Assembly: GCA_015039365.1 (NCBI GenBank)
Contig: WION01000025.1
Location: forward strand, 62,001-126,000
From: Amanita rubescens
Lineage: Eukaryota > Basidiomycota > Agaricomycetes > Agaricales > Amanitaceae
Direction: 5' to 3'
Length of the DNA stretch: 64,000 nt
This document shows positions 1 to 64,000 of the stretch, in pieces. The position numbers were made by a program, and so were the translations under genes. The notes under the pieces were generated by a model, which was not told the origin of the DNA, made no database searches, and worked only from the letters and a program-made list of their open reading frames with translations. Positions within the stretch are counted from its first letter, which is position 1, and each line of letters starts with the position of its first letter.

Positions 1-562
1 ACAAGTCACGGACGAGCCTCGCGAATTCCGACGAAGGCATGGTTATCCGAGCCTCGTACTCTGTATCTGGGATTCCGAGAGCGTCGGTATCGATATCCAT
101 CAATTTCATATCGTATTCGGCAACGCGGTCAGAGTCTAGAAAAGGCGTAAGATTAGAGACGATACGCGACTCCAACGCGTTGTGAAACTCACGCTTGGCC
201 TCGTAGATCAGATTGAGAGTATCTGCGTCATCTAGAGCTTTGAGGGTGCAGATATCGTCATCCTTTGCGCACTTGAGGACCTTGGAAAGGCTCCCGAGGT
301 TCACGCCGAGTGGCAACGGGCGGTCACATCTATAGTTCACAAAGCCGGTGGCAGATAGAAGAACAGACACGAGGGCGACGTGGGAGTTGTCCATGGCTTG
401 CAAATTGACGCCTTCTTCGTTGCATTCAAAGTTCGCGTCTGTCACCAATTCCTTCACGGCTGTGTAGGACAACGATTAGACTTTTGACGAGGTATGTTCT
501 GCGAGCTTACCATCTAGTAGCTTTTTCAAGAGACCAGCTTCACCCAGCTTGGCTTCGAGCAT
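1..562 (-). CDS. PCNA: PCNA (proliferating cell nuclear antigen), 5' part only
   Basis: The sliding clamp that encircles DNA and tethers replicative polymerases and repair factors in the nucleus. Exons are 511-562, 193-459 and 1-135, with introns 460-510 (51 nt) and 136-192 (57 nt). The joined product gives about 151 of the usual ~260 residues and runs off the left edge. Recognisable blocks, in order, are [68 protein letters not shown], the acidic DDDI stretch, [10 protein letters not shown] and [19 protein letters not shown]. These follow eukaryotic PCNA closely through the first domain and into the interdomain connector. Treating 136-192 as coding would put extra residues into a strand that is conserved in the family, so I read it as an intron. 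The start ATG at 560-562 is the family start. Identity is very secure; only the truncation by the window edge limits it. Confidence 0.97.
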
Positions 563-591
563 TGTGAACGGAGGAGTATGAGAGAAGCCGC

Positions 592-607
592 ACGCGTCTG
601 AACGCGT
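592..607. promoter_or_regulatory. Pair of MCB (MluI cell-cycle box) elements between divergent genes
   Basis: ACGCGT occurs at 592-597 and again at 602-607, exactly one helical turn apart (10 bp start to start), 30 and 40 bp upstream of the PCNA ATG. A third ACGCGT lies at 741-746, inside codons 3-4 of the divergent gene. In yeasts and other fungi the MBF/DSC1 complex binds this hexamer to drive G1/S genes, PCNA among them. The sites sit very near the ATG, so the transcription start must be close. Function is inferred from motif and position only. Confidence 0.6.
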
Positions 608-734
608 CAACGAATTGGAGCGGAGTTTGAATAGTTCCACGTATCGTCACACATTGTCACAGCAGAAGTGCCAGCCACCCGTGTCTATATGTCGGCTGGG
701 GTCTCCTAGCCTTTCTTATTCTTAAACTTTCACT

Positions 735-1551
735 ATGTTGACGCGTGCAGAACAGCGCAGACAGAGACAACTCGAAATTGAGAAAGAACAGCGTTTGGAG
801 GATGATGAAGCCCTCAAAATGACCGAGGTACGTAACCTGGTCGTGTGCCCCCTCCATGGCTGTTGACCGTCCCGTTAACAGGAGCAGCGCGAGACGCTGT
901 TGCGGTCATTCCGCTCTGTTAAATTCGAGTTTTATGATTTAGACGGTCTCTCGTGGACTGATTCTATAAAGCAGAGGCTGTTGCGCAAGGTCAGTGGCGG
1001 ACATCTTTACCAGTGCTGGTAAGGTATTGACGCCCCTCCTCACCCTCCAGGATGCTCGCGCTACTATGAAAAAGCCGACTTTTGTAGTCCTTACGAAGGC
1101 GGATCTTGCTTCGTTTGCACCGGAAGACACCATACGTCCGTCCGCTGTTAGACGCGCGCGCGCTGCGCAGCAAGAGAGCGGCTCTCCGCAGCGCATTAGC
1201 ATCAACCTGACCCCGGGATTGAGATACGGAAAGAGAGATGGAAGTCGTACTCGTTCGCCTGTCAAGGGCCTATTCTCCGTCTCCGACACCGACGCACCTT
1301 CTATGCGGACGACCTCAACGTTGAACGACGATCAGATGACGATCAGGTTCGAAGCCCATTCGGGCAGAGATCAGATGTCGCCTGGTTCACATCCAAGTCA
1401 GCGGACGGACGCCGGCGTCATCACATCCATATTTCGTTCATCGGTTTTCTCGCCGACGCATGGACGAAAGAGGTCCCAAACATGTTCCGTCGTAGCTACA
1501 CCCAAGTCGTCCCCTTTGCTTGCACCCGTCGCCCATTTTGTATCCCCTTAA
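735..1551 (+). CDS. Unknown protein, 233 aa, divergent from PCNA
   Basis: Exons are 735-827, 882-989 and 1051-1551 (introns of 54 and 61 nt), giving 234 codons including the stop. The N-terminus is strongly charged (AEQRRQRQLEIEKEQRLEDD) and looks like a short coiled coil. It is followed by a compact stretch around KFEFYDLDGLSWTDSIKQR, then a basic, Ser/Thr/Pro-rich and probably disordered C-terminal half. I see no signal peptide or membrane segment and do not recognise the family. The start was chosen because it opens a frame that crosses both introns cleanly. The ATG lies 172 bp from the PCNA ATG, so the two genes share one promoter region containing the MCB pair. A role in replication or the cell cycle is only a guess from that arrangement. 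Confidence 0.7.
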
Positions 1552-2094
1552 CCTGCAATGTATACCACTCGTTTAGCATCGGAGGCCCGAAAACCACCTT
1601 TTTATCCTTGATTGTGAATCTCTTAGTAGCCAGTCGTTCCCCGGAGCAATATAAAATTCTCCATGACAAATGTAATGAACTGGTGGGCCCGAAAACCAGA
1701 CTCAAATGAATTTTCTCAAAGGTTTACAAGTTCACAAGCAACAATGGCACTGAAATAAAGGCCCTTGATACACCAGGAATCCATCATAATCCCATTGTCT
1801 TGTGGAAAAAGCACTCTCAGGAATCAGGTGTTAACGAAAGCAGGATCAAAATGGAGGCAATCCATGTCCATCAGTAAACCCTGTTTTTGGTTGTAATAAG
1901 TCCAGTTTTTTGTAATTGTTTGTAATATGTTGTAATATATCTGCTGTTTTGTAATTGTTTGTAATGTGCTGTAATATGTCTGCTGTTTTGTAATTGTTTG
2001 TAATGCTTCATAATTCTGGGTACTTTCTGGAGTGCTCTGTAACACTACTTAGTAGTTGCACTCTGTTCCCATAAAAAATACAGAATATGGTGGG
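1552..2094. repeat. Gene-free stretch with a short degenerate TGTAAT tandem repeat
   Basis: After the stop at 1551 I see no gene. From about 1890 to 2010 the sequence repeats a roughly 28-40 bp unit built around TGTAATATGTCTGCTGTTTT and TGTAATTGTTTG, about four degenerate copies. Confidence 0.55.
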
Positions 2095-2800
2095 AGAGAG
2101 AGCAGGGATGAGGGGAGATGGAAGCAGGGATGGGATGAGGGGAGCAGGGAGCGGGAAATGAGGGGGTGAGGGGATGAGGGGAACAGGGAGAGGATGAGGG
2201 GGGTAGTAGGCAGGCAGGGGGTAGGCAGGTAGGCAGGGGATGAGGGGGGTAGTAGGGAGGCAGGGGGTAGGGAGGCAGGCAGGGGATGAGGGGTAGGGAT
2301 GCAGGCAGGGGATGAGGAGCAGGGATGCAGGCAGGGGATGAGGGGCAGATGGGGGGCAGAGAGGCAGGGAGGAGATGAGGGGTAGGGAGGCAGGGAGGGG
2401 ATGAGGGGTAGGGAGGCAGGAGATGAGGGGCAGGGAGGGAGGCACTAGGGGATGAGGGGCAGGGAGGGAGGTAGGGGATGAGGGGCAGGGAGGGAGGTAG
2501 GGGATGAGGGGCAGGGAGGGAGGTAGGGGATGAGGGGCAGGGGGCAGATGCAGGGGGCAGATGAGGGGCAGAGAGGCAGGGAGGGGATGAGGGGTAGGGA
2601 GGCAGGGAGGGGATGAGGGGCAGGGAGGCAGATGAGGGGCAGAGGGGCAGGGAGGGGGTGAGGGGCAGGGAGGCAGATGAGGGGCAGAGAGGCAGGGAGG
2701 GGATGAGGGGCAGGGAGGCAGATGAGGGGCAGGGAGGGGATGAGGGGTAGGGAGGCAGGGAGGATATGAGGGGCAGGCAGATGAGGGGCAGGGAGGTACC
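2095..2800. repeat. Purine-rich minisatellite (GGGGATGAGGGGCAGGGAGGCAGG type)
   Basis: About 700 bp of the plus strand is almost only G and A with scattered T and C, built from variants of GATGAGGGGCAGGGAGG and GGTAGGGAGGCAGGGAG. Unit length wanders between about 18 and 30 bp, as expected from slippage and unequal exchange. The long Pro/Leu/Ser open frames on the minus strand here are by-products of the repeat, not genes. The many runs of three to five G make quadruplex or triplex structure plausible. Confidence 0.9.
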
Positions 2801-2825
2801 TAAGTAGTAAGTTGTGAGCACACTA

Positions 2826-2935
2826 GAAATGCAATTATAGTGTAGTGGTTATATCATAGATAGAATAGCTTAGCATGTGTGACTGTGTGAGGCTGAGGGT
2901 TCAATTCTGTCAGAGTGCAAATATTTCTTAGCCAA
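2826..2935 (+). repeat. Possible tRNA-derived SINE head (Pol III A and B boxes)
   Basis: TAGTGTAGTGG at 2838-2848 fits the A-box pattern TRGYNNANNNG, and GTTCAATTC at 2899-2907 fits the B-box pattern GWTCRANNC. Their starts are 61 bp apart, longer than in a plain tRNA but possible for a tRNA with an intron or long arm, or for a SINE. I could not fold a sound cloverleaf: the acceptor and T stems pair poorly. A tRNA-related repeat is therefore likelier than a working tRNA gene. No second copy was noticed in this window. Confidence 0.4.
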
Positions 2936-3545
2936 TCAAATCATGTGTACTGGTACTTGAACTGATTCTATACAAATATACAAATATGAACATTACTGAA
3001 AAGGGAGGAATAAGTAGTGGTGGTGGATATATTTTATGGATTGACCAGTTGTGGACTAGTATGTTATGGAGTGCTATGGGACATTACAGGGAAGATGATC
3101 AACATTACAGAGCATTATGAAATAATAGACCCATGTTACGAGCATTACAACACTATGGAATGTTATGTAATGCTCCATAGCAAAACCCAAGATTGCTGAT
3201 GTCTGAAGCACATGAAATGCCATGGATGCCACATGCGTACAGCAACCCAGTCCCACCCTCAAAGCAACAACACAAAATATGTTCCATTTCATTGTGCAAA
3301 CATTTGGCGGTGTTGCCACCCAAATGCTTGAACCAGCTACACACTTGTTGTTCTTCGCCATGGTTGGGGTGGTTGATTGGTTGAGTCAGACAGTTAAGAA
3401 ATGTGCTAGGCAGCATGTTAGGTCTCTTTGGACTTGTCCATTGGCTCAGGGATCTTACCCAGGTTGTCAGATGATCACTGGTGCTCCCACCGTGAATGGC
3501 CCGGGGCTGCAACATGAATTGAAAATTCCGATGGACAACTGGTCC
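2936..3545. other. No recognisable feature
   Basis: About 600 bp of unique-looking sequence without a supported gene. Short open frames overlap each other on both strands and none resembles a known family. Confidence 0.5.
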
Positions 3546-3835
3546 GCTAATGTTGCAAGGAATACTTCTCAGTAGGAACACATTGGATTAAGTTGGTGTA
3601 AGGGGGAAAGTTGCACAGTTTTGTATGCTCTATAACTTCGTCGGAACGGATTTTTAAAATTCCTATCCTAATACCTAAAACTGACCCTTTTGAGGTGTAT
3701 TTGAAGCTATTACAATAGAAATTTTAAAAATCCGTTCCAACGAAGTTATAGAGCGTACAAAACGGTGCAACTTTCCCCCTTACACCAACTTAATCCAATG
3801 TGTTCCTACTGAGAAGTATTCCTTGCAACATTAGC
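3546..3835. mobile_element. 290-bp fold-back (inverted-repeat) element
   Basis: The left arm starting GCTAATGTTGCAAGGAATAC is matched by its inverted copy ending at 3835. The arms are about 110-120 bp each and pair nearly perfectly (AGTAGGAACACATTGGATTA; TATAACTTCGTCGGAACGG against its partner), around a short centre near 3665-3720. This is the shape of a MITE or fold-back element. I found no convincing target-site duplication and the superfamily is unknown. Confidence 0.75.
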
Positions 3836-4173
3836 CCCTTATATACAGGAAATTGGGTCATTGACATGTCCTGGGAGTAAATAATCTAGTATCCCATGTG
3901 TAAGGCCATTTATACAGTGTATATTCCCCCATTTCTACTCTAATACAATGTATCAGAGTGTTGTGCAGAATGTTATCAGGACATGGTGCGCATGTCACAT
4001 ATGGTGACAGACATGTGACAGACGTCACATATATGCAGAATTTGTCTACCCCAGTCCCCCATAGAGCCCAAACCCTTTCTTTAGCTCACATACATCATAT
4101 AATAGTTGTATATACTGTATTAAGATTATATAGTCCAATATGGAATGTTATTTGAAACTACAGCATGCAAGAA
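3836..4173. other. No recognisable feature
   Basis: Unique-looking AT-leaning sequence between two fold-back elements; nothing supported. Confidence 0.5.
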
Positions 4174-4479
4174 CATCAGCAAATTGGGGAAAAATCTGAC
4201 CTCATCTGATTGCATCTGACACTGCTGGAACACTGGCTGTCCGATTGTCTGATTGTCTAACCAGCACTGGAACACTAATTGTCTGACAGCCTGATTGTCT
4301 GACATTGTCTGACAACATCTGACACCTCATCTGGCACTTGTCAGACGTTGTCAGATGATGTCAGACAATCAGGCTGTCAGACAATTAGTGTTCCAGTGCT
4401 GGTTAGACAATCAGACAATCAGACAGCCAGTGTTCCAGCAGTGTCAGATGCAATCAGATTTTTCCCCAATTTCCTGATG
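4174..4479 (+). mobile_element. 306-bp fold-back element, copy 1
   Basis: Runs from CATCAGCAAATTGGGG to CCCCAATTTCCTGATG. The arms consist of degenerate GTCTGA/TCAGAC repeats folding about a centre near 4320. A second copy of exactly the same length lies at 9520-9825 in the opposite orientation. The ends CATCAG...CTGATG are shared by both. No target duplication longer than AA was found. Confidence 0.85.
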
Positions 4480-5898
4480 AACCAGTAATTTACGAATGTG
4501 TCAAGATTTGTGACTGATTCCGTCACAAAGCGTGATGTCACGCTTCCCGCGCGTAACCGAGAATTGCCCACCCCCACTCTGTGATTGCCAGTGATAACCA
4601 GCATAATCCAACACTCCCCCTCAATCACGAGTGTGTCCAGGAAAACTTCAAAAATGTTGCAAATTGTCTTCATCAAGAAAATAAAGCCAGGAAGCCAAAG
4701 TTCCCATGCAACATGCTTCAAGAATTAGGGATTGGCTTGGGTGAACCCCTGGGTATCCAGATGCATACCCACACCCACACCCTGTGACATACCCATACCC
4801 TCACTCTGGGTATGGGTTTGGATCAGGGTACATGGCAAGCTGACCCATACCCACACCCACTTCCATACCCACACCCACACCCTTATGGGTTGTACCCTTT
4901 GATGAAGGTAATGATATGTGTAATACAAGTTAGTTAAAATGAAAAAGAAAAAAACAACAACTAGTAATTGAAACTAAGGTGAGTCCCACCTTCCCTTTCC
5001 ATTCAAAATGTGTCTGCTAATGTGTTTCCTCCCCACACCATATCCCATCAACATCCCCCTAGTCTAGTGCCCAGTCCAGCCTTCAATGGTGCCCATCACT
5101 GCCACCTCCTTTAAGCCATGTGAGACAATTTGAAGCAAACAGGACCAGGAGTCTCCTTCCCCTCCATTCCCTTCCCCCTCTGTCCCTTTCCTTTGCTGGC
5201 TGACAGAGAAGTGACCCCACAGGCCCACCAGCATTGCACCCATGGACCACCAGAAGGAGAACACACTCCTGATCCCCCATCCTCCACCTGAGGTCCCCAC
5301 TGCCACCCCCAATTCAACTCTCCAGCCACACCTGTTCTGGAGCAATCCAAACAGTAAAACCCCACCCAGCAGCCCACTGCTCAGGCTGCCCCTAAGACCT
5401 CGGGTGTACAGGCCACACCCAGGTCCAGCCTCTGTAATCGCCACCCTCTGCCACCATCATGACCCATGGAGTGAGCCACTGATGCATATGGCCCAGTGGC
5501 CCTTCACAGGTTCTGCTTCCAAGGCTCCCCCTGCCCCCCTGCAACTATCAGACACCAACACAGGCTGCATTTGTGACCTGGGCCTGGCCTCTGTCCCAAC
5601 AGAGCTGCCCATATCCCACCTTATCCTGACATAGGAGTGGGTACAGGAGTGGGTATGCCTGATGATACCCAAACCCATGTTGAGGGTATGGGTTTGAATG
5701 AGGGTCCATGGAGTCTGTACCCCCACCCATACCCACTGTACACCCACACCCAAGACCCTCAAGGGTTTGGCCAACCCACGCCAATCCCTATCAAGAATTC
5801 TTCTTCAACTGCAGAGCGATCCAAATTGCTCATCGCTTGCAGGTAGGTCCTAAACTCACCATATGCTTGATATCTAACCAACACGGTGGTTAGAATGT
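4480..5898. other. Gene-free region with two GGGTATGGG/CCCATACCC palindromic patches
   Basis: Patches at about 4735-4890 and 5635-5775 hold scattered CCCATACCCACACCC motifs and their complements (GGGTATGGGTTTG), each flanked by GGGT...ACCC ends, so they resemble two very short decayed inverted-repeat elements. Between them, about 5040-5630 is C-rich with overlapping open frames on both strands and nothing I can recognise. Confidence 0.45.
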
Positions 5899-5936
5899 TC
5901 ATCAATTAGTGTTTTAAAGTCCGGTTGTGCAACCGG

Positions 5937-6333
5937 TGAAACAATAAAGAGAAGGCCGACGTGGAACAGTGTTCGGCCAAAGGGGCTTCGGAGGTCAGTC
6001 CTGGGGGTGCCTCGGAGGCAGAGAGGGTGCCGAATGCGAAGGTGAACAAGTGGAAGGTGTCCGAAGCACCGAGGAACGAAGGGAACGAAAGGAATCGAAC
6101 TCGGAGCAGTAATGGGGTGATAATTCGCTAACTACAACTATGTACACAATGGTATATATACTACGGAGGCACGAGGTGACCATGTGACAATTCCTGCACC
6201 GAGTCCGAGGTCTGTGCATGCGTCCGAACACAAACGATCATCCTCCGGGGTCGAGTATAGGCTCGGAGTGCTTCGGGGAGCTTCGGAAGGTTTCGGAGAT
6301 CGGTTCCAACGTAGCCGGAATCGGCTCGTTACA
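5937..6333 (-). repeat. Short solo LTR, family R, copy 1
   Basis: Begins TGAAAC and ends GTTACA (TG...CA), flanked by the 4-bp duplication CCGG at 5933-5936 and 6334-6337. The sibling element at 18644-19481 shows the uninterrupted target, which matches if CCGG is counted once. TATA-like sequence on the minus strand suggests minus orientation. Confidence 0.75.
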
Positions 6334-6387
6334 CCGGTAAAAAACCGGCAACCGGACTGGACCGTTACCGGTTGCAACCGAACCGCG

Positions 6388-7173
6388 TAGTGTTCGAAAG
6401 TCCGGTTCAGTCCGGTTTTTTGCGCTATTTTTGGTGCAACCGGACTGCAACCGGTTTTTGAAATTTCAGATTTTGGTGCAACCGGACTGAAACCGGTGAA
6501 AACCGGTCCTGCAGTAGGGCAGGCTGGTTTTGCAACCGGTTGCAACCGGTTTTTGCCCCAAACTGCTTATGTAATACTGAAAATTTCGAAATATACATAG
6601 ATAATATCCTAGACCACCAGATAAGCTATGTTACGGACATTGGATATGTAATTTTTTGAGATTTGACATTTACTACATTAATACAAGTGGTTGAATGGGT
6701 GGATGCGAAAATGGGCAGTTGGATGTCATTGCTAAAATTAGACTAAAGTGACGTCATTGATATGTCTCAGCAATTTGTTCAAGGACATTTCTAATTTTAG
6801 CAATGTTATCCAAGTCCCCATTGGCGAATCCACCCTCCAACCCTCACAATAGTTGTGTACAAAGGGTTATATAGGTGGATGCATGAAAGGGCAGTTGGAT
6901 GATGCTGCTAAAATTAGAATAATTTCTAATTTTAGCAGCATCATCCGAGTCCCCACTGGCCAATCCACCCCTCCGCACCTCCCAACGGTTTCCGTAAAAG
7001 ACCGGTTGCAACCAGTTGCCAACCGGTCTTTCACTTCTGGCCAAAAAACCCGGACCGAAACCAATTGCATCTCAGAATTGCCAAAACCGGCAACTGAAGT
7101 TCGGTTGCAACCAAATTTGGTCTGGTCCGGTCCTGGTCTTTTGCCGGTTGCACAACCGGACTTTAGAACACTA
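6388..7173. mobile_element. hAT-like miniature element C, nested in element A
   Basis: 786 bp with ends TAGTGTTCGAAAGTCCGGTT and ACCGGACTTTAGAACACTA, flanked by the perfect 8-bp duplication GAACCGCG (6380-6387 and 7174-7181). It has no coding capacity. Internally it carries two short inverted pairs built on CTAATTTTAG. Confidence 0.9.
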
Positions 7174-8073
7174 GAACCGCGGTTGCCGGTTTTGGTAGAT
7201 TTGACTTCTGCCCGGTTGCGGTCCGGGCCTTTGGGCTAGAATCAAAGACCGGTTGAAAACCGGTCACAACCGGTCGCAACTGGTCTTTGATGGTGACCGT
7301 TGAGAGGGGTGGAGGGGTGGAGGGGTGGAGGGGTGGATTGGCCAGTGGCAACTCGGATGACATTGCTAATTTTAGAAACAATTTCCAATGTCATTGTTGA
7401 AAAGTAACATATCCAATCCCTACAACATAGCTCAGACCCTTTACAATGATTATTATAATATATTAATAACATTTTTGTTCTTGAACTTTAGTAACGAGGG
7501 GTGAATTGGCGAGTGTCACCTTGGATGACATTGCTAAAATTAGAAACAATTCTAATTTTAGTAACATCATCCAAGCACCCATTTACGCATCCACCCATTC
7601 AACACCTTGCATTAGTGTAGCAATAGTCAGATCTTGAAGAATAACATAGTATCTAATGCCCACAACATCACTTTTTCTCACTTTAGAATGTTATGTACTT
7701 ATATTTTTAACAAAGTTCAATTTTTTCACTATTACATAAGTGTCGAGGGTGAAAACCGGTTGCGACCGGTTGCAACTGGTTGCCAACTCACTTGCAAGAC
7801 CGCAAGACCGGTTTTTTCCGGTTTCGGTCCGGTCTTTCCAAATCTCAAAATTCAAAAGACCGGACTGAACCGGACTTTAAAACACTATCATCAATCCCAT
7901 GGTAAGTCCACCAGTTCCCACATCATACTTGTTATTGCTGCCATCACCTTGAATGCATGTACCACACGAGGTACATCCAACCATGCCCCAAACGTCGAGC
8001 CAAGTGTTCCTCAGTATGAACATGAACTTCTGCATTAACTTGAAGCATTCAATTATCAATAGGCACGGCCCGG

Positions 8074-8410
8074 TGAAACAATGCAAGGGAGGCTGACTTG
8101 GGGTGCAGCCTCTGAGATGTGATGCAGCTGGCAAGTTTGGCAGCACCGAAAGGTGCTCGTCCGAGCTCGGTCACACTCGTTGAGCTCAGAAAGTAAATGC
8201 GAAGTGCAGGGGAGAAGAAGATTTATAACAAACTAGCTACGACAGTATATGTACTCAGTGCCTTGTGTAAACTACGTGCATACAGTCCGAAACATATCCA
8301 GTTCCGAGTCTGAGAGCTCCGAAGCGAGGTTCCGAATCTCGGAAGCTTGACCCGAGGTTGTGGTGAGGTTTCAGTATCGGTTCCAGCATAGCCGGAATCA
8401 ATATGTTACA
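8074..8410 (-). repeat. Short solo LTR, family R, copy 2
   Basis: TGAAACAATG...ATGTTACA. Flanks are CCGG (8070-8073) and CTGG (8411-8414), readable as one 4-bp duplication in which a CpG decayed to TpG. The inside matches copy 4 (TTCGGCAGCACC, GGTGCTCGTCC, CGGTCACACTC) and copy 1 (TTCCAGCATAGCCGGAAT). Confidence 0.7.
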
Positions 8411-8453
8411 CTGGGATCGACTAGAAAGCCATAAAGCACTGCAATGACAAAAT

Positions 8454-9230
8454 TAGTGATCGGAGGTTCAGTTATGTAACCGCAATTAACTGTAACTTAA
8501 CTGAACCTAACTGCTCGACCAGTTAATTATCAGTTAAGGTTAGGCCCTTTCCCTAACCTTAACCGGACCGGTTATGACCGGTTATGACCAGTTAAATTAT
8601 GCAATCTTGTAGAGCTGGTCCTTAGCTTCATTTTGAGCCCTTATTCATGTAATTTGGCCCAGTGGTTCATGAGATATGAAGTATTTTGTGAAGGGATGTC
8701 AAATTATTGTGTTTCCCATTAGCAATGTGGTCCATGACATGCAAAAAGCAATATACAATTAGTTTCTCATGTTCAATCTGCTAGCTATTTCCCTCACCAC
8801 ACTCAGAAACATAGTTCTCTGGGATGCTGATGAGGAGCAAAGTTTTGCATGGCTGTCATGAGGCTCTAATTTGTATGCAATTTTCATTATGTTTATCATT
8901 CTGTATTGGACAATATACTTCTGACTTAGGCTGTTGGCATTTGGGACTTGTTTCTGACTTATATTGATCAGTTATGAGCATCATAGACAACATTGCTAAT
9001 GGGAAACCAATCATCTTGACATCACTCACAAAACACTTCATATCTCATGAACCACTGGTCCAAATTACATGAATAAGGGCTCAAAATGATGCTAATAACC
9101 TGCTCTACAAGATTACATAATTTTAATTCCAGTTAAGGTTAAGAAAATTCTGGGTCATCAGTTAATTGATCAGTTACAGTTAATCAATTTTGGGGCAATT
9201 AACCGGACTTAACCTAACCTCACAACACTA
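8454..9230. mobile_element. hAT-like miniature element, family II, copy 1
   Basis: 777 bp with ends TAGTGATCGGAGGTTCAGTT and GACTTAACCTAACCTCACAACACTA, flanked by the perfect 8-bp duplication GACAAAAT (8446-8453 and 9231-9238). Long internal arms pair with each other (the stretch around TGTAATTTGGCCCAGTGG at 8649 against CCACTGGTCCAAATTACATG near 9052), so the whole element is a large hairpin. It has no transposase. A close copy lies at 23046-23835. Confidence 0.9.
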
Positions 9231-9519
9231 GACAAAATCAGACCATTCAAGAGAGAATAGGATGCTAGAAGCTGGAAGTGATAACCAGGTACATTTCTCC
9301 ATGTCTCCTTCAATGAAATGGATCCAAATGAAGCTAATAAAGATGAACAAGCCAGAGAGTGCTGAAACACTGCAGAGTGCTCTGGGTTGTACCCAGCATT
9401 GCAGGTGCCATGCACAATAGTGCACAGACTTAAGCTAAGGCTGATCTGAGGGGAAGGGGAACTCCAATTCTCGTTCGTAGCTATTGTATATGACTACATG
9501 TGACATGTACTTATAGTAA

Positions 9520-9825
9520 CATCAGGAAATTGGGGAAAAATCTGATTGCATCTGACACTGCTGGAACACTGGCTGTCTGATTGTCTGATTGTCTAACCAG
9601 CACTGGAACACTAATTGTCTGACAGCCTGATTGTCTGACATCATCTGACAACGTCTGACAAGTGCCAGATGAGGTGTCAGATGTTGTCAGACAATGTCAG
9701 ACAATCAGGCTGTCAGACAATTAGTGTTCCAGTGCTGGTTAGACAATCAGACAATCGGACAGCCAGTGTTCCAGCAGTGTCAGATGCAATCAGATGAGGT
9801 CAGATTTTTCCCCAATTTGCTGATG
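9520..9825 (-). mobile_element. 306-bp fold-back element, copy 2 (inverted relative to copy 1)
   Basis: CATCAGGAAATTGGGG...CCCCAATTTGCTGATG. Its reverse complement matches 4174-4479 end to end at the same length. It sits in solo LTR copy 3, and the related LTR at 36161 shows an unoccupied counterpart near 36318-36325. Confidence 0.85.
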
Positions 9826-9922
9826 AACTACCATGCGCTTAGTACCATGCGCTTGTGGTCTGACATATTCTGACATATTCCTGCGCATCTGACGTACTCC
9901 AACAAATTCCCGTGCATCAGAG

Positions 9923-10451
9923 TAGTGTTGCTGAAGCTAAGCTAGGCTTGGCTTTGGCTAGGCCTAGTTACCGGGTTTTTCGGCTGATGAGTGGCTTGGG
10001 AGCCGGCTTTAGCTGGCTGAGCTGTTCCCATGGGCTAGATTTTGTCGTCTGAGTTCTCCATGCCCCTAAACATGTTGTTTACAATGGTTTATTCCTTTAT
10101 ACATTACTACCATGTCCTACTAGCTGCCTACTGGCAGTATTATGTTCTTAACAAAGGCCGGGCACTTTTGCGCACACAGCTGCACATGGCTGTGCTGTGA
10201 CATGTGACACTAGTGCAACAGCCCCGGGAATTGGGAAATAGACCTTTGTTTAAGTCAGATTAGACATTACTGAAGGGATGGGGGTCATCAGGGAATGTAC
10301 TGGAGGGTTTTCAGCTATCAGGGAGGCCACTGGAATGGGGTTGTAAGACATGAGCTAGAGCCAGCTTCAGCCGAAAACTCAGCTCCGGCTGGCTCCTGAT
10401 CGGCTTAGCTAAGCTGGCTAACGGCTTTGAGCCTAGCCGTCAGCAACACTA
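9923..10451. mobile_element. hAT-like miniature element, family III
   Basis: 529 bp with ends TAGTGTTGCTGAAGCTAAGC and the inverted GCCTAGCCGTCAGCAACACTA, flanked by the perfect 8-bp duplication CATCAGAG (9915-9922 and 10452-10459). The subterminal regions are rich in GCTAAGC/GGCTAGG-type motifs in both orientations. No coding capacity. Confidence 0.9.
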
Positions 10452-10589
10452 CATCAGAGCGGAGTGGATTGAAGCGGATTGAAAGCAGATGGAAGTGGAC
10501 AGAAAGTGGATTGAAGGAGGATCGATGGCAGACATCTTCAGAAAGCTTCGGAGCATGCTGCACACTGTAACAGGATTCCATCCGTTACA

Positions 10590-12264
10590 GCATGTTGACA
10601 AGTTACAATGGCCATAAAGCACAATGCCCAAGAGTCTTCATTCAATATTGATTGGTCTGAGTCCCTCTTTGCTTCAAATACTTGTGCAAATCCATATAGC
10701 CATCCCCTTGTGTACCCCAGGGTAATCAAGGGGTAAAACCCTCCCCCCTGTTCAAGGGTGAGGGTTTTGGAGGGTAAGGGTAAGGGTTGAGCCTTGAAAA
10801 CCCTGGGGTTACCCCTGCTGATCCCTAAATTAACAAATAAGCAGCAGTGTGGATGTGGCTGTGTAAACTGAAAGGCACCCAGCACTTGGTTGTCATAGGC
10901 AAGCAACCCAAGAGTTTCACAGATTGCAGAGGTAAACCAAAAGCAGTTTTTGTGTAAAGCATTACTTAGTGAGTCCCTGTGGAGTAGTAATGCTAAGTGA
11001 AGGAGGTTGAGCTGATCCAATTGATTCTTGCCTGGAGCAGCACAAGTGGCTGTCATCGTCCAGACATGGGTTCCAGTCCATGTTGGGTGGGCAGTTGCAA
11101 CTGGCAGAATTTCAACCCTGTCAAGGGTAGCCTTCTGGCATGGACAGTGTTGAGAGGCCATGCGCGATGGTAGCAAAGGTAACTGTTTGGTTGACTAGAA
11201 TCTTGAAATCCTGGATGGGGTCTTGGCCAGGGAGGCCAAGGGTCATAACAATGGCCTCATGTTGAACTACAGTGTGTCTCTTATAAATCGCAATTCGGGA
11301 TATATGCAAAGCTGGGTCATTAAGAATCGCTGATCCGTGGGGTTGGCAGGAATAGAACCCATGCACCTTGTCATAGAAATGGTCAATGAAGTGAAAGAAG
11401 TTCCCAAGTTGGGCCATAGTTGGGTAGAGAGTGTAGATGGGGAGGCTGGCATCAATTTGTTTGTTTTTATCATCATGTCGATGCTTCCTCAAATATTCAA
11501 TTTCCATATTTGGGATGTTGAATGACATCATGGTAGGCTTCCTAGCAGTAGATCATCAGTCTGTAGATGCCGGTAAGAATAGGCTATAGCACACAATTGG
11601 TCACAACAAAATTCTGATATGACAGAGGGTGCTTGTCTCAGGTGCTACTAGTACATTGTGGAACTGTCTCAATGCATTTCAAACAAGTGCATACACTCCT
11701 GCAAGCCAATTCTCCCTTGGTCCCAAATAAGGCATTCCAAGCCCCTAAAAGGAGGTTGTACCCATGGAGTCGAGCTCCTAGAGGCTACTCATTTCTTGTG
11801 CATTCTATGGCTGCCACAGAAATGGTGAACTCATACAAAGAAATGATCAATCACTTTTTGACTGGCAAAAGGTCATCAAATGGGCCTCCCTCTCCTTTCC
11901 TGATAACTATTACATTCAATATCATTAACCCTATCATAAAAGTGATCCTTTCTATCACAGAACTGATGTCTGTTTCATCCTGCAAGCTATCACTGACCCT
12001 GTCACATTTAATTTACTCCATCAGTACTGCCACCAATGTGATGCACATCATGGCCTCTGTGCACCTTTATTCCTCCATCGAGAGATTGTATGATTGATTC
12101 ATTGAGACCTAGGGATGCGTAGAATGTAGCACCACCAGTGCACATTGAACTTTGAGCTCTGTAGGAATGTGGTAGGAGGTTATGAAGTTGATTTTCAAAC
12201 CATGAGTTGGGTGAGAACCATTCTTGATGCTGGTCCTGGTTTGCATGGAAAATTTACCTCCATG
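10590..12264 (-). pseudogene. Decayed coding region of unknown family
   Basis: Two long open frames follow each other on the minus strand. The upstream one ends at 11121 and contains FNIPNMEIEYLRKHR and NFFHFIDHFYDKVHGFYS. The downstream one, in another frame, holds LDQLNLLHLALLLHRDSLS and NCFWFTSAICETLGLLAYDN. Codon-like composition suggests an old gene or transposon protein, but I could not join the parts into one frame with sound introns and do not recognise a family. The frame begins at 11531 in a non-ATG context. Around 10700-10810 lies a short palindromic patch of GGGTAAGGGTAAGGG and ACCCTGGGG motifs. Nothing clear is seen between 11532 and 12264. Confidence 0.35.
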
Positions 12265-13396
12265 TGTTACAACATGGTACGGACTCCCGCATTATGCTTA
12301 CATGACATGTCGGACATGTTTATTTTCTTTATGCATACCTTACTTGTCATCCCCCTTATGCTTGATTCATACGGACTAACTCGTTCCCTTCTATACCACT
12401 TCCTTATTCCATATATGACACCGTCCTTATACTTACTTTCATACTTACTATTATCCACTAATTAGTACATCTCATTGTACTTGTGTCATATCCCGTTCTG
12501 GACTCCACCCAAACTCCGTGACCTCGGACCCCGATGGACTCCTGACTATACCCATGACCACTTTCCACCCATGTCGCATCTCATATCAAGCCTATGCCAA
12601 AACTCCGAAAACTCCGTGACAACTCTGTGACAAACTCCGTCACAACTCCGTCACAACTCCGTGCATATTCGCTAAGTTCCTTTCTACGTATTTTCCATAC
12701 TTGTTTCACCTCTTGTTTCATCTCGGGCATCACTGGTATCACTGTCCCTTCGTACCATATGCTCAACTCCACTTTATGTTCTATATCTCCATCGTTTCCT
12801 GTTCTCATCAGAACACAGCCATAACTCCCCTTGTCGGACTACGTATATAAGGCCTCACTTGTACTCATACAGTAGTCCAAATATCGACTTGGATTGTGCC
12901 CCAACTCAAATTGACTCCCTGTCTTTCATTGTCTCAACCTCATCCAGACCGCTCACCCTTCGGACTCCGGTCCCGGACTCCATCCCGGACTCCAGAGCGT
13001 TCTCCAGAAGTTTAGGCAAGACGTACGTTAGCACAGCACAGCTTGCACGCTGAAGCCTAGCCTTTCCCCACTACGTCCCAGACTCCGTTATACTCCATCC
13101 TTCCCTGTCCGCGGCTTAGTTCCCGGGCTCCATCCCAATTAGGATCACCGTCCTTACAACTTGCTAGTATAAAGACCGCCTGTACTTTAGAGTTGAACCC
13201 TAAGTTCGACTTAGCTGTTTATTGTCGTCTGGCAATATAACCTTACTCTTAACTCATCAACCACAATCGTCCTCAGATCCTAAGTCAATGACTTGACTTA
13301 GTATTGAACTTGTATCACATCAACGTTTGACTTAGACTTGTAATTGTAACTAGAGTTGCCGCTGCAACTTAGGTTGAGATTAACGAGTTCGTAACA
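12265..13396 (+). repeat. 1132-bp solo LTR related to the 26-35 kb gypsy element
   Basis: Begins TGTTACAACATGGTACGGAC and ends TTCGTAACA, flanked by the perfect 5-bp duplication CCATG (12260-12264 and 13397-13401). Its first 50 bases resemble the start of the gypsy LTR read on the minus strand (GGTACGGACTCC, ATTACATGA, TCGGACATG). A TATAAA at 13168 lies 34 bp upstream of AAGTTCGACTTA (13202-13213), the same arrangement as in the complete element. The centre is rich in CGGACTCC and CAACTCCGT repeats. No internal region follows, so it is a solo LTR left by recombination. Confidence 0.85.
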
Positions 13397-13401
13397 CCAT
13401 G

Positions 13402-16119
13402 ACCACCCCACTGTCCGAGCCACTCAACAACTTTCTTCCAATCAGCTCCTCGCCACATCTTTCACACCTCCACCTCCCCCACACACATCACTAGCAGCTA
13501 ATCAATAGCTTGTAGCTTGTTGCTCAATAAAAAGGTGGGGGACCTACATGTCATGTGGGCCTCTGTTTTGGCTATCACTCTGAGTTACAATGGTGGAGGT
13601 TCTAAGATATATGTACAAAGAATTTTCATCATGCACATTTTTGTGCTTCCATGGCATTATGATGGGCTCTGATGAATTTTCCACCACATTAAACATGTTC
13701 TGAACCTTTTTATACACAATTGGAACATGGGTTCTTCATCAGTCAAGGATAGGTGAAATGCAACACCGTCACACTCACTGAGCAGTTGTGCCAGGTGGAA
13801 TGGTGAGGGGCATGGGGAGCTGGGATCATGGATTTGAGAGCAGCACTCACTGCCTGAGCCAAATTATTCAGATCAGTTGTTCCCACAGAGTGAGCAGCCA
13901 GAGCTGACATTGTCAAAGCGTGAGAGGTCAAAATGTTATTTGCCAAAGCAGTGAGCAGTGCAGTCACTTGCTGATGATCAATGACCATGGTAATGCATGA
14001 CCATGTGTGACCAACGTGTTAGCCATGAGTGAGCAATGAGCAGCAAAATTTGGGGATTTGGAAATGTGAATGAATTATCATGCATGAGTCACACACTAGT
14101 TTTTGGATGGGTTCGTTACCATGCATGGGACATAAAAAATGGAAAAGGGAGGGTAATGCATGGCCAACCAGTGACCATGCATGGGATGCATGATCTGATG
14201 AAAATATATAAACCATATATTATAATCATAATATATTGTAGATATTTCTTATCTTATCTTATCTTATCTAAGATAATATGATCTTATCTATCTCCTTTAG
14301 TATAGATTAAGTAGATATAAATACGCTTGCATCATAGTTACTAGATATAATTCCTTATGAATTATATATCATCATTCTACAGCAATCTGTCAAGAATGAA
14401 CTCTATAATATCTGTCATACAATATATAAGGAGGGTCAATTTGTCATTCCCTCCTAACTTCTTACTCTCATCTACTGTCTTATAGTTGAGCCTCAGCTCC
14501 TATAAAGCCCTACAACAACCTCCCTACCTTCACAGTAAGTCAGTTCCTTACTCAGTATCATGGCGCTGCACTGCTGCGTTGGACTCTACATTGAGTAGAG
14601 GAATATTCCAACTTCATCATAATCATGCACTATTTTTGAGGAAATCTGGATTTTGTCCAATTTCGTGCAACATACATACAACTTTGCCTGCAACTAGGGG
14701 GTTGTTTGCAAGTGCTGTGCCATCTCCAGAAACCTGGCTGAGGATGAGTTACATGATCTAGTACATCAGGAAATGCTTACTACTCACCTCTTTTTGTTTT
14801 GCTTGATAAGCAATTTGACTGAAGTTACTGACCATGTCCAATTTGTTTAATCTTGAGATTCTCAAATTCACTTGCCATGCCCCAATGAGCACAATGCCTG
14901 CCTGCATCTCTTCTTGCCTCTGATTAACATCTCCAATGATATGCACAAGCCACTGAGGCAGTGCAGCTATGACTCCTGTGGTATTAGGCAGGGGTACGGA
15001 TGCCATTGTGGTGGTGGACACTGGAATTCTCCTAACTTCTGGAACCTATTGAATCTTCCCACACATTGGTGTCTGTGCAATGCTACGATTATCTATCTTC
15101 ACTGAGGGCACCACCTCCAATCATGAAGACTCCCACAAACCAGGCAACACCCACCGGCACCTCCCTGTCATTAACCAGTGCTCAGATGGCATATTCACTC
15201 TGCCTTCTCAATTTAACAGGTGCCTTCATTCTCTCTCTAATGCACACTAGTCAAGTTTTTGAACATGAAGATTATAATAATCTCCCAATGTGCTTCCAGT
15301 AAGATACCCCATGAAGGTCACCATGGACCATGCCTTCTGAATGGCCTGGGATGTATTACATATTTTCCAAAAAAAGGGGTGAGCTTTGATGGAGAGTGAA
15401 AAATAGGAGGTCCCTACATACTCTGCCATCTCAGATATTGATGGATTTACTTTTTTTCTCCACAGGGCTAGAGTACCATTTGTCATGTAGGGAGATGAGG
15501 AAGAACTGGGACTCTTTTCCATCTTTGAATTTGTAGGTTCCTAAAAATGGCTGCACAGTTTTCAGGTACCCCCACATCAGCACCTCTTGACAAAAAAGGC
15601 CTGCTGAAACAGATGTCATTAATGATTCTAGATAGTAGGAATAAGAGGGCATCACTGTTGGGATTGTTATATGGTCCTTTTGTTCAGAATAACAATTGCT
15701 GTCTGACCAGGATAGTAGATTGTGGTTTTATCCTTACATACATACTGTGATTAATCATAGATCTATTGCTTCTCACTTTCCAGCAGGGATCAATCAAATT
15801 GCCATCACCCACCCACTCCCAAACCTGTTCTGGAGCCCTCAGATTACACCATTTCAACAATTCAATTTTTCAAAGAGAGAGCTGCACATGCTGCCTTGAT
15901 CTCATCTGCAATACACATAAACTTTTTCTTTCCCTCTTTTTTGAGAATGGGTCTACCTTTGGAAGCCTATTGGCTGCATTAATGGCCTTTTGCATTTGTA
16001 TCTCAGCATCAAGGAGGGCATCCCAGATGGCCTATTGGCGCTTCATCCCCCATCCACTCCCAAATCTGTTCAAGCAGGCATCAGGAAATAATAATTATAC
16101 AGAAGCAGCTCAAACATCT
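13402..16119. other. Repeat-rich intergenic region without a supported gene
   Basis: Contains fragments of dispersed repeats. The stretch 14695-14968 (TGCCTGCAACTAGGGGGTTG onward) is similar to 17946-18232. Short ALANN-type minus-strand frames appear at about 13750-13980 and again near 17950, so a decayed transposon protein is possible. A TCTTATCTTATCTTATC microsatellite lies near 14245, and CCATGCATG repeats are scattered at 14010-14200. No intact gene is visible. Confidence 0.45.
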
Positions 16120-16127
16120 GTGATAAG

Positions 16128-17758
16128 TAGTGTTTAAAGGTCCAGTCCAGTCCAGCTTTTTGCCCAAACTGGAACTGTGACTGGTCACTGACAACTCCTT
16201 AAATCTAAGAACTGGAACTGGACCAGTCATAACTGATTGTAACCAGTCATTATCAGTCCAGTTATGGTCATATGACCAGTTATAACCAGTCATTCTTATG
16301 ACCAAAGAATGACTGGTTATAACCAGTTATGACCAGTAAGAACTGTTTCATTGGACTTGAGTCACAGGTGTGACACCATTGCAGCTGCCTTATCTCCAGA
16401 CTCCTGCTATGTTTTTGGAGTTCACTGACCCACCTAATCCATAAAGGATCATGTTACATGCCATCAAACACTTTCTAACCCTCAGTTATTGAATCAGACA
16501 GCCAAGAGTTGGTCATCAGAGAGCACCAAAGAGAGTGACACAGCCACTCAGTCCCTCCTGTTGGAATCTAAGATTATTTTGAGCACACCACTGTTTTCTA
16601 TATTGGGTACACATTCCGAGGCCGTAGTGAAACATAGGTCTTGGTCTTATATCCGGTCTCTGATGGACATTTAAATCCCAGGTATTGAATAGCCAATAGC
16701 CGAGCCGTGGCTTGCCACGCTGTGCCAAATAACACACAGCCACAAGCAACACATTGTGACGACCTTCCTCTTCAGGAAGGCGTGCTGAATTTTGGCATGT
16801 TTACAGTGATCACCATGCATTCATTAACTCATTAACTAAAATAAAATGGCCTCAGACCTGCCACACGAAGTGGTGGCCCATACTTGCCAATGTGTTCTGA
16901 CCCTTTTTCATTTTTGTACTATTGTTAACTGTTAATTCATGTTCCTCTGGCTATGTTTGAACATAACCTTAAAAGAGGAAATAAGGCTTATCAGGCTGTT
17001 TAGGGGGGTCACCTTGATCATGTTATATCTCATCCATATCTTGACAGATTTGCATCTACCAGGGCACAATTTGAAGGGCTTTCACCACCCTTTCTGACCA
17101 TGCTAGCTGTTTTGTGAGTGAGCCCCTCATTCATCTGCTATTCAATGCTTTCTGACGAATCATGTCCATTTTGGGTGGGCTACTTTGTTCCAGGTCATAT
17201 CTCATCCATTCCTCAATGGATTTCCATCATCTAAAGTGTAATTTGAATGCCATTTGATACTAGTAGTATTACACTGTGTGATAAGTTATTATAACCATCA
17301 AAAACTGGTCATGACTGGTCATGCATCAGTTACACATTTTCTGCATTTCTACAGAACTGTGACTGGAACTGCTATCCAGGCAGCATAACTGGAACCACTT
17401 GGCAGGTGTGGGCCACCAAGTGGCAGATCCAAGGCCATTGTTTTTAAAATAAAATAAAATGGCCTGTATAGAGTATAGCTAGTTAGTTATAATATTGTAA
17501 TGAATCAACCAAAGCATGTGCTGTAGGAAAGCGAGGCAATGATGTGCACACTGTGGGAGTTTGTTTGTTTGAGCTTGCCAAGTCACAGCTCAGCGATTGC
17601 CATTGTCTTAGAATCGTGTTACAAAAATCACTGCAGCCAGGAGGTTATAAGGCCAAGCCTCATTTCATTCGGCCTTGGAAAAGGTCCAGCCATTACCAGT
17701 CATGGTTCAGTCCAGTTCCAGTTATTTCCAGTCACAAGGACCAGACCTTTAAACACTA
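16128..17758. mobile_element. hAT-like element D (1.6 kb)
   Basis: Ends are TAGTGTTTAAAGGTCCAGTCC and GGACCAGACCTTTAAACACTA, flanked by the perfect 8-bp duplication GTGATAAG (16120-16127 and 17759-17766). Tandem TATGACCAGTTATAACCAGT motifs near the left end replace the ACCGGT motifs of elements A-C. At 1631 bp it is about twice the length of A-C after insertions are removed, so the middle (roughly 16350-17280) may be captured or inserted DNA. No transposase frame is visible. Confidence 0.85.
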
Positions 17759-17766
17759 GTGATAAG

Positions 17767-18635
17767 CCAATACAAAATCCTTTGCTTTCTAACCTCCAGC
17801 AACTCACCCAGCTGGATTCTGAAATCTGTATTGTAATATTGAATGAGTTGGAGAATTGCATGGTGTGTCAGACCATTGAGACTTATCCTGTCCCCAATCA
17901 TAGTCCTAATGGCAGGAACTGATTGTAAGGCTGCTAGAGGGCCAATGCCTGCAACTAAGAGGTTGTTTGCAAGTGCTGTACTATCTCCAGCAACCTGGCT
18001 GAGGATGAGTTGCATGATCTAGTGTTGGAAAAATGCTTACTCACCTCTTTTTGTTTCGCTCGATAAGCAATTTGACTGGTGTTATTGTCCATGTCCAATT
18101 TGTTTAATCTTGAGATTCTTGAATTTGTGTGCCACACCTCCACATCTCCTTGAAGCCTGGCACCTGTATCTCTTCTTGCATCTGGTTAAGATTTCCAAAG
18201 AAAGGTGCAAGCCACTGAGGCAGCACAGCCATGAACTATGAAAGCCATTGAGGCAGCCCCACAGGGTTCATGATGGCATTTGTCAGAACAACATCTTGCT
18301 GATATCGTTCTGCTAATCCAATATCATTGTCTGTTGCAATGGCACCTAGGATTCAAGCTTCTATGGTATTTGCTGTTCATTAGTGTAGTTGGCTGCAGGA
18401 ATGTGAACTTGATACTACCCTTAGAATGAGCAAGATGCTCAACATATTCTTTTGAATTTGTGATGTCTCCAAGTGTTGGTGGAAAGTTGGTGGGATTGGT
18501 GGGAGGTACAACTCCTGCAGTATTATGTGGCGGTACAAATGCCATCATCATGGTGAAAGAAAGATTTGGGGATTGGGGAACCCCTATAACTTCTGGAGCC
18601 CATCCAATCCTCCCATGCATCATGTGTCATGCATG
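17767..18635. repeat. Copy of a dispersed repeat shared with 14.7 kb
   Basis: 17946-18232 matches 14695-14968 over most of its length, including TTGTTTGCAAGTGCTGT, CACCTCTTTTTGTTT and CATGTCCAATTTGTTTAATC, in the same orientation. Minus-strand frames here are broken. The source protein is not recognised. Confidence 0.55.
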
Positions 18636-18643
18636 TCTGCATC

Positions 18644-19481
18644 TAGTGTTTTAAAGTCTGGTTAAAGGACCGGCAAAAAACCAGTAACCGGACTGGACCG
18701 GTATCGGTTGCAACCGAACCGCGGTTGCCGGTTTTGCCACCTACAGCCTCAAAACGGTTTCGGTCTGAGGGTTTGGGCCAGATGTCAAAGACCGGTTGCA
18801 AAACCGGTTGCAACCGGTCTTTTTCGGCAACTGTTTGGAGGGTTAGAGGGGTGGATTGGCCAGTGGGTAGTCGGATGACACTACTAAAATTAGAAGTTGC
18901 ACTAATTTTAGCAACGTCATCCAGGCTCCCATTTGTGCATCCACCTATGCAACCCCTTGTATTAATGTAATGACTGTCAGATCTCAAAAATTAACATATC
19001 TATTGCCTACAACATAGCCTCAAACCCCTTAGAATAAGCTTAGTGCACTTATATAACATATCAATGACATTGCTTGATTTGCTTTAGTCTAATTTTAGCA
19101 AATGACATCACTTTAGCTAATTTTGGCAATGTCATCCAAGTGCTCATTTACGCATCCACCCATGCAGCCCCTTGTATTCCTTTAGTAACTGTCAGATCTT
19201 GAAAAATGACATATTCAATGCCCACAACATAGCCTACTTTGGCATTTTAGGATGCCATCTACTTATATATTATTAAAATTCGATTTTTCACTATTACATA
19301 AGCGGTTTTGAGTGAAAACCGGTTGCGACCGGTTGCGCAGCCTGCTGGCAATGCTGCAAGACCGGTTTTCACCGGTTTTGGTCCGGTTGCACCCAAATGG
19401 GAAAGTCCGAAAAACTGGTTGGGGTCCGGTTGTGCCAAAAATAGCATGAAAAACCGGACCGAACCGGACTTTTAAACACTA
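18644..19481. mobile_element. hAT-like miniature element B
   Basis: 838 bp with ends TAGTGTTTTAAAGTCTGGTT and AACCGGACTTTTAAACACTA, flanked by the perfect 8-bp duplication TCTGCATC (18636-18643 and 19482-19489). The internal ACCGGTTGCAACCGGT motifs match elements A and C. Its left end shows the intact version of the site where a solo LTR entered element A. Confidence 0.9.
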
Positions 19482-19489
19482 TCTGCATC

Positions 19490-21384
19490 ACCAGACACCC
19501 CCTTTTTCTTAAAAGTTGAGTCACTGCCACTGACTGAATGATAAAGGTGGCTCAATATCCATCTCAAATCGAAGTGCCCAGGATGTGAAGACTGTGTTAT
19601 CAGGCTGAGCATATCAGATACTAGCCATTACAATCCTGTGCCACTTTGGCTCAGACCTCTTGAATCCCCACAGCTCTCAATACCACCAAGACTGTGCAAC
19701 TGTCAGCTGCCACACATTCACTGCATCCCAATGTATCATTTCAATGAGGTATAGGCACATATCTTCTAGTATCTTATAACACCCAGTCCTCTGACTGTCT
19801 CCCTCATGTAGCTAGGGAAGCAAAATCTGTCAACTGGCACTGGTTGAGTGGGAAGCAGTGAGGAGGGCTTGAAAAAGTGAATCATTGCTTTGGTTGAACT
19901 TGGGGTAAGGTTGGTGCTGGTCAGCTCAGCATTATATTGACCCATGGATACCTGATGATCATTTTTCAGTTCCGACCATGGTGCAATGCTGAGGTCCAAC
20001 TGAGTGCAGCCCATCAATGGGGCAGGAGGCACCAAACAAGGTTCTTGCTTTCAACCAAACTGAAAGATTGGACTGCATTGTCTATTTGATTGATAGATCC
20101 CAGGAGAAAACACTGTGCATCAGATCTAGGGTAACGCAGGAGGTGGTTCATGTCATACATGTCAGGTTTATTTGAGTTAGATGGATATATGCACACATTT
20201 CTCAAATGTGCTGGTGTATCACTACTGAAAGGTTTGAGGCAATGGTTGGGGATAAACATTCAGGATCTGAGTTTCTTAAAAGGGATGGATTTTAGTAAAT
20301 TAACCCTAAGCTAGGCAACTAATTTCATAAAAATAATTTCTTAAAAGCAAATAAAAAAATATAATTTACTATGATTTATATTAATATTAAATTATATATT
20401 AAATTTATATTAGCTCCACTATAAAAAGCTAGAAAGAAATATCAGCTAGAGTATATTAAATATTACCAATAAAAATATGGTAGTTAACTAGCAAAGCAAT
20501 TAATAACAATCCAAATTAATATATATATATATTTATAAAATATTACTTGCAAAATAATAATTGCAAGTTAGCCCCAATGGTGCCACTGTTTTCAACATCC
20601 AACAGAACAGTGAGGTCCTTGACTTCCGTCACTGTGAGCTCTTCCAGGTGATGATAAAATATGTTTAAAGTGGGATGATTTTCATATTCTATTGGCTGTA
20701 TACAGCATAAGTTGGTTTCTCAGTCCACACCAAACCACTCATGAGCACACTGTTGCACAAGAATCTCCAGTTGAAAAAGAGGTCAGAAAGGACAAAAGAA
20801 TGGGGAATGCTGACTAAGGTAGGACTTGAGTTGTAACATCTAACAGATTTGCCATGCCCATGCTACAGCAATCTGGATCAATGTTGGAATCCATCATTGG
20901 CACCTGTCCACAAGTCTTAAGAGAGTGGGAGTCATCCAGATCCTTTTCTGAACTGCTACCTGTTCAATTACATGCAAAGTTTTGGGGGAAAGCATGGCAG
21001 ATGAGGAGCAAAAGTGGTGTAATGCCCAACTGCCTATGCCTGTGGAAGGAAGTGGGCTCAGAAACAAATGTCAGGGTGGATATGAATTCATGGATGTGGA
21101 TGTGAGTGAGGAAGAGGACAACATTATTGAGGGTTGCTGCTTTCTCAAACTTGACATTGAGGATCTTGAGATCTCCAGGATCTGGATACGTGCCAAATAC
21201 ATATGAATATACAATAAATGAGGAAAGGGGCACATGTGCTGCAGGTCCCACTATGTGCCGGACGGGTTGGGCAACTGTAACCTATCTGATTATGAAAAGA
21301 GAAGTGTATTCAATTGTAGCAAGGCAGTTACAAGTACATTTTCCTATATGTCGGAACAGTTTAATTTAAAATGATTTTTGTTTA
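19490..21384. other. Gene-poor stretch with a strongly AT-rich core
   Basis: About 20335-20565 is very AT-rich (runs of TATAAATATTAAAT and TATATATATATTTATA). The flanks hold only short overlapping open frames. I see no gene, tRNA or repeat ends. Confidence 0.5.
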
Positions 21385-22250
21385 TCATGTCGTCTCTTTG
21401 TTGTTGATAGAATCGATCAAGTGGTCAGCTCGCTCTCCCTTCACATCTCCTCTGGTTGTTTTTCCCTTGTTGTCGCTGTCCTTTCCTTTAGTTTTCTTAC
21501 TCGTTGTGGTTGTTAAGTATACACCTTCTGTTTTTGCCACAGATGAAGACCCAGAACTTTCAGCCTCATCTTTTGCTTTTCTCTTTTTTAACGCAAAGAG
21601 CACATCCCATGCATCATCCGTGTCATCTCGTTCAGTTGATATTAGATAAGGATGTTACTTGACTGGAACCGTTCAGTGATTTGTCGGGGATTTCTATGTC
21701 CTCTTCAGAGCAGGCAACGACACAGATACGGTCAATAAGAAACTGGTAAATCTATTTTACCCATTTAGCATTGATGCAAAGATGAATCGTCCAAACTACC
21801 TTTTGTATTTTGTCATTCTGCCGATCAGGTAACTCAAACGTGAGGAGTTGCACTTTCATCAAAACCAGGGTTCCTAGACGAAGTTCTTAGTTTGTCGTAC
21901 ATTTCCCAGGGAGGTACAAGTTAAGAACGCGAACCCAGGTGCGTGACAAAATGTCCGGGTGCGCAGTAATCCAATAATCGACATCAAGCCGTGAGAGACT
22001 GCACTTTGCACTCCTCGCTTTTGCGGCCAGACGAACAAGAAGTGGGACAGGGGAAGCAGACTTCCAACCATTGTACACATAGATTCCAAATTGACAAAAG
22101 GCCTGTGGTTAGATTAATCAACACTACTCGGCAAATACAATGCCACAATGGACGACTTACATCGCCATATATGTCCAGCATAAATGTATTAAAAAAAGTG
22201 CTGCATTTTGTGGCCACAGGGTCAAACAGAACACGGCGTGTTGTGATCAT
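21385..22250 (-). CDS. Unknown protein, 208 aa, five exons, Lys-rich C-terminus
   Basis: Exons are 22161-22250, 21901-22102, 21800-21852, 21659-21742 and 21385-21582, with introns of 58, 48, 57 and 76 nt. All joins keep frame and total 209 codons with the stop. The N-terminal ~140 residues look folded (MITTRRVLFDPVATKC, QFGIYVYNGWKSASPVPLLV, WVRVLNLYLPGKLQLLTFEL, KFLIDRICVVACSEEDIEIP). The last ~65 residues are Lys/Ser/Thr-rich and probably disordered (TTTTSKKTKGKDSDNKGK). There is no signal peptide or membrane segment, and I do not recognise the family. It is the only multi-exon host-like gene I could reconstruct in the repeat island. The last intron is the least certain; its acceptor lies in a run of A. 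A nuclear or nucleic-acid role is only suggested by the basic tail. Confidence 0.65.
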
Positions 22251-22429
22251 CGTACTAAGCTCAGAGCAAGAAAAAACAGAGGATAAGTTAAAAATTGGCC
22301 ATGACTTCAAATTTTAAAGCGTCAAATAGGAGACATGCTAGGAGTAAACCCCTTTGCTAAGTTATCAAATGATTCATGCTGTATCGCACGTTGCGTCGAG
22401 TCCGTACCTGACTGCAGTGATGTTTTCGA

Positions 22430-22744
22430 TGAAACAACGAAAGTGGAGGTGCAGTGTGCAACCTCCAACATTCCGATGCGGCCGTGCGAGTTCGGCAGCA
22501 CCAAAGGGTGCTCGTCCACTTCGGTCACACTCATTGGGGCTCAGAAAGATGAACTCAAGTGAGGGGAAGTAAACTTTTATATCAGACTATCTATGACATG
22601 ACTATATACAATATGCCTCATGTACTACATGTGTCCGACCTGAAGCGGAACTGTCGGAACGTGTCGGAACTGGCGGACAGTGGCGGAGACATTCGGAATG
22701 CTGCGGAACGTGCTGCACAATGTAAATGGATTCCATCTGTTACA
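22430..22744 (-). repeat. Short solo LTR, family R, copy 4
   Basis: TGAAACAACG...CTGTTACA, flanked by the 4-bp duplication TCGA (22426-22429 and 22745-22748). The interior matches copies 2 and 3. On the minus strand GATATAAAAG provides a TATA-like box. Confidence 0.75.
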
Positions 22745-23045
22745 TCGACATGATTAACAAAATGCTGTATGTAGGCAATAACGTGAGTATTGGCCATTGA
22801 CTGAGAGGGACTGCTCCCCAAATTCAAAAAGGGTGCCTGGTTTTGATCAGACACTGAAGTTTGCTTGGCTCAATCAGAAGTGCGGATGTTGATTATGCTG
22901 ACATTGACAATGCTCCATTCACATGTTACCACCATTACGGAAAATGTCACACTTGCTCGTAGGACTGAACCCACTACTTATGTAGCAGGAATGCTCTCAA
23001 GTCTGTTACAAACATATGTCATGTCACATCTTTTTCTCACCCACA

Positions 23046-23835
23046 TAGTGATGGGAGGTTAAGTTATGTAACCGCAATTAACCGTAACTTAACTGAACCT
23101 AACTGCTCGACCAGTTAATTATCAGTTAAGGTTAGGCCCTTTCCCTAACCTTAACCGGACCGGTTAAATTGTGCAACCTTGTAGAGCTGGTCCTTAGCTT
23201 CATTTTGAGCCCTTATTCATGTAATTTGGCCCAGTGGTTCATGAGATATGAAGTATTTTGTGAAGGGATGTCAAAATTATTGTGTTTCTCATTAGCAATG
23301 TGATCCATGACATGCAAAAAGCAATATACAATTAGTTTCTCATGTTCAATCTGCTAGCTATTTCCCTCACCACACTCAGAAACATAGTTCTCTGGGATGC
23401 TGATGAGGAGCAAAGTTTTGCATGGCTGTTGTGAGGCTCTAATTTGTATGCAATTTTCATTATGTTTATCATTCTGTATTGGACAATATACTTCTGACTT
23501 AGGCTGTTGGCATTTGGGACTTGTTTCTGACTTATATTGATCAGTTATGAGCATCATAGACAATATTGCTAATGGGAAACCAATCATCTTGACATCACTC
23601 ACAAAACACTTCATATCTCATGAACCACTGGTCCAAATTACATGAATAGGGGCTCAAAATGATGCTAATAACCTGCTCTACCAGATTACATAATTTTAAT
23701 CGGTTATAACCGGTTATAACCGGTCATAACCAGCCAGTTAAGGTTAAGGAAATTCTGGGTCATCAGTTAATTGATCAGTTACAGTTAATCAATTTTGGGG
23801 CAATTAACCGGACTTAACCTAACCTCACAACACTA
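23046..23835. mobile_element. hAT-like miniature element, family II, copy 2
   Basis: 790 bp with ends TAGTGATGGGAGGTTAAGTT and CTTAACCTAACCTCACAACACTA, flanked by the perfect 8-bp duplication CACCCACA (23038-23045 and 23836-23843). Nearly the same as 8454-9230, including the internal long arms. The minus-strand open frame shared by both copies is part of the hairpin arms and not evidence of a gene. Confidence 0.9.
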
Positions 23836-23843
23836 CACCCACA

Positions 23844-24265
23844 GCCACCATTCTCTCTTATTCTCTCTTTACCTCTCTTTGCATATGTTTATCATGCTCT
23901 CATGAATTCTCAAACCTTCGTTGCTTATCATATGCAACTCATATTCACATGTTAACAAGTTTTTTATCACATGTATGTTCTTTTTCACATGTTAACTGTT
24001 TATCACATGTTACTCATATTCACATGCTTTTACTTACCTTTTATGTATAATTAACTTGTAGTATAAAAGACTGCTGAATATACCACTATCAGTCTAGTTT
24101 TAACAGTGAAACTGTCCTTTTATCGCTTAAGATCCCTTGAGGACTTAATTGATAAAACCCTCATACACTTAAACATTCTTAAGTGCTGGAACTCCGTTGA
24201 GGAACCTACGGTACCAGCTGAGCTTGACTTAGCTGTGAACAAACAAACATAACAGAGTCTTGTTA
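23844..24265. other. LTR-like or promoter-like AT-rich sequence, boundaries unclear
   Basis: Repeats of TCACATGTTA and TTCACATG lie at about 23940-24030, followed by AGTATAAAAGACTGCTG at 24060. The composition resembles a retrotransposon LTR with a TATA box, but I could not find TG...CA ends or a duplication. Confidence 0.35.
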
Positions 24266-24269
24266 CCAA

Positions 24270-25615
24270 AACTCGTTCAAGTGGGCACCAGCCACTGTCA
24301 TTACAGGACAGCCAGGAATTGGTAAGTCTTGATGTCCCTTTATATTACCCAGTCACTAACTTATATGCACAGGGAAAAGTGTGTGGATCTACTATGCTTT
24401 ATGTCAGCTTCTCGCCAAAAAGAAGCCAGTCATTTGGTATCTCAACAAGACACATTATCTGTTTGTAGAAGGTGTCTATAAAGTTCCTGGCAAATTTCAG
24501 GTATTTCGAGCCATTGTCTGGACTTTGGTAGATTCAGATTATTCCAGGGACAGAGTTCTGGAGGATTTCTCACACACAATATGTGCCACTTCATAATATA
24601 TTGCACCTCTCCAAGTCAAGAACAGTGGTCTCATTTGCACAGGACCATTGAAGAGGAAATTTTTATCATGAACCCATAGAAGAGCAAGGAAATCCTCCAA
24701 GTGTGAGTTGTATTCTTTACCATGTATAACATCTGTGCTCAAGGCTGAATGACATCCAGTGTTGATATGTTAGCACCTGAGATCAAAGTTGACCGTGGGT
24801 GTGCCATTGACATATTTAACCAATTTGGCCCAATCCCTCAGCTATGCATTGATATCTTGGATTCTCCTACTTGGATAAAGCAATATGAAGAGAATGTTGA
24901 GGAGGCAATATCAGCTCTTATGTATGACAAGCAAGCTCCAGGAGCTGTTAAAGGATACACTCTCACACAGGATTTGCCTCATCAGCCACCAGAACAGGGA
25001 GGATGTGTACAGCTCAACCATTGTGTCTCCTATCACTTCATACATCAAATCAAGAGTTGCAAATCATTTTTGAACACTGAAACATTGTGAGGAATCCACT
25101 TATACAAATACTTTTCCAAGGTTCCTGAATCAAGGAAAGTAGCTGGTATATTCTTCAAGGCCACTGTGAATCTTGAATTCATTCCAATGGTGTGGCCAGC
25201 CTCAAGCATGTCCAGCAAACCTCAGTGGCATTCAAGCCACGTTGTCTTTCCAAATGATGTGGAATTGGAACATTCTCATCAACAGGCTTTGCAAAACTGA
25301 CAACTGCTTTTCATTCCAGAAGGCTTGGACATTGTAGAATACACAAAGAATGGGCCATCATCACCCATCATATCAAATGTCATCTATGTGCCTGAATCAA
25401 CCAACCAAGTGGCACTTGATTCTTTTATCATTATGAACAATTCTCTATACATCTTTCAGTTCATGATCAGTGAGGAATATAAGATTAAAACTGGGCTCAT
25501 TGAGTTTGTCAGTCAATATCCTGAGCTTCCATCTATAGACAACTGGCATTTCATATTCATTGTCCCACCCAATCACAAGTTGTTATGCCCACAGCCACAG
25601 AAGCTCAAGATGTGA
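24270..25615 (+). pseudogene. Crinkler/RHS-like P-loop NTPase plus nuclease-like protein, broken
   Basis: The frame opens with a Walker A motif split by a clean intron (GQPGIG before, KSVWIYYALCQLL after; intron about 24314-24371). It is followed by KPVIWYLNKTHYLFVEGVYK and VWTLVDSD, the order seen in fungal Crinkler/RHS-type NTPases. After a damaged gap, 24749-25090 gives IFNQFGPIPQLCIDIL and EENVEEAISAL. The region 25325-25615 ends with DSFIIMNNSLYIFQFMIS and WHFIFIVPP, resembling the C-terminal restriction-endonuclease-like part of the same proteins. Frames change and in-frame stops lie near 24594, 25088 and 25299, so no complete product can be made. Family assignment rests on remembered motif order and is moderate. 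It ends shortly before the gypsy element, with a truncated hAT-family scrap near 25645. Confidence 0.6.
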
Positions 25616-25983
25616 GTCCTACAACCTTACTCCACAGTTAGAGTTTTGAAGTCCAGTTGATAGGACTGGACCAGTGGTTGCAACCGGACCATCAGTTGCA
25701 GTTGCCCAATTTTGTAGGAGCAACCAGTTGCAGTCCTTTGATTTTGGGAAAAACAAAAGACTGGCCAAAGACCAATTGCAACTGGCTATTTGTAAAGACC
25801 AATATCTGTGTGCACATGGCCATAGTTTATGGCATATTTCCAACAATATTTCAGTTATTATGCGCCAGTGACATCATCAGTTTTCTACATTGTGCAACCA
25901 GCTTCTCCTTCGTACTTGTGGCCGTAAACCTAATGTGGTCCAATGACTTCAATCCAGTAGACCTTCAAGTGTGTGACCGCCAG

Positions 25984-26510
25984 TGTTATGATCACGTCGA
26001 TCTCCACCTACAATGTGTCCACGCCAAGAGCACTTGACAAAGTAGACTAAGTCCAACGGACAAGTCAAACAATAGGTGAACGAATAAGCTAAGTGATAAG
26101 ACGACTAGAAGAAGTCTTATCCTTGAGAGTGATAATGAACGGAGTAGGAACAACGTTCTTTAGGTGAGATAGGATGTGATATTGACAAAGACAAACTAGA
26201 CAGTTAAGTCGAACTTAAGGTTCGACGTTTACAGTACATCGGTTTATATACATGTACGAAAACACAGCCATATCGTAAGTAGAACAAGGGCGATAGCAAG
26301 TATAGACAAAACAGGAGGCATAGGGGATGGTACGTGTATGAACAAGGGGTTGGGCATAGGGTAAACGGAATGGGGATCGATAAGGGAACGAGGTAGTCCG
26401 TTTGATGTACATAATGGGGATGCGATGAAAGGATAGGCATATACGAAAAAGTAAGCATGTCCAACGTATCATGTAATCATAATGTAGGAGTCCGTACCGT
26501 GTTTGTAACA
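25984..26510 (-). repeat. 3' LTR of the gypsy element
   Basis: 527 bp. Read on the minus strand it starts TGTTACAAACACGG and ends ATCATAACA. TATATAAACC lies at 26241-26250, and 32-34 nt downstream is AAGTTCGACTTAA (26204-26216), the likely start region of the transcript. A purine-rich stretch (GAGGAGAG on the minus strand, just right of 26510) is a candidate polypurine tract. It differs from the 5' LTR at seven positions. Confidence 0.95.
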
Positions 26511-26559
26511 CTAGCTCTCCTCTACGTTGTTGACCGCAACAACAATATGCGGGTATCCT

Positions 26560-28275
26560 CTAGGTGTCGAGGTTGTGACGGGCGTTTTCATCGTCGTAAG
26601 GATGATAGCCAGCTGAGTTGTCGACGAAGACGTCGAAGTCATTCGTCTTGGTTCCATCCTCCTGCGTTCCAGTCGGTGGGTGTGTCTGTATACGTTTGGA
26701 CGAGCTCTTCGTTGTTGGCCTCAAGCGAGTTGAGGAGTTTGTGGAGAACCTTGAGGCGTCGATTCTCTTCTTTGAGGAGCTTGATGATGCGCTCCTTGGA
26801 TTCGTCGTCGGGACGAGGGACTGTTGGCGGTAGGGATGTGGCGGCGAAAAGCCGGACGTGGGACTGGTAATGGAGGAAATCCGAGATTTCCTGGTGGATG
26901 CGGGCGAGACGTTCCCGGCCGTCGAAGGCGCTGATGTTGAAGGCAGTGGGGGTGGACGTCGGTGTGACGTTGGAGATGGTGGGGATTTGTTGGGTCTGTT
27001 CTGCGTTCCCTTCCATAATCGATAAAGGTTGTGTTGGGGAATGAGCGAACGTCCGAGGTTCTTAAATCTTTCAGCGGTCTGGGCGACAGGCGTGGAAGGT
27101 ATAAGATTCTGATGGAGATCTAATTCCATCATGACGTGGGCAACTTCTTCATAGGCATTGTGAGAGAGTTGCTGCGGTTTAGCTCCTTTGGTAAACAGAT
27201 CTTCTGTCCATGCGGTAGTCCGTCTAGAAGATTCGGCGATTTCCTTGACTCGATCTGCTAGATCTGCTAAGGCGATTGCTCCGATTTCGGTTCTGTTTGT
27301 AAGCTCCAAGATATGCTGTGCGTCTGGTGCGATTCTGTGAGGGTCAAAGCTGTGGTGAATGGCGACGAGATCGTTGGGATCGTCGTTAAGGATGAATGGA
27401 GGGTGTATTTCATTCCTGACGTCTAAGATGGCTTGTTCATAGAAGCGTTCTACGTCAGCAGTGAGGATTCGACGTAAGAGGTCGACTCCAAATTGGTGGA
27501 TGGTGCATCCATGAGAGAGTTTGGTGTACCATTCCATACGATCTAAGTTGGTCCAGATTTCTATAAGATCTGCGCAGTGATAGTTGTATCGTTCTCGAGC
27601 GTTGACGATGATTGCCTTGGCGAGTCTTGCATCTGAGAGAATGCGCCAGAGTCTGGTAAGTCGTTCCAGTTCCTGAGAATTGATTGACAGGCCAGAAAGT
27701 CTTTTAATATCGTCAATAGTCTTTCGCATAAGAGCTGAGCTGTTATAGTCTGCGAATGTCGTAAAGATCGTCTGAGATTCAGAGGGAGTGATGTCTGCCA
27801 TGATTCGATGACTGCTAGGGCTAGCTGGGTTGTTATCATTGCTTCTGTCGTGAAGATCGCCAGTTGATTCCTTGTCGAATTCGGCAAAAGAGTCGGGGTT
27901 ATGATATACCTTTCGCATGTTATCAAGTATTTTCCTAATTCTCCTTGTATTTTCATTATGTCCTCCGTTATCTTGATCTTCTGTGGTATCGTGAGGACTC
28001 GTAGCTCGGCTTGTTCTGGGTGAATCATCAGGTCGATTCTCTTTGTCAGAATCTGAAGCGCTGTGATAAGGAACGAGACGTGGCCTATTGGGTTCGGTGA
28101 TCGTTGTCTTTCTGCTAGCATCCTGATTACTGGATGTATCGGGGGATTCGATGGTGGTGGTGGTGTTGTCGTCGTTGTCTGGGTAAAGACTGAGTATATA
28201 GGCAGTTCCGGTGATGGTGCTCTCGTTGTTGTTGGCGAGATTGTCGGTGAGGTTCTTGTTGATTCCATGATTCAT
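26560..28275 (-). CDS. Extra ORF downstream of integrase in the gypsy element
   Basis: An open frame of 571 codons sits between the chromodomain and the 3' LTR, where env-like genes lie in some elements. The first ~110 residues and last ~120 are Ser/Thr/Pro-rich and probably disordered. The middle (about 130-400) looks helical and folded (IDDIKRLSGLSINSQELER, RLWRILSDARLAKAIIVNAR, YTKLSHGCTIHQFGVDLLRR). I see no signal peptide and no membrane span, so an envelope role is not supported. A second frame of 235 codons (27561-28268) overlaps its 5' part and also looks helical, so a frameshift or two proteins is possible. Function unknown. Confidence 0.6.
   Translation of the reverse strand: MNHGINKNLTDNLANNNESTITGTAYILSLYPDNDDNTTTTIESPDTSSNQDASRKTTITEPNRPRLVPYHSASDSDKENRPDDSPRTSRATSPHDTTEDQDNGGHNENTRRIRKILDNMRKVYHNPDSFAEFDKESTGDLHDRSNDNNPASPSSHRIMADITPSESQTIFTTFADYNSSALMRKTIDDIKRLSGLSINSQELERLTRLWRILSDARLAKAIIVNARERYNYHCADLIEIWTNLDRMEWYTKLSHGCTIHQFGVDLLRRILTADVERFYEQAILDVRNEIHPPFILNDDPNDLVAIHHSFDPHRIAPDAQHILELTNRTEIGAIALADLADRVKEIAESSRRTTAWTEDLFTKGAKPQQLSHNAYEEVAHVMMELDLHQNLIPSTPVAQTAERFKNLGRSLIPQHNLYRLWKGTQNRPNKSPPSPTSHRRPPPLPSTSAPSTAGNVSPASTRKSRISSITSPTSGFSPPHPYRQQSLVPTTNPRSASSSSSKKRIDASRFSTNSSTRLRPTTKSSSKRIQTHPPTGTQEDGTKTNDFDVFVDNSAGYHPYDDENARHNLDT
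27561..28268 (-). CDS. Overlapping ORF in the gypsy 3' region
   Basis: 235 codons in another frame over the 5' part of the extra ORF. After a Thr/Pro-rich start it reads as amphipathic helices (HVSFLITALQILTKRIDLMI, KITEDIMKIQGELGKYLIT, QLLCERLLTILKDFLACQS). It may be the true N-terminal part of the extra protein, displaced by a frameshift near 27700-27850, or a shadow frame. I cannot decide by eye. Confidence 0.35.
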   Translation of the reverse strand: MESTRTSPTISPTTTRAPSPELPIYSVFTQTTTTTPPPPSNPPIHPVIRMLAERQRSPNPIGHVSFLITALQILTKRIDLMIHPEQAELRVLTIPQKIKITEDIMKIQGELGKYLITCERYIITPTLLPNSTRNQLAIFTTEAMITTQLALAVIESWQTSLPLNLRRSLRHSQTITAQLLCERLLTILKDFLACQSILRNWNDLPDSGAFSQMQDSPRQSSSTLENDTTITAQIL

Positions 28276-28315
28276 AGGTAGTTTCTGGGTGTTTGTAGGT
28301 GTAATCTTTGCTCAT

Positions 28316-29392
28316 TCAGAGTTTCCTACGTTTCTTATATTCGTCAAGGATATCCTCGGCGTTTGACAAGTTCCTTTGGGGTTCCCAAGTGTTTTCGCTT
28401 GTATCATAGCCTTTCCATTTGACGAGAAACTGTAATTGGTGTCCGATCTTTCGGTGTGCGAGAATAGCTTCTATTTCGTATTCTTCTGATCCTTCTATTA
28501 GATCGGGTGGTGGACGTGTGTCATTAGGTCCATGGAATTCTGTTTCTTTGAATGGTGATAGTAGACATGCGTGGAAAACGCTGTGTATCTTCCATTGTTT
28601 CGGTAAATCTAATTGATAAGTGACAGGTCCTAAGACTTTCTTTATTTTGAAGGGTCCTTCTCGTTTAGGTGCGAGTTTACGTGATTGATAAGGAATGCGT
28701 AGGTTCTTTGAATCTAGCCAAACCTTTTCTCCTTCTTTGAACGGTTTAGAGTGTTTCATCGTTCGTTGTGCCATTTTGAGGCGTGCAAGATCGTGTGCTG
28801 CCAGAGCTTCTTCTCTTGCTTTGATCAGGAGTCTGATACGTTCATCTGCTACAGGGGTAGCTGATTGTTCTGTAACCTGGGGTAGTGCCACAGGGTTAGA
28901 TCCATACATGAGATAGAACGGTGATTGTTTCAGTTCTTCATGTGTTCTAGAATTATGAGCAAATTGTGCAATAGGAAGTATCTTGTTCCATTTGTCTGGT
29001 TCATAGGCGCAGAATATGCGGAGGTATACTTCAAGTACGGCGTTATAGCGTTCTGTTTGTCCGTCTGTTTGAGGGTGAAAGGCGGTGCTCATTTTGTGTT
29101 TGATCTGAAGTGTGCTGGTTATCCCTTTGAAGACTTTTGCTGCGAATTGCGGTCCTCTGTCAGATATCATAATGTCTGGTAGTCCGAAGTTCTTGAAAAC
29201 TTCTTTGATGTAGAGGTCGGCGGTTTCAGCTGATGTAATAGTTTTATTACAGGGACATAGAATTACTCCCTTTGAAAGTCCTTGGTCGACCACGACAAAG
29301 ATAGAATCAAAACCGTCACTAGGCGGTAGATCGGTGATGAAATCCATAGTAATCTGTTGAAATGGTCGGTGTGCGTGGGATTTAATTGGCAT
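28316..29392 (-). CDS. Integrase core and chromodomain (pol, 3' part)
   Basis: 358 codons. It inserts the cDNA into host DNA. The catalytic Asp lies in ITMDFITDLPPSDGFDS, the second Asp in ISDRGPQFAAKVF and the Glu in FHPQTDGQTERYNAVLEVYL (the DDE triad). A GPY/F-like module follows (KREGPFKIKKVLGPVTYQLD), and a C-terminal chromodomain (YEIEAILAHRKIG, LVKWKGYDTSENTWEP), which in chromoviruses directs insertion toward marked chromatin. It begins where the RT frame ends, shifted by one base at a short C run. Comparison with related elements suggests a one-base loss at the RT/integrase border, not a programmed shift, but this is inference. Confidence 0.92.
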   Translation of the reverse strand: MPIKSHAHRPFQQITMDFITDLPPSDGFDSIFVVVDQGLSKGVILCPCNKTITSAETADLYIKEVFKNFGLPDIMISDRGPQFAAKVFKGITSTLQIKHKMSTAFHPQTDGQTERYNAVLEVYLRIFCAYEPDKWNKILPIAQFAHNSRTHEELKQSPFYLMYGSNPVALPQVTEQSATPVADERIRLLIKAREEALAAHDLARLKMAQRTMKHSKPFKEGEKVWLDSKNLRIPYQSRKLAPKREGPFKIKKVLGPVTYQLDLPKQWKIHSVFHACLLSPFKETEFHGPNDTRPPPDLIEGSEEYEIEAILAHRKIGHQLQFLVKWKGYDTSENTWEPQRNLSNAEDILDEYKKRRKL

Positions 29393-31213
29393 TAGGGAGC
29401 GGCGGTGGGGTGTGTATTAGGTTTCATTTGTTGACAGGTAAGACATCCGTCGATAAAACTTTTGACAAGCGTTGTCATTCTAGGCCACCAGTAGTGTTCT
29501 CTTAATAGGCTAAGTGTTTTGAAGAATCCAGGGTGTCCTGCACTCGGTGCTTCATGGTATTCTTTAATAATAGATCGGCGAAGATCGGAGTCCATTGGAA
29601 CGTATGCTTTGTTTTTAAATAGAATAATTCCGTTATTTTCGGTCCAATCGGTGATAGCTGTGCGGAGGGGTGCTGTTCCTTTCTCCTTTAAGCATCTTCT
29701 AATGGTTTCAGCAAACTCGTCGGTTTGAGTTGCGTTCTTTACTTGATCTCGGAGATCTTCGGCGATGACTTGAATGAATAGTGAGTCAGGGAGCATCGTG
29801 ACTGTCTCGTCATCTTCTTCTCCATTGGTGTGATCTGGTCGGCGGGATAAAGCGTCCGCTTGGGTTAATTTTGCTCCAGGTACATGAATTAGTTGGTAAT
29901 TATATCTTGAGAGATTATTCCACCATCTTGCTTGTCTAGCTGTGAGACGTTGTGGTGCGCGGTAATAGGTTAAGTTTTTGTGATTGCAGTGTATAGTGAG
30001 TGTGTGTTCTGCTCCAAGCAGTAGGTACTTCCATTCGTCGAGGGCGTAAATTATGGCAAAGAGTTCTCTGTCGTAGATTTGCCAATTTCGTTCAGTAGGT
30101 GTAAGTGCGTGTGAGAGATATCCACAAGGGTGTAAGTCTCCGTTTTCGTCTTTCTGCATTAAGGTGGCTCCGACAGCCCATTTAGATGCGTCAGTTTCAA
30201 GTATGAAAGGTTGATTGACATCTGGCATCTTTAGTACTGGTGCTGTTACGAAACTTTCTTTTAATGAGTCGAAGGCGACTCTACATTCTAGTGTCCATTC
30301 CCATATCTTGTTTTTCTTCGTTAAGTCGTGAAGGGGTCGTGCGAGGTGCGCGAATCCGGATATGAAACATCTGTAGTAATTTCCAAATCCAAGAAACGAG
30401 CGTACTTGTTTAACTGTTGTCGGAGGGGGCCAGTCTCTGATTCCAGCGAGTTTTATTGGATCCATTTTTATCGTGTCTTTAGTGATTATCATGCCTAAGA
30501 AGTCTACTTCTTCGGCGGCAAATTTGCATTTTTCAAGTTTCAGGTAAAGATCGTGTTCTTTTAATTTTGCGAGTACTAGCTTTGTTCTTCTCTCGAGTTC
30601 TTGTTTGTTGCGCGCGTGTATCAAGATGTCATCCATGTAAATGGCGATCCATCCTTCGTTTATGAAGTCTCTGAAGTAATCGTCCATCATAGCTTGAAAT
30701 GTTGCTGGTGAATTGCGTAATCCAAAGAACATAACTGTTGGTTCGAATAGTCCTTTATTCGTGATGAATGCGGCTTTCCATTTGTCTCCTTCTTTGATGC
30801 GAACATTGTTGTATCCCCATCTGATGTCTAATTTTGTAAAGTATTGCGATCCTTTAAGTTGTAGCATCAGATCGGATATGAGTGGTAGGGGGTAAGAGTT
30901 TGGTTTCGTGTGTTCATTCAAGTATCGGTAATCTTGGCAGGGTCTGAGTGTTTTGCTATCCTTCTTTTCGACATAAAAGAATGGCGCTGCCTGCGGAGAT
31001 TTGGATGGTCATATATATCCTTTAGTTAGTTGTTCTTTGATCCATTCGTCAAGCGTATTTTGCTGTAATGGTGATATTGGGTAGATCTTCCCTTTTTTTG
31101 GTATAAAATCTTCGCGAAGTTCAATTGCGTGGTCCCAAGATCTGCGGTCCGGGAATCGTTCTGACACTTGTTTTTCAAATATCTCTTTCCATTCGAGATA
31201 CTCAGGAGGTAGC
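29392..31213 (-). CDS. Reverse transcriptase, RNase H and integrase zinc finger (pol, middle)
   Basis: Copies element RNA into DNA and removes the RNA strand. The RT shows YPLPLISDLMLQL, FFGLRNSPATFQAMMD and the catalytic YMDD followed by ILIHARN. RNase H has the active-site Asp in LETDASKWAVGATLMQ, and the integrase HHCC zinc finger is seen in YHEAPSAGHPGF and CLTCQQMK. The frame is open from 29392 to the solo LTR at 31214 except for one TGA at 31009-31011, where relatives have Arg (CGA to TGA is a CpG transition). The RT core downstream of that stop has no other break. It was part of a longer polyprotein, so no separate start is proposed. Confidence 0.92.
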
Positions 31214-31739
31214 TGTTATGATCACGTCAATCTCCACCTACAATGTGTCCACGCTATAAGCGCTTGACAAAGTAGACTAAGTCCAACGGACAAGTCAAAC
31301 AATAGGTGAACGAATAGGCTAAGTAATAAGACGACTAGAAGAAGTCTTATTCTTGAGAGCGATAATGAACGGAGTAGAAATGACGTTCTTTAGGTGAGAT
31401 GGGATGTGATATTGATAAAGACTAACTAGACAGTTAAGTCGAACTTAAGGTTCGACGTTACAGTACATCGGTTTATATACATGTACAGAAACACAGCCGT
31501 ATCGTAAGTAGAACAAGGGCGATAGTAAGTATAGGTAAAACAGGGGGCATAGGGGATGATACGCGTATGAACAAGGGGTTGGGCATAGGGTAAACGGAAT
31601 GGGGAATGATAAGGGAACGAGGTAGTCCGTTTGATGAACATAATGGGGATGTGACGAAAGGGTAGGCATATACGAAAAAGTAAGCATGTCCGACGTGTCA
31701 TGTAATCATAATGTAGGAGTCCGTACCATGTTTGTAACA
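31214..31739 (-). repeat. Solo LTR of the same family inserted in pol
   Basis: 526 bp, clearly the same LTR as the outer pair but more diverged. It is flanked by GTAGC (31209-31213) and GTAGT (31740-31744), a 5-bp duplication with one C/T change. Counting the duplication once restores the gag-pol reading frame across the site, so this is an insertion into a formerly continuous pol and not a deletion product. Confidence 0.9.
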
Positions 31740-31744
31740 GTAGT

Positions 31745-32472
31745 GTGATTTCCTTCTGATTGGTGTTGTATTTATGTTCCATTTGTTGGGCTGGTGAATA
31801 GCGATTAATCGTGATCTCATCATAATCTTCTTCAGTCCATCTTCTTATGTCTTCAAATGGTAGTTTCCAACGTAGACTCTTCTCTTCTGGTCCTTTGTGT
31901 GACAACAAATACCAAATTACGACGTCTTCTTCCCATTTAGGCATTGCTTCTTCATCGAGTCGATGCAAGATGCTCCGTATTGATGCCTTCCATTCGTCTT
32001 CTTTGGAGTTACGGAACTCCAGAGTTCTATTCCTCCAGCTTATGATTGGGTCATACTTCTCGAGCCACGGAAGTCCCAGTATCAAGTTTTGATCGCCAAG
32101 CGAAGTGACCAAGAACCATTCGGTCATCTTCTTTCCATTGATGTTGATGGTGATCAAACACTTGTCAGAAATTTCTCCATTCGTATTATATGTGCCGTCA
32201 ACGTTCTTGACTCGGATTGGTCTTGCAAGTTTCTTCTTTCTCCATTTGTGTGCGATTGATGAGTTAATAAATAAACCTTCTGCACTGCTGTCGACCAGTG
32301 CAGTCATTGATTCAGTGTTGTCTTCGGTTTCAACTTCTAGGGGGATAGATAATCGATTGCTTGAAATAGAACGTACTATTACAGGTGATATCGAGAGATC
32401 GTCCTTTGGAGTTGAATCCGAAGTTATGGGACAAGCATCCACTGACATGTGTCCCACTGTCAAAAATCCGGT
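31745..32472 (-). pseudogene. Retroviral-type aspartic protease (pol, 5' part), active site altered
   Basis: Would cut the Gag-Pol polyprotein. The active-site region reads TALVDSSAEGLFINSSI, where the family has Asp-Ser/Thr-Gly; here the Gly is Ser (AGT for GGT). Downstream come LVTSLGDQNLILGLPWLEKY, the second half of the fold, and the Trp-rich linker to RT. An in-frame TAA (32473-32475) separates it from Gag, and the solo LTR cuts it from RT. The Ser change should abolish activity, judging from how strictly the Gly is kept in aspartic proteases. Confidence 0.85.
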
Positions 32473-32631
32473 TTATCTGCGTTGATAAGGAGGTTGATAC
32501 GTTGATCTGGAGAGTTTCTTTAGCATAGCGCGTATCGTTCTGTCACTAGTGTCTTCTTCTTCTTCTTGTTCATGCTGGCTAGACTCTTCGACGTCTTTGT
32601 AGTTACTGCCATCGTCATCCCTTTCGGTTGC

Positions 32632-34200
32632 TCAAATATGACGACCGTGTGCGAATTTCTTTCCTTTCTTTCCATTAAACTTCTTCTTTCCTTTGTAAGA
32701 TCCTTTATCCTTCCTCATGGGGCATTGTCCTGACATGTGGTCTGGTTTATGACATATGAAACAAAGTCCATCGCGGATATGTCGGGTACGTTCGTCCTTG
32801 GATAACGCGCCAAGAATTATTGCATCGAGATCCATATCCCATTCGTTTCGAGGGGGTTTGTGTGAAGATGTCCCTCCTCTGTTGGTTGCTAGAATGCCAA
32901 TACGTGTTTCGGCGTTGTATGCTCTGAGTGCTCCTTCATACCATTCATCTAAGGTTTTAGGGTCTCTCATTACGACTGCTCTGTACGTGTTGGCGTCGAG
33001 TCCTTGTCCGAACATGTGGGTAGCGGCACTGCCTGTGATTCCAGCTTTCTTTATGAGTTCTTTGAATAAACCAACGTATTTTGGGATTGATATTCGTTTT
33101 CCTTTCTTGTCTTTGCGTTTTTGTAGCTGTACTAATTCTGTGTACGCGTTTCCGGGTGAATCTATTTCTTGCCAATTATTGAGGAATCTGGTTTTAAATC
33201 CTGTCCAGTCGTTCCATGTTATCTCCATTTTTGCTGTATCGTTAAGATCGTCGTTTTGATTGCGTCTCCAGTTCTCAGCTTTATCGGTTATCATAGATAA
33301 CGTCAGTCCGATTTTAAGTCTATCTGTGTTGATGCGTCCTGGATTGAGATCTAGGAATAGCTCCATTCGATCTATGAAATCCTGTGCTTGAGATCGCTTT
33401 CCTGTGAAGGTAGGGATCTCTCCTAAGAGACTAGGAATCGGTTGTATTGCTGGCATCGTCATTGTAGCTATTGGTGGTTCTGGAGGTGGTGTAGGCGGTT
33501 TCTGTGGTGGTACTGGTGGTCCTGGACTAGGATCGGGTTTAGGATCGACTTCGATGTACTGAAGTCCTGGGGAATTCGGTTTCTCCTGTTCTGTTTCAAA
33601 CGGGTTGAAATCGATTGGGCTAAGTAAGTCTGGAACAGTTTTGTCTTCCGACTCGGAAAGGTCACTGGAACTTTCGAATTGCTGATCAGGGTTTTCGTCA
33701 CTTGATTCGGTTCCTGATTCGCTTTCTTTTACTCCAAAAGTTTTACCTTTTGGTGTAGTTTTGACTGCTGCTTTCGGTGTAGAGACTGCGCTTCTGTGCT
33801 GTAGGCTTTCGGGCAAGTTATCTGGGTTTCCTTCTATCCACTTGGGTCCTTTGAAGAAATCGTCTGGTACAAATTCGTATGTGAGTTCTGATTCAGGGCC
33901 TGGGTTATATCCTCCCCAACGTTTAGTATTTTTGTCGAATTCTACTTCAAATCCTAGGAGATAGTATTTGTCGTTGAATCGATGATAGAATGCGTTGTTG
34001 GGTGGCCTGTTGGCTCTCTGTGGTATCCAAAACTCTGATGTTGGTACGAGACTGTGGTCTTTCGAATATTTCCAAAGGTGGTCCTTAGGGTTGTTGTAGA
34101 TAGCGATGTGATCTAGATAATAATGTCCTCTTGTTCCTCTTGTAGCACAGTTAGGCGGTGTCCTCTGTTGATCCGAAATTGTTGCAGGCTGACCGGTAAC
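32632..34200 (-). CDS. Gag with CCHC zinc knuckle
   Basis: Forms the particle that packages element RNA. The frame is open from just after a TAG at 34201-34203 down to a TGA at 32632-32634, about 520 codons, with no ATG upstream of about 33816, so the true start is lost or lies in another frame. In order there is a charged N-terminal part, a Pro-rich segment (PPQKPPTPPPEPPI), a retrotrans-gag-like core (DFIDRMELFLDL, WNDWTGFKTRFLNNWQEIDS, FGQGLDANTYRAVV) and the zinc knuckle CFICHKPDHMSGQC (CX2CX4HX4C). A basic tail precedes the stop. Gag, protease and RT are in one frame. The TGA and the TAA at 32473 may be mutations or a readthrough arrangement; the former seems likelier. Confidence 0.85.
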   Translation of the reverse strand, partial: VTGQPATISDQQRTPPNCATRGTRGHYYLDHIAIYNNPKDHLWKYSKDHSLVPTSEFWIPQRANRPPNNAFYHRFNDKYYLLGFEVEFDKNTKRWGGYNPGPESELTYEFVPDDFFKGPKWIEGNPDNLPESLQHRSAVSTPKAAVKTTPKGKTFGVKESESGTESSDENPDQQFESSSDLSESEDKTVPDLLSPIDFNPFETEQEKPNSPGLQYIEVDPKPDPSPGPPVPPQKPPTPPPEPPIATMTMPAIQPIPSLLGEIPTFTGKRSQAQDFIDRMELFLDLNPGRINTDRLKIGLTLSMITDKAENWRRNQNDDLNDTAKMEITWNDWTGFKTRFLNNWQEIDSPGNAYTELVQLQKRKDKKGKRISIPKYVGLFKELIKKAGITGSAATHMFGQGLDANTYRAVVMRDPKTLDEWYEGALRAYNAETRIGILATNRGGTSSHKPPRNEWDMDLDAIILGALSKDERTRHIRDGLCFICHKPDHMSGQCPMRKDKGSYKGKKKFNGKKGKKFAHGRHI

Positions 34201-34277
34201 CTACGGGCCGGTTCTCCGGAAGTTCGATAGTTATCTTGTGTTTCACCAACGAGGTAATACTCGGGTATCGTTTTGAT

Positions 34278-34290
34278 AAGTTCGACTTAA
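34278..34290 (-). other. Primer-binding site of the self-priming type
   Basis: One base inside the 5' LTR, the minus strand reads TTAAGTCGAACTT. It is the exact 13-nt complement of AAGTTCGACTTAA in the LTR (26204-26216, minus strand), which lies 32-34 nt after a TATA box. It does not start with the TGG expected from a tRNA CCA end. This is the arrangement by which Tf1/sushi-type elements prime from the 5' end of their own RNA. Confidence 0.7.
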
Positions 34291-34291
34291 T

Positions 34292-34818
34292 TGTTATGAT
34301 CACGTCGATCTCCACCTACAATGTGTCCACGCCAAGAGCGCTTGACAAAGTAGACTAAGTCCAACGGACAAGTCAAACAATAGGTGAACGAATAAGCTAA
34401 GTGATAAGACGACTAGAAGAAGTCTTATCCTTGAGAGTGATAATGAACGGAGTAGGAACGACGTTCTTTAGGTGAGATAGGATGTGATATTGACAAAGAC
34501 AAACTAGACAGTTAAGTCAAACTTAAGGTTCGACGTTTACAGTACATCGGTTTATATACATGTACGAAAACACAGCCGTATCGTAAGTAGAACAAGGGCG
34601 ATAGCAAGTATAGACAAAACAGGAGGCATAGGGGATGGTACGTGTATGAACAAGGGGTTGGGCATAGGGTAAACAGAATGGGGATCGATAAGGGAATGAG
34701 GTAGTCCGTTTGATGTACATAATGGGGATGCGATGAAAGGATAGGCATATACGAAAAAGTAAGCATGTCCGACGTATCATGTAATCATAATGTAGGAGTC
34801 CGTACCGTGTTTGTAACA
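34292..34818 (-). repeat. 5' LTR of the gypsy element
   Basis: 527 bp, the same length as the LTR at 25984. Seven differences from it were found by direct comparison and every one is a transition at a CpG. One of them (TCGA to TCAA on the plus strand) falls in the self-priming motif. Confidence 0.95.
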
Positions 34819-34823
34819 GCCAG

Positions 34824-36160
34824 TGTGGGTATGCCAGTGTCAAATGCAACGTTCATTTGTTCAAGAACCTGTTCCATAAGCCCTGAACATCCCACTCTTG
34901 TCCACATCTGGGCCCTTTTGATTTCAATGACAAGGATAATCTGTCGTGTATGGAGCTAACTACATTGATGCTTTCAACAATGGCAGCCTGGGCACATAAC
35001 TATGAATATGTATGTACTGCACTAATACCCCTGAAGCAATATATTAGTATGAATGATGTTCCTAATTCTCATTCTGGGGTTGTTCTGGGCTGTGCAACAC
35101 AGTGCCAAAGAGATCACCAACTTAGAGACCACCAAAGAGATTGAACCCAGTTATGGTCCAGGGCCCTTGGGCTTGATAAGGGTTTGTAGATGGAGTATTC
35201 AATTGTTTCTAGGGTTTTTTGGGTTGCCAAATCCAATGGTGATGTCAACATAGTACACAAACTGGCTGCAAATGCCCATAAACTCTCCCAAGGAACTCCA
35301 AACCAACTGTTATCAGGTTCTAGTCCATGTTCTTTTAGGTAGATCCTAGTCTTTATTCTGGAGATAATATCCCATTCTTCATCCAAATCCTGGTAGTAGT
35401 TGTTCTCTGCATCCAGATCTTCATGCCTGACATATCTGAGACCAGGAATGGCACCCTCTGGGCCATTGCATGCTCCAAATAACCTTCCCCACCACAATAA
35501 CTTCTCTGCCATCCTTGATGCTCCGATGTACATATAGCGGGTCTCAGTTCCAGTTTCGAGAGCAGCGCTGCTTATGTAGGAGCCAGAGGAGGGTGGAAAG
35601 TAAGATGATGCCTAGGATGGACAGTCATATGATGTTGCTGATAAAATTGTGGATGTTAAAGGGGGGATTGAAACGCAGAGGTTGACATGCTAGAGATGGT
35701 GGTGAGGTTGAAGATGTCAAAGACGTTGATGAAGTTGAGGGAATTGACATGAATGCATACAAACTGTGGACAAAGGAAATGTCTAAGTGTTAGAGTTGAC
35801 GTGGAAAGTGGTGTTCCATCTCTGATTGTCATGCTGTTTGTTATCATGCTTTGCTACATTGCTTCTTGATTTCATACTTTTTCTGGCATCATATCCACTA
35901 GACATTAGACACATCTGCATTGAAGGTTTCTTTAGAATGGCAAGCTGATATGAGTACTTGACCTATGTATGCTGGAGCATGAGTGATGGTAGTTTGATCT
36001 GGTCATCAAACCACTGCTTCCTTTCAATGACATCCCACCCCGGTTCCTGTATCTACCAATAGATGGGCTCAGATGACAATTCATTGGGGTATGTTGTGAT
36101 GGAACTCGGTGAGAAACAGCTCACCGTAAACTGTCTGGTCAAGCTCTTCTCCTAATCTGG
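34824..36160. other. Repeat-rich stretch with a decayed minus-strand frame
   Basis: A minus-strand frame at 35114-35533 (EDLDAENNYYQDLDEEW, RIYLKEHGLEPDNSWFGVPW) has a protein-like look but no start, partner exon or family that I recognise. The rest has only short overlapping frames. Confidence 0.35.
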
Positions 36161-36524
36161 TGAAACACTGCAGAGTGCTCTGGGGTGTACCCAGCACTGC
36201 AGGTGCCATGTACAATAGTGCACAGACTTATGCTAAGGCTGATCTGAGGAAAGGGGGAATCCAATTCTCATTGGGGGTCTCTTCTCTCGTATATGACTCT
36301 ACATGTGACATGTACTTTTACTACCTACCATGCGGTATCCATGCGCAATCATTCCAAGACATTCCAAATACTCCGACATATTCCAATGTATTCCAACATA
36401 TGAGCGAAGCGGATCAAGGCAGAATGAAGGCAGACAAAAGCAGAATAAAGCAGACAGTGCCAGTGGACATCTTCAGAAGGCTTTGGAGTACACTGCACAC
36501 TGTAACTGGATTTCATCCATTACA
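36161..36524 (-). repeat. Short solo LTR, family R, copy 5
   Basis: TGAAACACTGCAGAGTGCTC...ATCCATTACA, 364 bp. Flanks are CTGG and CCAG, both derivable from CCGG by a CpG transition on opposite strands. It lacks the two insertions present in copy 3 and so serves as the empty-site reference for the 306-bp fold-back element. Confidence 0.7.
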
Positions 36525-37100
36525 CCAGAAATATTGACTTTCAAAGTTCCAACTCTCTATATGGATTGCGGCTAGACATAAAGTTGATGATACATCGACA
36601 ACATCTTGGTTCATGAAGGATGTGCATGAGATCAGATCTCCTGTGGAATTGGCTACCAAAAGTAATCAGACTGACTGCTGGACAATCAGGATTCAGATGT
36701 GATATTGAAGCCTCCCATTGTCTAGCGCATAAGTTGTACCCAAGTTTGCCTTGTAAATCACTCAAATATTGCCATTGCAAGATACATGTGGAAGAAATTG
36801 ATCAATCAAACACCTCCCTTTCAGCCAAACACCATCCAACTAGGAAGAAGAGGAGGAATATCTCATTTATAAGGAGGTCAATAGAGGGCTCATTCAACCA
36901 TTAATGTCTACTTAGATCAAAGACACCCCATCAAAGGTGGAAACTGCTAGGCTATCAAATCTTCCCAATCACCACCTGCAAATCTTGGTTAGTGCTTTCA
37001 CCAGCTTGATGGGCTTAGTAGTTGGTTGTTGCCTAAAGGTGGGGAGATATTGAAGAATGGCATTCTCTTCACACAGCCATTTCTAAAAGACATTGTCCAG
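36525..37100. other. No supported feature
   Basis: Short overlapping frames only; no repeat ends seen. Confidence 0.4.
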
Positions 37101-37128
37101 GCTCATCTTCATTGGTTTGGGTTGACAG

Positions 37129-37718
37129 GTGCCTGGGTTCTCTGCCATATGCAAAATACTTGCAATGCCTCTTTGTCCTCTTGACTTGTCCAATTGTCCT
37201 GGATCACAGGTGAAGCATGAAGAATACAAAGTGCACTGCAGAGAGAAACATCACAATACATACCATGACTTTCATCGTTGTGGGATGACTGTCACAATCA
37301 CCAGAACAACTGTTTCCAACTGCTTTTGGGCATACAGTGTCAATGACCAGTGCAATGATGAAAGTACCTAGGCAAAAGACTGGCATCAGTTATTGTTTGG
37401 ACCTAAAAAAGATTGTTGACTTACCAAACACTTGATACGGCTGGCATGGAGAAAAGGTCCCAGACACTCAAAACAAAAAACAAAAAACGTAGTTGGTTGA
37501 CATCGACAAAGCGATACTGATTTTGAGTGTTACATTAGCTTCAGCCCATATGTGAGAAACCAACCTCGCGATGATCACCAGAGAAGGAATTGATGAGAAT
37601 AGTAGAAGAGATTAACGCCAGAAAACCCTGCAATTGCGAGGGGATTTGAGTTGACGGCTATGTCAGGCTGGCTCTCAGCCCTTGCAGAGATGCCGGAGGA
37701 AGCAGAGTCCTCATCTGT
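37129..37718 (-). pseudogene. Possible fragment of a small membrane-protein gene
   Basis: An ATG at 37718 opens MSTDEDSASSGISARA..., and a later minus-strand piece (37204-37386) reads GTFIIALVIDTVCPKAVGN and MKVMVCIVMFLSAVHFVFFM, two hydrophobic spans. A good intron (donor at 37424, acceptor at 37370) joins a short exon to this piece, but I could not carry one frame from the ATG to it. It is either an intron-rich gene that I failed to resolve or a remnant. Confidence 0.3.
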
Positions 37719-37719
37719 A

Positions 37720-39190
37720 GACATGAGAAGGAGATTGAGTGTCATCGTCTGTGGTATGCAGTGGTTTATATGCTAAAAGTGTGCAGTTCTATCCTGGGAG
37801 AACGACTTGAAGGGTCGGGCTAGTTATCTATATACTGCGACTCCGCGAGGCAGGGTGCTGTTCGAAAGTGGTAGCAGCTCATGGCGGGAAAATGGTGAAA
37901 TAGAGAACGAGTCGAGCCCCACCGCCTTACGCAAACGGAACGGTGTTCCCTTCCTGTCTAACGGCGGACCGAACTGGGTGGGGGACGGTGGATCTGAGTC
38001 TGGGAATGCATCGTCTCGAGATTTGCAACAGCGAACGACCGGGACCGCGAAGGAGATTTAGGTAACGCCCGTAACGGAGCAGCCAATGTACATCGGGAAA
38101 AACGGAGATGCATCAGGAAAAACGGAGAACTCTGTTTAGTTCCGATTATATGTATATAGACAGAATTTGATCTAATTACGCCAGGATTAGATTAGTTCAC
38201 CCCCCCTATATTTTTGTCTAAGTTATGCCTAATAAGCATTAAAAGAACCACATTATACAAGAATAAGTATTGGCATTTTCCTCGAGATCACTCAGATTTA
38301 CGATGACAAAACTAAATAGTATATTGCTATTAAAGAGGGTATCTAGACTATAACATACTAGTGTATGTGTTACTAACACAGGTGCTACGCTTACCCATAC
38401 TGTTTACAGGTTCGCACGTTTGTAACCTATCAGGACCACGGCCACAAATCTTATGACCCGCTGCGGGTCATCAAGGATGATTGAGTTGCGACGAAGAACG
38501 GGTTTGACGCCCATTCCCATTGCGAGTTTTCCTCTGTCGTCTTCATGTATCCATAATCCTGGTATTAAGTGAGAAAGGGAGAAAAGAGGGCATTGACGAC
38601 GTACACGTTTAATTGAAAAGGGTTGAACGCAAGATGGGGAGCAAGAAGGGTTACGTGCATGTGGTGACGACCAGTGGATACAAGATACAAAGAGGGTCCT
38701 GGCAGAGGCGTGGAGGTGGCAGAGTGTGAACAAATATTAACTTAGATCTCATTGGAAGCTGGTGGCGTGCGATAGGGTGATATCAATACAGAGCATTTAG
38801 CGAGTGTTTTACGCTCACCAGAACCCGAGACTGCCCGCAAGCAGCCTCACCCTTCCTCGGCTCTCTCAAGAGAACGTGGGGGAGAATATCTCAAGCAAGT
38901 CATGATGGTCTACGTCCGAGAAACTGGTGCACTCAAGTTCTGAGCCGGGCGGGCACATATCATTCGAGGTCTGGTTTTCCGGAGCAAACGTGAGTGAGAG
39001 GATGAAGCTAAGCCTGTGAATTCGGAGTCACTCACCTTATTGCATGGGCGATGGTAGGCGATGGTGGGGGAAGCTGACAGCTTATTAGAGCGTGCAAGGG
39101 ATCAACTTGAAGTTGAACATGTCACGTGACAAACAGAAGCAAATAGTGGACTTGACATTTTTGCGGATGATTGATTCCCCTTGCGCAGGG
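37720..39190. other. Gene-poor stretch with one exon-like scrap
   Basis: On the minus strand, 38407-38560 reads WIHEDDRGKLAMGMGVKPVL and DDPQRVIRFVAVVLIGYKRA after a good splice acceptor, which looks like the last exon of something, but no upstream exon is evident. About 38100-38400 is AT-rich and empty. I see nothing else. Confidence 0.3.
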
Positions 39191-40080
39191 CGCTATCCTC
39201 GCTGATGACAAAAGCATGAACGACATGGTCCTCGATGCTCATTGATGTCAACTCTTTTACTCTCGGTACTGCCACTCCCACCTGCAAGGGTCAAATATGG
39301 GTAACCGTAATGGAAGGAAAGACAGCTCGAGTCGTCGAAAACTCGGAAGGCCAATGGACGACTCCGTCAGCTGTCGCCTTCACGAAACACGGAGAGTCTC
39401 GCCGGTCTTCCTGCGAAACGTCAAGGTGGTCGTTAACTCGGCTAATACCGTTTTTGCCTTCGGCCGCAAACGGTTGATCAGACATAGACAGAAATTTGTA
39501 TGTTTCACCGTCATCTCCATAAATCAGACCACTCAGTCTTGATATAGTCCCCCAAGGAACTATTGGCCATGGTCCTAGTCAAGATGTGTGATACTGCGAG
39601 TCAGTATATCAACAAACCAGTGAAGTAAGTCCTTGCCGATGAACCACGTCATCCGAAAGTTAACCAGTCACGCAGCCGTAACGGTACCGGCCTACTTCAA
39701 TGATGCTCAACGGCAGGCAATGCCAAAGGATGCCGGTCGAATCGCTGGTCTCGAGGTTCTTCGTGTCATGACTCATCAACGAACCTTACCGCCGCTGCGC
39801 TCGCTTACGGTCTAGACAAGGCAGAAAGTGCCGTCATCGCTGTCTACGACCTCGAATGATCGCATGGCTGTACAACGGATTCGTGAAGCTGCAGAAAAGG
39901 CAAAGATTGCACTTTCGGCGACTACCCAGGCGGAAATCAATCTGCCCTTTATCCCTACGGATGCCACTGGGCCAAAGCACATTAATACCAAGCTCTGAGG
40001 TCGCAGTTCGAGTCCATTGCTTATGAGGACTAGTATGGCCGCTCCCCACCGCAGCGATCGACATCTGCAAATCAATGCGT
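39190..40080 (+). pseudogene. Mitochondrial Hsp70 (Ssc1-type) pseudogene
   Basis: Recognisable pieces of the mitochondrial Hsp70 ATPase domain follow in order but in different frames: [18 protein letters not shown] and [13 protein letters not shown] (39300-39400), [17 protein letters not shown] (39425-39480), [17 protein letters not shown] (39570-39625), [18 protein letters not shown] and [14 protein letters not shown] (39670-39770), [11 protein letters not shown] (39826-39858), then, after a deletion that removes the phosphate-binding region, [14 protein letters not shown] and [20 protein letters not shown] with a stop (to about 39998). Frameshifts, stops and the internal deletion make it non-functional. 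An upstream GAILADD-like piece (39190) may be another displaced fragment. The parent gene is not in this window. Confidence 0.85.
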
Positions 40081-40910
40081 GCCTTGGTCGGTCATATGAT
40101 ACCTCAGGACTTAAGTAGTGATACAGTGCTGGTTATTTCCTTGTTGATCCATTCAATATCCCAGACACCTATATTCTTTTTAACTAAGCAGATTGGACAA
40201 AACATAGTATGATTTATTAGTAAATTAGACTCGAATATCTGGGCTAGACATTATTAGTCATATTAGATGTAAATAGAGATTATTGGGTCTAAACGGCCAT
40301 TGACGTTTTTCCTGATGTGGATAATTGAGGACAAAATTTTTTTAGTCTCTTAATATTGTACAATCTGGTACAATCCGTAATACTAAGTTTAACTTGTTCC
40401 AATTCATACCAATTCATTGAAAAAGCAATAAGTTCGTATGTCTGAAAAGCTATTTACCAAAAAAGAAGAACATTCGTCGAGTATAGTGCTGCTGTTCCAA
40501 TCTCGCGGAATTGCGCGGCCAACAAGAGGTATGATCAACGCTCTGATCTAGATTGTGTAAATCGTGACGTTCGGATTGCGGGTGCCACCAGACTCCGTAC
40601 CAGTGTGTATGCGAGTTGAACAAATACAAACCATAAGCAATCTCTTTTTTTCGTGACACGTAAGCCACCGTCCTCAGACTGCGCCGTGATGGGAACGTCG
40701 AAAGATGGTGACGATGAGACTGGTGAAGTTCAAGTTGATTGTAAAAATCCCTGGAAATTGTAATGACAGCAACACAACTCGATATGTACCACAACAGTGA
40801 CAGGACCGACACTACTACAGAAACACCTAGCGACGACAGCAGCTAATCAACAGAGAACAAATGAGATGCGAGAACATAAAAGAAGAAGAGAAAAAAAAGA
40901 AGTCCGTAAA
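40081..40910. other. No supported gene
   Basis: AT-rich sequence and short frames. Probably includes the 3' untranslated region of the minus-strand gene that ends at 40911. Confidence 0.45.
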
Positions 40911-43900
40911 CTATGCAGATTCAAGTGGAGGCACCAACAAAGACTTGTAGTTCTCCAATAACGCCCGTATTTCCGCTATACACTCAACTAATCTCGCATG
41001 TACCTCCTTTGCGTTCTCGAGAAGAGGTTTGATATTCTCCGGCGCCATCGCAAGTTTGAGATCAGGATTCGGCTGCGGAGGCATGGACCGCACAGACCCA
41101 CTGGCATGCCTATTGGAAGGCTTCCTGGTCGCGTTGAAATAGCCGGAAGACATACGAGGTGGCGGACTCAGTGGTAGGATGTTTAAATGACCAGAAGACG
41201 AAGGTGGCGGCGGTCTTGATGTTGAACGTGTAATTGAAGGTGCGTCCTCGTCTACGTTTGATAGACGGGCGACCCTCATGTTAACGTTGGGCGAACTGCT
41301 ACTTGGCGAGTCTTCGTATAAAGATGTCTGAGAACTGTTTGCCGTCGCTCTTGGCCTGGGCGAGTTTCGACCGCCGCCACCGAACGATGAAGGAGGTGGT
41401 TGTTGTAGGTACGGTGACCGACCTCTTCCGCGTACCGTTGCCGAACCGTCTCCCAACGCGATTCCAATGGTATCTAAATCTCCCGGTGTTTCAATCCGAT
41501 CCCAGTCCTCTTCGGAATTACTGTTAGACCCTTCAACAACCTCCGCAACGCCCTTCCCCTTCTTGTCGTCTGATTGTACTGCAGAACTTGACCCAGCTGG
41601 AACTCTACTGTTGGACTTGAACGAGTTGGGAATGCGGAAGATGGCAGCAAGCGAAGGTCGACCCCTCGATTGGCGGATGGGCAAAGGGTTCGAATCGAAC
41701 AACGACGAAGGCATCCCCAGCGAAGGAAGATCCCTGCTCGACGATTCAGGGCCTACGCTCGTTTCGGCCCTTCTTCTCCTTGGCTGACCTTCGACGACAT
41801 GGTTAATATCGCTAGCCGAAGGTGAATAACCCAAGTACATCTCAGACGATGAGTTGGTTGCACTCGTAAGAGACGACGTCGAGGCTTGAATGGACCCAAA
41901 CGACGGCATTGGGTGCGCAGGATGGGCCGTATGGTGTCGCTTGAGCATCTTGAGCAGATCTCTGAGACCCGCCATCCCCAACCGGCTCGCTCTTCGCTTC
42001 TTGTTTCCCGCTGCTGAAGAAGGGGGTCTAGACACCACCGGGCCGTTGCAACTTTCTGAAGGCGGTAGCGTAACCGTACTGTTTGATGGATCTCCCCACT
42101 TCCAGTCCTTATTCACGCTCGTTGGAGGATGTTCCTCCGGAATCGCGAGGGTAGGTTGACGATCGTCCCCATCTCCGATAAATGAAGGATCTGCACTGTT
42201 CAAGAGTTCTTTCAATAGGACCATCTGTCGTTGAGTTAATTCTTGACGTGAAGACGCGCGCCAGGAAGGAGTTGACGATGAGATGGTTCCGGTTTGGCCC
42301 GGTAAAGGAGAAGGCGGTCTCGACTCGTCCCCGGCGAGCGTGATAGCTCGTTCCCTCCCCAACCTTCGAGTCAACGAGTCACTTCCTCCTTGCACTACCG
42401 GAGCCGACACGCTCGTTTTGGGCCCATAAGACGCGCCTGTCGAGGACCCTCCACCGAGTTCGATCAACAACTCAGCGCACTCCCACGTAATACGATATTT
42501 TGAATTGATGGTATAGAATTCCGAGGCGAGTTGTTTATAGGCAACATGTTGAGGAGTCGGCCCTGGATTGGTATTTGACCTTCTCCTGCTCACAGGTCGC
42601 GAAAAGAAAGTCGGGGAAATGCTCCGAGCAGCTTGTAGTTGTTGTAATTGCAACTGTTGTTGGTATTGCGAATGCATCTGCGCGTGACTATCCAATAATG
42701 CTTGAATCTCCACGACCATTCCGTGGTAGATACCTTGAAGTCCCTTGAGCTCTATATGTATACGAACGTAAGCACCGTGATGACGAGAAAAGAGGAAAAC
42801 GTACGCTCGACATTTTGCGCAAAATCCCTAACCATCCCTAAATCCCTTCGTAATCCAACCTGCGCTTGAGTAATCCTAGCCGGTATCTTGAGATCCCCCA
42901 ATGAATTCCTCCGTAAGACCGACTTCTCTTCGGGACTACCATCCTTCCTCGTAGGCGAATACGCCGAACGACCCAAAGACGCCGATTGCGGCGACGTCGG
43001 TCCCTTTCCCGGAGATCTTGGTGATCTTGGTGAAGAACGTTTAGGAGACATGGGTGGCGTTCTGGGGTCACCGGTTTTTCGAGGGGTCTGAGGTAGCGAT
43101 GGCTTGATGATATGAGAGTCGGGGTCTTCTGGTTGGTATATCACTTCCGCTTCTGAGGACGACCTTTGAGGCTCGACTGTTGGTAGAGGCCCCGGGAAAG
43201 TTTGAATCTCCACGGGAGGTAAAAGTTGCTGAGGTTCCTGCACGCTAACGTCCTGCGCAGCCTCTTGCACAGGGAGGGCCATGGATTCCGGCTGAGACCC
43301 CAAACTCGGTCTTCCAACCGCCGGAGGGATCGTCGTCGTCGTCCCGCTCTTCTGACGTTTATGCCGCCCAACGATGCTTATCCTCCTAACGCTCCTGATA
43401 AACGACTTGCCCGCATCTTGCGCTTGCGTTGGTGCCTTGTCCGCATCAACAGAATCTGGCCGCTTCTTTCTTCCCTTGACGAGCGTTTTTCGACCACGTA
43501 CTTCCTCGCTCGGGGCTTCCCGGTCCTGGAACAATTCCTCCGCCTTGAGCTGCCCCTTGGTAGCGGTGGTGGATACCGCCCCATACGACGCATGTCTCGG
43601 TTGACCACCACCACCACCCTCCACTCTCAAACCATCCAAACCACCATGTCCACCATCCCCATGGCCATTTCCCAAACCGGTCAACGTTTTCCTGACGACA
43701 AACCCCAAACTCCTCCTCTTTATCAACTTGGACGGCGTTTCCGGGGCCCCATTCACGTTCACGCCTTCCCCTCCGACGCTGAACGGCGTTCGACTCCTAC
43801 TAGGCGTCCTAGTATGCCCGGTCTTGCTCCCAGTCCGACTGGACGAGCCTCCACCTCCAGTCTTTTCTCGTTCTAGTTCTACCGACGCACGTGGGGCTCT

Positions 43901-45542
43901 ACCGCGGGATTGACCGCATAAGGGGAGGTTGGAGTTGGACGCGCTGTTGTTGTTGACTGCTGCTGCCCGCGTTGGAGGAAGTGGAGGTGGAGGTGGCAAT
44001 TCTAAGGGCGCAGAATCGGGGGAATGGAACGCGTCAGAAGCGCGAAAAAACCATCCACCACCGCCGTTTGGTCTTGGAGGGCGAGGAGAGACGGGTCGAG
44101 ATGGTGGCGTGTTATCATGGCGGGAAGATGTGGTGGAAAGAGGTAATGAGGAGAGGGAGCTTGCTGGGCGGCCTGAATCGTCTGGTGATCCTGTAGGGGT
44201 ATGGTTAGTTTCGAAGATGAATGGAGAGGAGGAATAACGTACCGATTACACCGCCCTCTTGTTGGGTCGTGCTGATTCGTTTCTTTCGGACGCCCCATTT
44301 CTTGACGCTCCCTATACGGCTCAGAAGCGCGTTTTTCGCGCCAGAAGGAGTGGATGGGGGAGGAATCGGAGGTGAACCATGATGGTTGCTTAATGGAGTA
44401 GTGTTTAGGCCAGGAATGGGAGAAGGAGCCGGTGAAGACGGGGCGCTTGATACAGGCGTTTGTGGCGTACGAGGCCGTGAAAGGCTGCCTCTGTGGATAC
44501 TATCTCGGGCTGGAGTTTGGGGACGTTCGACTTCATGTAACGCTGCTAGTCCAGACGAGAAACTCGATGACACGGGTAACATTTCGAACGCGGCTTGTGA
44601 CTGTGGGCGATTCTTTTTCCTTAAACGACGACGTTCCCGCTCCTTTTGTGCCGGCGGATTGGGAGGTAGATGAGATGAAGTACGCGATGCGGGGTAGAGA
44701 TGGGCAGTGGATCCGTAGTACAGGGAATCCCCCGCTATGGTTGTTGGCAACGAGAAGACTGAGGAAGAGGGGGATCGTGGAAATGGCTGCGGGTGGTCGC
44801 GATTGCCGCCTGCCAAGTGGGCCGGTAAAGCAGGGACTGGCGGGGGAGGTGAGCCATCCAAAGGATGGTCAGTCACTGAATTCAAGCGCGCTGGACCCGG
44901 GCGACGCAAGCGCCCAGTGACGGTTCTGTCTTCGTCTTTATCCAAGAAACCCAGATCATCGTCTTCCTCGTCTAAATCCGATCCGGAAAATGCGTTTCTA
45001 AAACGAGCGTATTGCGCAGAGGCGCTTGAACTTGCTCTATGGCGTCCTAGGGCCGATGGCTTGAAATCTACGTTTTCGTTGTTAGTCGAGAGGGGCTGCA
45101 TGGAACGATGGTTTCTGGAGAGTTCCTTGGTAGGAGAAGACTGTTCTCCCCTCGTTTTGCGTACGGGTGTGTCGCTCTTGTCCTCAAAATCGTCGTCCCA
45201 ATTCTCAGTTAAGGTGAGGTGTTTGGCGGGCGTCGAAGGGCCAGCCTCGACCGTAGGTGCAGTAAACACCTTTGCTCGACGGGTTGGAGACGAATCTGTG
45301 GGAGAATCCTCGGCTGCATCTGCATCCCAATCAACTGTGAAGCGCGAACTTGTTGTTGACATGCGTGCCAGTGGTGCATTGTCACTATTGGTTGAATGTA
45401 AAGTAAAAGTTTTGTTTTTTCGTGGAGGAGAGTTTGGATTGAATTCGAAATCGTCATCCCAGTTCTCTAATAGCGCGCACGACGCGTTGATGAGGGTTTT
45501 GAATTGACTAGGAGGTTAACTGAGCGCACCTGTAGCGGTCAT
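40911..45542 (-). CDS. Large Byr4/Bfa1-like protein, 1487 aa (septation/mitotic-exit scaffold, tentative)
   Basis: Exons are 45530-45542, 44243-45466, 42805-44190 and 40911-42751, with introns of 63, 52 and 53 nt; all phases agree and give 1488 codons. The first exon is only 13 nt and splices straight into the motif ENWDDDFE (residues 5-12), which recurs near residue 92; a variant VDWDADA lies near 48-54. Long Ser/Pro/Gly-rich disordered parts follow. Conserved-looking islands are FIRSVRRISIVGRHKR, SLGDLKIPARITQAQVGLRR continuing across an intron into DLGMVRDFAQNVEQLKGLQ, VEIQALLDSHAQ, FYTINSKYRITWECAELLIE and SLAAIFRI. These recall basidiomycete proteins annotated as Byr4, which with Cdc16 forms the GAP for the septation GTPase. 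I am sure of the gene and only moderately of the name. It is divergent from the F-box gene, with 94 bp between start codons. Confidence 0.8.
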
Positions 45543-45636
45543 GGTGCCATCTAGTCGAGCCAAATGACTCTGGCCTGACGTCTAGAGTCCGCCTGGTGGT
45601 CGTGACGAAACGCCAAGTTAGGGTTAAGGTTAACCC
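45543..45636. promoter_or_regulatory. 94-bp divergent promoter
   Basis: Only 94 bp separate the ATGs of the Byr4-like gene (minus) and the F-box gene (plus), so the core promoters and 5' leaders must overlap or be very short. It contains no clear TATA box. Confidence 0.6.
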
Positions 45637-47548
45637 ATGCTCAAGGCTCTGCCTCACGAACTTATCGAACAAATTCTTTTGAAACTAGACCCAAAAGATA
45701 TCAGAAATTGCAAGCTAATTTCAAGTCAATTCAATGACTTTATCTGCTCTTCAATTGTACTCCAATATCTATTGGCTTGTCAAGTTGCAGGCGTCATAGA
45801 CAACCCTCATTCCAATCTCTCATACGCAGACCGTTATGATCGCTTATTAAAGCGAGAAAAGGCATGGTCCAGTCTTCAACCAGTTTTTACAACAACATTT
45901 GATGCGACAAACGAACCTTCTTCAATATACGACTTGACCGCAGGCACTTTTCTTCTAGGCGACGTCAATTACCGAGATCTCCACTATTGCACCCTTCCAT
46001 CCACACCCGACGATATTCCCCAATGGATTACCCTCAACGCTCATGGGCCAAACAGGGATTGGAGCGGAAACATCATTGACATGGGCATGGCCGTCTACGA
46101 ACATGATCTCATCGTCAACGTCGTCTCGTGCGTGCGTCATTTCTTATTCTATGAATTCTTCTTCTCATTATTATCAACACTAGATCCCCGATTAATATCC
46201 ATGCGAGTCGCATCGAGTATACGCTCGATATGATTCTTATTAAATTCTCCACTGGCGAATACCATCCGCTGGCCCGCCGACCACGAATCCACGTACAAGA
46301 TTCTTACGGACCACGTCCAGCTATCGCGCTGGATGTCGTCGGCGACACCCTCGCTCTGGCAGTAAACAACCTCCGCGGGATGTCCCGCGATAGACTGTTC
46401 ATTTTTGACTGGAAAACCGGCCATACACGACTGGTCAGTACGCTCGTCTACATCATACCTTTAACCTTCACTTTCTTTTCGATAGCAACACGAGGCTACA
46501 GAAAACGCCTATGCAAGTCTCACATTCATATCACCCAAAATCCTCCTCGTCCCCAACGTCGTCCTCGGGCACTACGAAGTTTGGAAAATCCCAACAGAAA
46601 CAGACGACGTCCCTCACCAAATCCTAAGCCTCTGCTTCCCGGCCCTCTCCAGAGGGCACTTCATCCTCAACCTCGTCTGCCGCGGCGAGCCTAACCCATA
46701 CCTCCACACCCTCGCCTACGCTCCATCTAGACCCTTCCACGCCTCCCCAGACGCCTCCATCATCATAACCATCATCCGCCTCGCCTCTTTCCCAGGCCTC
46801 CTTGGCGCAGCCTACACCCTCATCATCCACCGCCAATCTCTCCTAACCACCATCTCAAACCTTACCACCCACCCCAGCTTTCTCACCCTCCCACTCAACA
46901 CCAACCACCACCACTTCCACCACCTCAACCGATCAATCATCACCACCCCAGAAACCGAAATGCGCTACTCCCTCTCCTCCTTCTTCTCTTCCGACTCCCA
47001 CGAACTCTTCTCCACCTCCTCCTCCTCATCGGACTCGTCTTCATTGGGAGGCACATACGGCGTATATTCCATCCCATGGTCCGAATGGGGCCCTCCCATC
47101 TCAAGATGGTTCGACGACGACCAAACTCAAACGAGGTGGATCACCGTCTCAGCCGGTCAACGATGGGCCGTGCTCGATCCCTCTGAGGAAGACAACGGGA
47201 TGAAATCGAGGATTAGGATTATCGATTTTAATCCTTATAATATCCACCGTGCATGCGTAGTAGTAGATCATGACGGTTTGGCGGGAGAGATGGTGATTGA
47301 GAGGAAAGGAGATTATTTAGGTCGTGGACATGCTTTTGCGGAGGATATTGAGATGGGGTTGGGGTGTACGATTTATACGGCGCCTGAGTTGTATGATTTT
47401 GATGGGTTGTTGATGGAAGAAGAGAGGTTGTTGGGGTTAAAGGTGCGTGCAGTGTGTGCGAGTTTTGTATCGTTTTACTTTACTTATGGTTGGGTAGATC
47501 AATGAGGGGGGGAATGTCGAAAAGATTACTATTTTTCATTTTGGCTGA
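45637..47548 (+). CDS. F-box protein, 582 aa
   Basis: Exons are 45637-46127, 46184-46433, 46486-47442 and 47498-47548 (introns 56, 52 and 55 nt), 583 codons. The N-terminal F-box reads LPHELIEQILLKLDPKDIRN and CKLISSQFNDFICSS, the module that binds Skp1 so that the rest can present a target to an SCF ubiquitin ligase. The remainder has blocks typical of basidiomycete F-box proteins with a degenerate propeller-like C-terminal region (LIVNVVS, ALDVVGDTLALAVNN, LFIFDWKTG, KILLVPNVVLGHYEVWKIP, WITVSAGQRWAVLDP), ending KITIFHFG. Without the last intron the frame runs into a short unrelated tail; the spliced end matches the decayed copy at 54.9 kb, which supports it. The target is unknown. It is convergent with HNH copy 1. 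Confidence 0.88.
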
Positions 47549-48138
47549 GCCCAGCGTTTTCAAATGACGGGGACGTTGGGTTACTATTGTATTACAGGGT
47601 TCTTCATGTTACGACATAGACAGAACAATTGAGGGATCATTCTGGTTGCCCCACTCTAATATGACTTGTCACGGAACGCGCAAGTTGGCACTTGCGCTAG
47701 TCGAGACGGTACCACGTGTGCTATGTAGTGACGTCGTAGAGAGGGGATTGGATAGGATCAATATAGCCTTGAACCACCAGGCAAGGCACTTTACATAACA
47801 TTCAACCTAACTTGCATCAACCTGGCAGTCCTCTATCATGATAACCCGTTGGCGAATACCATCCGTTGACCCGTCAACATAATAAATGACTCAGGTTGGT
47901 GCGCTTCTCTTTTTTGAAGGTAAGAATCATGCGTAAGCAGAGGTTGCAAGGAAGTAACAAGCACTGAATAATGCTTCAATTACTAGCCCTAAGTTGTGAT
48001 ACATGAATGCATGACGCGTAACCGAGTCAAAACGTTTACCAGGTCTATCCGTATGTGACATTAAGTGGTAATGGGGGAAGATATAAACATTATGGCATTG
48101 CTTTCGCTCATTCACAGTCTGAACAAAGGCACCGAAGG
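47549..48138. other. Convergent 3' flanks of the F-box and HNH genes
   Basis: 590 bp without a gene. The stretch 47550-47680 (TTTTCAAATGACG, GTTCTTCATGTTACGAC, GATCATTCTGGTTGCC) recurs at about 55230-55320 and, in part, at 51185-51225, so it belongs to the duplicated block. Confidence 0.65.
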
Positions 48139-49732
48139 CTAATGTATAGTAAGGCTACCCATCCCAGGAGTCAGATCAACAGCAGCAAATGCCGACGCGA
48201 GATAGTTTAGATCTTCAAGCTCGTCCGCCTTGGGCACCTTAAGCTTTGGGAGCTCGTCGCCCCACTTCCTGAGTATATAATCAATAAACCCTGCTGCACC
48301 ACTCATGTGCATTATATTAGTGACAGCGGCATGGATCGCAATAAGTCGAGGATTTGGTAAAGCCACGCCCGACGATGTGGCGTGCCGTTGTTGCCCAGAA
48401 CGAAGATGATGGCCATACGCCGGAGGTGGTTCGAGAGTTTCTTGATACTTGTGTGAATGATCTTCGAACTTGATTACGGATTCCTGAAGACCAGGGATTT
48501 CAACATTAGTAAATTTGACAACTTTATACATATTTGGTTCGGAGTTCTCCTTGGGCTGAAGCAAATCATGTAGTTATATTCGAAGCCCGCGCAATCGAAA
48601 CTCACCCAAGGTACGAGGCAGAACTTGAAACGGTCAAATACAGAATGAATTTGTTCAGCTAATATCATGCCATATGCAGGAGTGTCGAGTATATCACCTA
48701 GATTCCGCAATTCGTGGGCGGCGCGGGGGAAAAGATGGACAAGAATGTCAAACAATGATACAGAGCAGCGATCCTGTAGCAAATGTTGTTAAAAGGAATC
48801 AAATATATGGTCATTGATACTGACGGTTTTAGCTGCGCGAGTTCCAACTGCTCTTTTCAAAATGTGGGCACAATGCAAGACTGCTCTTGGACCGTGACGT
48901 TCATCTGTCTCTTTATCAATATCCAAATACCCAGAGACGACACATTTATGATCATCGCGAACAATTACCTGAGCCAAGAAAAATATACATAAATACTGCC
49001 GGTGATGAATCGGAAGGACCTAACGCACAGCCTGAATTTCAGTTAAACCAGTATGACTTGCAGTTTCTTCGATCGTGGGCGTTGCGTGTTCAGAGAAGTC
49101 TTGAGCAGTATGGTTCTCGTTGTGGCGAACTAGAATAAACTGAATAAATATACGAACTGCAAGAGAATTGACGCACACGGCCAAAGGAAGAGGCCGAACC
49201 ATGTATTAGCGAGGCGTACGTATTGATCCAAGTCGCCTCGACAGGATACAATAGCAGCAGCAACATAGCGCTCTGCCTTACGAGAGTCTTCAGATTCTGA
49301 GCTTGCAGAGCTTGCATATCGCAGCATTGCATCTAACAGCCGATAACAATCAACGCGTACTTCTCGTTTCGCATCAGATGGCGCTGGAAGTAAGCGCTCT
49401 GTGTGGTCTATCCTAGAGAGCACTGATAAGTCCCCCGTTGCCAGTTTAACAAGAGCAGTCGTTGGATGTTCGTTCAAGTTGTCGAGTAGCTCTTTGATAG
49501 TGGTTTCCTGGTCCGGCCGAATGATATCACTAATTGACCTAACAGACGTAACGGCATCCATTGAGCCGTCACGGGACAGCGGAGCCGCTGAGGCACCGGT
49601 TAGGGGAGCATCTAGAGCAGGTTCGGGAATAGATGCTTCAGAGATCGTCGATTGGCTTCTAGTTAACATTTCTTCCACCTTTGACACATCAGTGGCAGCA
49701 GAAGAGGCAGAACCAGTGCGACGATGTGACAT
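48139..49732 (-). CDS. HNH-nuclease-type protein, copy 1, 461 aa (Tyr at the HNH Asn)
   Basis: Exons are 49177-49732, 49029-49129, 48825-48968, 48606-48773 and 48139-48555 (introns 47, 60, 51 and 50 nt), 462 codons. After a Ser-rich start comes a helical domain (SISDIIRPDQETTIKELLDN, AERYVAAAIVSCRGDLDQYV), then an HNH module of the PF13391 kind: RDDHKCVVSG, HCAHILKRAVGTRA, and the third element GMILAEQIHSVFDRFKFCLV. Copies 2 and 3 have Asn before this Gly; here it is Tyr (PAYGM), so the middle residue of His-Asn-His is lost. The C-terminal domain is well kept among copies (GAAGFIDYILRKWGDELPKL, KADELEDLNYLASAFAA). The usual role, cutting DNA with one metal ion, is inferred from the fold; the cellular task is unknown. 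Confidence 0.85.
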
Positions 49733-49993
49733 AGCGAGCGCGACAGTTAGTGGCAGAAGGACGACGAGTGGCGTTCACAACAAAGTTGAACGCGATGGCG
49801 GAGGACTGTGACGTCACGCGTCATCATGCATCTTTTTTTAATTTTAATAAGAGATGTATTGAGAATACGTATGTATATATACAAATTTGTGCTAGCAAAC
49901 CAGAGGGTTTGATCAGATAAGAGTGGGTAGGTAAAACGTAAGAGATGAAGAAGCTAGCTTCGGTAATGAGTTAGATCGGACCCGAAAAAGAAA
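49733..49993. other. Upstream region of HNH copy 1
   Basis: No gene. Probably promoter and leader; similar sequence precedes copy 3 (AGCGAGCGCGACAGT, GTGGCGTTCACAAC against AGCGAGCACGATAG, GTGGCATTCACAAC). Confidence 0.5.
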
Positions 49994-50344
49994 TTAAGGA
50001 ACGTCAAAGGGAAGATCTTCGAAGGTAAAAGCGTATGTGTTTTCTTTTAAGAAGCGTTTGAGTAATATGCTACCATTTCTGTGCCTTGTGAGGTAATTTA
50101 AGTTTGAGAAAGAATATACGTAATTGCATTTAGTTAAGATATGTTCTCCGAGTGATTGGAAACACCCGCAATAATTGCATTTAGTTAAGATATGTTCTCC
50201 GAGTGATTGGAAACACCCGCAATAATTGCATTCGGTTCGTTTTGTTCCAACCTTATGGGCGCTCTTGCGAGGCCCAGACTGACCAGCATGTTTCGGTGCG
50301 CAGTTACTCTCAGATTGGGGGACGCCCATGAGGGAGGTCACCAA
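49994..50344 (-). pseudogene. Fragment resembling the zinc tail of a LINE-type reverse transcriptase, with a 51-bp tandem duplication
   Basis: A minus-strand frame holds ECNYCGCFQSLGEHILTKC, a CX2CX8HX4C pattern like that at the C-terminal end of many LINE reverse transcriptases. The unit is repeated in frame because 50121-50171 is duplicated exactly at 50172-50222 (51 bp, 17 codons). No reverse-transcriptase core is present, so this is a short remnant. Confidence 0.45.
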
Positions 50345-51279
50345 CTACTCGGCGCAGCGGTGCCGTCTATCCTCGTTTCTTCACTGAGCCCGGCATTTAT
50401 GTTTCATGAGGAGTGTCGTGGAAGGGAATCAACTTAAGCCTATAGCACCCGATTCCGAGTGGTAGACCGACAAGGGATTTAGTCCTCTCGAGCCAGGGGT
50501 AGTAGGAGATTGTCCAATCCTGCTACGGTTCGTCGCATGATCCGGCTAACCACTTCCGGTGCGATTTCCCGTACTCCAGCAAATGGTTTGTTAAAGCCAA
50601 CCGGCACAGATTCCCATTTGTCCAGAGTCCTTGTCTCGCTAGGCAAACCAATGGGGAATATCCAAAGGAGTGAACGCCTAACTAACGTCCAGAGGGAGTG
50701 AAGTGCGACCTCAGTCTATTCAGTCACCTTGGAAGGGGGTGGCCTGTCCTTTCAGTCGGCTTGTTTTTACCCAAATCTACCCCCTTTTACCGCCATCTAT
50801 CCTTTCGGACCCTTCCGGGCAAGTGGTCTGAAACCACTTTTGATGATTGTCTAAGCCACTTTGGGAGAGGATGGGCTTCATGCCACCCTGTGTGTAGCAA
50901 AGCGCCGTCGACAGGGCAAAGGGCTCCCGAAGGACTTGCGCAGCAAAGCCAACCCTTTACCCGCATTCTCCCCAACGACGAGCTCTCTCGCTGACGCGGG
51001 CAAGAGACTTGCGTACAGTTAACGTCGTGTTTACTCGTCTCGTCTTTGGGCCAGAGGCCCTCTTGGCACGAAAAACGTGTCTTCACTCCGCAGGCACATG
51101 ACCGTAGGAAGAGAAGAAGAGAATGTACATCATGCATCATGGGTCAGGCTGGCACTGATTGTGGCTTATTTAGTCGAGCCAGGAAAAACGATTCTGGTTG
51201 CCCTTGCGCTAATCGAGATATTGGTTTAGACAACAATTGATTTCGCTCATTCGTGGAGGTAGTCTGAGCGAACCCAAAC
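50345..51279. other. Insert-like stretch between HNH copies 1 and 2, no gene
   Basis: More GC-rich than its surroundings, with no sustained frame. Near-repeated phrases (CAGTCTATTCAGTCACCTTGG and GATTGTCTAAGCCACTTTGG, each followed by GGGxxGGxTGGGC-type sequence) suggest a repeat. The last ~90 bp (51190-51279) belong to the HNH-linked block. Confidence 0.4.
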
Positions 51280-52835
51280 TTAGATGCTAATGCTACCCAT
51301 CCCAGGCGTCAGATCAGCAGCAGCGAATGCGGACGCGAGATAGTTTAGATCTTCAAGCTCATCCGCCTTGGGTACCTTAAGCTTTGGAAACTCGTCGCTC
51401 CACCTCCGCAGTACATAATCAATAAATCCTGCTGCTCCACTCATGTGCATTATATTGGTGACGGCGGCATGGATCGCAATAAACTCAGGATCAGGTAAAT
51501 CCACGCCTGATGGTGTGATACTAGGTTCTTGCTGCCCCGAGCGAAGGTGGTAATTGTGTGCTGGATGTGGTTGCAAAGGCGCTCGATGTTTGTGCGAGTG
51601 GTCTTCAAATTTGACAATGGATTCCTCGAGACCAGGAATTTTGTCCCAGGACAATCTTACAATTTTATACGTATCTGGATCGGGGTTCTCCTTGGGCTAT
51701 GAGCAAGTCAACCGGTATTCTGTGTTTTGTAATCATCACTCACCCAAGGCATAAGGCAGAAAACAAAATGATCAAAGGCCAAATGGATTTCGCTGCTCAG
51801 CATTATGCCGTTTCCAGGCGCGTCGAGTTTGTCCCCTAGATCTCGCAATCTGCTGGCAGCGCGCGGGAAAAGATGGATAAGGATGTCAAACAACGACACA
51901 GATTCGTGATCCTGTAATTAAGTCATTATTTAAAAAAGAAGTGGAAGAATGATCAAACTAACGGCTCGAGCTGCGCGGACTCCAACTGCCCTCTTCAGAA
52001 TGTGGGCACACTGCAAAAACGCCACATTAAGTCCCCTACCCTTGTATTTATCATAATCGAAAAATCCAGAAACGACACATTTATAATCATCGCGAGCTAT
52101 CACCTGAGCGAAGAAATGAGATAAAAAAAATGCGAATGGATCGTAAAGCCCCTGCATACAGCATCTTTCATCCTAGGAGTCCGTTCATGAATCTCAGCAT
52201 GACTTGCAGTCTCTTCGATCGTGGGCGTTGCATTTTCGGAGAAGTATTGGGCAGTGTACTTCTCATTTTGTCGAACTAGCATAAATTCAATAAATATACA
52301 AGCCTCGAAATAACATTGACGCACACGGCCAAAGAAAGAGACCAAACCATGTGTTAGCAAGGCGCAGGTATCGGTCCAAGTCACCTCGACAGGATACAAT
52401 AGCAGCAGCAACATAGCGCTCTGCCTTACGAGCGTCTTCAGATTCCGAGCTTGCATATCGAAGCATCGCATCTAACAACCGATGACAATCAATGCGTACT
52501 TCTTGTTTCGTATCCGATGGCGCTGGAAGCAAGCGATCTGAAGATTCTATCCTGGAGAACACAATTAGGTCCTCCGTTGCCAGTTTAACAAGAGCAGTCG
52601 TTGGGTGCTTGTTCAAGTTGTCGAGTAGCTCTTTAATAGTGGTTTCCTGGTCCGGCTGAATGATATCGCTAATTGACCTAATAAAACTAACAGAATCCAT
52701 TAACCCATCATGGGACGGAGCGGCCGAGGCTCCTGGTAGAGGGGTGCCTGTAACAGGTTCAGGAATAGAGGCCTTAGAGATTGTCAATTGGCTTCTAGTA
52801 GTCAACATTTGCTCCACCTCGTCACCGGACTGCAT
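51280..52835 (-). CDS. HNH-nuclease-type protein, copy 2, 450 aa (ancestral start lost)
   Basis: Exons are 52325-52835, 52160-52275, 51963-52103, 51744-51911 and 51280-51696 (introns 49, 56, 51 and 47 nt), 451 codons from the first remaining ATG. Upstream, the frame continues as QSQRTDSTSSVATAVS, equal to the N-terminus of copies 1 and 3, but where they have ATG this copy has ACA, so about 20 residues are lost or an upstream exon is used. The HNH residues are all present: RDDYKCVVSG, QCAHILKRAVG, GNGIMLSSEIHLAFDHF. All splice sites are sound. The intact active site and frame suggest it is expressed or was until recently. Confidence 0.85.
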
Positions 52836-54879
52836 TGACACAGCAGTGGCAACAGAAGAGGTGGAGTCAGTGCGTTGACTCTGTAACAGAACAAGCGCTA
52901 TAGTTAGTGGCAGAAGGACGATCGACGCGGCGTGGCCCAGCGTTCAAAAGTTAAAACAGAGAACACGATCGGAGTCATCGGAGTCGTCGGACGCGTCAGG
53001 TCACGTGGCTATTTCGGACCCTTTTCGTCGGGGATTTTATTTTTAATTAAACTGTACGCCCGCCTGCGCGGCAAAACCCGCAACTAGTATGTATGCCGTC
53101 GACAGTTTTATAGTGGGTGACTTCAAAAATAATATAGTACAATAAGTAGAAACCACGAAGATAAACACCAATCGGTCGGAGACAGAACAGGATCACAGTG
53201 TGATTCGAGAGCGAACAAAGGTACCTAGGCTGTACAGGAAGAACGGAGAAAGGAAGAACTTGTGACTCTCGAGTCTCGACGTTATCTATGCGTGCTGTTT
53301 GGTTCTATTTGTGGTGATCAACGTATTACACCATAAAAAAGAAAGGTAAGGGGGGAAACATAAACAACGTACGTGAATGCATCCAAGTAAAATCTACCGG
53401 TGGTGAAAAGAGGTGGAGAGTACAGTTTGAGAAGATTTTCTGCAAGGAAAGGTAGTCAATGTAACGATTGAGAGAAGGGGATCATAATCGGCATTGTGAG
53501 AGAACTTGGGAATCATTGTCATTGCTTTGCGAAGTAAACAGAATGTTGGACACTGGACAGTTTTCGACAGTAATTGCCAGCACTGTAAAAATCTCAGAGG
53601 ATACAGCAGCTTTCACCGCATTAGGGACAGGAGAGTCGGAGGGTGCAACAGCCACGGTGGCCGTGAGCATTGGTCCAGGACGCGAAATGAACGAAGACAA
53701 GGCAGGAGTGACAGAGGCGGTGACAGCCAAAATCCAGGGTGGAGAATACTGCATTGGGAAGGTTAACAGTAGTATATCATTCCATACATTAAACGGTGGC
53801 AGGCATCGGCGCCGGCAGGAGCAGTTCCAGTCTTGGCAGAAGCGGTAGGAAGCAGTAGGGCAGAAGCGATGACAGCCGGGGTGGTTGCAGTGTCGGCAAA
53901 AGCGGTGGCAAAAGTGGTAACAACGGGGGCAGCTGGAACGGCGGCAAAAGCGGTACAGAGGCGGTAACGGCGGGGCCGGCTATTGTTCTTTGGAGCAGTG
54001 ACAGAAGCGGTAACAGCAGCGGCGGTAACGGGAGGGTCAGCTACGGGGCCAGAGGAATGTCGATAGAAGCGGCGGCAAGAGTGTCGACAGGAGCAGTAGC
54101 AGTGTAGCAGCGGTGGCAATTGCGGCGTTCGTAAGGTCAACGCTAGGGATGACCGGTACAGAATCAGAAGGTTTTTCTTTTCCTTTTGAGTTGGCGGGTT
54201 GGCAGTTATATGCGTCATTCTTTTGCTCAACTGTTTACTGGCGTATGGTAGGCAGGATTCGAACCCCGCTTACGAAGGACTCGACCAGAACGAGGCATCA
54301 CTACGAGGTAGAATTGAAAGAAGAAAAAACCGCTGAACTGGGTTGAATTTTAGCGAGCTAACAGGGGAGGCGACGATGTGGTCGTCATTGCTGTTCATCG
54401 ACGGTCCAGGTTCCAGCACGGCGAGTCCGCCCGATGTCTTTTCCTTTTCCAGAACAGGAACCGTGCGAGCGGTCAGTAGACAATTGTATATGAAAATGCC
54501 CATGCAGTATTGACGCTATGACTAGATCAGAGATTCGGCGAACCCTGTATTTATGCGACACTTACGTTCGTACTTCTCGTCAATGACACGAAATATACCT
54601 TTGCGTTTATGACAGACACAGTCAAAAGCGATGTTATGTGATGCGCGCCGTATGAGGAACGTCCGGAAATGGCGTACATCTGAGTCCGGCTATTCAAGAG
54701 GTAATATAGGGGTACGTGAAAAGGAGTGTCGTGCACGGGCTATGACGAGGATGTAAGTGGTGGCAGTGCGCAGTGCGCACAGACCCGGAAGAGCGGTTAC
54801 ATGATCATCACGTGCTCGATGGTCTCCCCTGACCGGTTGCTGCTCCGTAAAACCCTTCACCTTTCAGGTTGCGGGGATC
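52836..54879. repeat. Intergenic region with a GCGGTAACAG-type degenerate tandem repeat
   Basis: About 53790-54120 repeats short GC-rich units such as GGCGGCAAAAGCGGT, AGCGGTAACAGCAGCGG and GGTGGCAAAAGTGGT. Flanking Ala/Thr/Val-rich frames on both strands (53468-53850 plus; 53482-54230 minus) look like products of that composition. No gene is supported. A GGATTCGAACC sequence near 54256 resembles a Pol III B box but has no tRNA partner. Confidence 0.5.
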
Positions 54880-55180
54880 CTCGTAATATCCGTCATACGC
54901 CCAGGTCCACGCCCGCCAAGATCTAGAAGGTTTGGAGAGATGGTGGTAGGGAGGAAAGGAGACCACTATTTGGGTCGCATACCTCATGGTATGCATTTGC
55001 GGCGGATATTGAGACTTAAGGTGTACGATCTATACGGCGCCTGAATCTATATGATCTCGATGAACTGTTGGAGAGGTTGTTGGGATTGTGTGTGCGGTGC
55101 GAGTTGCGTATCTTTATTTATGGTTGGCAGATCAAATGTTGAATTAAGATAACTGTTTTTCATTTTGGCTAAGCCCGGCT
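54880..55180 (+). pseudogene. Decayed duplicate of the F-box gene 3' end
   Basis: Matches 47240-47560 with scattered substitutions and small indels: GAGATGGTGGTAGGGAGGAA against GAGATGGTGATTGAGAGGAA, TATACGGCGCCTGA in both, GAGAGGTTGTTGGG in both, TTATGGTTGG...AGATCAA, and the terminal TTTTTCATTTTGGCT, here followed by AAG instead of the TGA stop. Frames are broken throughout and no 5' part is present. Confidence 0.85.
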
Positions 55181-55424
55181 GCGCATCTCGGTCGCACAAG
55201 ACATATTGGTAAGCCTGCTGGGGACGGGAGTTGCTTTCAAATGACGAGGCACGGATTATTGTAATGCAGCGTTCTTCATGTTACGACAGAGTTATCGGTG
55301 GATCATTCTGGTCGCCTTATTCCTCCTGAAGACTGCAGGCGAAGTTCAAAATAGCTACGAAACGCGCGAGTCTGGTAATAATTGATTTCGTTCATTCGTG
55401 GAGGTAGTCTGAGCGAACCCAAAC
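55181..55424. other. Duplicated 3' flank next to HNH copy 3
   Basis: Shares CAAATGACGAGGCACG, GTTCTTCATGTTACGACA and GGATCATTCTGG with 47560-47650. Its last ~60 bp (TTCATTCGTGGAGGTAGTCT onward) are almost the same as those beside copy 2. Confidence 0.7.
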
Positions 55425-57049
55425 TTAGATGCTAATGCTACCCATCCCAGGCGTCAGATCAGCAGCAGCGAATGCGGACGCGAGATAGTTTAGATCTTCA
55501 AGCTCATCCGCCTTGGGTACCTTAAGTTTTGGAAACTCGTCGCCCCACCTTCGCAGTACGTAATCAATAAATCCCGCCGCCCCGCTCATGTGCAGTATGT
55601 GAGCAACAGCGGCATGAATTGCGATAAATTGAGGATCCGGTAAAGCCACGCCAGATGATGTCGTGGGCTGTCTCTGTCCCGAGCGAAGGTTATAATCGTG
55701 CTCCTGAGGCGGTGGCGAGGGTTCTTGATGCTTGTGCGAATGATCTTCAAATTTAATCGCGGATTCCTTAATATCACGAAGTTTGGCTCTGAAAAGTTTC
55801 ACTTTATATGTTTGTGGTTCAGGGTTATCCTTGGGCTACACGCAATTCATCTTGCCGTGTTTTGTGCATATGCAGTTGGAACACTCACCCAAGGGATAAG
55901 ACAGAACCGGAATTGATCAAAAGAGTGATGGGTTTGCATGTCTAGCATTATACCATTTGAGGACGTATCGAGAGTATCCCCCAGATCTCGCAATCGACTG
56001 GCTGCACGCGGGAAAAGGTTGACCAAAATGTCAAACAACGATACAGCTCCATGATCCTGTAATTAAGTGATTAGAAAGGAATTGGGAAAAGCGATCAAAC
56101 TGACTGTTCGAGATGCACGGGTACCGACCGCTCTTTTCAGGATGTGGGCGCACTGCAGATCAACCGAATTGTCCAAATACCCGTATTTCTCGATATCTGG
56201 GCTCCCAGTGACGACGCATTTATAATCATCACGAATAATCACCTGGGCCAAGAGACAAATTAAGTGAAATAGGCTCGGCAGATCGCACAGGTCTTACCGC
56301 ATCTCTCATGGCAGAGCTCCGATCCCGAATAATAGTGGCACCCGTATGACTTCCGGTGTCATCAATCGTGGGTGTTGCAGCTGCAGAGAAGAGTTTAATA
56401 GTATAGTCACTGTTGTGTCGGACTGGAATAAATTCAGAAAATAGAGTACAAGCCACCAAATAAAACAAGTTGACGCACATGGCCAAAGAAAGAGACCAAA
56501 CCATGTGTTAGCGAGGCGTACATATTGATCCAAGTCTCCTCGACAGGATACAATAGCAGCAGCAACATAGCGCTCTGCCTTACGAGAATCTTCAGATTCC
56601 GAGCTTGCATATCGAAGCATCGCATCTAACAACCGATGACAATCAATGCGGACTTCTTGTTTCGTATCCGATGGCGCTGGAAGTAAGCGATCTGAAGGTT
56701 TTATCCTGGAGAGCACAATTAAGTCCCCCGTTGCCAGTTTAACAAGAGCAGTCGTTGGGTGCTTGTTCAAGTTGTCGAGTAGCTCTTTAATAGTGGTTTC
56801 CTGGTCCGGCTGAATGATATCGCTAATTGACGTAACAGACATAACAGACGCAACGGAATCCATTGACCCCTCACGGGACAGAGGAACGGCCGAGGATCCG
56901 GTTAGAGGAGCACCTGGAGTAGGTTCGGGAATAGAGGCTTCAGAGATCGTCGATTGACTCCTGGTCAACATTTCCGCCACCTCATCGTCGGACTGCATTG
57001 ACGCATCAGTTGCAGCCGAAGAGGCGGAATCAGTGCGACGATGTGACAT
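55425..57049 (-). CDS. HNH-nuclease-type protein, copy 3, 470 aa
   Basis: Exons are 56479-57049, 56298-56422, 56105-56242, 55889-56056 and 55425-55835 (introns 56, 55, 48 and 53 nt), 471 codons. It has the same plan as copies 1 and 2, with the start MSHRRTDSASSAATD shared with copy 1. The HNH elements are complete: RDDYKCVVTG, LQCAHILKRAVGTRA, SSNGIMLDMQTHHSFDQF. The conserved C-terminal block GAAGFIDYVLRRWGDEFPKL is kept. Intron positions are identical in all three copies, so they arose by DNA duplication. An in-frame ATG at 57100 would add 17 residues; I prefer 57049 because it matches copy 1. No signal peptide is seen; likely intracellular. Confidence 0.88.
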
Positions 57050-58439
57050 GCCAGCGAGCACGATAGAAGGACGAGTGGCATTCACAACTTGAAAGAACAC
57101 GATCAGAATGCGTCACGTCGAGTCACCGGTTCACCTGTCACTCAGAGTTCAACTCACGACACGCGTCGCGTTCAACCCTTTTTTTTCGTGCAGTCTTTTG
57201 GGACGGACCTATGCTCACTCTATTGATCAGACCGTCGCAGCTTCGGATTGACAATTCCGGGTGGCATAACTAATTCTCAAATAGAAGATATGTGGAGCTA
57301 CTATGTAGATCGCGGCGGCAAAACACGCTGAGCATGATCCCAAAGTAAAACGACTGCGAAACCCAGACAAGCTATCATTTGTGTCGAGCGCGCACGAGTT
57401 AGGATCACTGTCACGCGAAACATGGGATGACACGTCTTTCGACGGGACTCAGTGGATGGCCGCCGAGCCGTTTGGATTGCGCGACATGGCGAGACAGTAA
57501 AAATGCGTAACTGGGAAACTCGATTGACAGGTCCAGTCTCTGTCTTGTTAGCCACAGGATCCAAAAGCATCCTTCACGGCCTCGTACCCGGGCCGTACGA
57601 TAGACCCCGCCCACGACCAACTTGAACCGCGGGGCGATGGAGACCTCATGCACGACCCTCGCTCCGGAGTCCGATGTGCACCTTGAAGCAGACGCCAACG
57701 CTGGCATGCCATGGGGAGGCATCCTCGACGCGGAACTTCTCTAACTCCTCTTTATCATCCTTGGTTTACTCTCTTCAGTTTTTACCAGTACACTCAACTA
57801 CTCAAGTACGCCGCAGAAGCCAACAACATCCTCGTCAACGCAACTGGTACGTACCACTCTAGCGCCTTCTCGCGTCACAGACCAATCACCTTTACTTTTT
57901 ATATTATCTTACCCCGATATTGGCCCGGCGCGTGGTGGGCGGGAAACTTATTACTATGCTGCCCAGGCTTCCAAAAAATGCACCGGGCCTGCAACACGGA
58001 CGAAACGGTGGACGAAATATCGTCAGATTTGGCAGTATTCGTTTTTCCATCCTGTATTATGTAAAAGTACGTTTGAAAATATCACAATGGCACCCCTAGT
58101 TAGGAATGTTTAGCTGCAAGTGCATTTGACTCCTGCGTGTCGGAGCCAACGCCAACTACGCCCAAGCCCTATTCAGCCGCGAAGATCATATGAGGCTCGG
58201 ACATTGAAGAAACGAGAACGTGATTCACGGGTATATTTTTCGGAAAGTCCGAGTATTGGGTTGGATTTAGGCTGGACATACGGCAAGCAAGGAAAGTGAA
58301 ATAAGTATGAAGGGAAGTAAGCGGCGTAGGCTAGTCCCCCTACTGGCGCTAAATTAACCCTTGATGATATAAGATAGATGACTACGGAGTCGATGGGTAT
58401 CTACTACAACTTGCTCCAAAATGCTACTATTCTCGCTTT
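57050..58439. other. Region with coding-like scraps, no gene resolved
   Basis: On the plus strand, 57635-57705 reads DVHLEADANAGMPWGGILD and 57783-57850 reads LLKYAAEANNILVNATG, the latter ending at a good GTACGT donor. They are in different frames and I could not join them or recognise the family. On the minus strand, 57590-57710 reads ARVVHEVSIAPRFKLVVGG. Probably a decayed gene. Confidence 0.3.
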
Positions 58440-59175
58440 TTATATTGGATCCACAGCAGCGCATAACCCGCAACCAATACACTCAAGGCAAGCTAAGAAT
58501 TGATCCATCAGTTGAATTATCTGTCATGAACTGGGACGTTCATTACTCACCCAGACCACCGCAGCAGGCGCAAAGATAACAGGGGCAGCATAAGGGGTTC
58601 CGGAATGAACCTGAAAGCATGAACGAAGTTATGACGCCATATTCGATGCCTTAGAGCTAGACACACACCTCGACAGCACCAAAAGGTAAGACTGATTCCG
58701 AGAATAACCACAACCGCTATACCAACAAAAATAATGATGAGATATACTACAGCAGCGGTTGTCAGCAGCGATAGAAGATGGACCAGGGGGCGTACGCACG
58801 TTTGTTGTGGACAAAGCTGCCGCTATTCCCGGATGTTTCAACTACTGCACGTTTCATGATCTTGAAACCATTATCGAGCATGCCCAGCCACCCTTCGTCT
58901 CCTCCGTCCATCCCTGCGAAATACGTGATCCTAACTGCAGATATCGCGCAAAGCAGCAGAAATGCTGCCAAGAGCCCGAGTAGGACTGGAATCAAGACTC
59001 GACGCAACCTCCATTGATGACAATTGCCGTGAAAGTGGTGCACATCGTACAGTGCAGGGCCATCGTCAAGGGATGCAGGTTCGTAGTGGTGACAATGCTG
59101 AGTATATTTCTCGTCATCGATTCGAGAGCAGCACATGCGCGGTGCATCGATTGCTAGCGGTTGCGAGACAGTCAT
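58440..59175 (-). CDS. Small two-span membrane protein with a Cys-rich tail, 188 aa
   Basis: Exons are 58800-59175, 58669-58746, 58551-58610 and 58440-58492 (introns 53, 58 and 58 nt); frames agree and give 189 codons. A first hydrophobic span lies at about residues 58-85 (VLIPVLLGLLAAFLLLCAIS), and a second follows the first splice junction (YLIIIFVGIAVVVILGISLT). After FWCCRG comes a tail with twelve Cys in about 40 residues (CCPCYLCACCGGL, CLECIGCGLCAA), four of them as adjacent pairs. The tail is spread over three small exons that only make sense spliced. I do not know the family. Such Cys clusters next to a span are often lipid-modified or bind metal, but that is inference. N-terminal residues 1-55 are His/Cys-rich and soluble, with no signal peptide. 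Confidence 0.75.
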
Positions 59176-60558
59176 TATGTTTAACCGCGTGTGCGTTGGC
59201 GTTTGAGCTTGACTTGGAGGGAGTGGTAGGGTGATGTACGAAACACTCTTTCTGACTCGGGTTTAAAAACTCCTGCATTACATAAAGGGTGCCAAGTCGG
59301 AGGGATTCGATTGCCAAGTCCGCAACAGCCCCAGAGGCTTTTCTGCCTTGTAAAAGCTTCTCTGACGTATAACTTCGTTGAAGCAGCGTCGGAGGAACTA
59401 CTGATGCAAGTGGCTGCACCGCCACCGCGTCTTTGGGTTCAATCATGGTCTTGGACTGCTGCGGAAAGCTGGGCAAGCTGCGCAGAGAATTATGGGACAC
59501 TCCGTCAGATTCGCAGGATACGTTGCACAGGGTCGCTCCTTGAGTATGAGTATGTCAGTGCAATAGCAAATTGAGCAAACTTCGCAATGTTGACCTTGAA
59601 ACGAGTGCGACTAGGGATTGTCGTTCGCATTGCGACGGTACGTAAAACGCCTAAGATCCCATTTCGTGATACCCGTGTTTGTAGGCTCGTGTATGAAAAC
59701 AACTGCGGATTATTATCAATCTCCGCGCACGTCGCAGCCTTCCAGTGGCGGTGTTGGAATAGGGTCTGCATGAATCAGCCTCATGAAGTCATCCGGGGAA
59801 AAAATGTCGAGGACGTACCGAAAAGAATGTTCGCAGTAAGACCGCCATGTCGCTGCGCATATTTGTATTCGCTTCAGTAGGCGCATTGCCAACTATGGTT
59901 AGTCGCGACGCATGAATCGCCCCTAAATTTATGTCAAACCCGAAACCTATTGTATAGCTGCCATTATCTCAAAGATACAACCCTAAACTCATAATACAAA
60001 ACCAGAAAGGGTTAGCTTTTAGGAGCCCAAGAAAGGACCGGAGGAGCGAAGAGAGCGCTGCGCGAGAACCGGATCCGGAAGGTGGAACGTTTAAAAACGT
60101 TCGGTGCCGTCCACATCGCTAAATTGACCTTGCTTAGGCCAGATATAGTTGGCACGAGATTATTGGCGGCCCGTGATATCCTTGTGGATGTGCATACCTT
60201 GATCGCCTGGTTGGTTCAACCTTTTCCCTGGTGCAAAATAAGTACCGTCGTGAAGGATCAAGCCCATGTTCCTGAGGCAAGTTTGCTTTAGCAACGAAGG
60301 AGATACCCTGAGAACTGGTCGCTATTGACCATAAAACGAGTCTCGAGTAACTCCACATCTTTGTCAAACCCTCTCTATTTCGAGAATCACATTGAGCTTT
60401 CGCCGCCGGTTGCCTTAACTTGCATGTCTGGACGATGACTAACGGTAAGAGTCAATCAATTTTAGAACGGTGAAATGAACGAACGCATATAAGGACCAAA
60501 ACCCGTTTAACTCTACATCATAGAATCGGTCGCCCCTTCACAATCCCTCTTTTTGAAA
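59176..60558. other. Intergenic region, one short decayed frame
   Basis: Contains only short overlapping frames. On the minus strand around 60160-60375 two overlapping frames read SRLVLWSIATSSQGISFVAK and MGLILHDGTYFAPGKRLNQ, which together look like the start of a protein broken by a frameshift; family unknown. The last ~150 bp are the promoter and leader of the chitinase gene. Confidence 0.35.
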
Positions 60559-62143
60559 ATGAAGCCATCCTGTCTTTTCTCCGCTTCAATTCTTCTGTTC
60601 TCAACCTTGCAGGCTGGCCATGGCGCAAGCATCCCGGTCTACCGACGCAAGAAAGATGTCGACAAAGTCGCATCTGCATGGTTCTCGGGTGGGCACGCCA
60701 CCTCAACTCCAGCATTCCCCGTATCCGACATCAGTTGGTCCAAGTATACGCACGTAACCTATGCCTTCGCGTACGTACTCGCGTTCATTACACGTATCAA
60801 ACGCTAGAACGCAGTCAACCCCTAATTTTAGGCTGACAACTCCCGATGTAACGAATGTGACCCTGGAAGGTTCTAGTCCAGACGTGTTGCCACAGTTTGT
60901 CGAGGCTGCGCACCGAAACGTAAGTTAACGGTAACTTTTCTTAAAAAAAAGTGAGAAACTCAACCAGGGTACAGGGCGTCAAAGCGGTGGGGTCTATCGG
61001 AGGATGGACCGGTTCTCAATGGTGGTCATCCAACGTTGGATCGGCCGAGAACAGGACTCTTTTCGTCAAGACCTTGACTGACTTTGCAGAACAATACCAG
61101 CTCGATGGGCTCGAATTTGAGTAAGTTTTTGCACAGTTGTGTTTCTGAGACGCAAACATCTGACGATGTGAACCCACCCCTCCACAAAAAAAACAAAACA
61201 AAACAACACAGCTGGGAATACCCAGTACAACAGGGTATCGGATGCAACACAAACAATCCACAAGATAGCGCCAACTTCCTGGCCTTCCTCGAAGAGTTAC
61301 GGGAGGATTGCATTGGAAAGGATCTGATTCTCACAGCGGCGGTCGTCTCACCCTTCTCTAGTTCCGATGGTACCCCATCCAAGGACGTCTCAGGCTTTGC
61401 AAGTGTCCTTGACTGGGTAAATATCATGAATTATGACATGTGGGGTTCCTGGAGTGCGACGGTCGGACCCAACTCGCCTCTTTACGACAGTTGCGCTGCG
61501 CCTGCCAACCAAGTGGGATCGGCCTCGTCAGAAGTGAATGCATGGCAAGCTGCGGGGATGCCGCTCGACAAGATAGTCCTCGGCGTGGCCGCATATGGCC
61601 ATTCATTCTCAGTCAATAAGACAGCTGCTTTCAATGGCAGTTCCTTGGCGTTATATCCAGCCTTCGACAAAGCGGATCAGCCTGCGGGTGACGTATGGGA
61701 CGACGTTGCTAGTACTGACATTTGCGGTAACGCAAACGGACCTGGTGGCACAATGCGTTTCTGGGGTTTGATGGAGCTTGGGTATCTCAACACCGATGGA
61801 ACACCGCGAACCGGAATTGATTATATCTTTGATGACTGCAGCAAAACGGTAAGTAACTAACCAAGTACTACGGTGAAAAATTCTCAATGACTAACGCGGT
61901 GGTGCAGGCATATGTTTACAACAAGACCAGCGAAATCATGGTTTCGTATGATGATGCTCAGGTATGAAGTCGCCTGGCTTAGTAGTCAGATATCCCGTTG
62001 AAACGATCTTTCGACAGGCATTCGCTGACAAAGGCAGTTTCATAACGTCAACTGGACTCCGAGGCTTCACCATGTGGGAAGCTGGTGGTGACTACAATAA
62101 CATCCTTCTCGATGCTATTCGTGAAACAAGCGGCTTCCATTGA
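60559..62143 (+). CDS. Secreted GH18 chitinase, 420 aa
   Basis: Exons are 60559-60770, 60832-60919, 60975-61120, 61212-61848, 61908-61961 and 62018-62143 (introns 61, 55, 91, 59 and 56 nt), 421 codons. It hydrolyses beta-1,4 GlcNAc bonds of chitin outside the cell or in the wall. A signal peptide covers about residues 1-22 (MKPSCLFSASILLFSTLQAG). The barrel shows WSKYTHVTYAFA, the substrate strand VKAVGSIGGWTGSQWW, and the catalytic strand, assembled across intron 3, as LDGLEFDWEYP. In the family pattern DxxDxDxE the last Asp and the catalytic Glu are present and the middle Asp is Glu. Later strands include DWVNIMNYDMWG (Met-Asn-Tyr-Asp), LGVAAYGHSF and RGFTMWEAGGDYNN. No chitin-binding domain or anchor is seen. 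Probably active; used in wall remodelling or chitin feeding. Confidence 0.93.
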
Positions 62144-62630
62144 ACAAGTATGGACATACCTAGATTTCTATCTTATATTCAACTGTACTCGGATTCGCGA
62201 GTTAGTCACAATAGTCATGAACTATTGAACGTATTGAACACTTTGTGTGTGGAGGAAAATCATTTCACCGAATGTTAGGGGTTGTGGTTTGTATAATTGC
62301 AGAACTGATGGCATCCTGAACATTCCAAGCTGTCTCTAAGAATAGTTGCGCAGCCGACAAGAACAGACGTATATCATTTTAAGTCGGTCCGCAAAACTTC
62401 TTTGGTTAAGACCCGGGGCTAATCCATTCCATTGGTTCAAAGTCCTTAATAACACGAAACCTAATACCGGTTACCTGCAATCGGTATACCCTATTAATAG
62501 TATCACATGAGAATAGTGACTCTAGGAGGAAACCACGCAAATACCGTGCATATATGTTATCGCGGGCTGTGCTCGCGCCCCGAATTCGAAACCCCGAGTC
62601 AGCCAATATCAGCGTAACGGCTCAAAAGGT
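62144..62630. other. 3' flank of the chitinase gene, nothing recognised
   Basis: AT-rich with short frames only. Confidence 0.45.
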
Positions 62631-62634
62631 ATAC

Positions 62635-63120
62635 TCCCCCGAAGCTTCTACTGCAATGCCCACCACGGCTCCAGCTGCCTCACCAGCATCTTCCCGCTCG
62701 TGTTTCGCTAAGCTGCATAAGTATACCTGGGCAACAAAAAGGACTGAGAACAATGTCATCGTCAGAATCTAGCGTATGATGGGTCCGGGAAATCTCACGT
62801 CTACAGGCCCATATTAAAGAAAACACGATGATCAAGCCGGCAACGAGAAATCAAATGTATATTCCTGCAATGGCGACCTGGTCAACATGGATGACTTGAG
62901 CGCGGGAGAAGCGAGGTACTGAGGTTAGATCCAAAGTGGGGCCGTCGTTGGTGGACTTGAGGAATGGCGCGTACGTTCCAACGATGGGGCCGGTCACGAA
63001 GAAGAGGGAACCAGAACAAGGACAAAGGGCCAGAACCGGCGCACGACGTCAGTCACGTCACCGCGTCGGTAGCGCTCCACCGACTGATCCGAAAATGATG
63101 CCAACACGTCTCTTCTAACT
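62635..63120 (-). pseudogene. Possible decayed small membrane-protein gene
   Basis: Minus-strand pieces in shifting frames read VTGPIVGTYAPFLKSTNDG, RFSRAQVIHVDQVAIAG, then after a TGA FLVAGLIIVFSLIWACRR and DDDIVLSPFCCPG. A hydrophobic span followed by a Cys pair is reminiscent of the gene at 58.4-59.2 kb, but similarity is weak. It may be a broken relative or an intron-rich gene that I could not solve. Confidence 0.3.
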
Positions 63121-63277
63121 TGACTCGGAACTCTCTACGCCAAGCATCAATGTGCTTGTGATGCAATCTTCCTGATGACCCAGATGACCCAGATGAGTTG
63201 TCAGGAAGCAAATACATAAAAGCCCATCTTTCCCGATGATTCGAGTTAGGCTGGTCCTCCCACAAGAACTTCACGCT

Positions 63278-63961
63278 ATGCGCCATTTTATAATCGCCAC
63301 TCTTTTTATCGCCATTTTTAGCGCCGTGTGCGCCTTCCCAGTCACCCAGGTCTGTCCCCGCGCAGTATGTTTATCGTCGTTCCAGCATTGATAGTTGTCT
63401 TTAGAAACAAATTGACGGTGGGCAAGGCTTGTCACCCGGGGGTCCGGAACCTGAGTTACCAAAACAAACAAATTTCAATACGCTGGATAGAGTGTGGAAT
63501 GACTGGGAGCGTAAGACGGGGAAAAAATTCATAGACAAGATTGGGAAGGAAGAAGTGCTACCATTGGGAAACGAGGAGCTACCGAATGCCCTGATGAAGC
63601 GTATCTTGGATGCTGATCACCGCGCAGCGGGAGCTGAGGTCCTGGCTCTCGCCAAGCTTTATAATCCAAACCATGTGGGGTGGGGATGTGAGGGCAGCAC
63701 GTGTTACATCGTGGTGAAGACGGATCCAGGTCTGGATTTTTTTACCAAGTCATCGTCGAATTCGATGACTACGAGCGGACTACGGTCGAAGTTCAAAGAG
63801 GATCATAGTCATAAAGAGATGTAAGTGCTGAAGCTTGAGGTTATCATGATGACACTGACCATGGACATTTTCCCCTCTTCTTCGGCAGTGAATGGAAAGA
63901 CGGTCTCACCAATTGGATCTATCACCGTTCTATTCATGGCACGGGCGTATATTATATTTGA
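63278..63961 (+). CDS. Small secreted protein, 186 aa, unknown family
   Basis: Exons are 63278-63349, 63405-63820 and 63889-63961 (introns 55 and 68 nt), 187 codons. A signal peptide covers about residues 1-20 (MRHFIIATLFIAIFSAVCA) and no other hydrophobic span is present, so it should be exported. The mature part reads NTLDRVWNDWERKTGKKFID, ILDADHRAAGAEVLALAKLY, VGWGCE, TCYIVV and WKDGLTNWIYHRSIHGTG. It has only two Cys after the signal (GCEGSTCY), so one disulfide at most. It is not a repeat protein and I do not recognise a domain. Exon ends agree in phase. Small secreted proteins of this size are common in fungi that live with plants or decay them; no role is implied. Confidence 0.75.
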
Positions 63962-64000
63962 CACCTGTATTTACAGTTCAGGTACTCCGTATTGTATTGA

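Follow-up and report, generated by a model that had tools for sequence, protein, structure and literature searches.

The window analysed here is a 64,000-nucleotide stretch of the Amanita rubescens genome (contig WION01000025.1, positions 62,001 to 126,000), and the element at window positions 25984–34818 is a minus-strand Ty3/gypsy chromovirus with a nested solo LTR. Its features, in window coordinates, are:

25979–25983, left target-site duplication, GCCAG
25984–26510, minus strand, LTR of 527 bp, 3′ in the sense direction
26204–26217, minus strand, complement, within the LTR, of the putative primer site (presumed role)
26511–26526, minus strand, likely polypurine tract, a purine-rich stretch preceding the 3′ LTR (presumed role)
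26560–28311, minus strand, 583-codon open frame downstream of the integrase, without a Pfam match
28316–29416, minus strand, integrase core, SH3_Tf2-1 and chromodomain (Pfam PF00665, PF24626, PF00385)
29392–31008, minus strand, reverse transcriptase (RT), RNase H and integrase zinc domain (Pfam PF00078, PF17917/PF17919, PF17921)
31009–31011, minus strand, in-frame RT stop codon at a lost CpG, found in the window copy alone among seven compared
31209–31213, left target duplication of the nested LTR, GTAGC
31214–31739, minus strand, solo LTR (526 bp) of this family, nested between protease and RT, identity about 93.4%
31740–31744, right target duplication of the nested LTR, GTAGT, then G
31745–32472, minus strand, protease part of the frame that runs into the nested LTR (Pfam PF08284)
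32284–32286, minus strand, protease codon altered at a CpG, private to the window copy among seven compared
32632–34200, minus strand, gag, Ty3 capsid-like (Pfam PF19259)
34277–34290, minus strand, putative primer-binding site of the self-priming type, adjoining the 5′ LTR (presumed role)
34292–34818, minus strand, LTR of 527 bp, 5′ in the sense direction
34819–34823, right target-site duplication, GCCAG

Both LTRs start with TG and end with CA, and they lie exactly where an earlier, sequence-only reading of this DNA had placed them, with GCCAG on both sides. The minus-strand orientation and the third, nested LTR copy are absent from that reading. The hallmarks of a chromovirus are present: Pfam assigns gag, protease, RT-RNase H and integrase in this order on the minus strand, a chromodomain sits at the integrase C-terminus (PF00385, E = 6.6e-18), and the TG...CA LTRs come with a 5-bp target duplication. 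A CCHC motif is visible by eye in the gag translation. Chromoviruses of the Tf1/sushi type have a chromodomain integrase and a self-complementary primer site; the window element is like them in its chromodomain integrase and SH3_Tf2-1 match, and perhaps in a self-complementary primer site, a likeness judged by these parts. It is unlike them in the extra 583-codon frame after the integrase, for which 25 distant relatives were detected, all of them unnamed or hypothetical proteins.

The putative primer-binding site is complementary over 14 nt to a segment of the 3′ LTR, and a complement of 13–14 nt lies inside the LTR in four of six LTR comparisons, a count based on complementarity. No complement of at least 8 nt was found in the window 5′ LTR or in the C737 LTR used, and both have lost a CpG there; in the window this CpG, at 34519, matches one inside the segment 26204–26217 of the other LTR and is one of the seven lost sites described below. 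The target duplications of the nested LTR differ by one letter, a mismatch that fits a change from CpG to TpG because the uninterrupted site reads GTAGCG in five of six other copies (and GTAGTG in the sixth, C737).

Compared base by base, the two window LTRs have exactly seven differences and no indel (26032/34340, 26152/34460, 26211/34519, 26270/34578, 26367/34675, 26389/34697 and 26463/34771). As the sequence-only reading had claimed, at every one of these sites a CG in one LTR faces TG or CA in its partner. Since the 29 CpG dinucleotides (counting either LTR) cover only 58 of the 527 positions, the chance of seven out of seven falling at CpG is about 2e-7. At each of the seven sites CG prevails among the 65 other distinct LTR copies (57–64 have it), and the window variants are found in 1–8 of these copies. 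The RT stop and the protease codon change, which had been ascribed to the same process, are likewise CpG losses that occur in none of the six other copies compared.

The 75.7 Mb assembly (786 contigs) contains many copies of the family, which allowed the comparison to be extended to further LTR pairs. Out of 446 LTR candidates in the genome 40 were scored; a second LTR was sought at 40 further places, 17 of which gave two LTRs to compare, and 26 pairs were examined, namely those 17 with nine earlier ones and the window. We counted 20 distinct pairs with a 5-bp target duplication. The six dropped pairs were C7 (the same as C125), C557 (duplication unreadable; four CpG and two other differences), C35 (first 70 bases of the left LTR unmatched; indels, 10 differences at CpG positions and 27 elsewhere), C98 (truncated, with no difference over 307 bp), C201 (without a target duplication; one CpG difference) and C30 (one LTR incomplete in the sequence compared; six CpG differences).

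Across the 20 pairs there are 37 CpG transitions at 1191 CpG positions versus 12 other substitutions at 9207 positions, so that 37 of 49 substitutions are CpG transitions, with an enrichment ratio of 23.8 (Fisher p = 2e-25; 9.7–111 when bootstrapped over pairs). Without the window pair the counts are 30 and 12. All 37 are read as losses of CpG because CpG outnumbers the alternative among the other copies in every case; for three of them, the alternative variant is also present in 16–17 other copies. CpG counts per pair range from 0 to 7 (mean 1.85, variance 3.3), and four pairs (C14b, C11, C223 and C134) have identical LTRs. The non-CpG differences are concentrated in C230 (no CpG, four non-CpG) and C91 (two CpG, four non-CpG). 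Since the non-CpG variants of these two pairs recur in 5–24 other copies, they suggest, in a post hoc reading, exchange between copies; the non-CpG differences of C608 and C146 are found in no other copy. C345 and C385 have the same target duplication, the same adjacent letters and one common non-CpG difference that is found in these two alone, and probably represent two alleles of a single insertion; with this difference counted once, there are 11 rather than 12 non-CpG differences. The alignment of 67 copies places a gap in C230 differently, which brings the number of non-CpG differences to 13. The earlier proposal that CpG transition is nearly the only mutation since insertion thus holds for the window copy (seven out of seven) and needs qualification for the family, where C230 and C91 hold eight of the 12 non-CpG differences.

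The same spectrum is seen outside the LTR pairs. Contigs C759 and C167 appear to be alleles over a block that contains repeats. Across the 15.6 kb compared, in three alignments that exclude about 0.6 kb lacking a partner, CpG transitions make up 42 of 52 differences (ratio 47), evenly spread along the block (X2 = 14.7, 16 df). Part of this block is low-copy, with two near-identical places in the genome and the next match 81% identical. In four LTR-like pairs found incidentally, eight of nine substitutions are at CpG; two of these pairs represent one locus, once in C759 and once in C167. The gene control is one locus of 2601 bp (window 44300–46900), compared with contig C770; here 13 of 370 CpG versus 32 of 2228 other positions differ (odds ratio 2.5), and the CpG excess is 3.9-fold when restricted to the first 1101 bp and 2.9-fold in comparison with C662, an 86% homologue. 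Contig C71 matches the window at this locus without any difference over 4101 bp. The CpG ratio of the gene locus is lower than those of the LTR pairs, of the C759/C167 block and of the empty-site flanks described below (z = 4.8–6.1). A repeat pair at 8454–9127 and 23046–23700 was dropped as an LTR control, its edges lacking LTR form; it has two differences (one a transversion) at 12 CpG positions and 10 at 642 others, a rate about 11 times higher per CpG position, yet 10 of its 12 differences are non-CpG. Within the window, measured in 2-kb steps, CpG observed/expected is 0.11–0.58 over 2001–26000, except for 0.90 at 6001–8000, with an accompanying excess of TpG/CpA over much of this region; strong depletion is also present at 34001–38000, and values are 0.90–1.13 at 38001–64000, where long host frames lie. 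Relatives of one host gene that carry a species name, among 120 listed of 158 hits, belong to agaricomycetes.

The flanks of the window element meet exactly in contigs C71 and C527, and the empty allele (C71; L115) has a single GCCAG. The flanks in C71 differ from the window at eight of 38 CpG and 10 of 2282 other positions; for the LTR pair the figures are seven of 58 and none of 469. As flank divergence exceeds that of the LTR pair, the insertion looks younger than the split of the local haplotypes, and the lack of non-CpG differences between the LTRs is unsurprising in itself.

We also compared the internal regions of seven of the nine full elements (excluding C7, the duplicate of C125, and C462, which spans two loci), the window element being represented by the two parts that flank the nested LTR. 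The window copy has private changes at 28 of 516 CpG and 61 of 5762 other positions. If all private internal changes came after insertion, as this prediction assumes, its LTRs should differ at 6.3 CpG and 9.9 non-CpG sites; seven and none were seen, the private internal CpG rate thus matching the LTR rate. For all seven elements, 59.8 non-CpG LTR differences are predicted and four seen (p = 6e-21), while for CpG 25.4 are predicted and 13 seen. Because so many fewer differences are seen than predicted, the non-CpG variety is mainly older than insertion. Private CpG change is about half younger than insertion over the seven elements, and nearly all of it in the window copy, so part of the private CpG excess predates insertion too. 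Private changes in C14b and C11, whose LTRs are identical, are only 1.8-fold CpG-enriched, and among the seven elements the lowest private CpG rate is 0.011 and the highest 0.054. C230 breaks this two-phase scheme, with 25 private internal CpG changes and none in its LTR pair.

What could produce such a spectrum? We regard deamination of methylated CpG after insertion as very probably the best explanation of the decay of the window element: transitions concentrated at CpG, on both strands and in the direction of CpG loss, are what decay by 5-methylcytosine deamination is expected to leave. An exon-by-exon search of the genome with PF00145 gave three loci, nearest to DNMT1, DNMT5 and Dnmt2 chains. 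The DNMT1-like exon in L108 has DNMT1 as its best PDB match (E = 2.7e-16), and the best match of the DNMT5-like locus L109 (E = 4e-71) is 7r76, titled DNA repair protein Rad8, which we take to be Cryptococcus Dnmt5. According to a 2026 review, the CpG toolkit of basidiomycetes consists of DNMT1-RFD and DNMT5 and is concentrated where transposons abound (PMC13297926). From the methyltransferase genes and the mutation spectrum together, we infer that the CpGs of the element are methylated. In the sequence of events that we propose, a chromodomain Ty3/gypsy element would have inserted after the local haplotypes had split, host enzymes of the DNMT1/DNMT5 type would keep 5-methylcytosine at its CpGs, and point changes since then would have been almost only CpG transitions, most likely caused by spontaneous deamination of 5-methylcytosine in silenced DNA. 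The non-CpG differences of the family would have arisen mainly earlier, while the lineage copied itself through RNA.

A CpG-preferring, RIP-like enzymatic hypermutation of repeats before meiosis would also place the excess in repeat-containing DNA, where it is found here, and CpG-biased mutation of transposons has been reported in basidiomycetes, with a TpCpG preference in Pucciniomycotina (PMC4014442, PMC5381629). We nevertheless consider it unlikely. In the 20 LTR pairs the base preceding the lost CpG shows no preference (p = 0.64): losses are 8/363 at TCG, 17/509 at ACG, 6/178 at CCG and 6/142 at GCG, so the rate at TCG is 0.022 versus 0.033–0.042 in the other contexts, without a TpCpG preference. 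With 37 of 49 substitutions at CpG, the CpA preference of ascomycete-type RIP is absent as well. Changes in the window element do not form strand blocks (14 runs versus 14.5 expected), those in the C759/C167 block are evenly spread and also fall in its low-copy stretch, and counts per LTR pair run from 0 to 7. As to a methyltransferase of the RID class, the three loci matched with PF00145 are nearest to DNMT1, DNMT5 and Dnmt2 chains. We infer that deamination was gradual rather than an enzymatic burst. Strand-specific editing, APOBEC-like or linked to replication, was considered separately and rejected: the LTR changes lean towards one strand (25 versus 12, p = 0.047), but private internal changes over the seven elements do not (47 versus 52), and there are no strand runs.

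The other alternatives carry still less weight. Gene conversion or recombination between copies could have brought existing CpG variants into one LTR; the seven window variants do exist elsewhere in the family, and C230 and C91 differ at sites that are widely variable in it. Conversion should, however, also import common non-CpG variants, of which the window pair has none, and the internal CpG changes, unshared with six other copies, accumulate at the LTR rate, which makes this origin very improbable for the window pair. CpG might instead be hypermutable throughout the genome without any link to silencing, and the gene locus is indeed CpG-enriched, 2.5- to 3.9-fold; we think this highly unlikely given ratios of 24–48 elsewhere, the z-scores that separate these from the gene locus, and CpG observed/expected near 1 among the long host frames. 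Sequencing or assembly errors at methylated CpG, such as nanopore miscalls, would produce the same pattern. Such errors are an extremely unlikely source: four of the 20 pairs have no difference at all, private CpG rates are unequal among the seven elements (0.011 to 0.054), the internal CpG rate of the window element matches that of its LTRs, and the strong depletion of CpG, together with the excess of TpG/CpA, in much of 2001–26000 is a mark of long-term decay.

CpG-biased decay of basidiomycete transposons is already in print, with 5-methylcytosine deamination proposed as its cause (PMC4352252, PMC4014442, PMC5381629). Amselem et al. (2015) found that transposons of three basidiomycetes, which have a Masc2-like DNMT1 and no RID, carry transitions at CpG only, and put forward deamination of 5-methylcytosine as the origin of the signature (PMC4352252). 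They took a consensus or the GC-richest copy as the reference, so that replication errors and later decay are counted together, whereas the LTR pairs and apparent alleles used here isolate the post-insertion part. The RIP-like TpCpG hypermutation described for Microbotryum Gypsy elements (PMC5381629) is similar in its Gypsy family, its CpG-containing target and the few hits per copy; unlike those elements, the window family lacks the TpC preference. Haplotype differences rich in CpG to TpG changes are reported for another agaricomycete, between nuclei of Rhizoctonia solani AG8 (PMC4014442), where genes and repeats are similarly affected and CpG accounts for about 40–50% of C–T changes; here, by contrast, CpG accounts for 42 of 52 differences in the repeat-containing block and, at the single gene locus compared, for 13 of 45. 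Since the process itself is in print and known in fungi, the window family is a clean new instance of it, showing CpG-only decay unusually cleanly, together with a two-phase refinement. Among the titles covered, a scope that leaves most subscription journals outside, none was exactly on LTR dating and CpG decay in fungi.

A single rate for all sites is often used in dating by LTR pairs. Over the 20 pairs, divergence is 0.0047 at all sites and 0.0013 at non-CpG sites, a 3.6-fold difference, and CpG, about 11.5% of LTR positions, supplies 76% of the divergence; methylation state therefore weighs as heavily as time in LTR ages. The sequence-only reading had warned that LTR clocks would overestimate age, and the direction is right if the rate is taken from unmethylated DNA. 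Separating CpG from other sites yields a fast and a slow clock within one element, and the error spectrum of retrotransposition can then be distinguished from host-driven decay. We lean, by a little, towards the view that copies of this family carry a replication record, mostly non-CpG and acquired before insertion, and a residence record that is nearly CpG only, and that the two form a two-rate clock. Because the CpG targets that have been hit include the putative self-primer (recurrently), the codon that became the RT stop and the protease, the residence record may also be what ends the life of a copy.

The two LTRs of the C230 element (locus L011, a family copy on another contig) differ from each other at non-CpG sites only, all of which are variable within the family, unlike the interior of the same element, which carries many private CpG changes. 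Judging from these sequences, the C230 LTRs have likely undergone exchange between family copies. Sequence comparison of the window element itself showed that the 14 nt adjoining its 5′ LTR (34277-34290) are complementary to positions 26204-26217 inside the 3′ LTR, and this putative self-primer site would resemble that of Tf1-like self-priming elements. A CpG within the primer-complementary LTR segment has been lost from the window 5′ LTR and from one LTR of C737.

The following open frames were recorded in the window:

26560-28311, 583-codon open frame 3′ of the integrase in the window element
27561-28271, 236-codon frame overlapping the 583-codon frame
61078-61860, open frame from the frame scan

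A Pfam search of the 583-codon frame returned no match, and none of its 25 distant relatives has a named function. The frame at 61078-61860 may be a fragment of a GH18 chitinase, which it resembles.

Two copies of a 306-bp repeat (4174-4479 and 9520-9825), inverted relative to each other and 100% identical, sit in CpG-depleted DNA. Since they also match in direct orientation (93%), the repeat is nearly palindromic; it is possibly a MITE. Elsewhere, 48150-49774, 51232-52933 and 55377-57056 form a tandem trio of related stretches, 75-84% alike in DNA.

Contigs C125 (L012) and C7 (L013) are identical across 9400 bp, element included, which would reflect either assembly duplication or identical haplotypes. 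The host gene query (44300-45400) matched three places at 98-100% (C168, C71 and C770) and three further places at 86% (C662, C363 and C535). These matches point to several haplotypes and, in addition, to a second set that has diverged from them; the genome is perhaps hybrid or polyploid.
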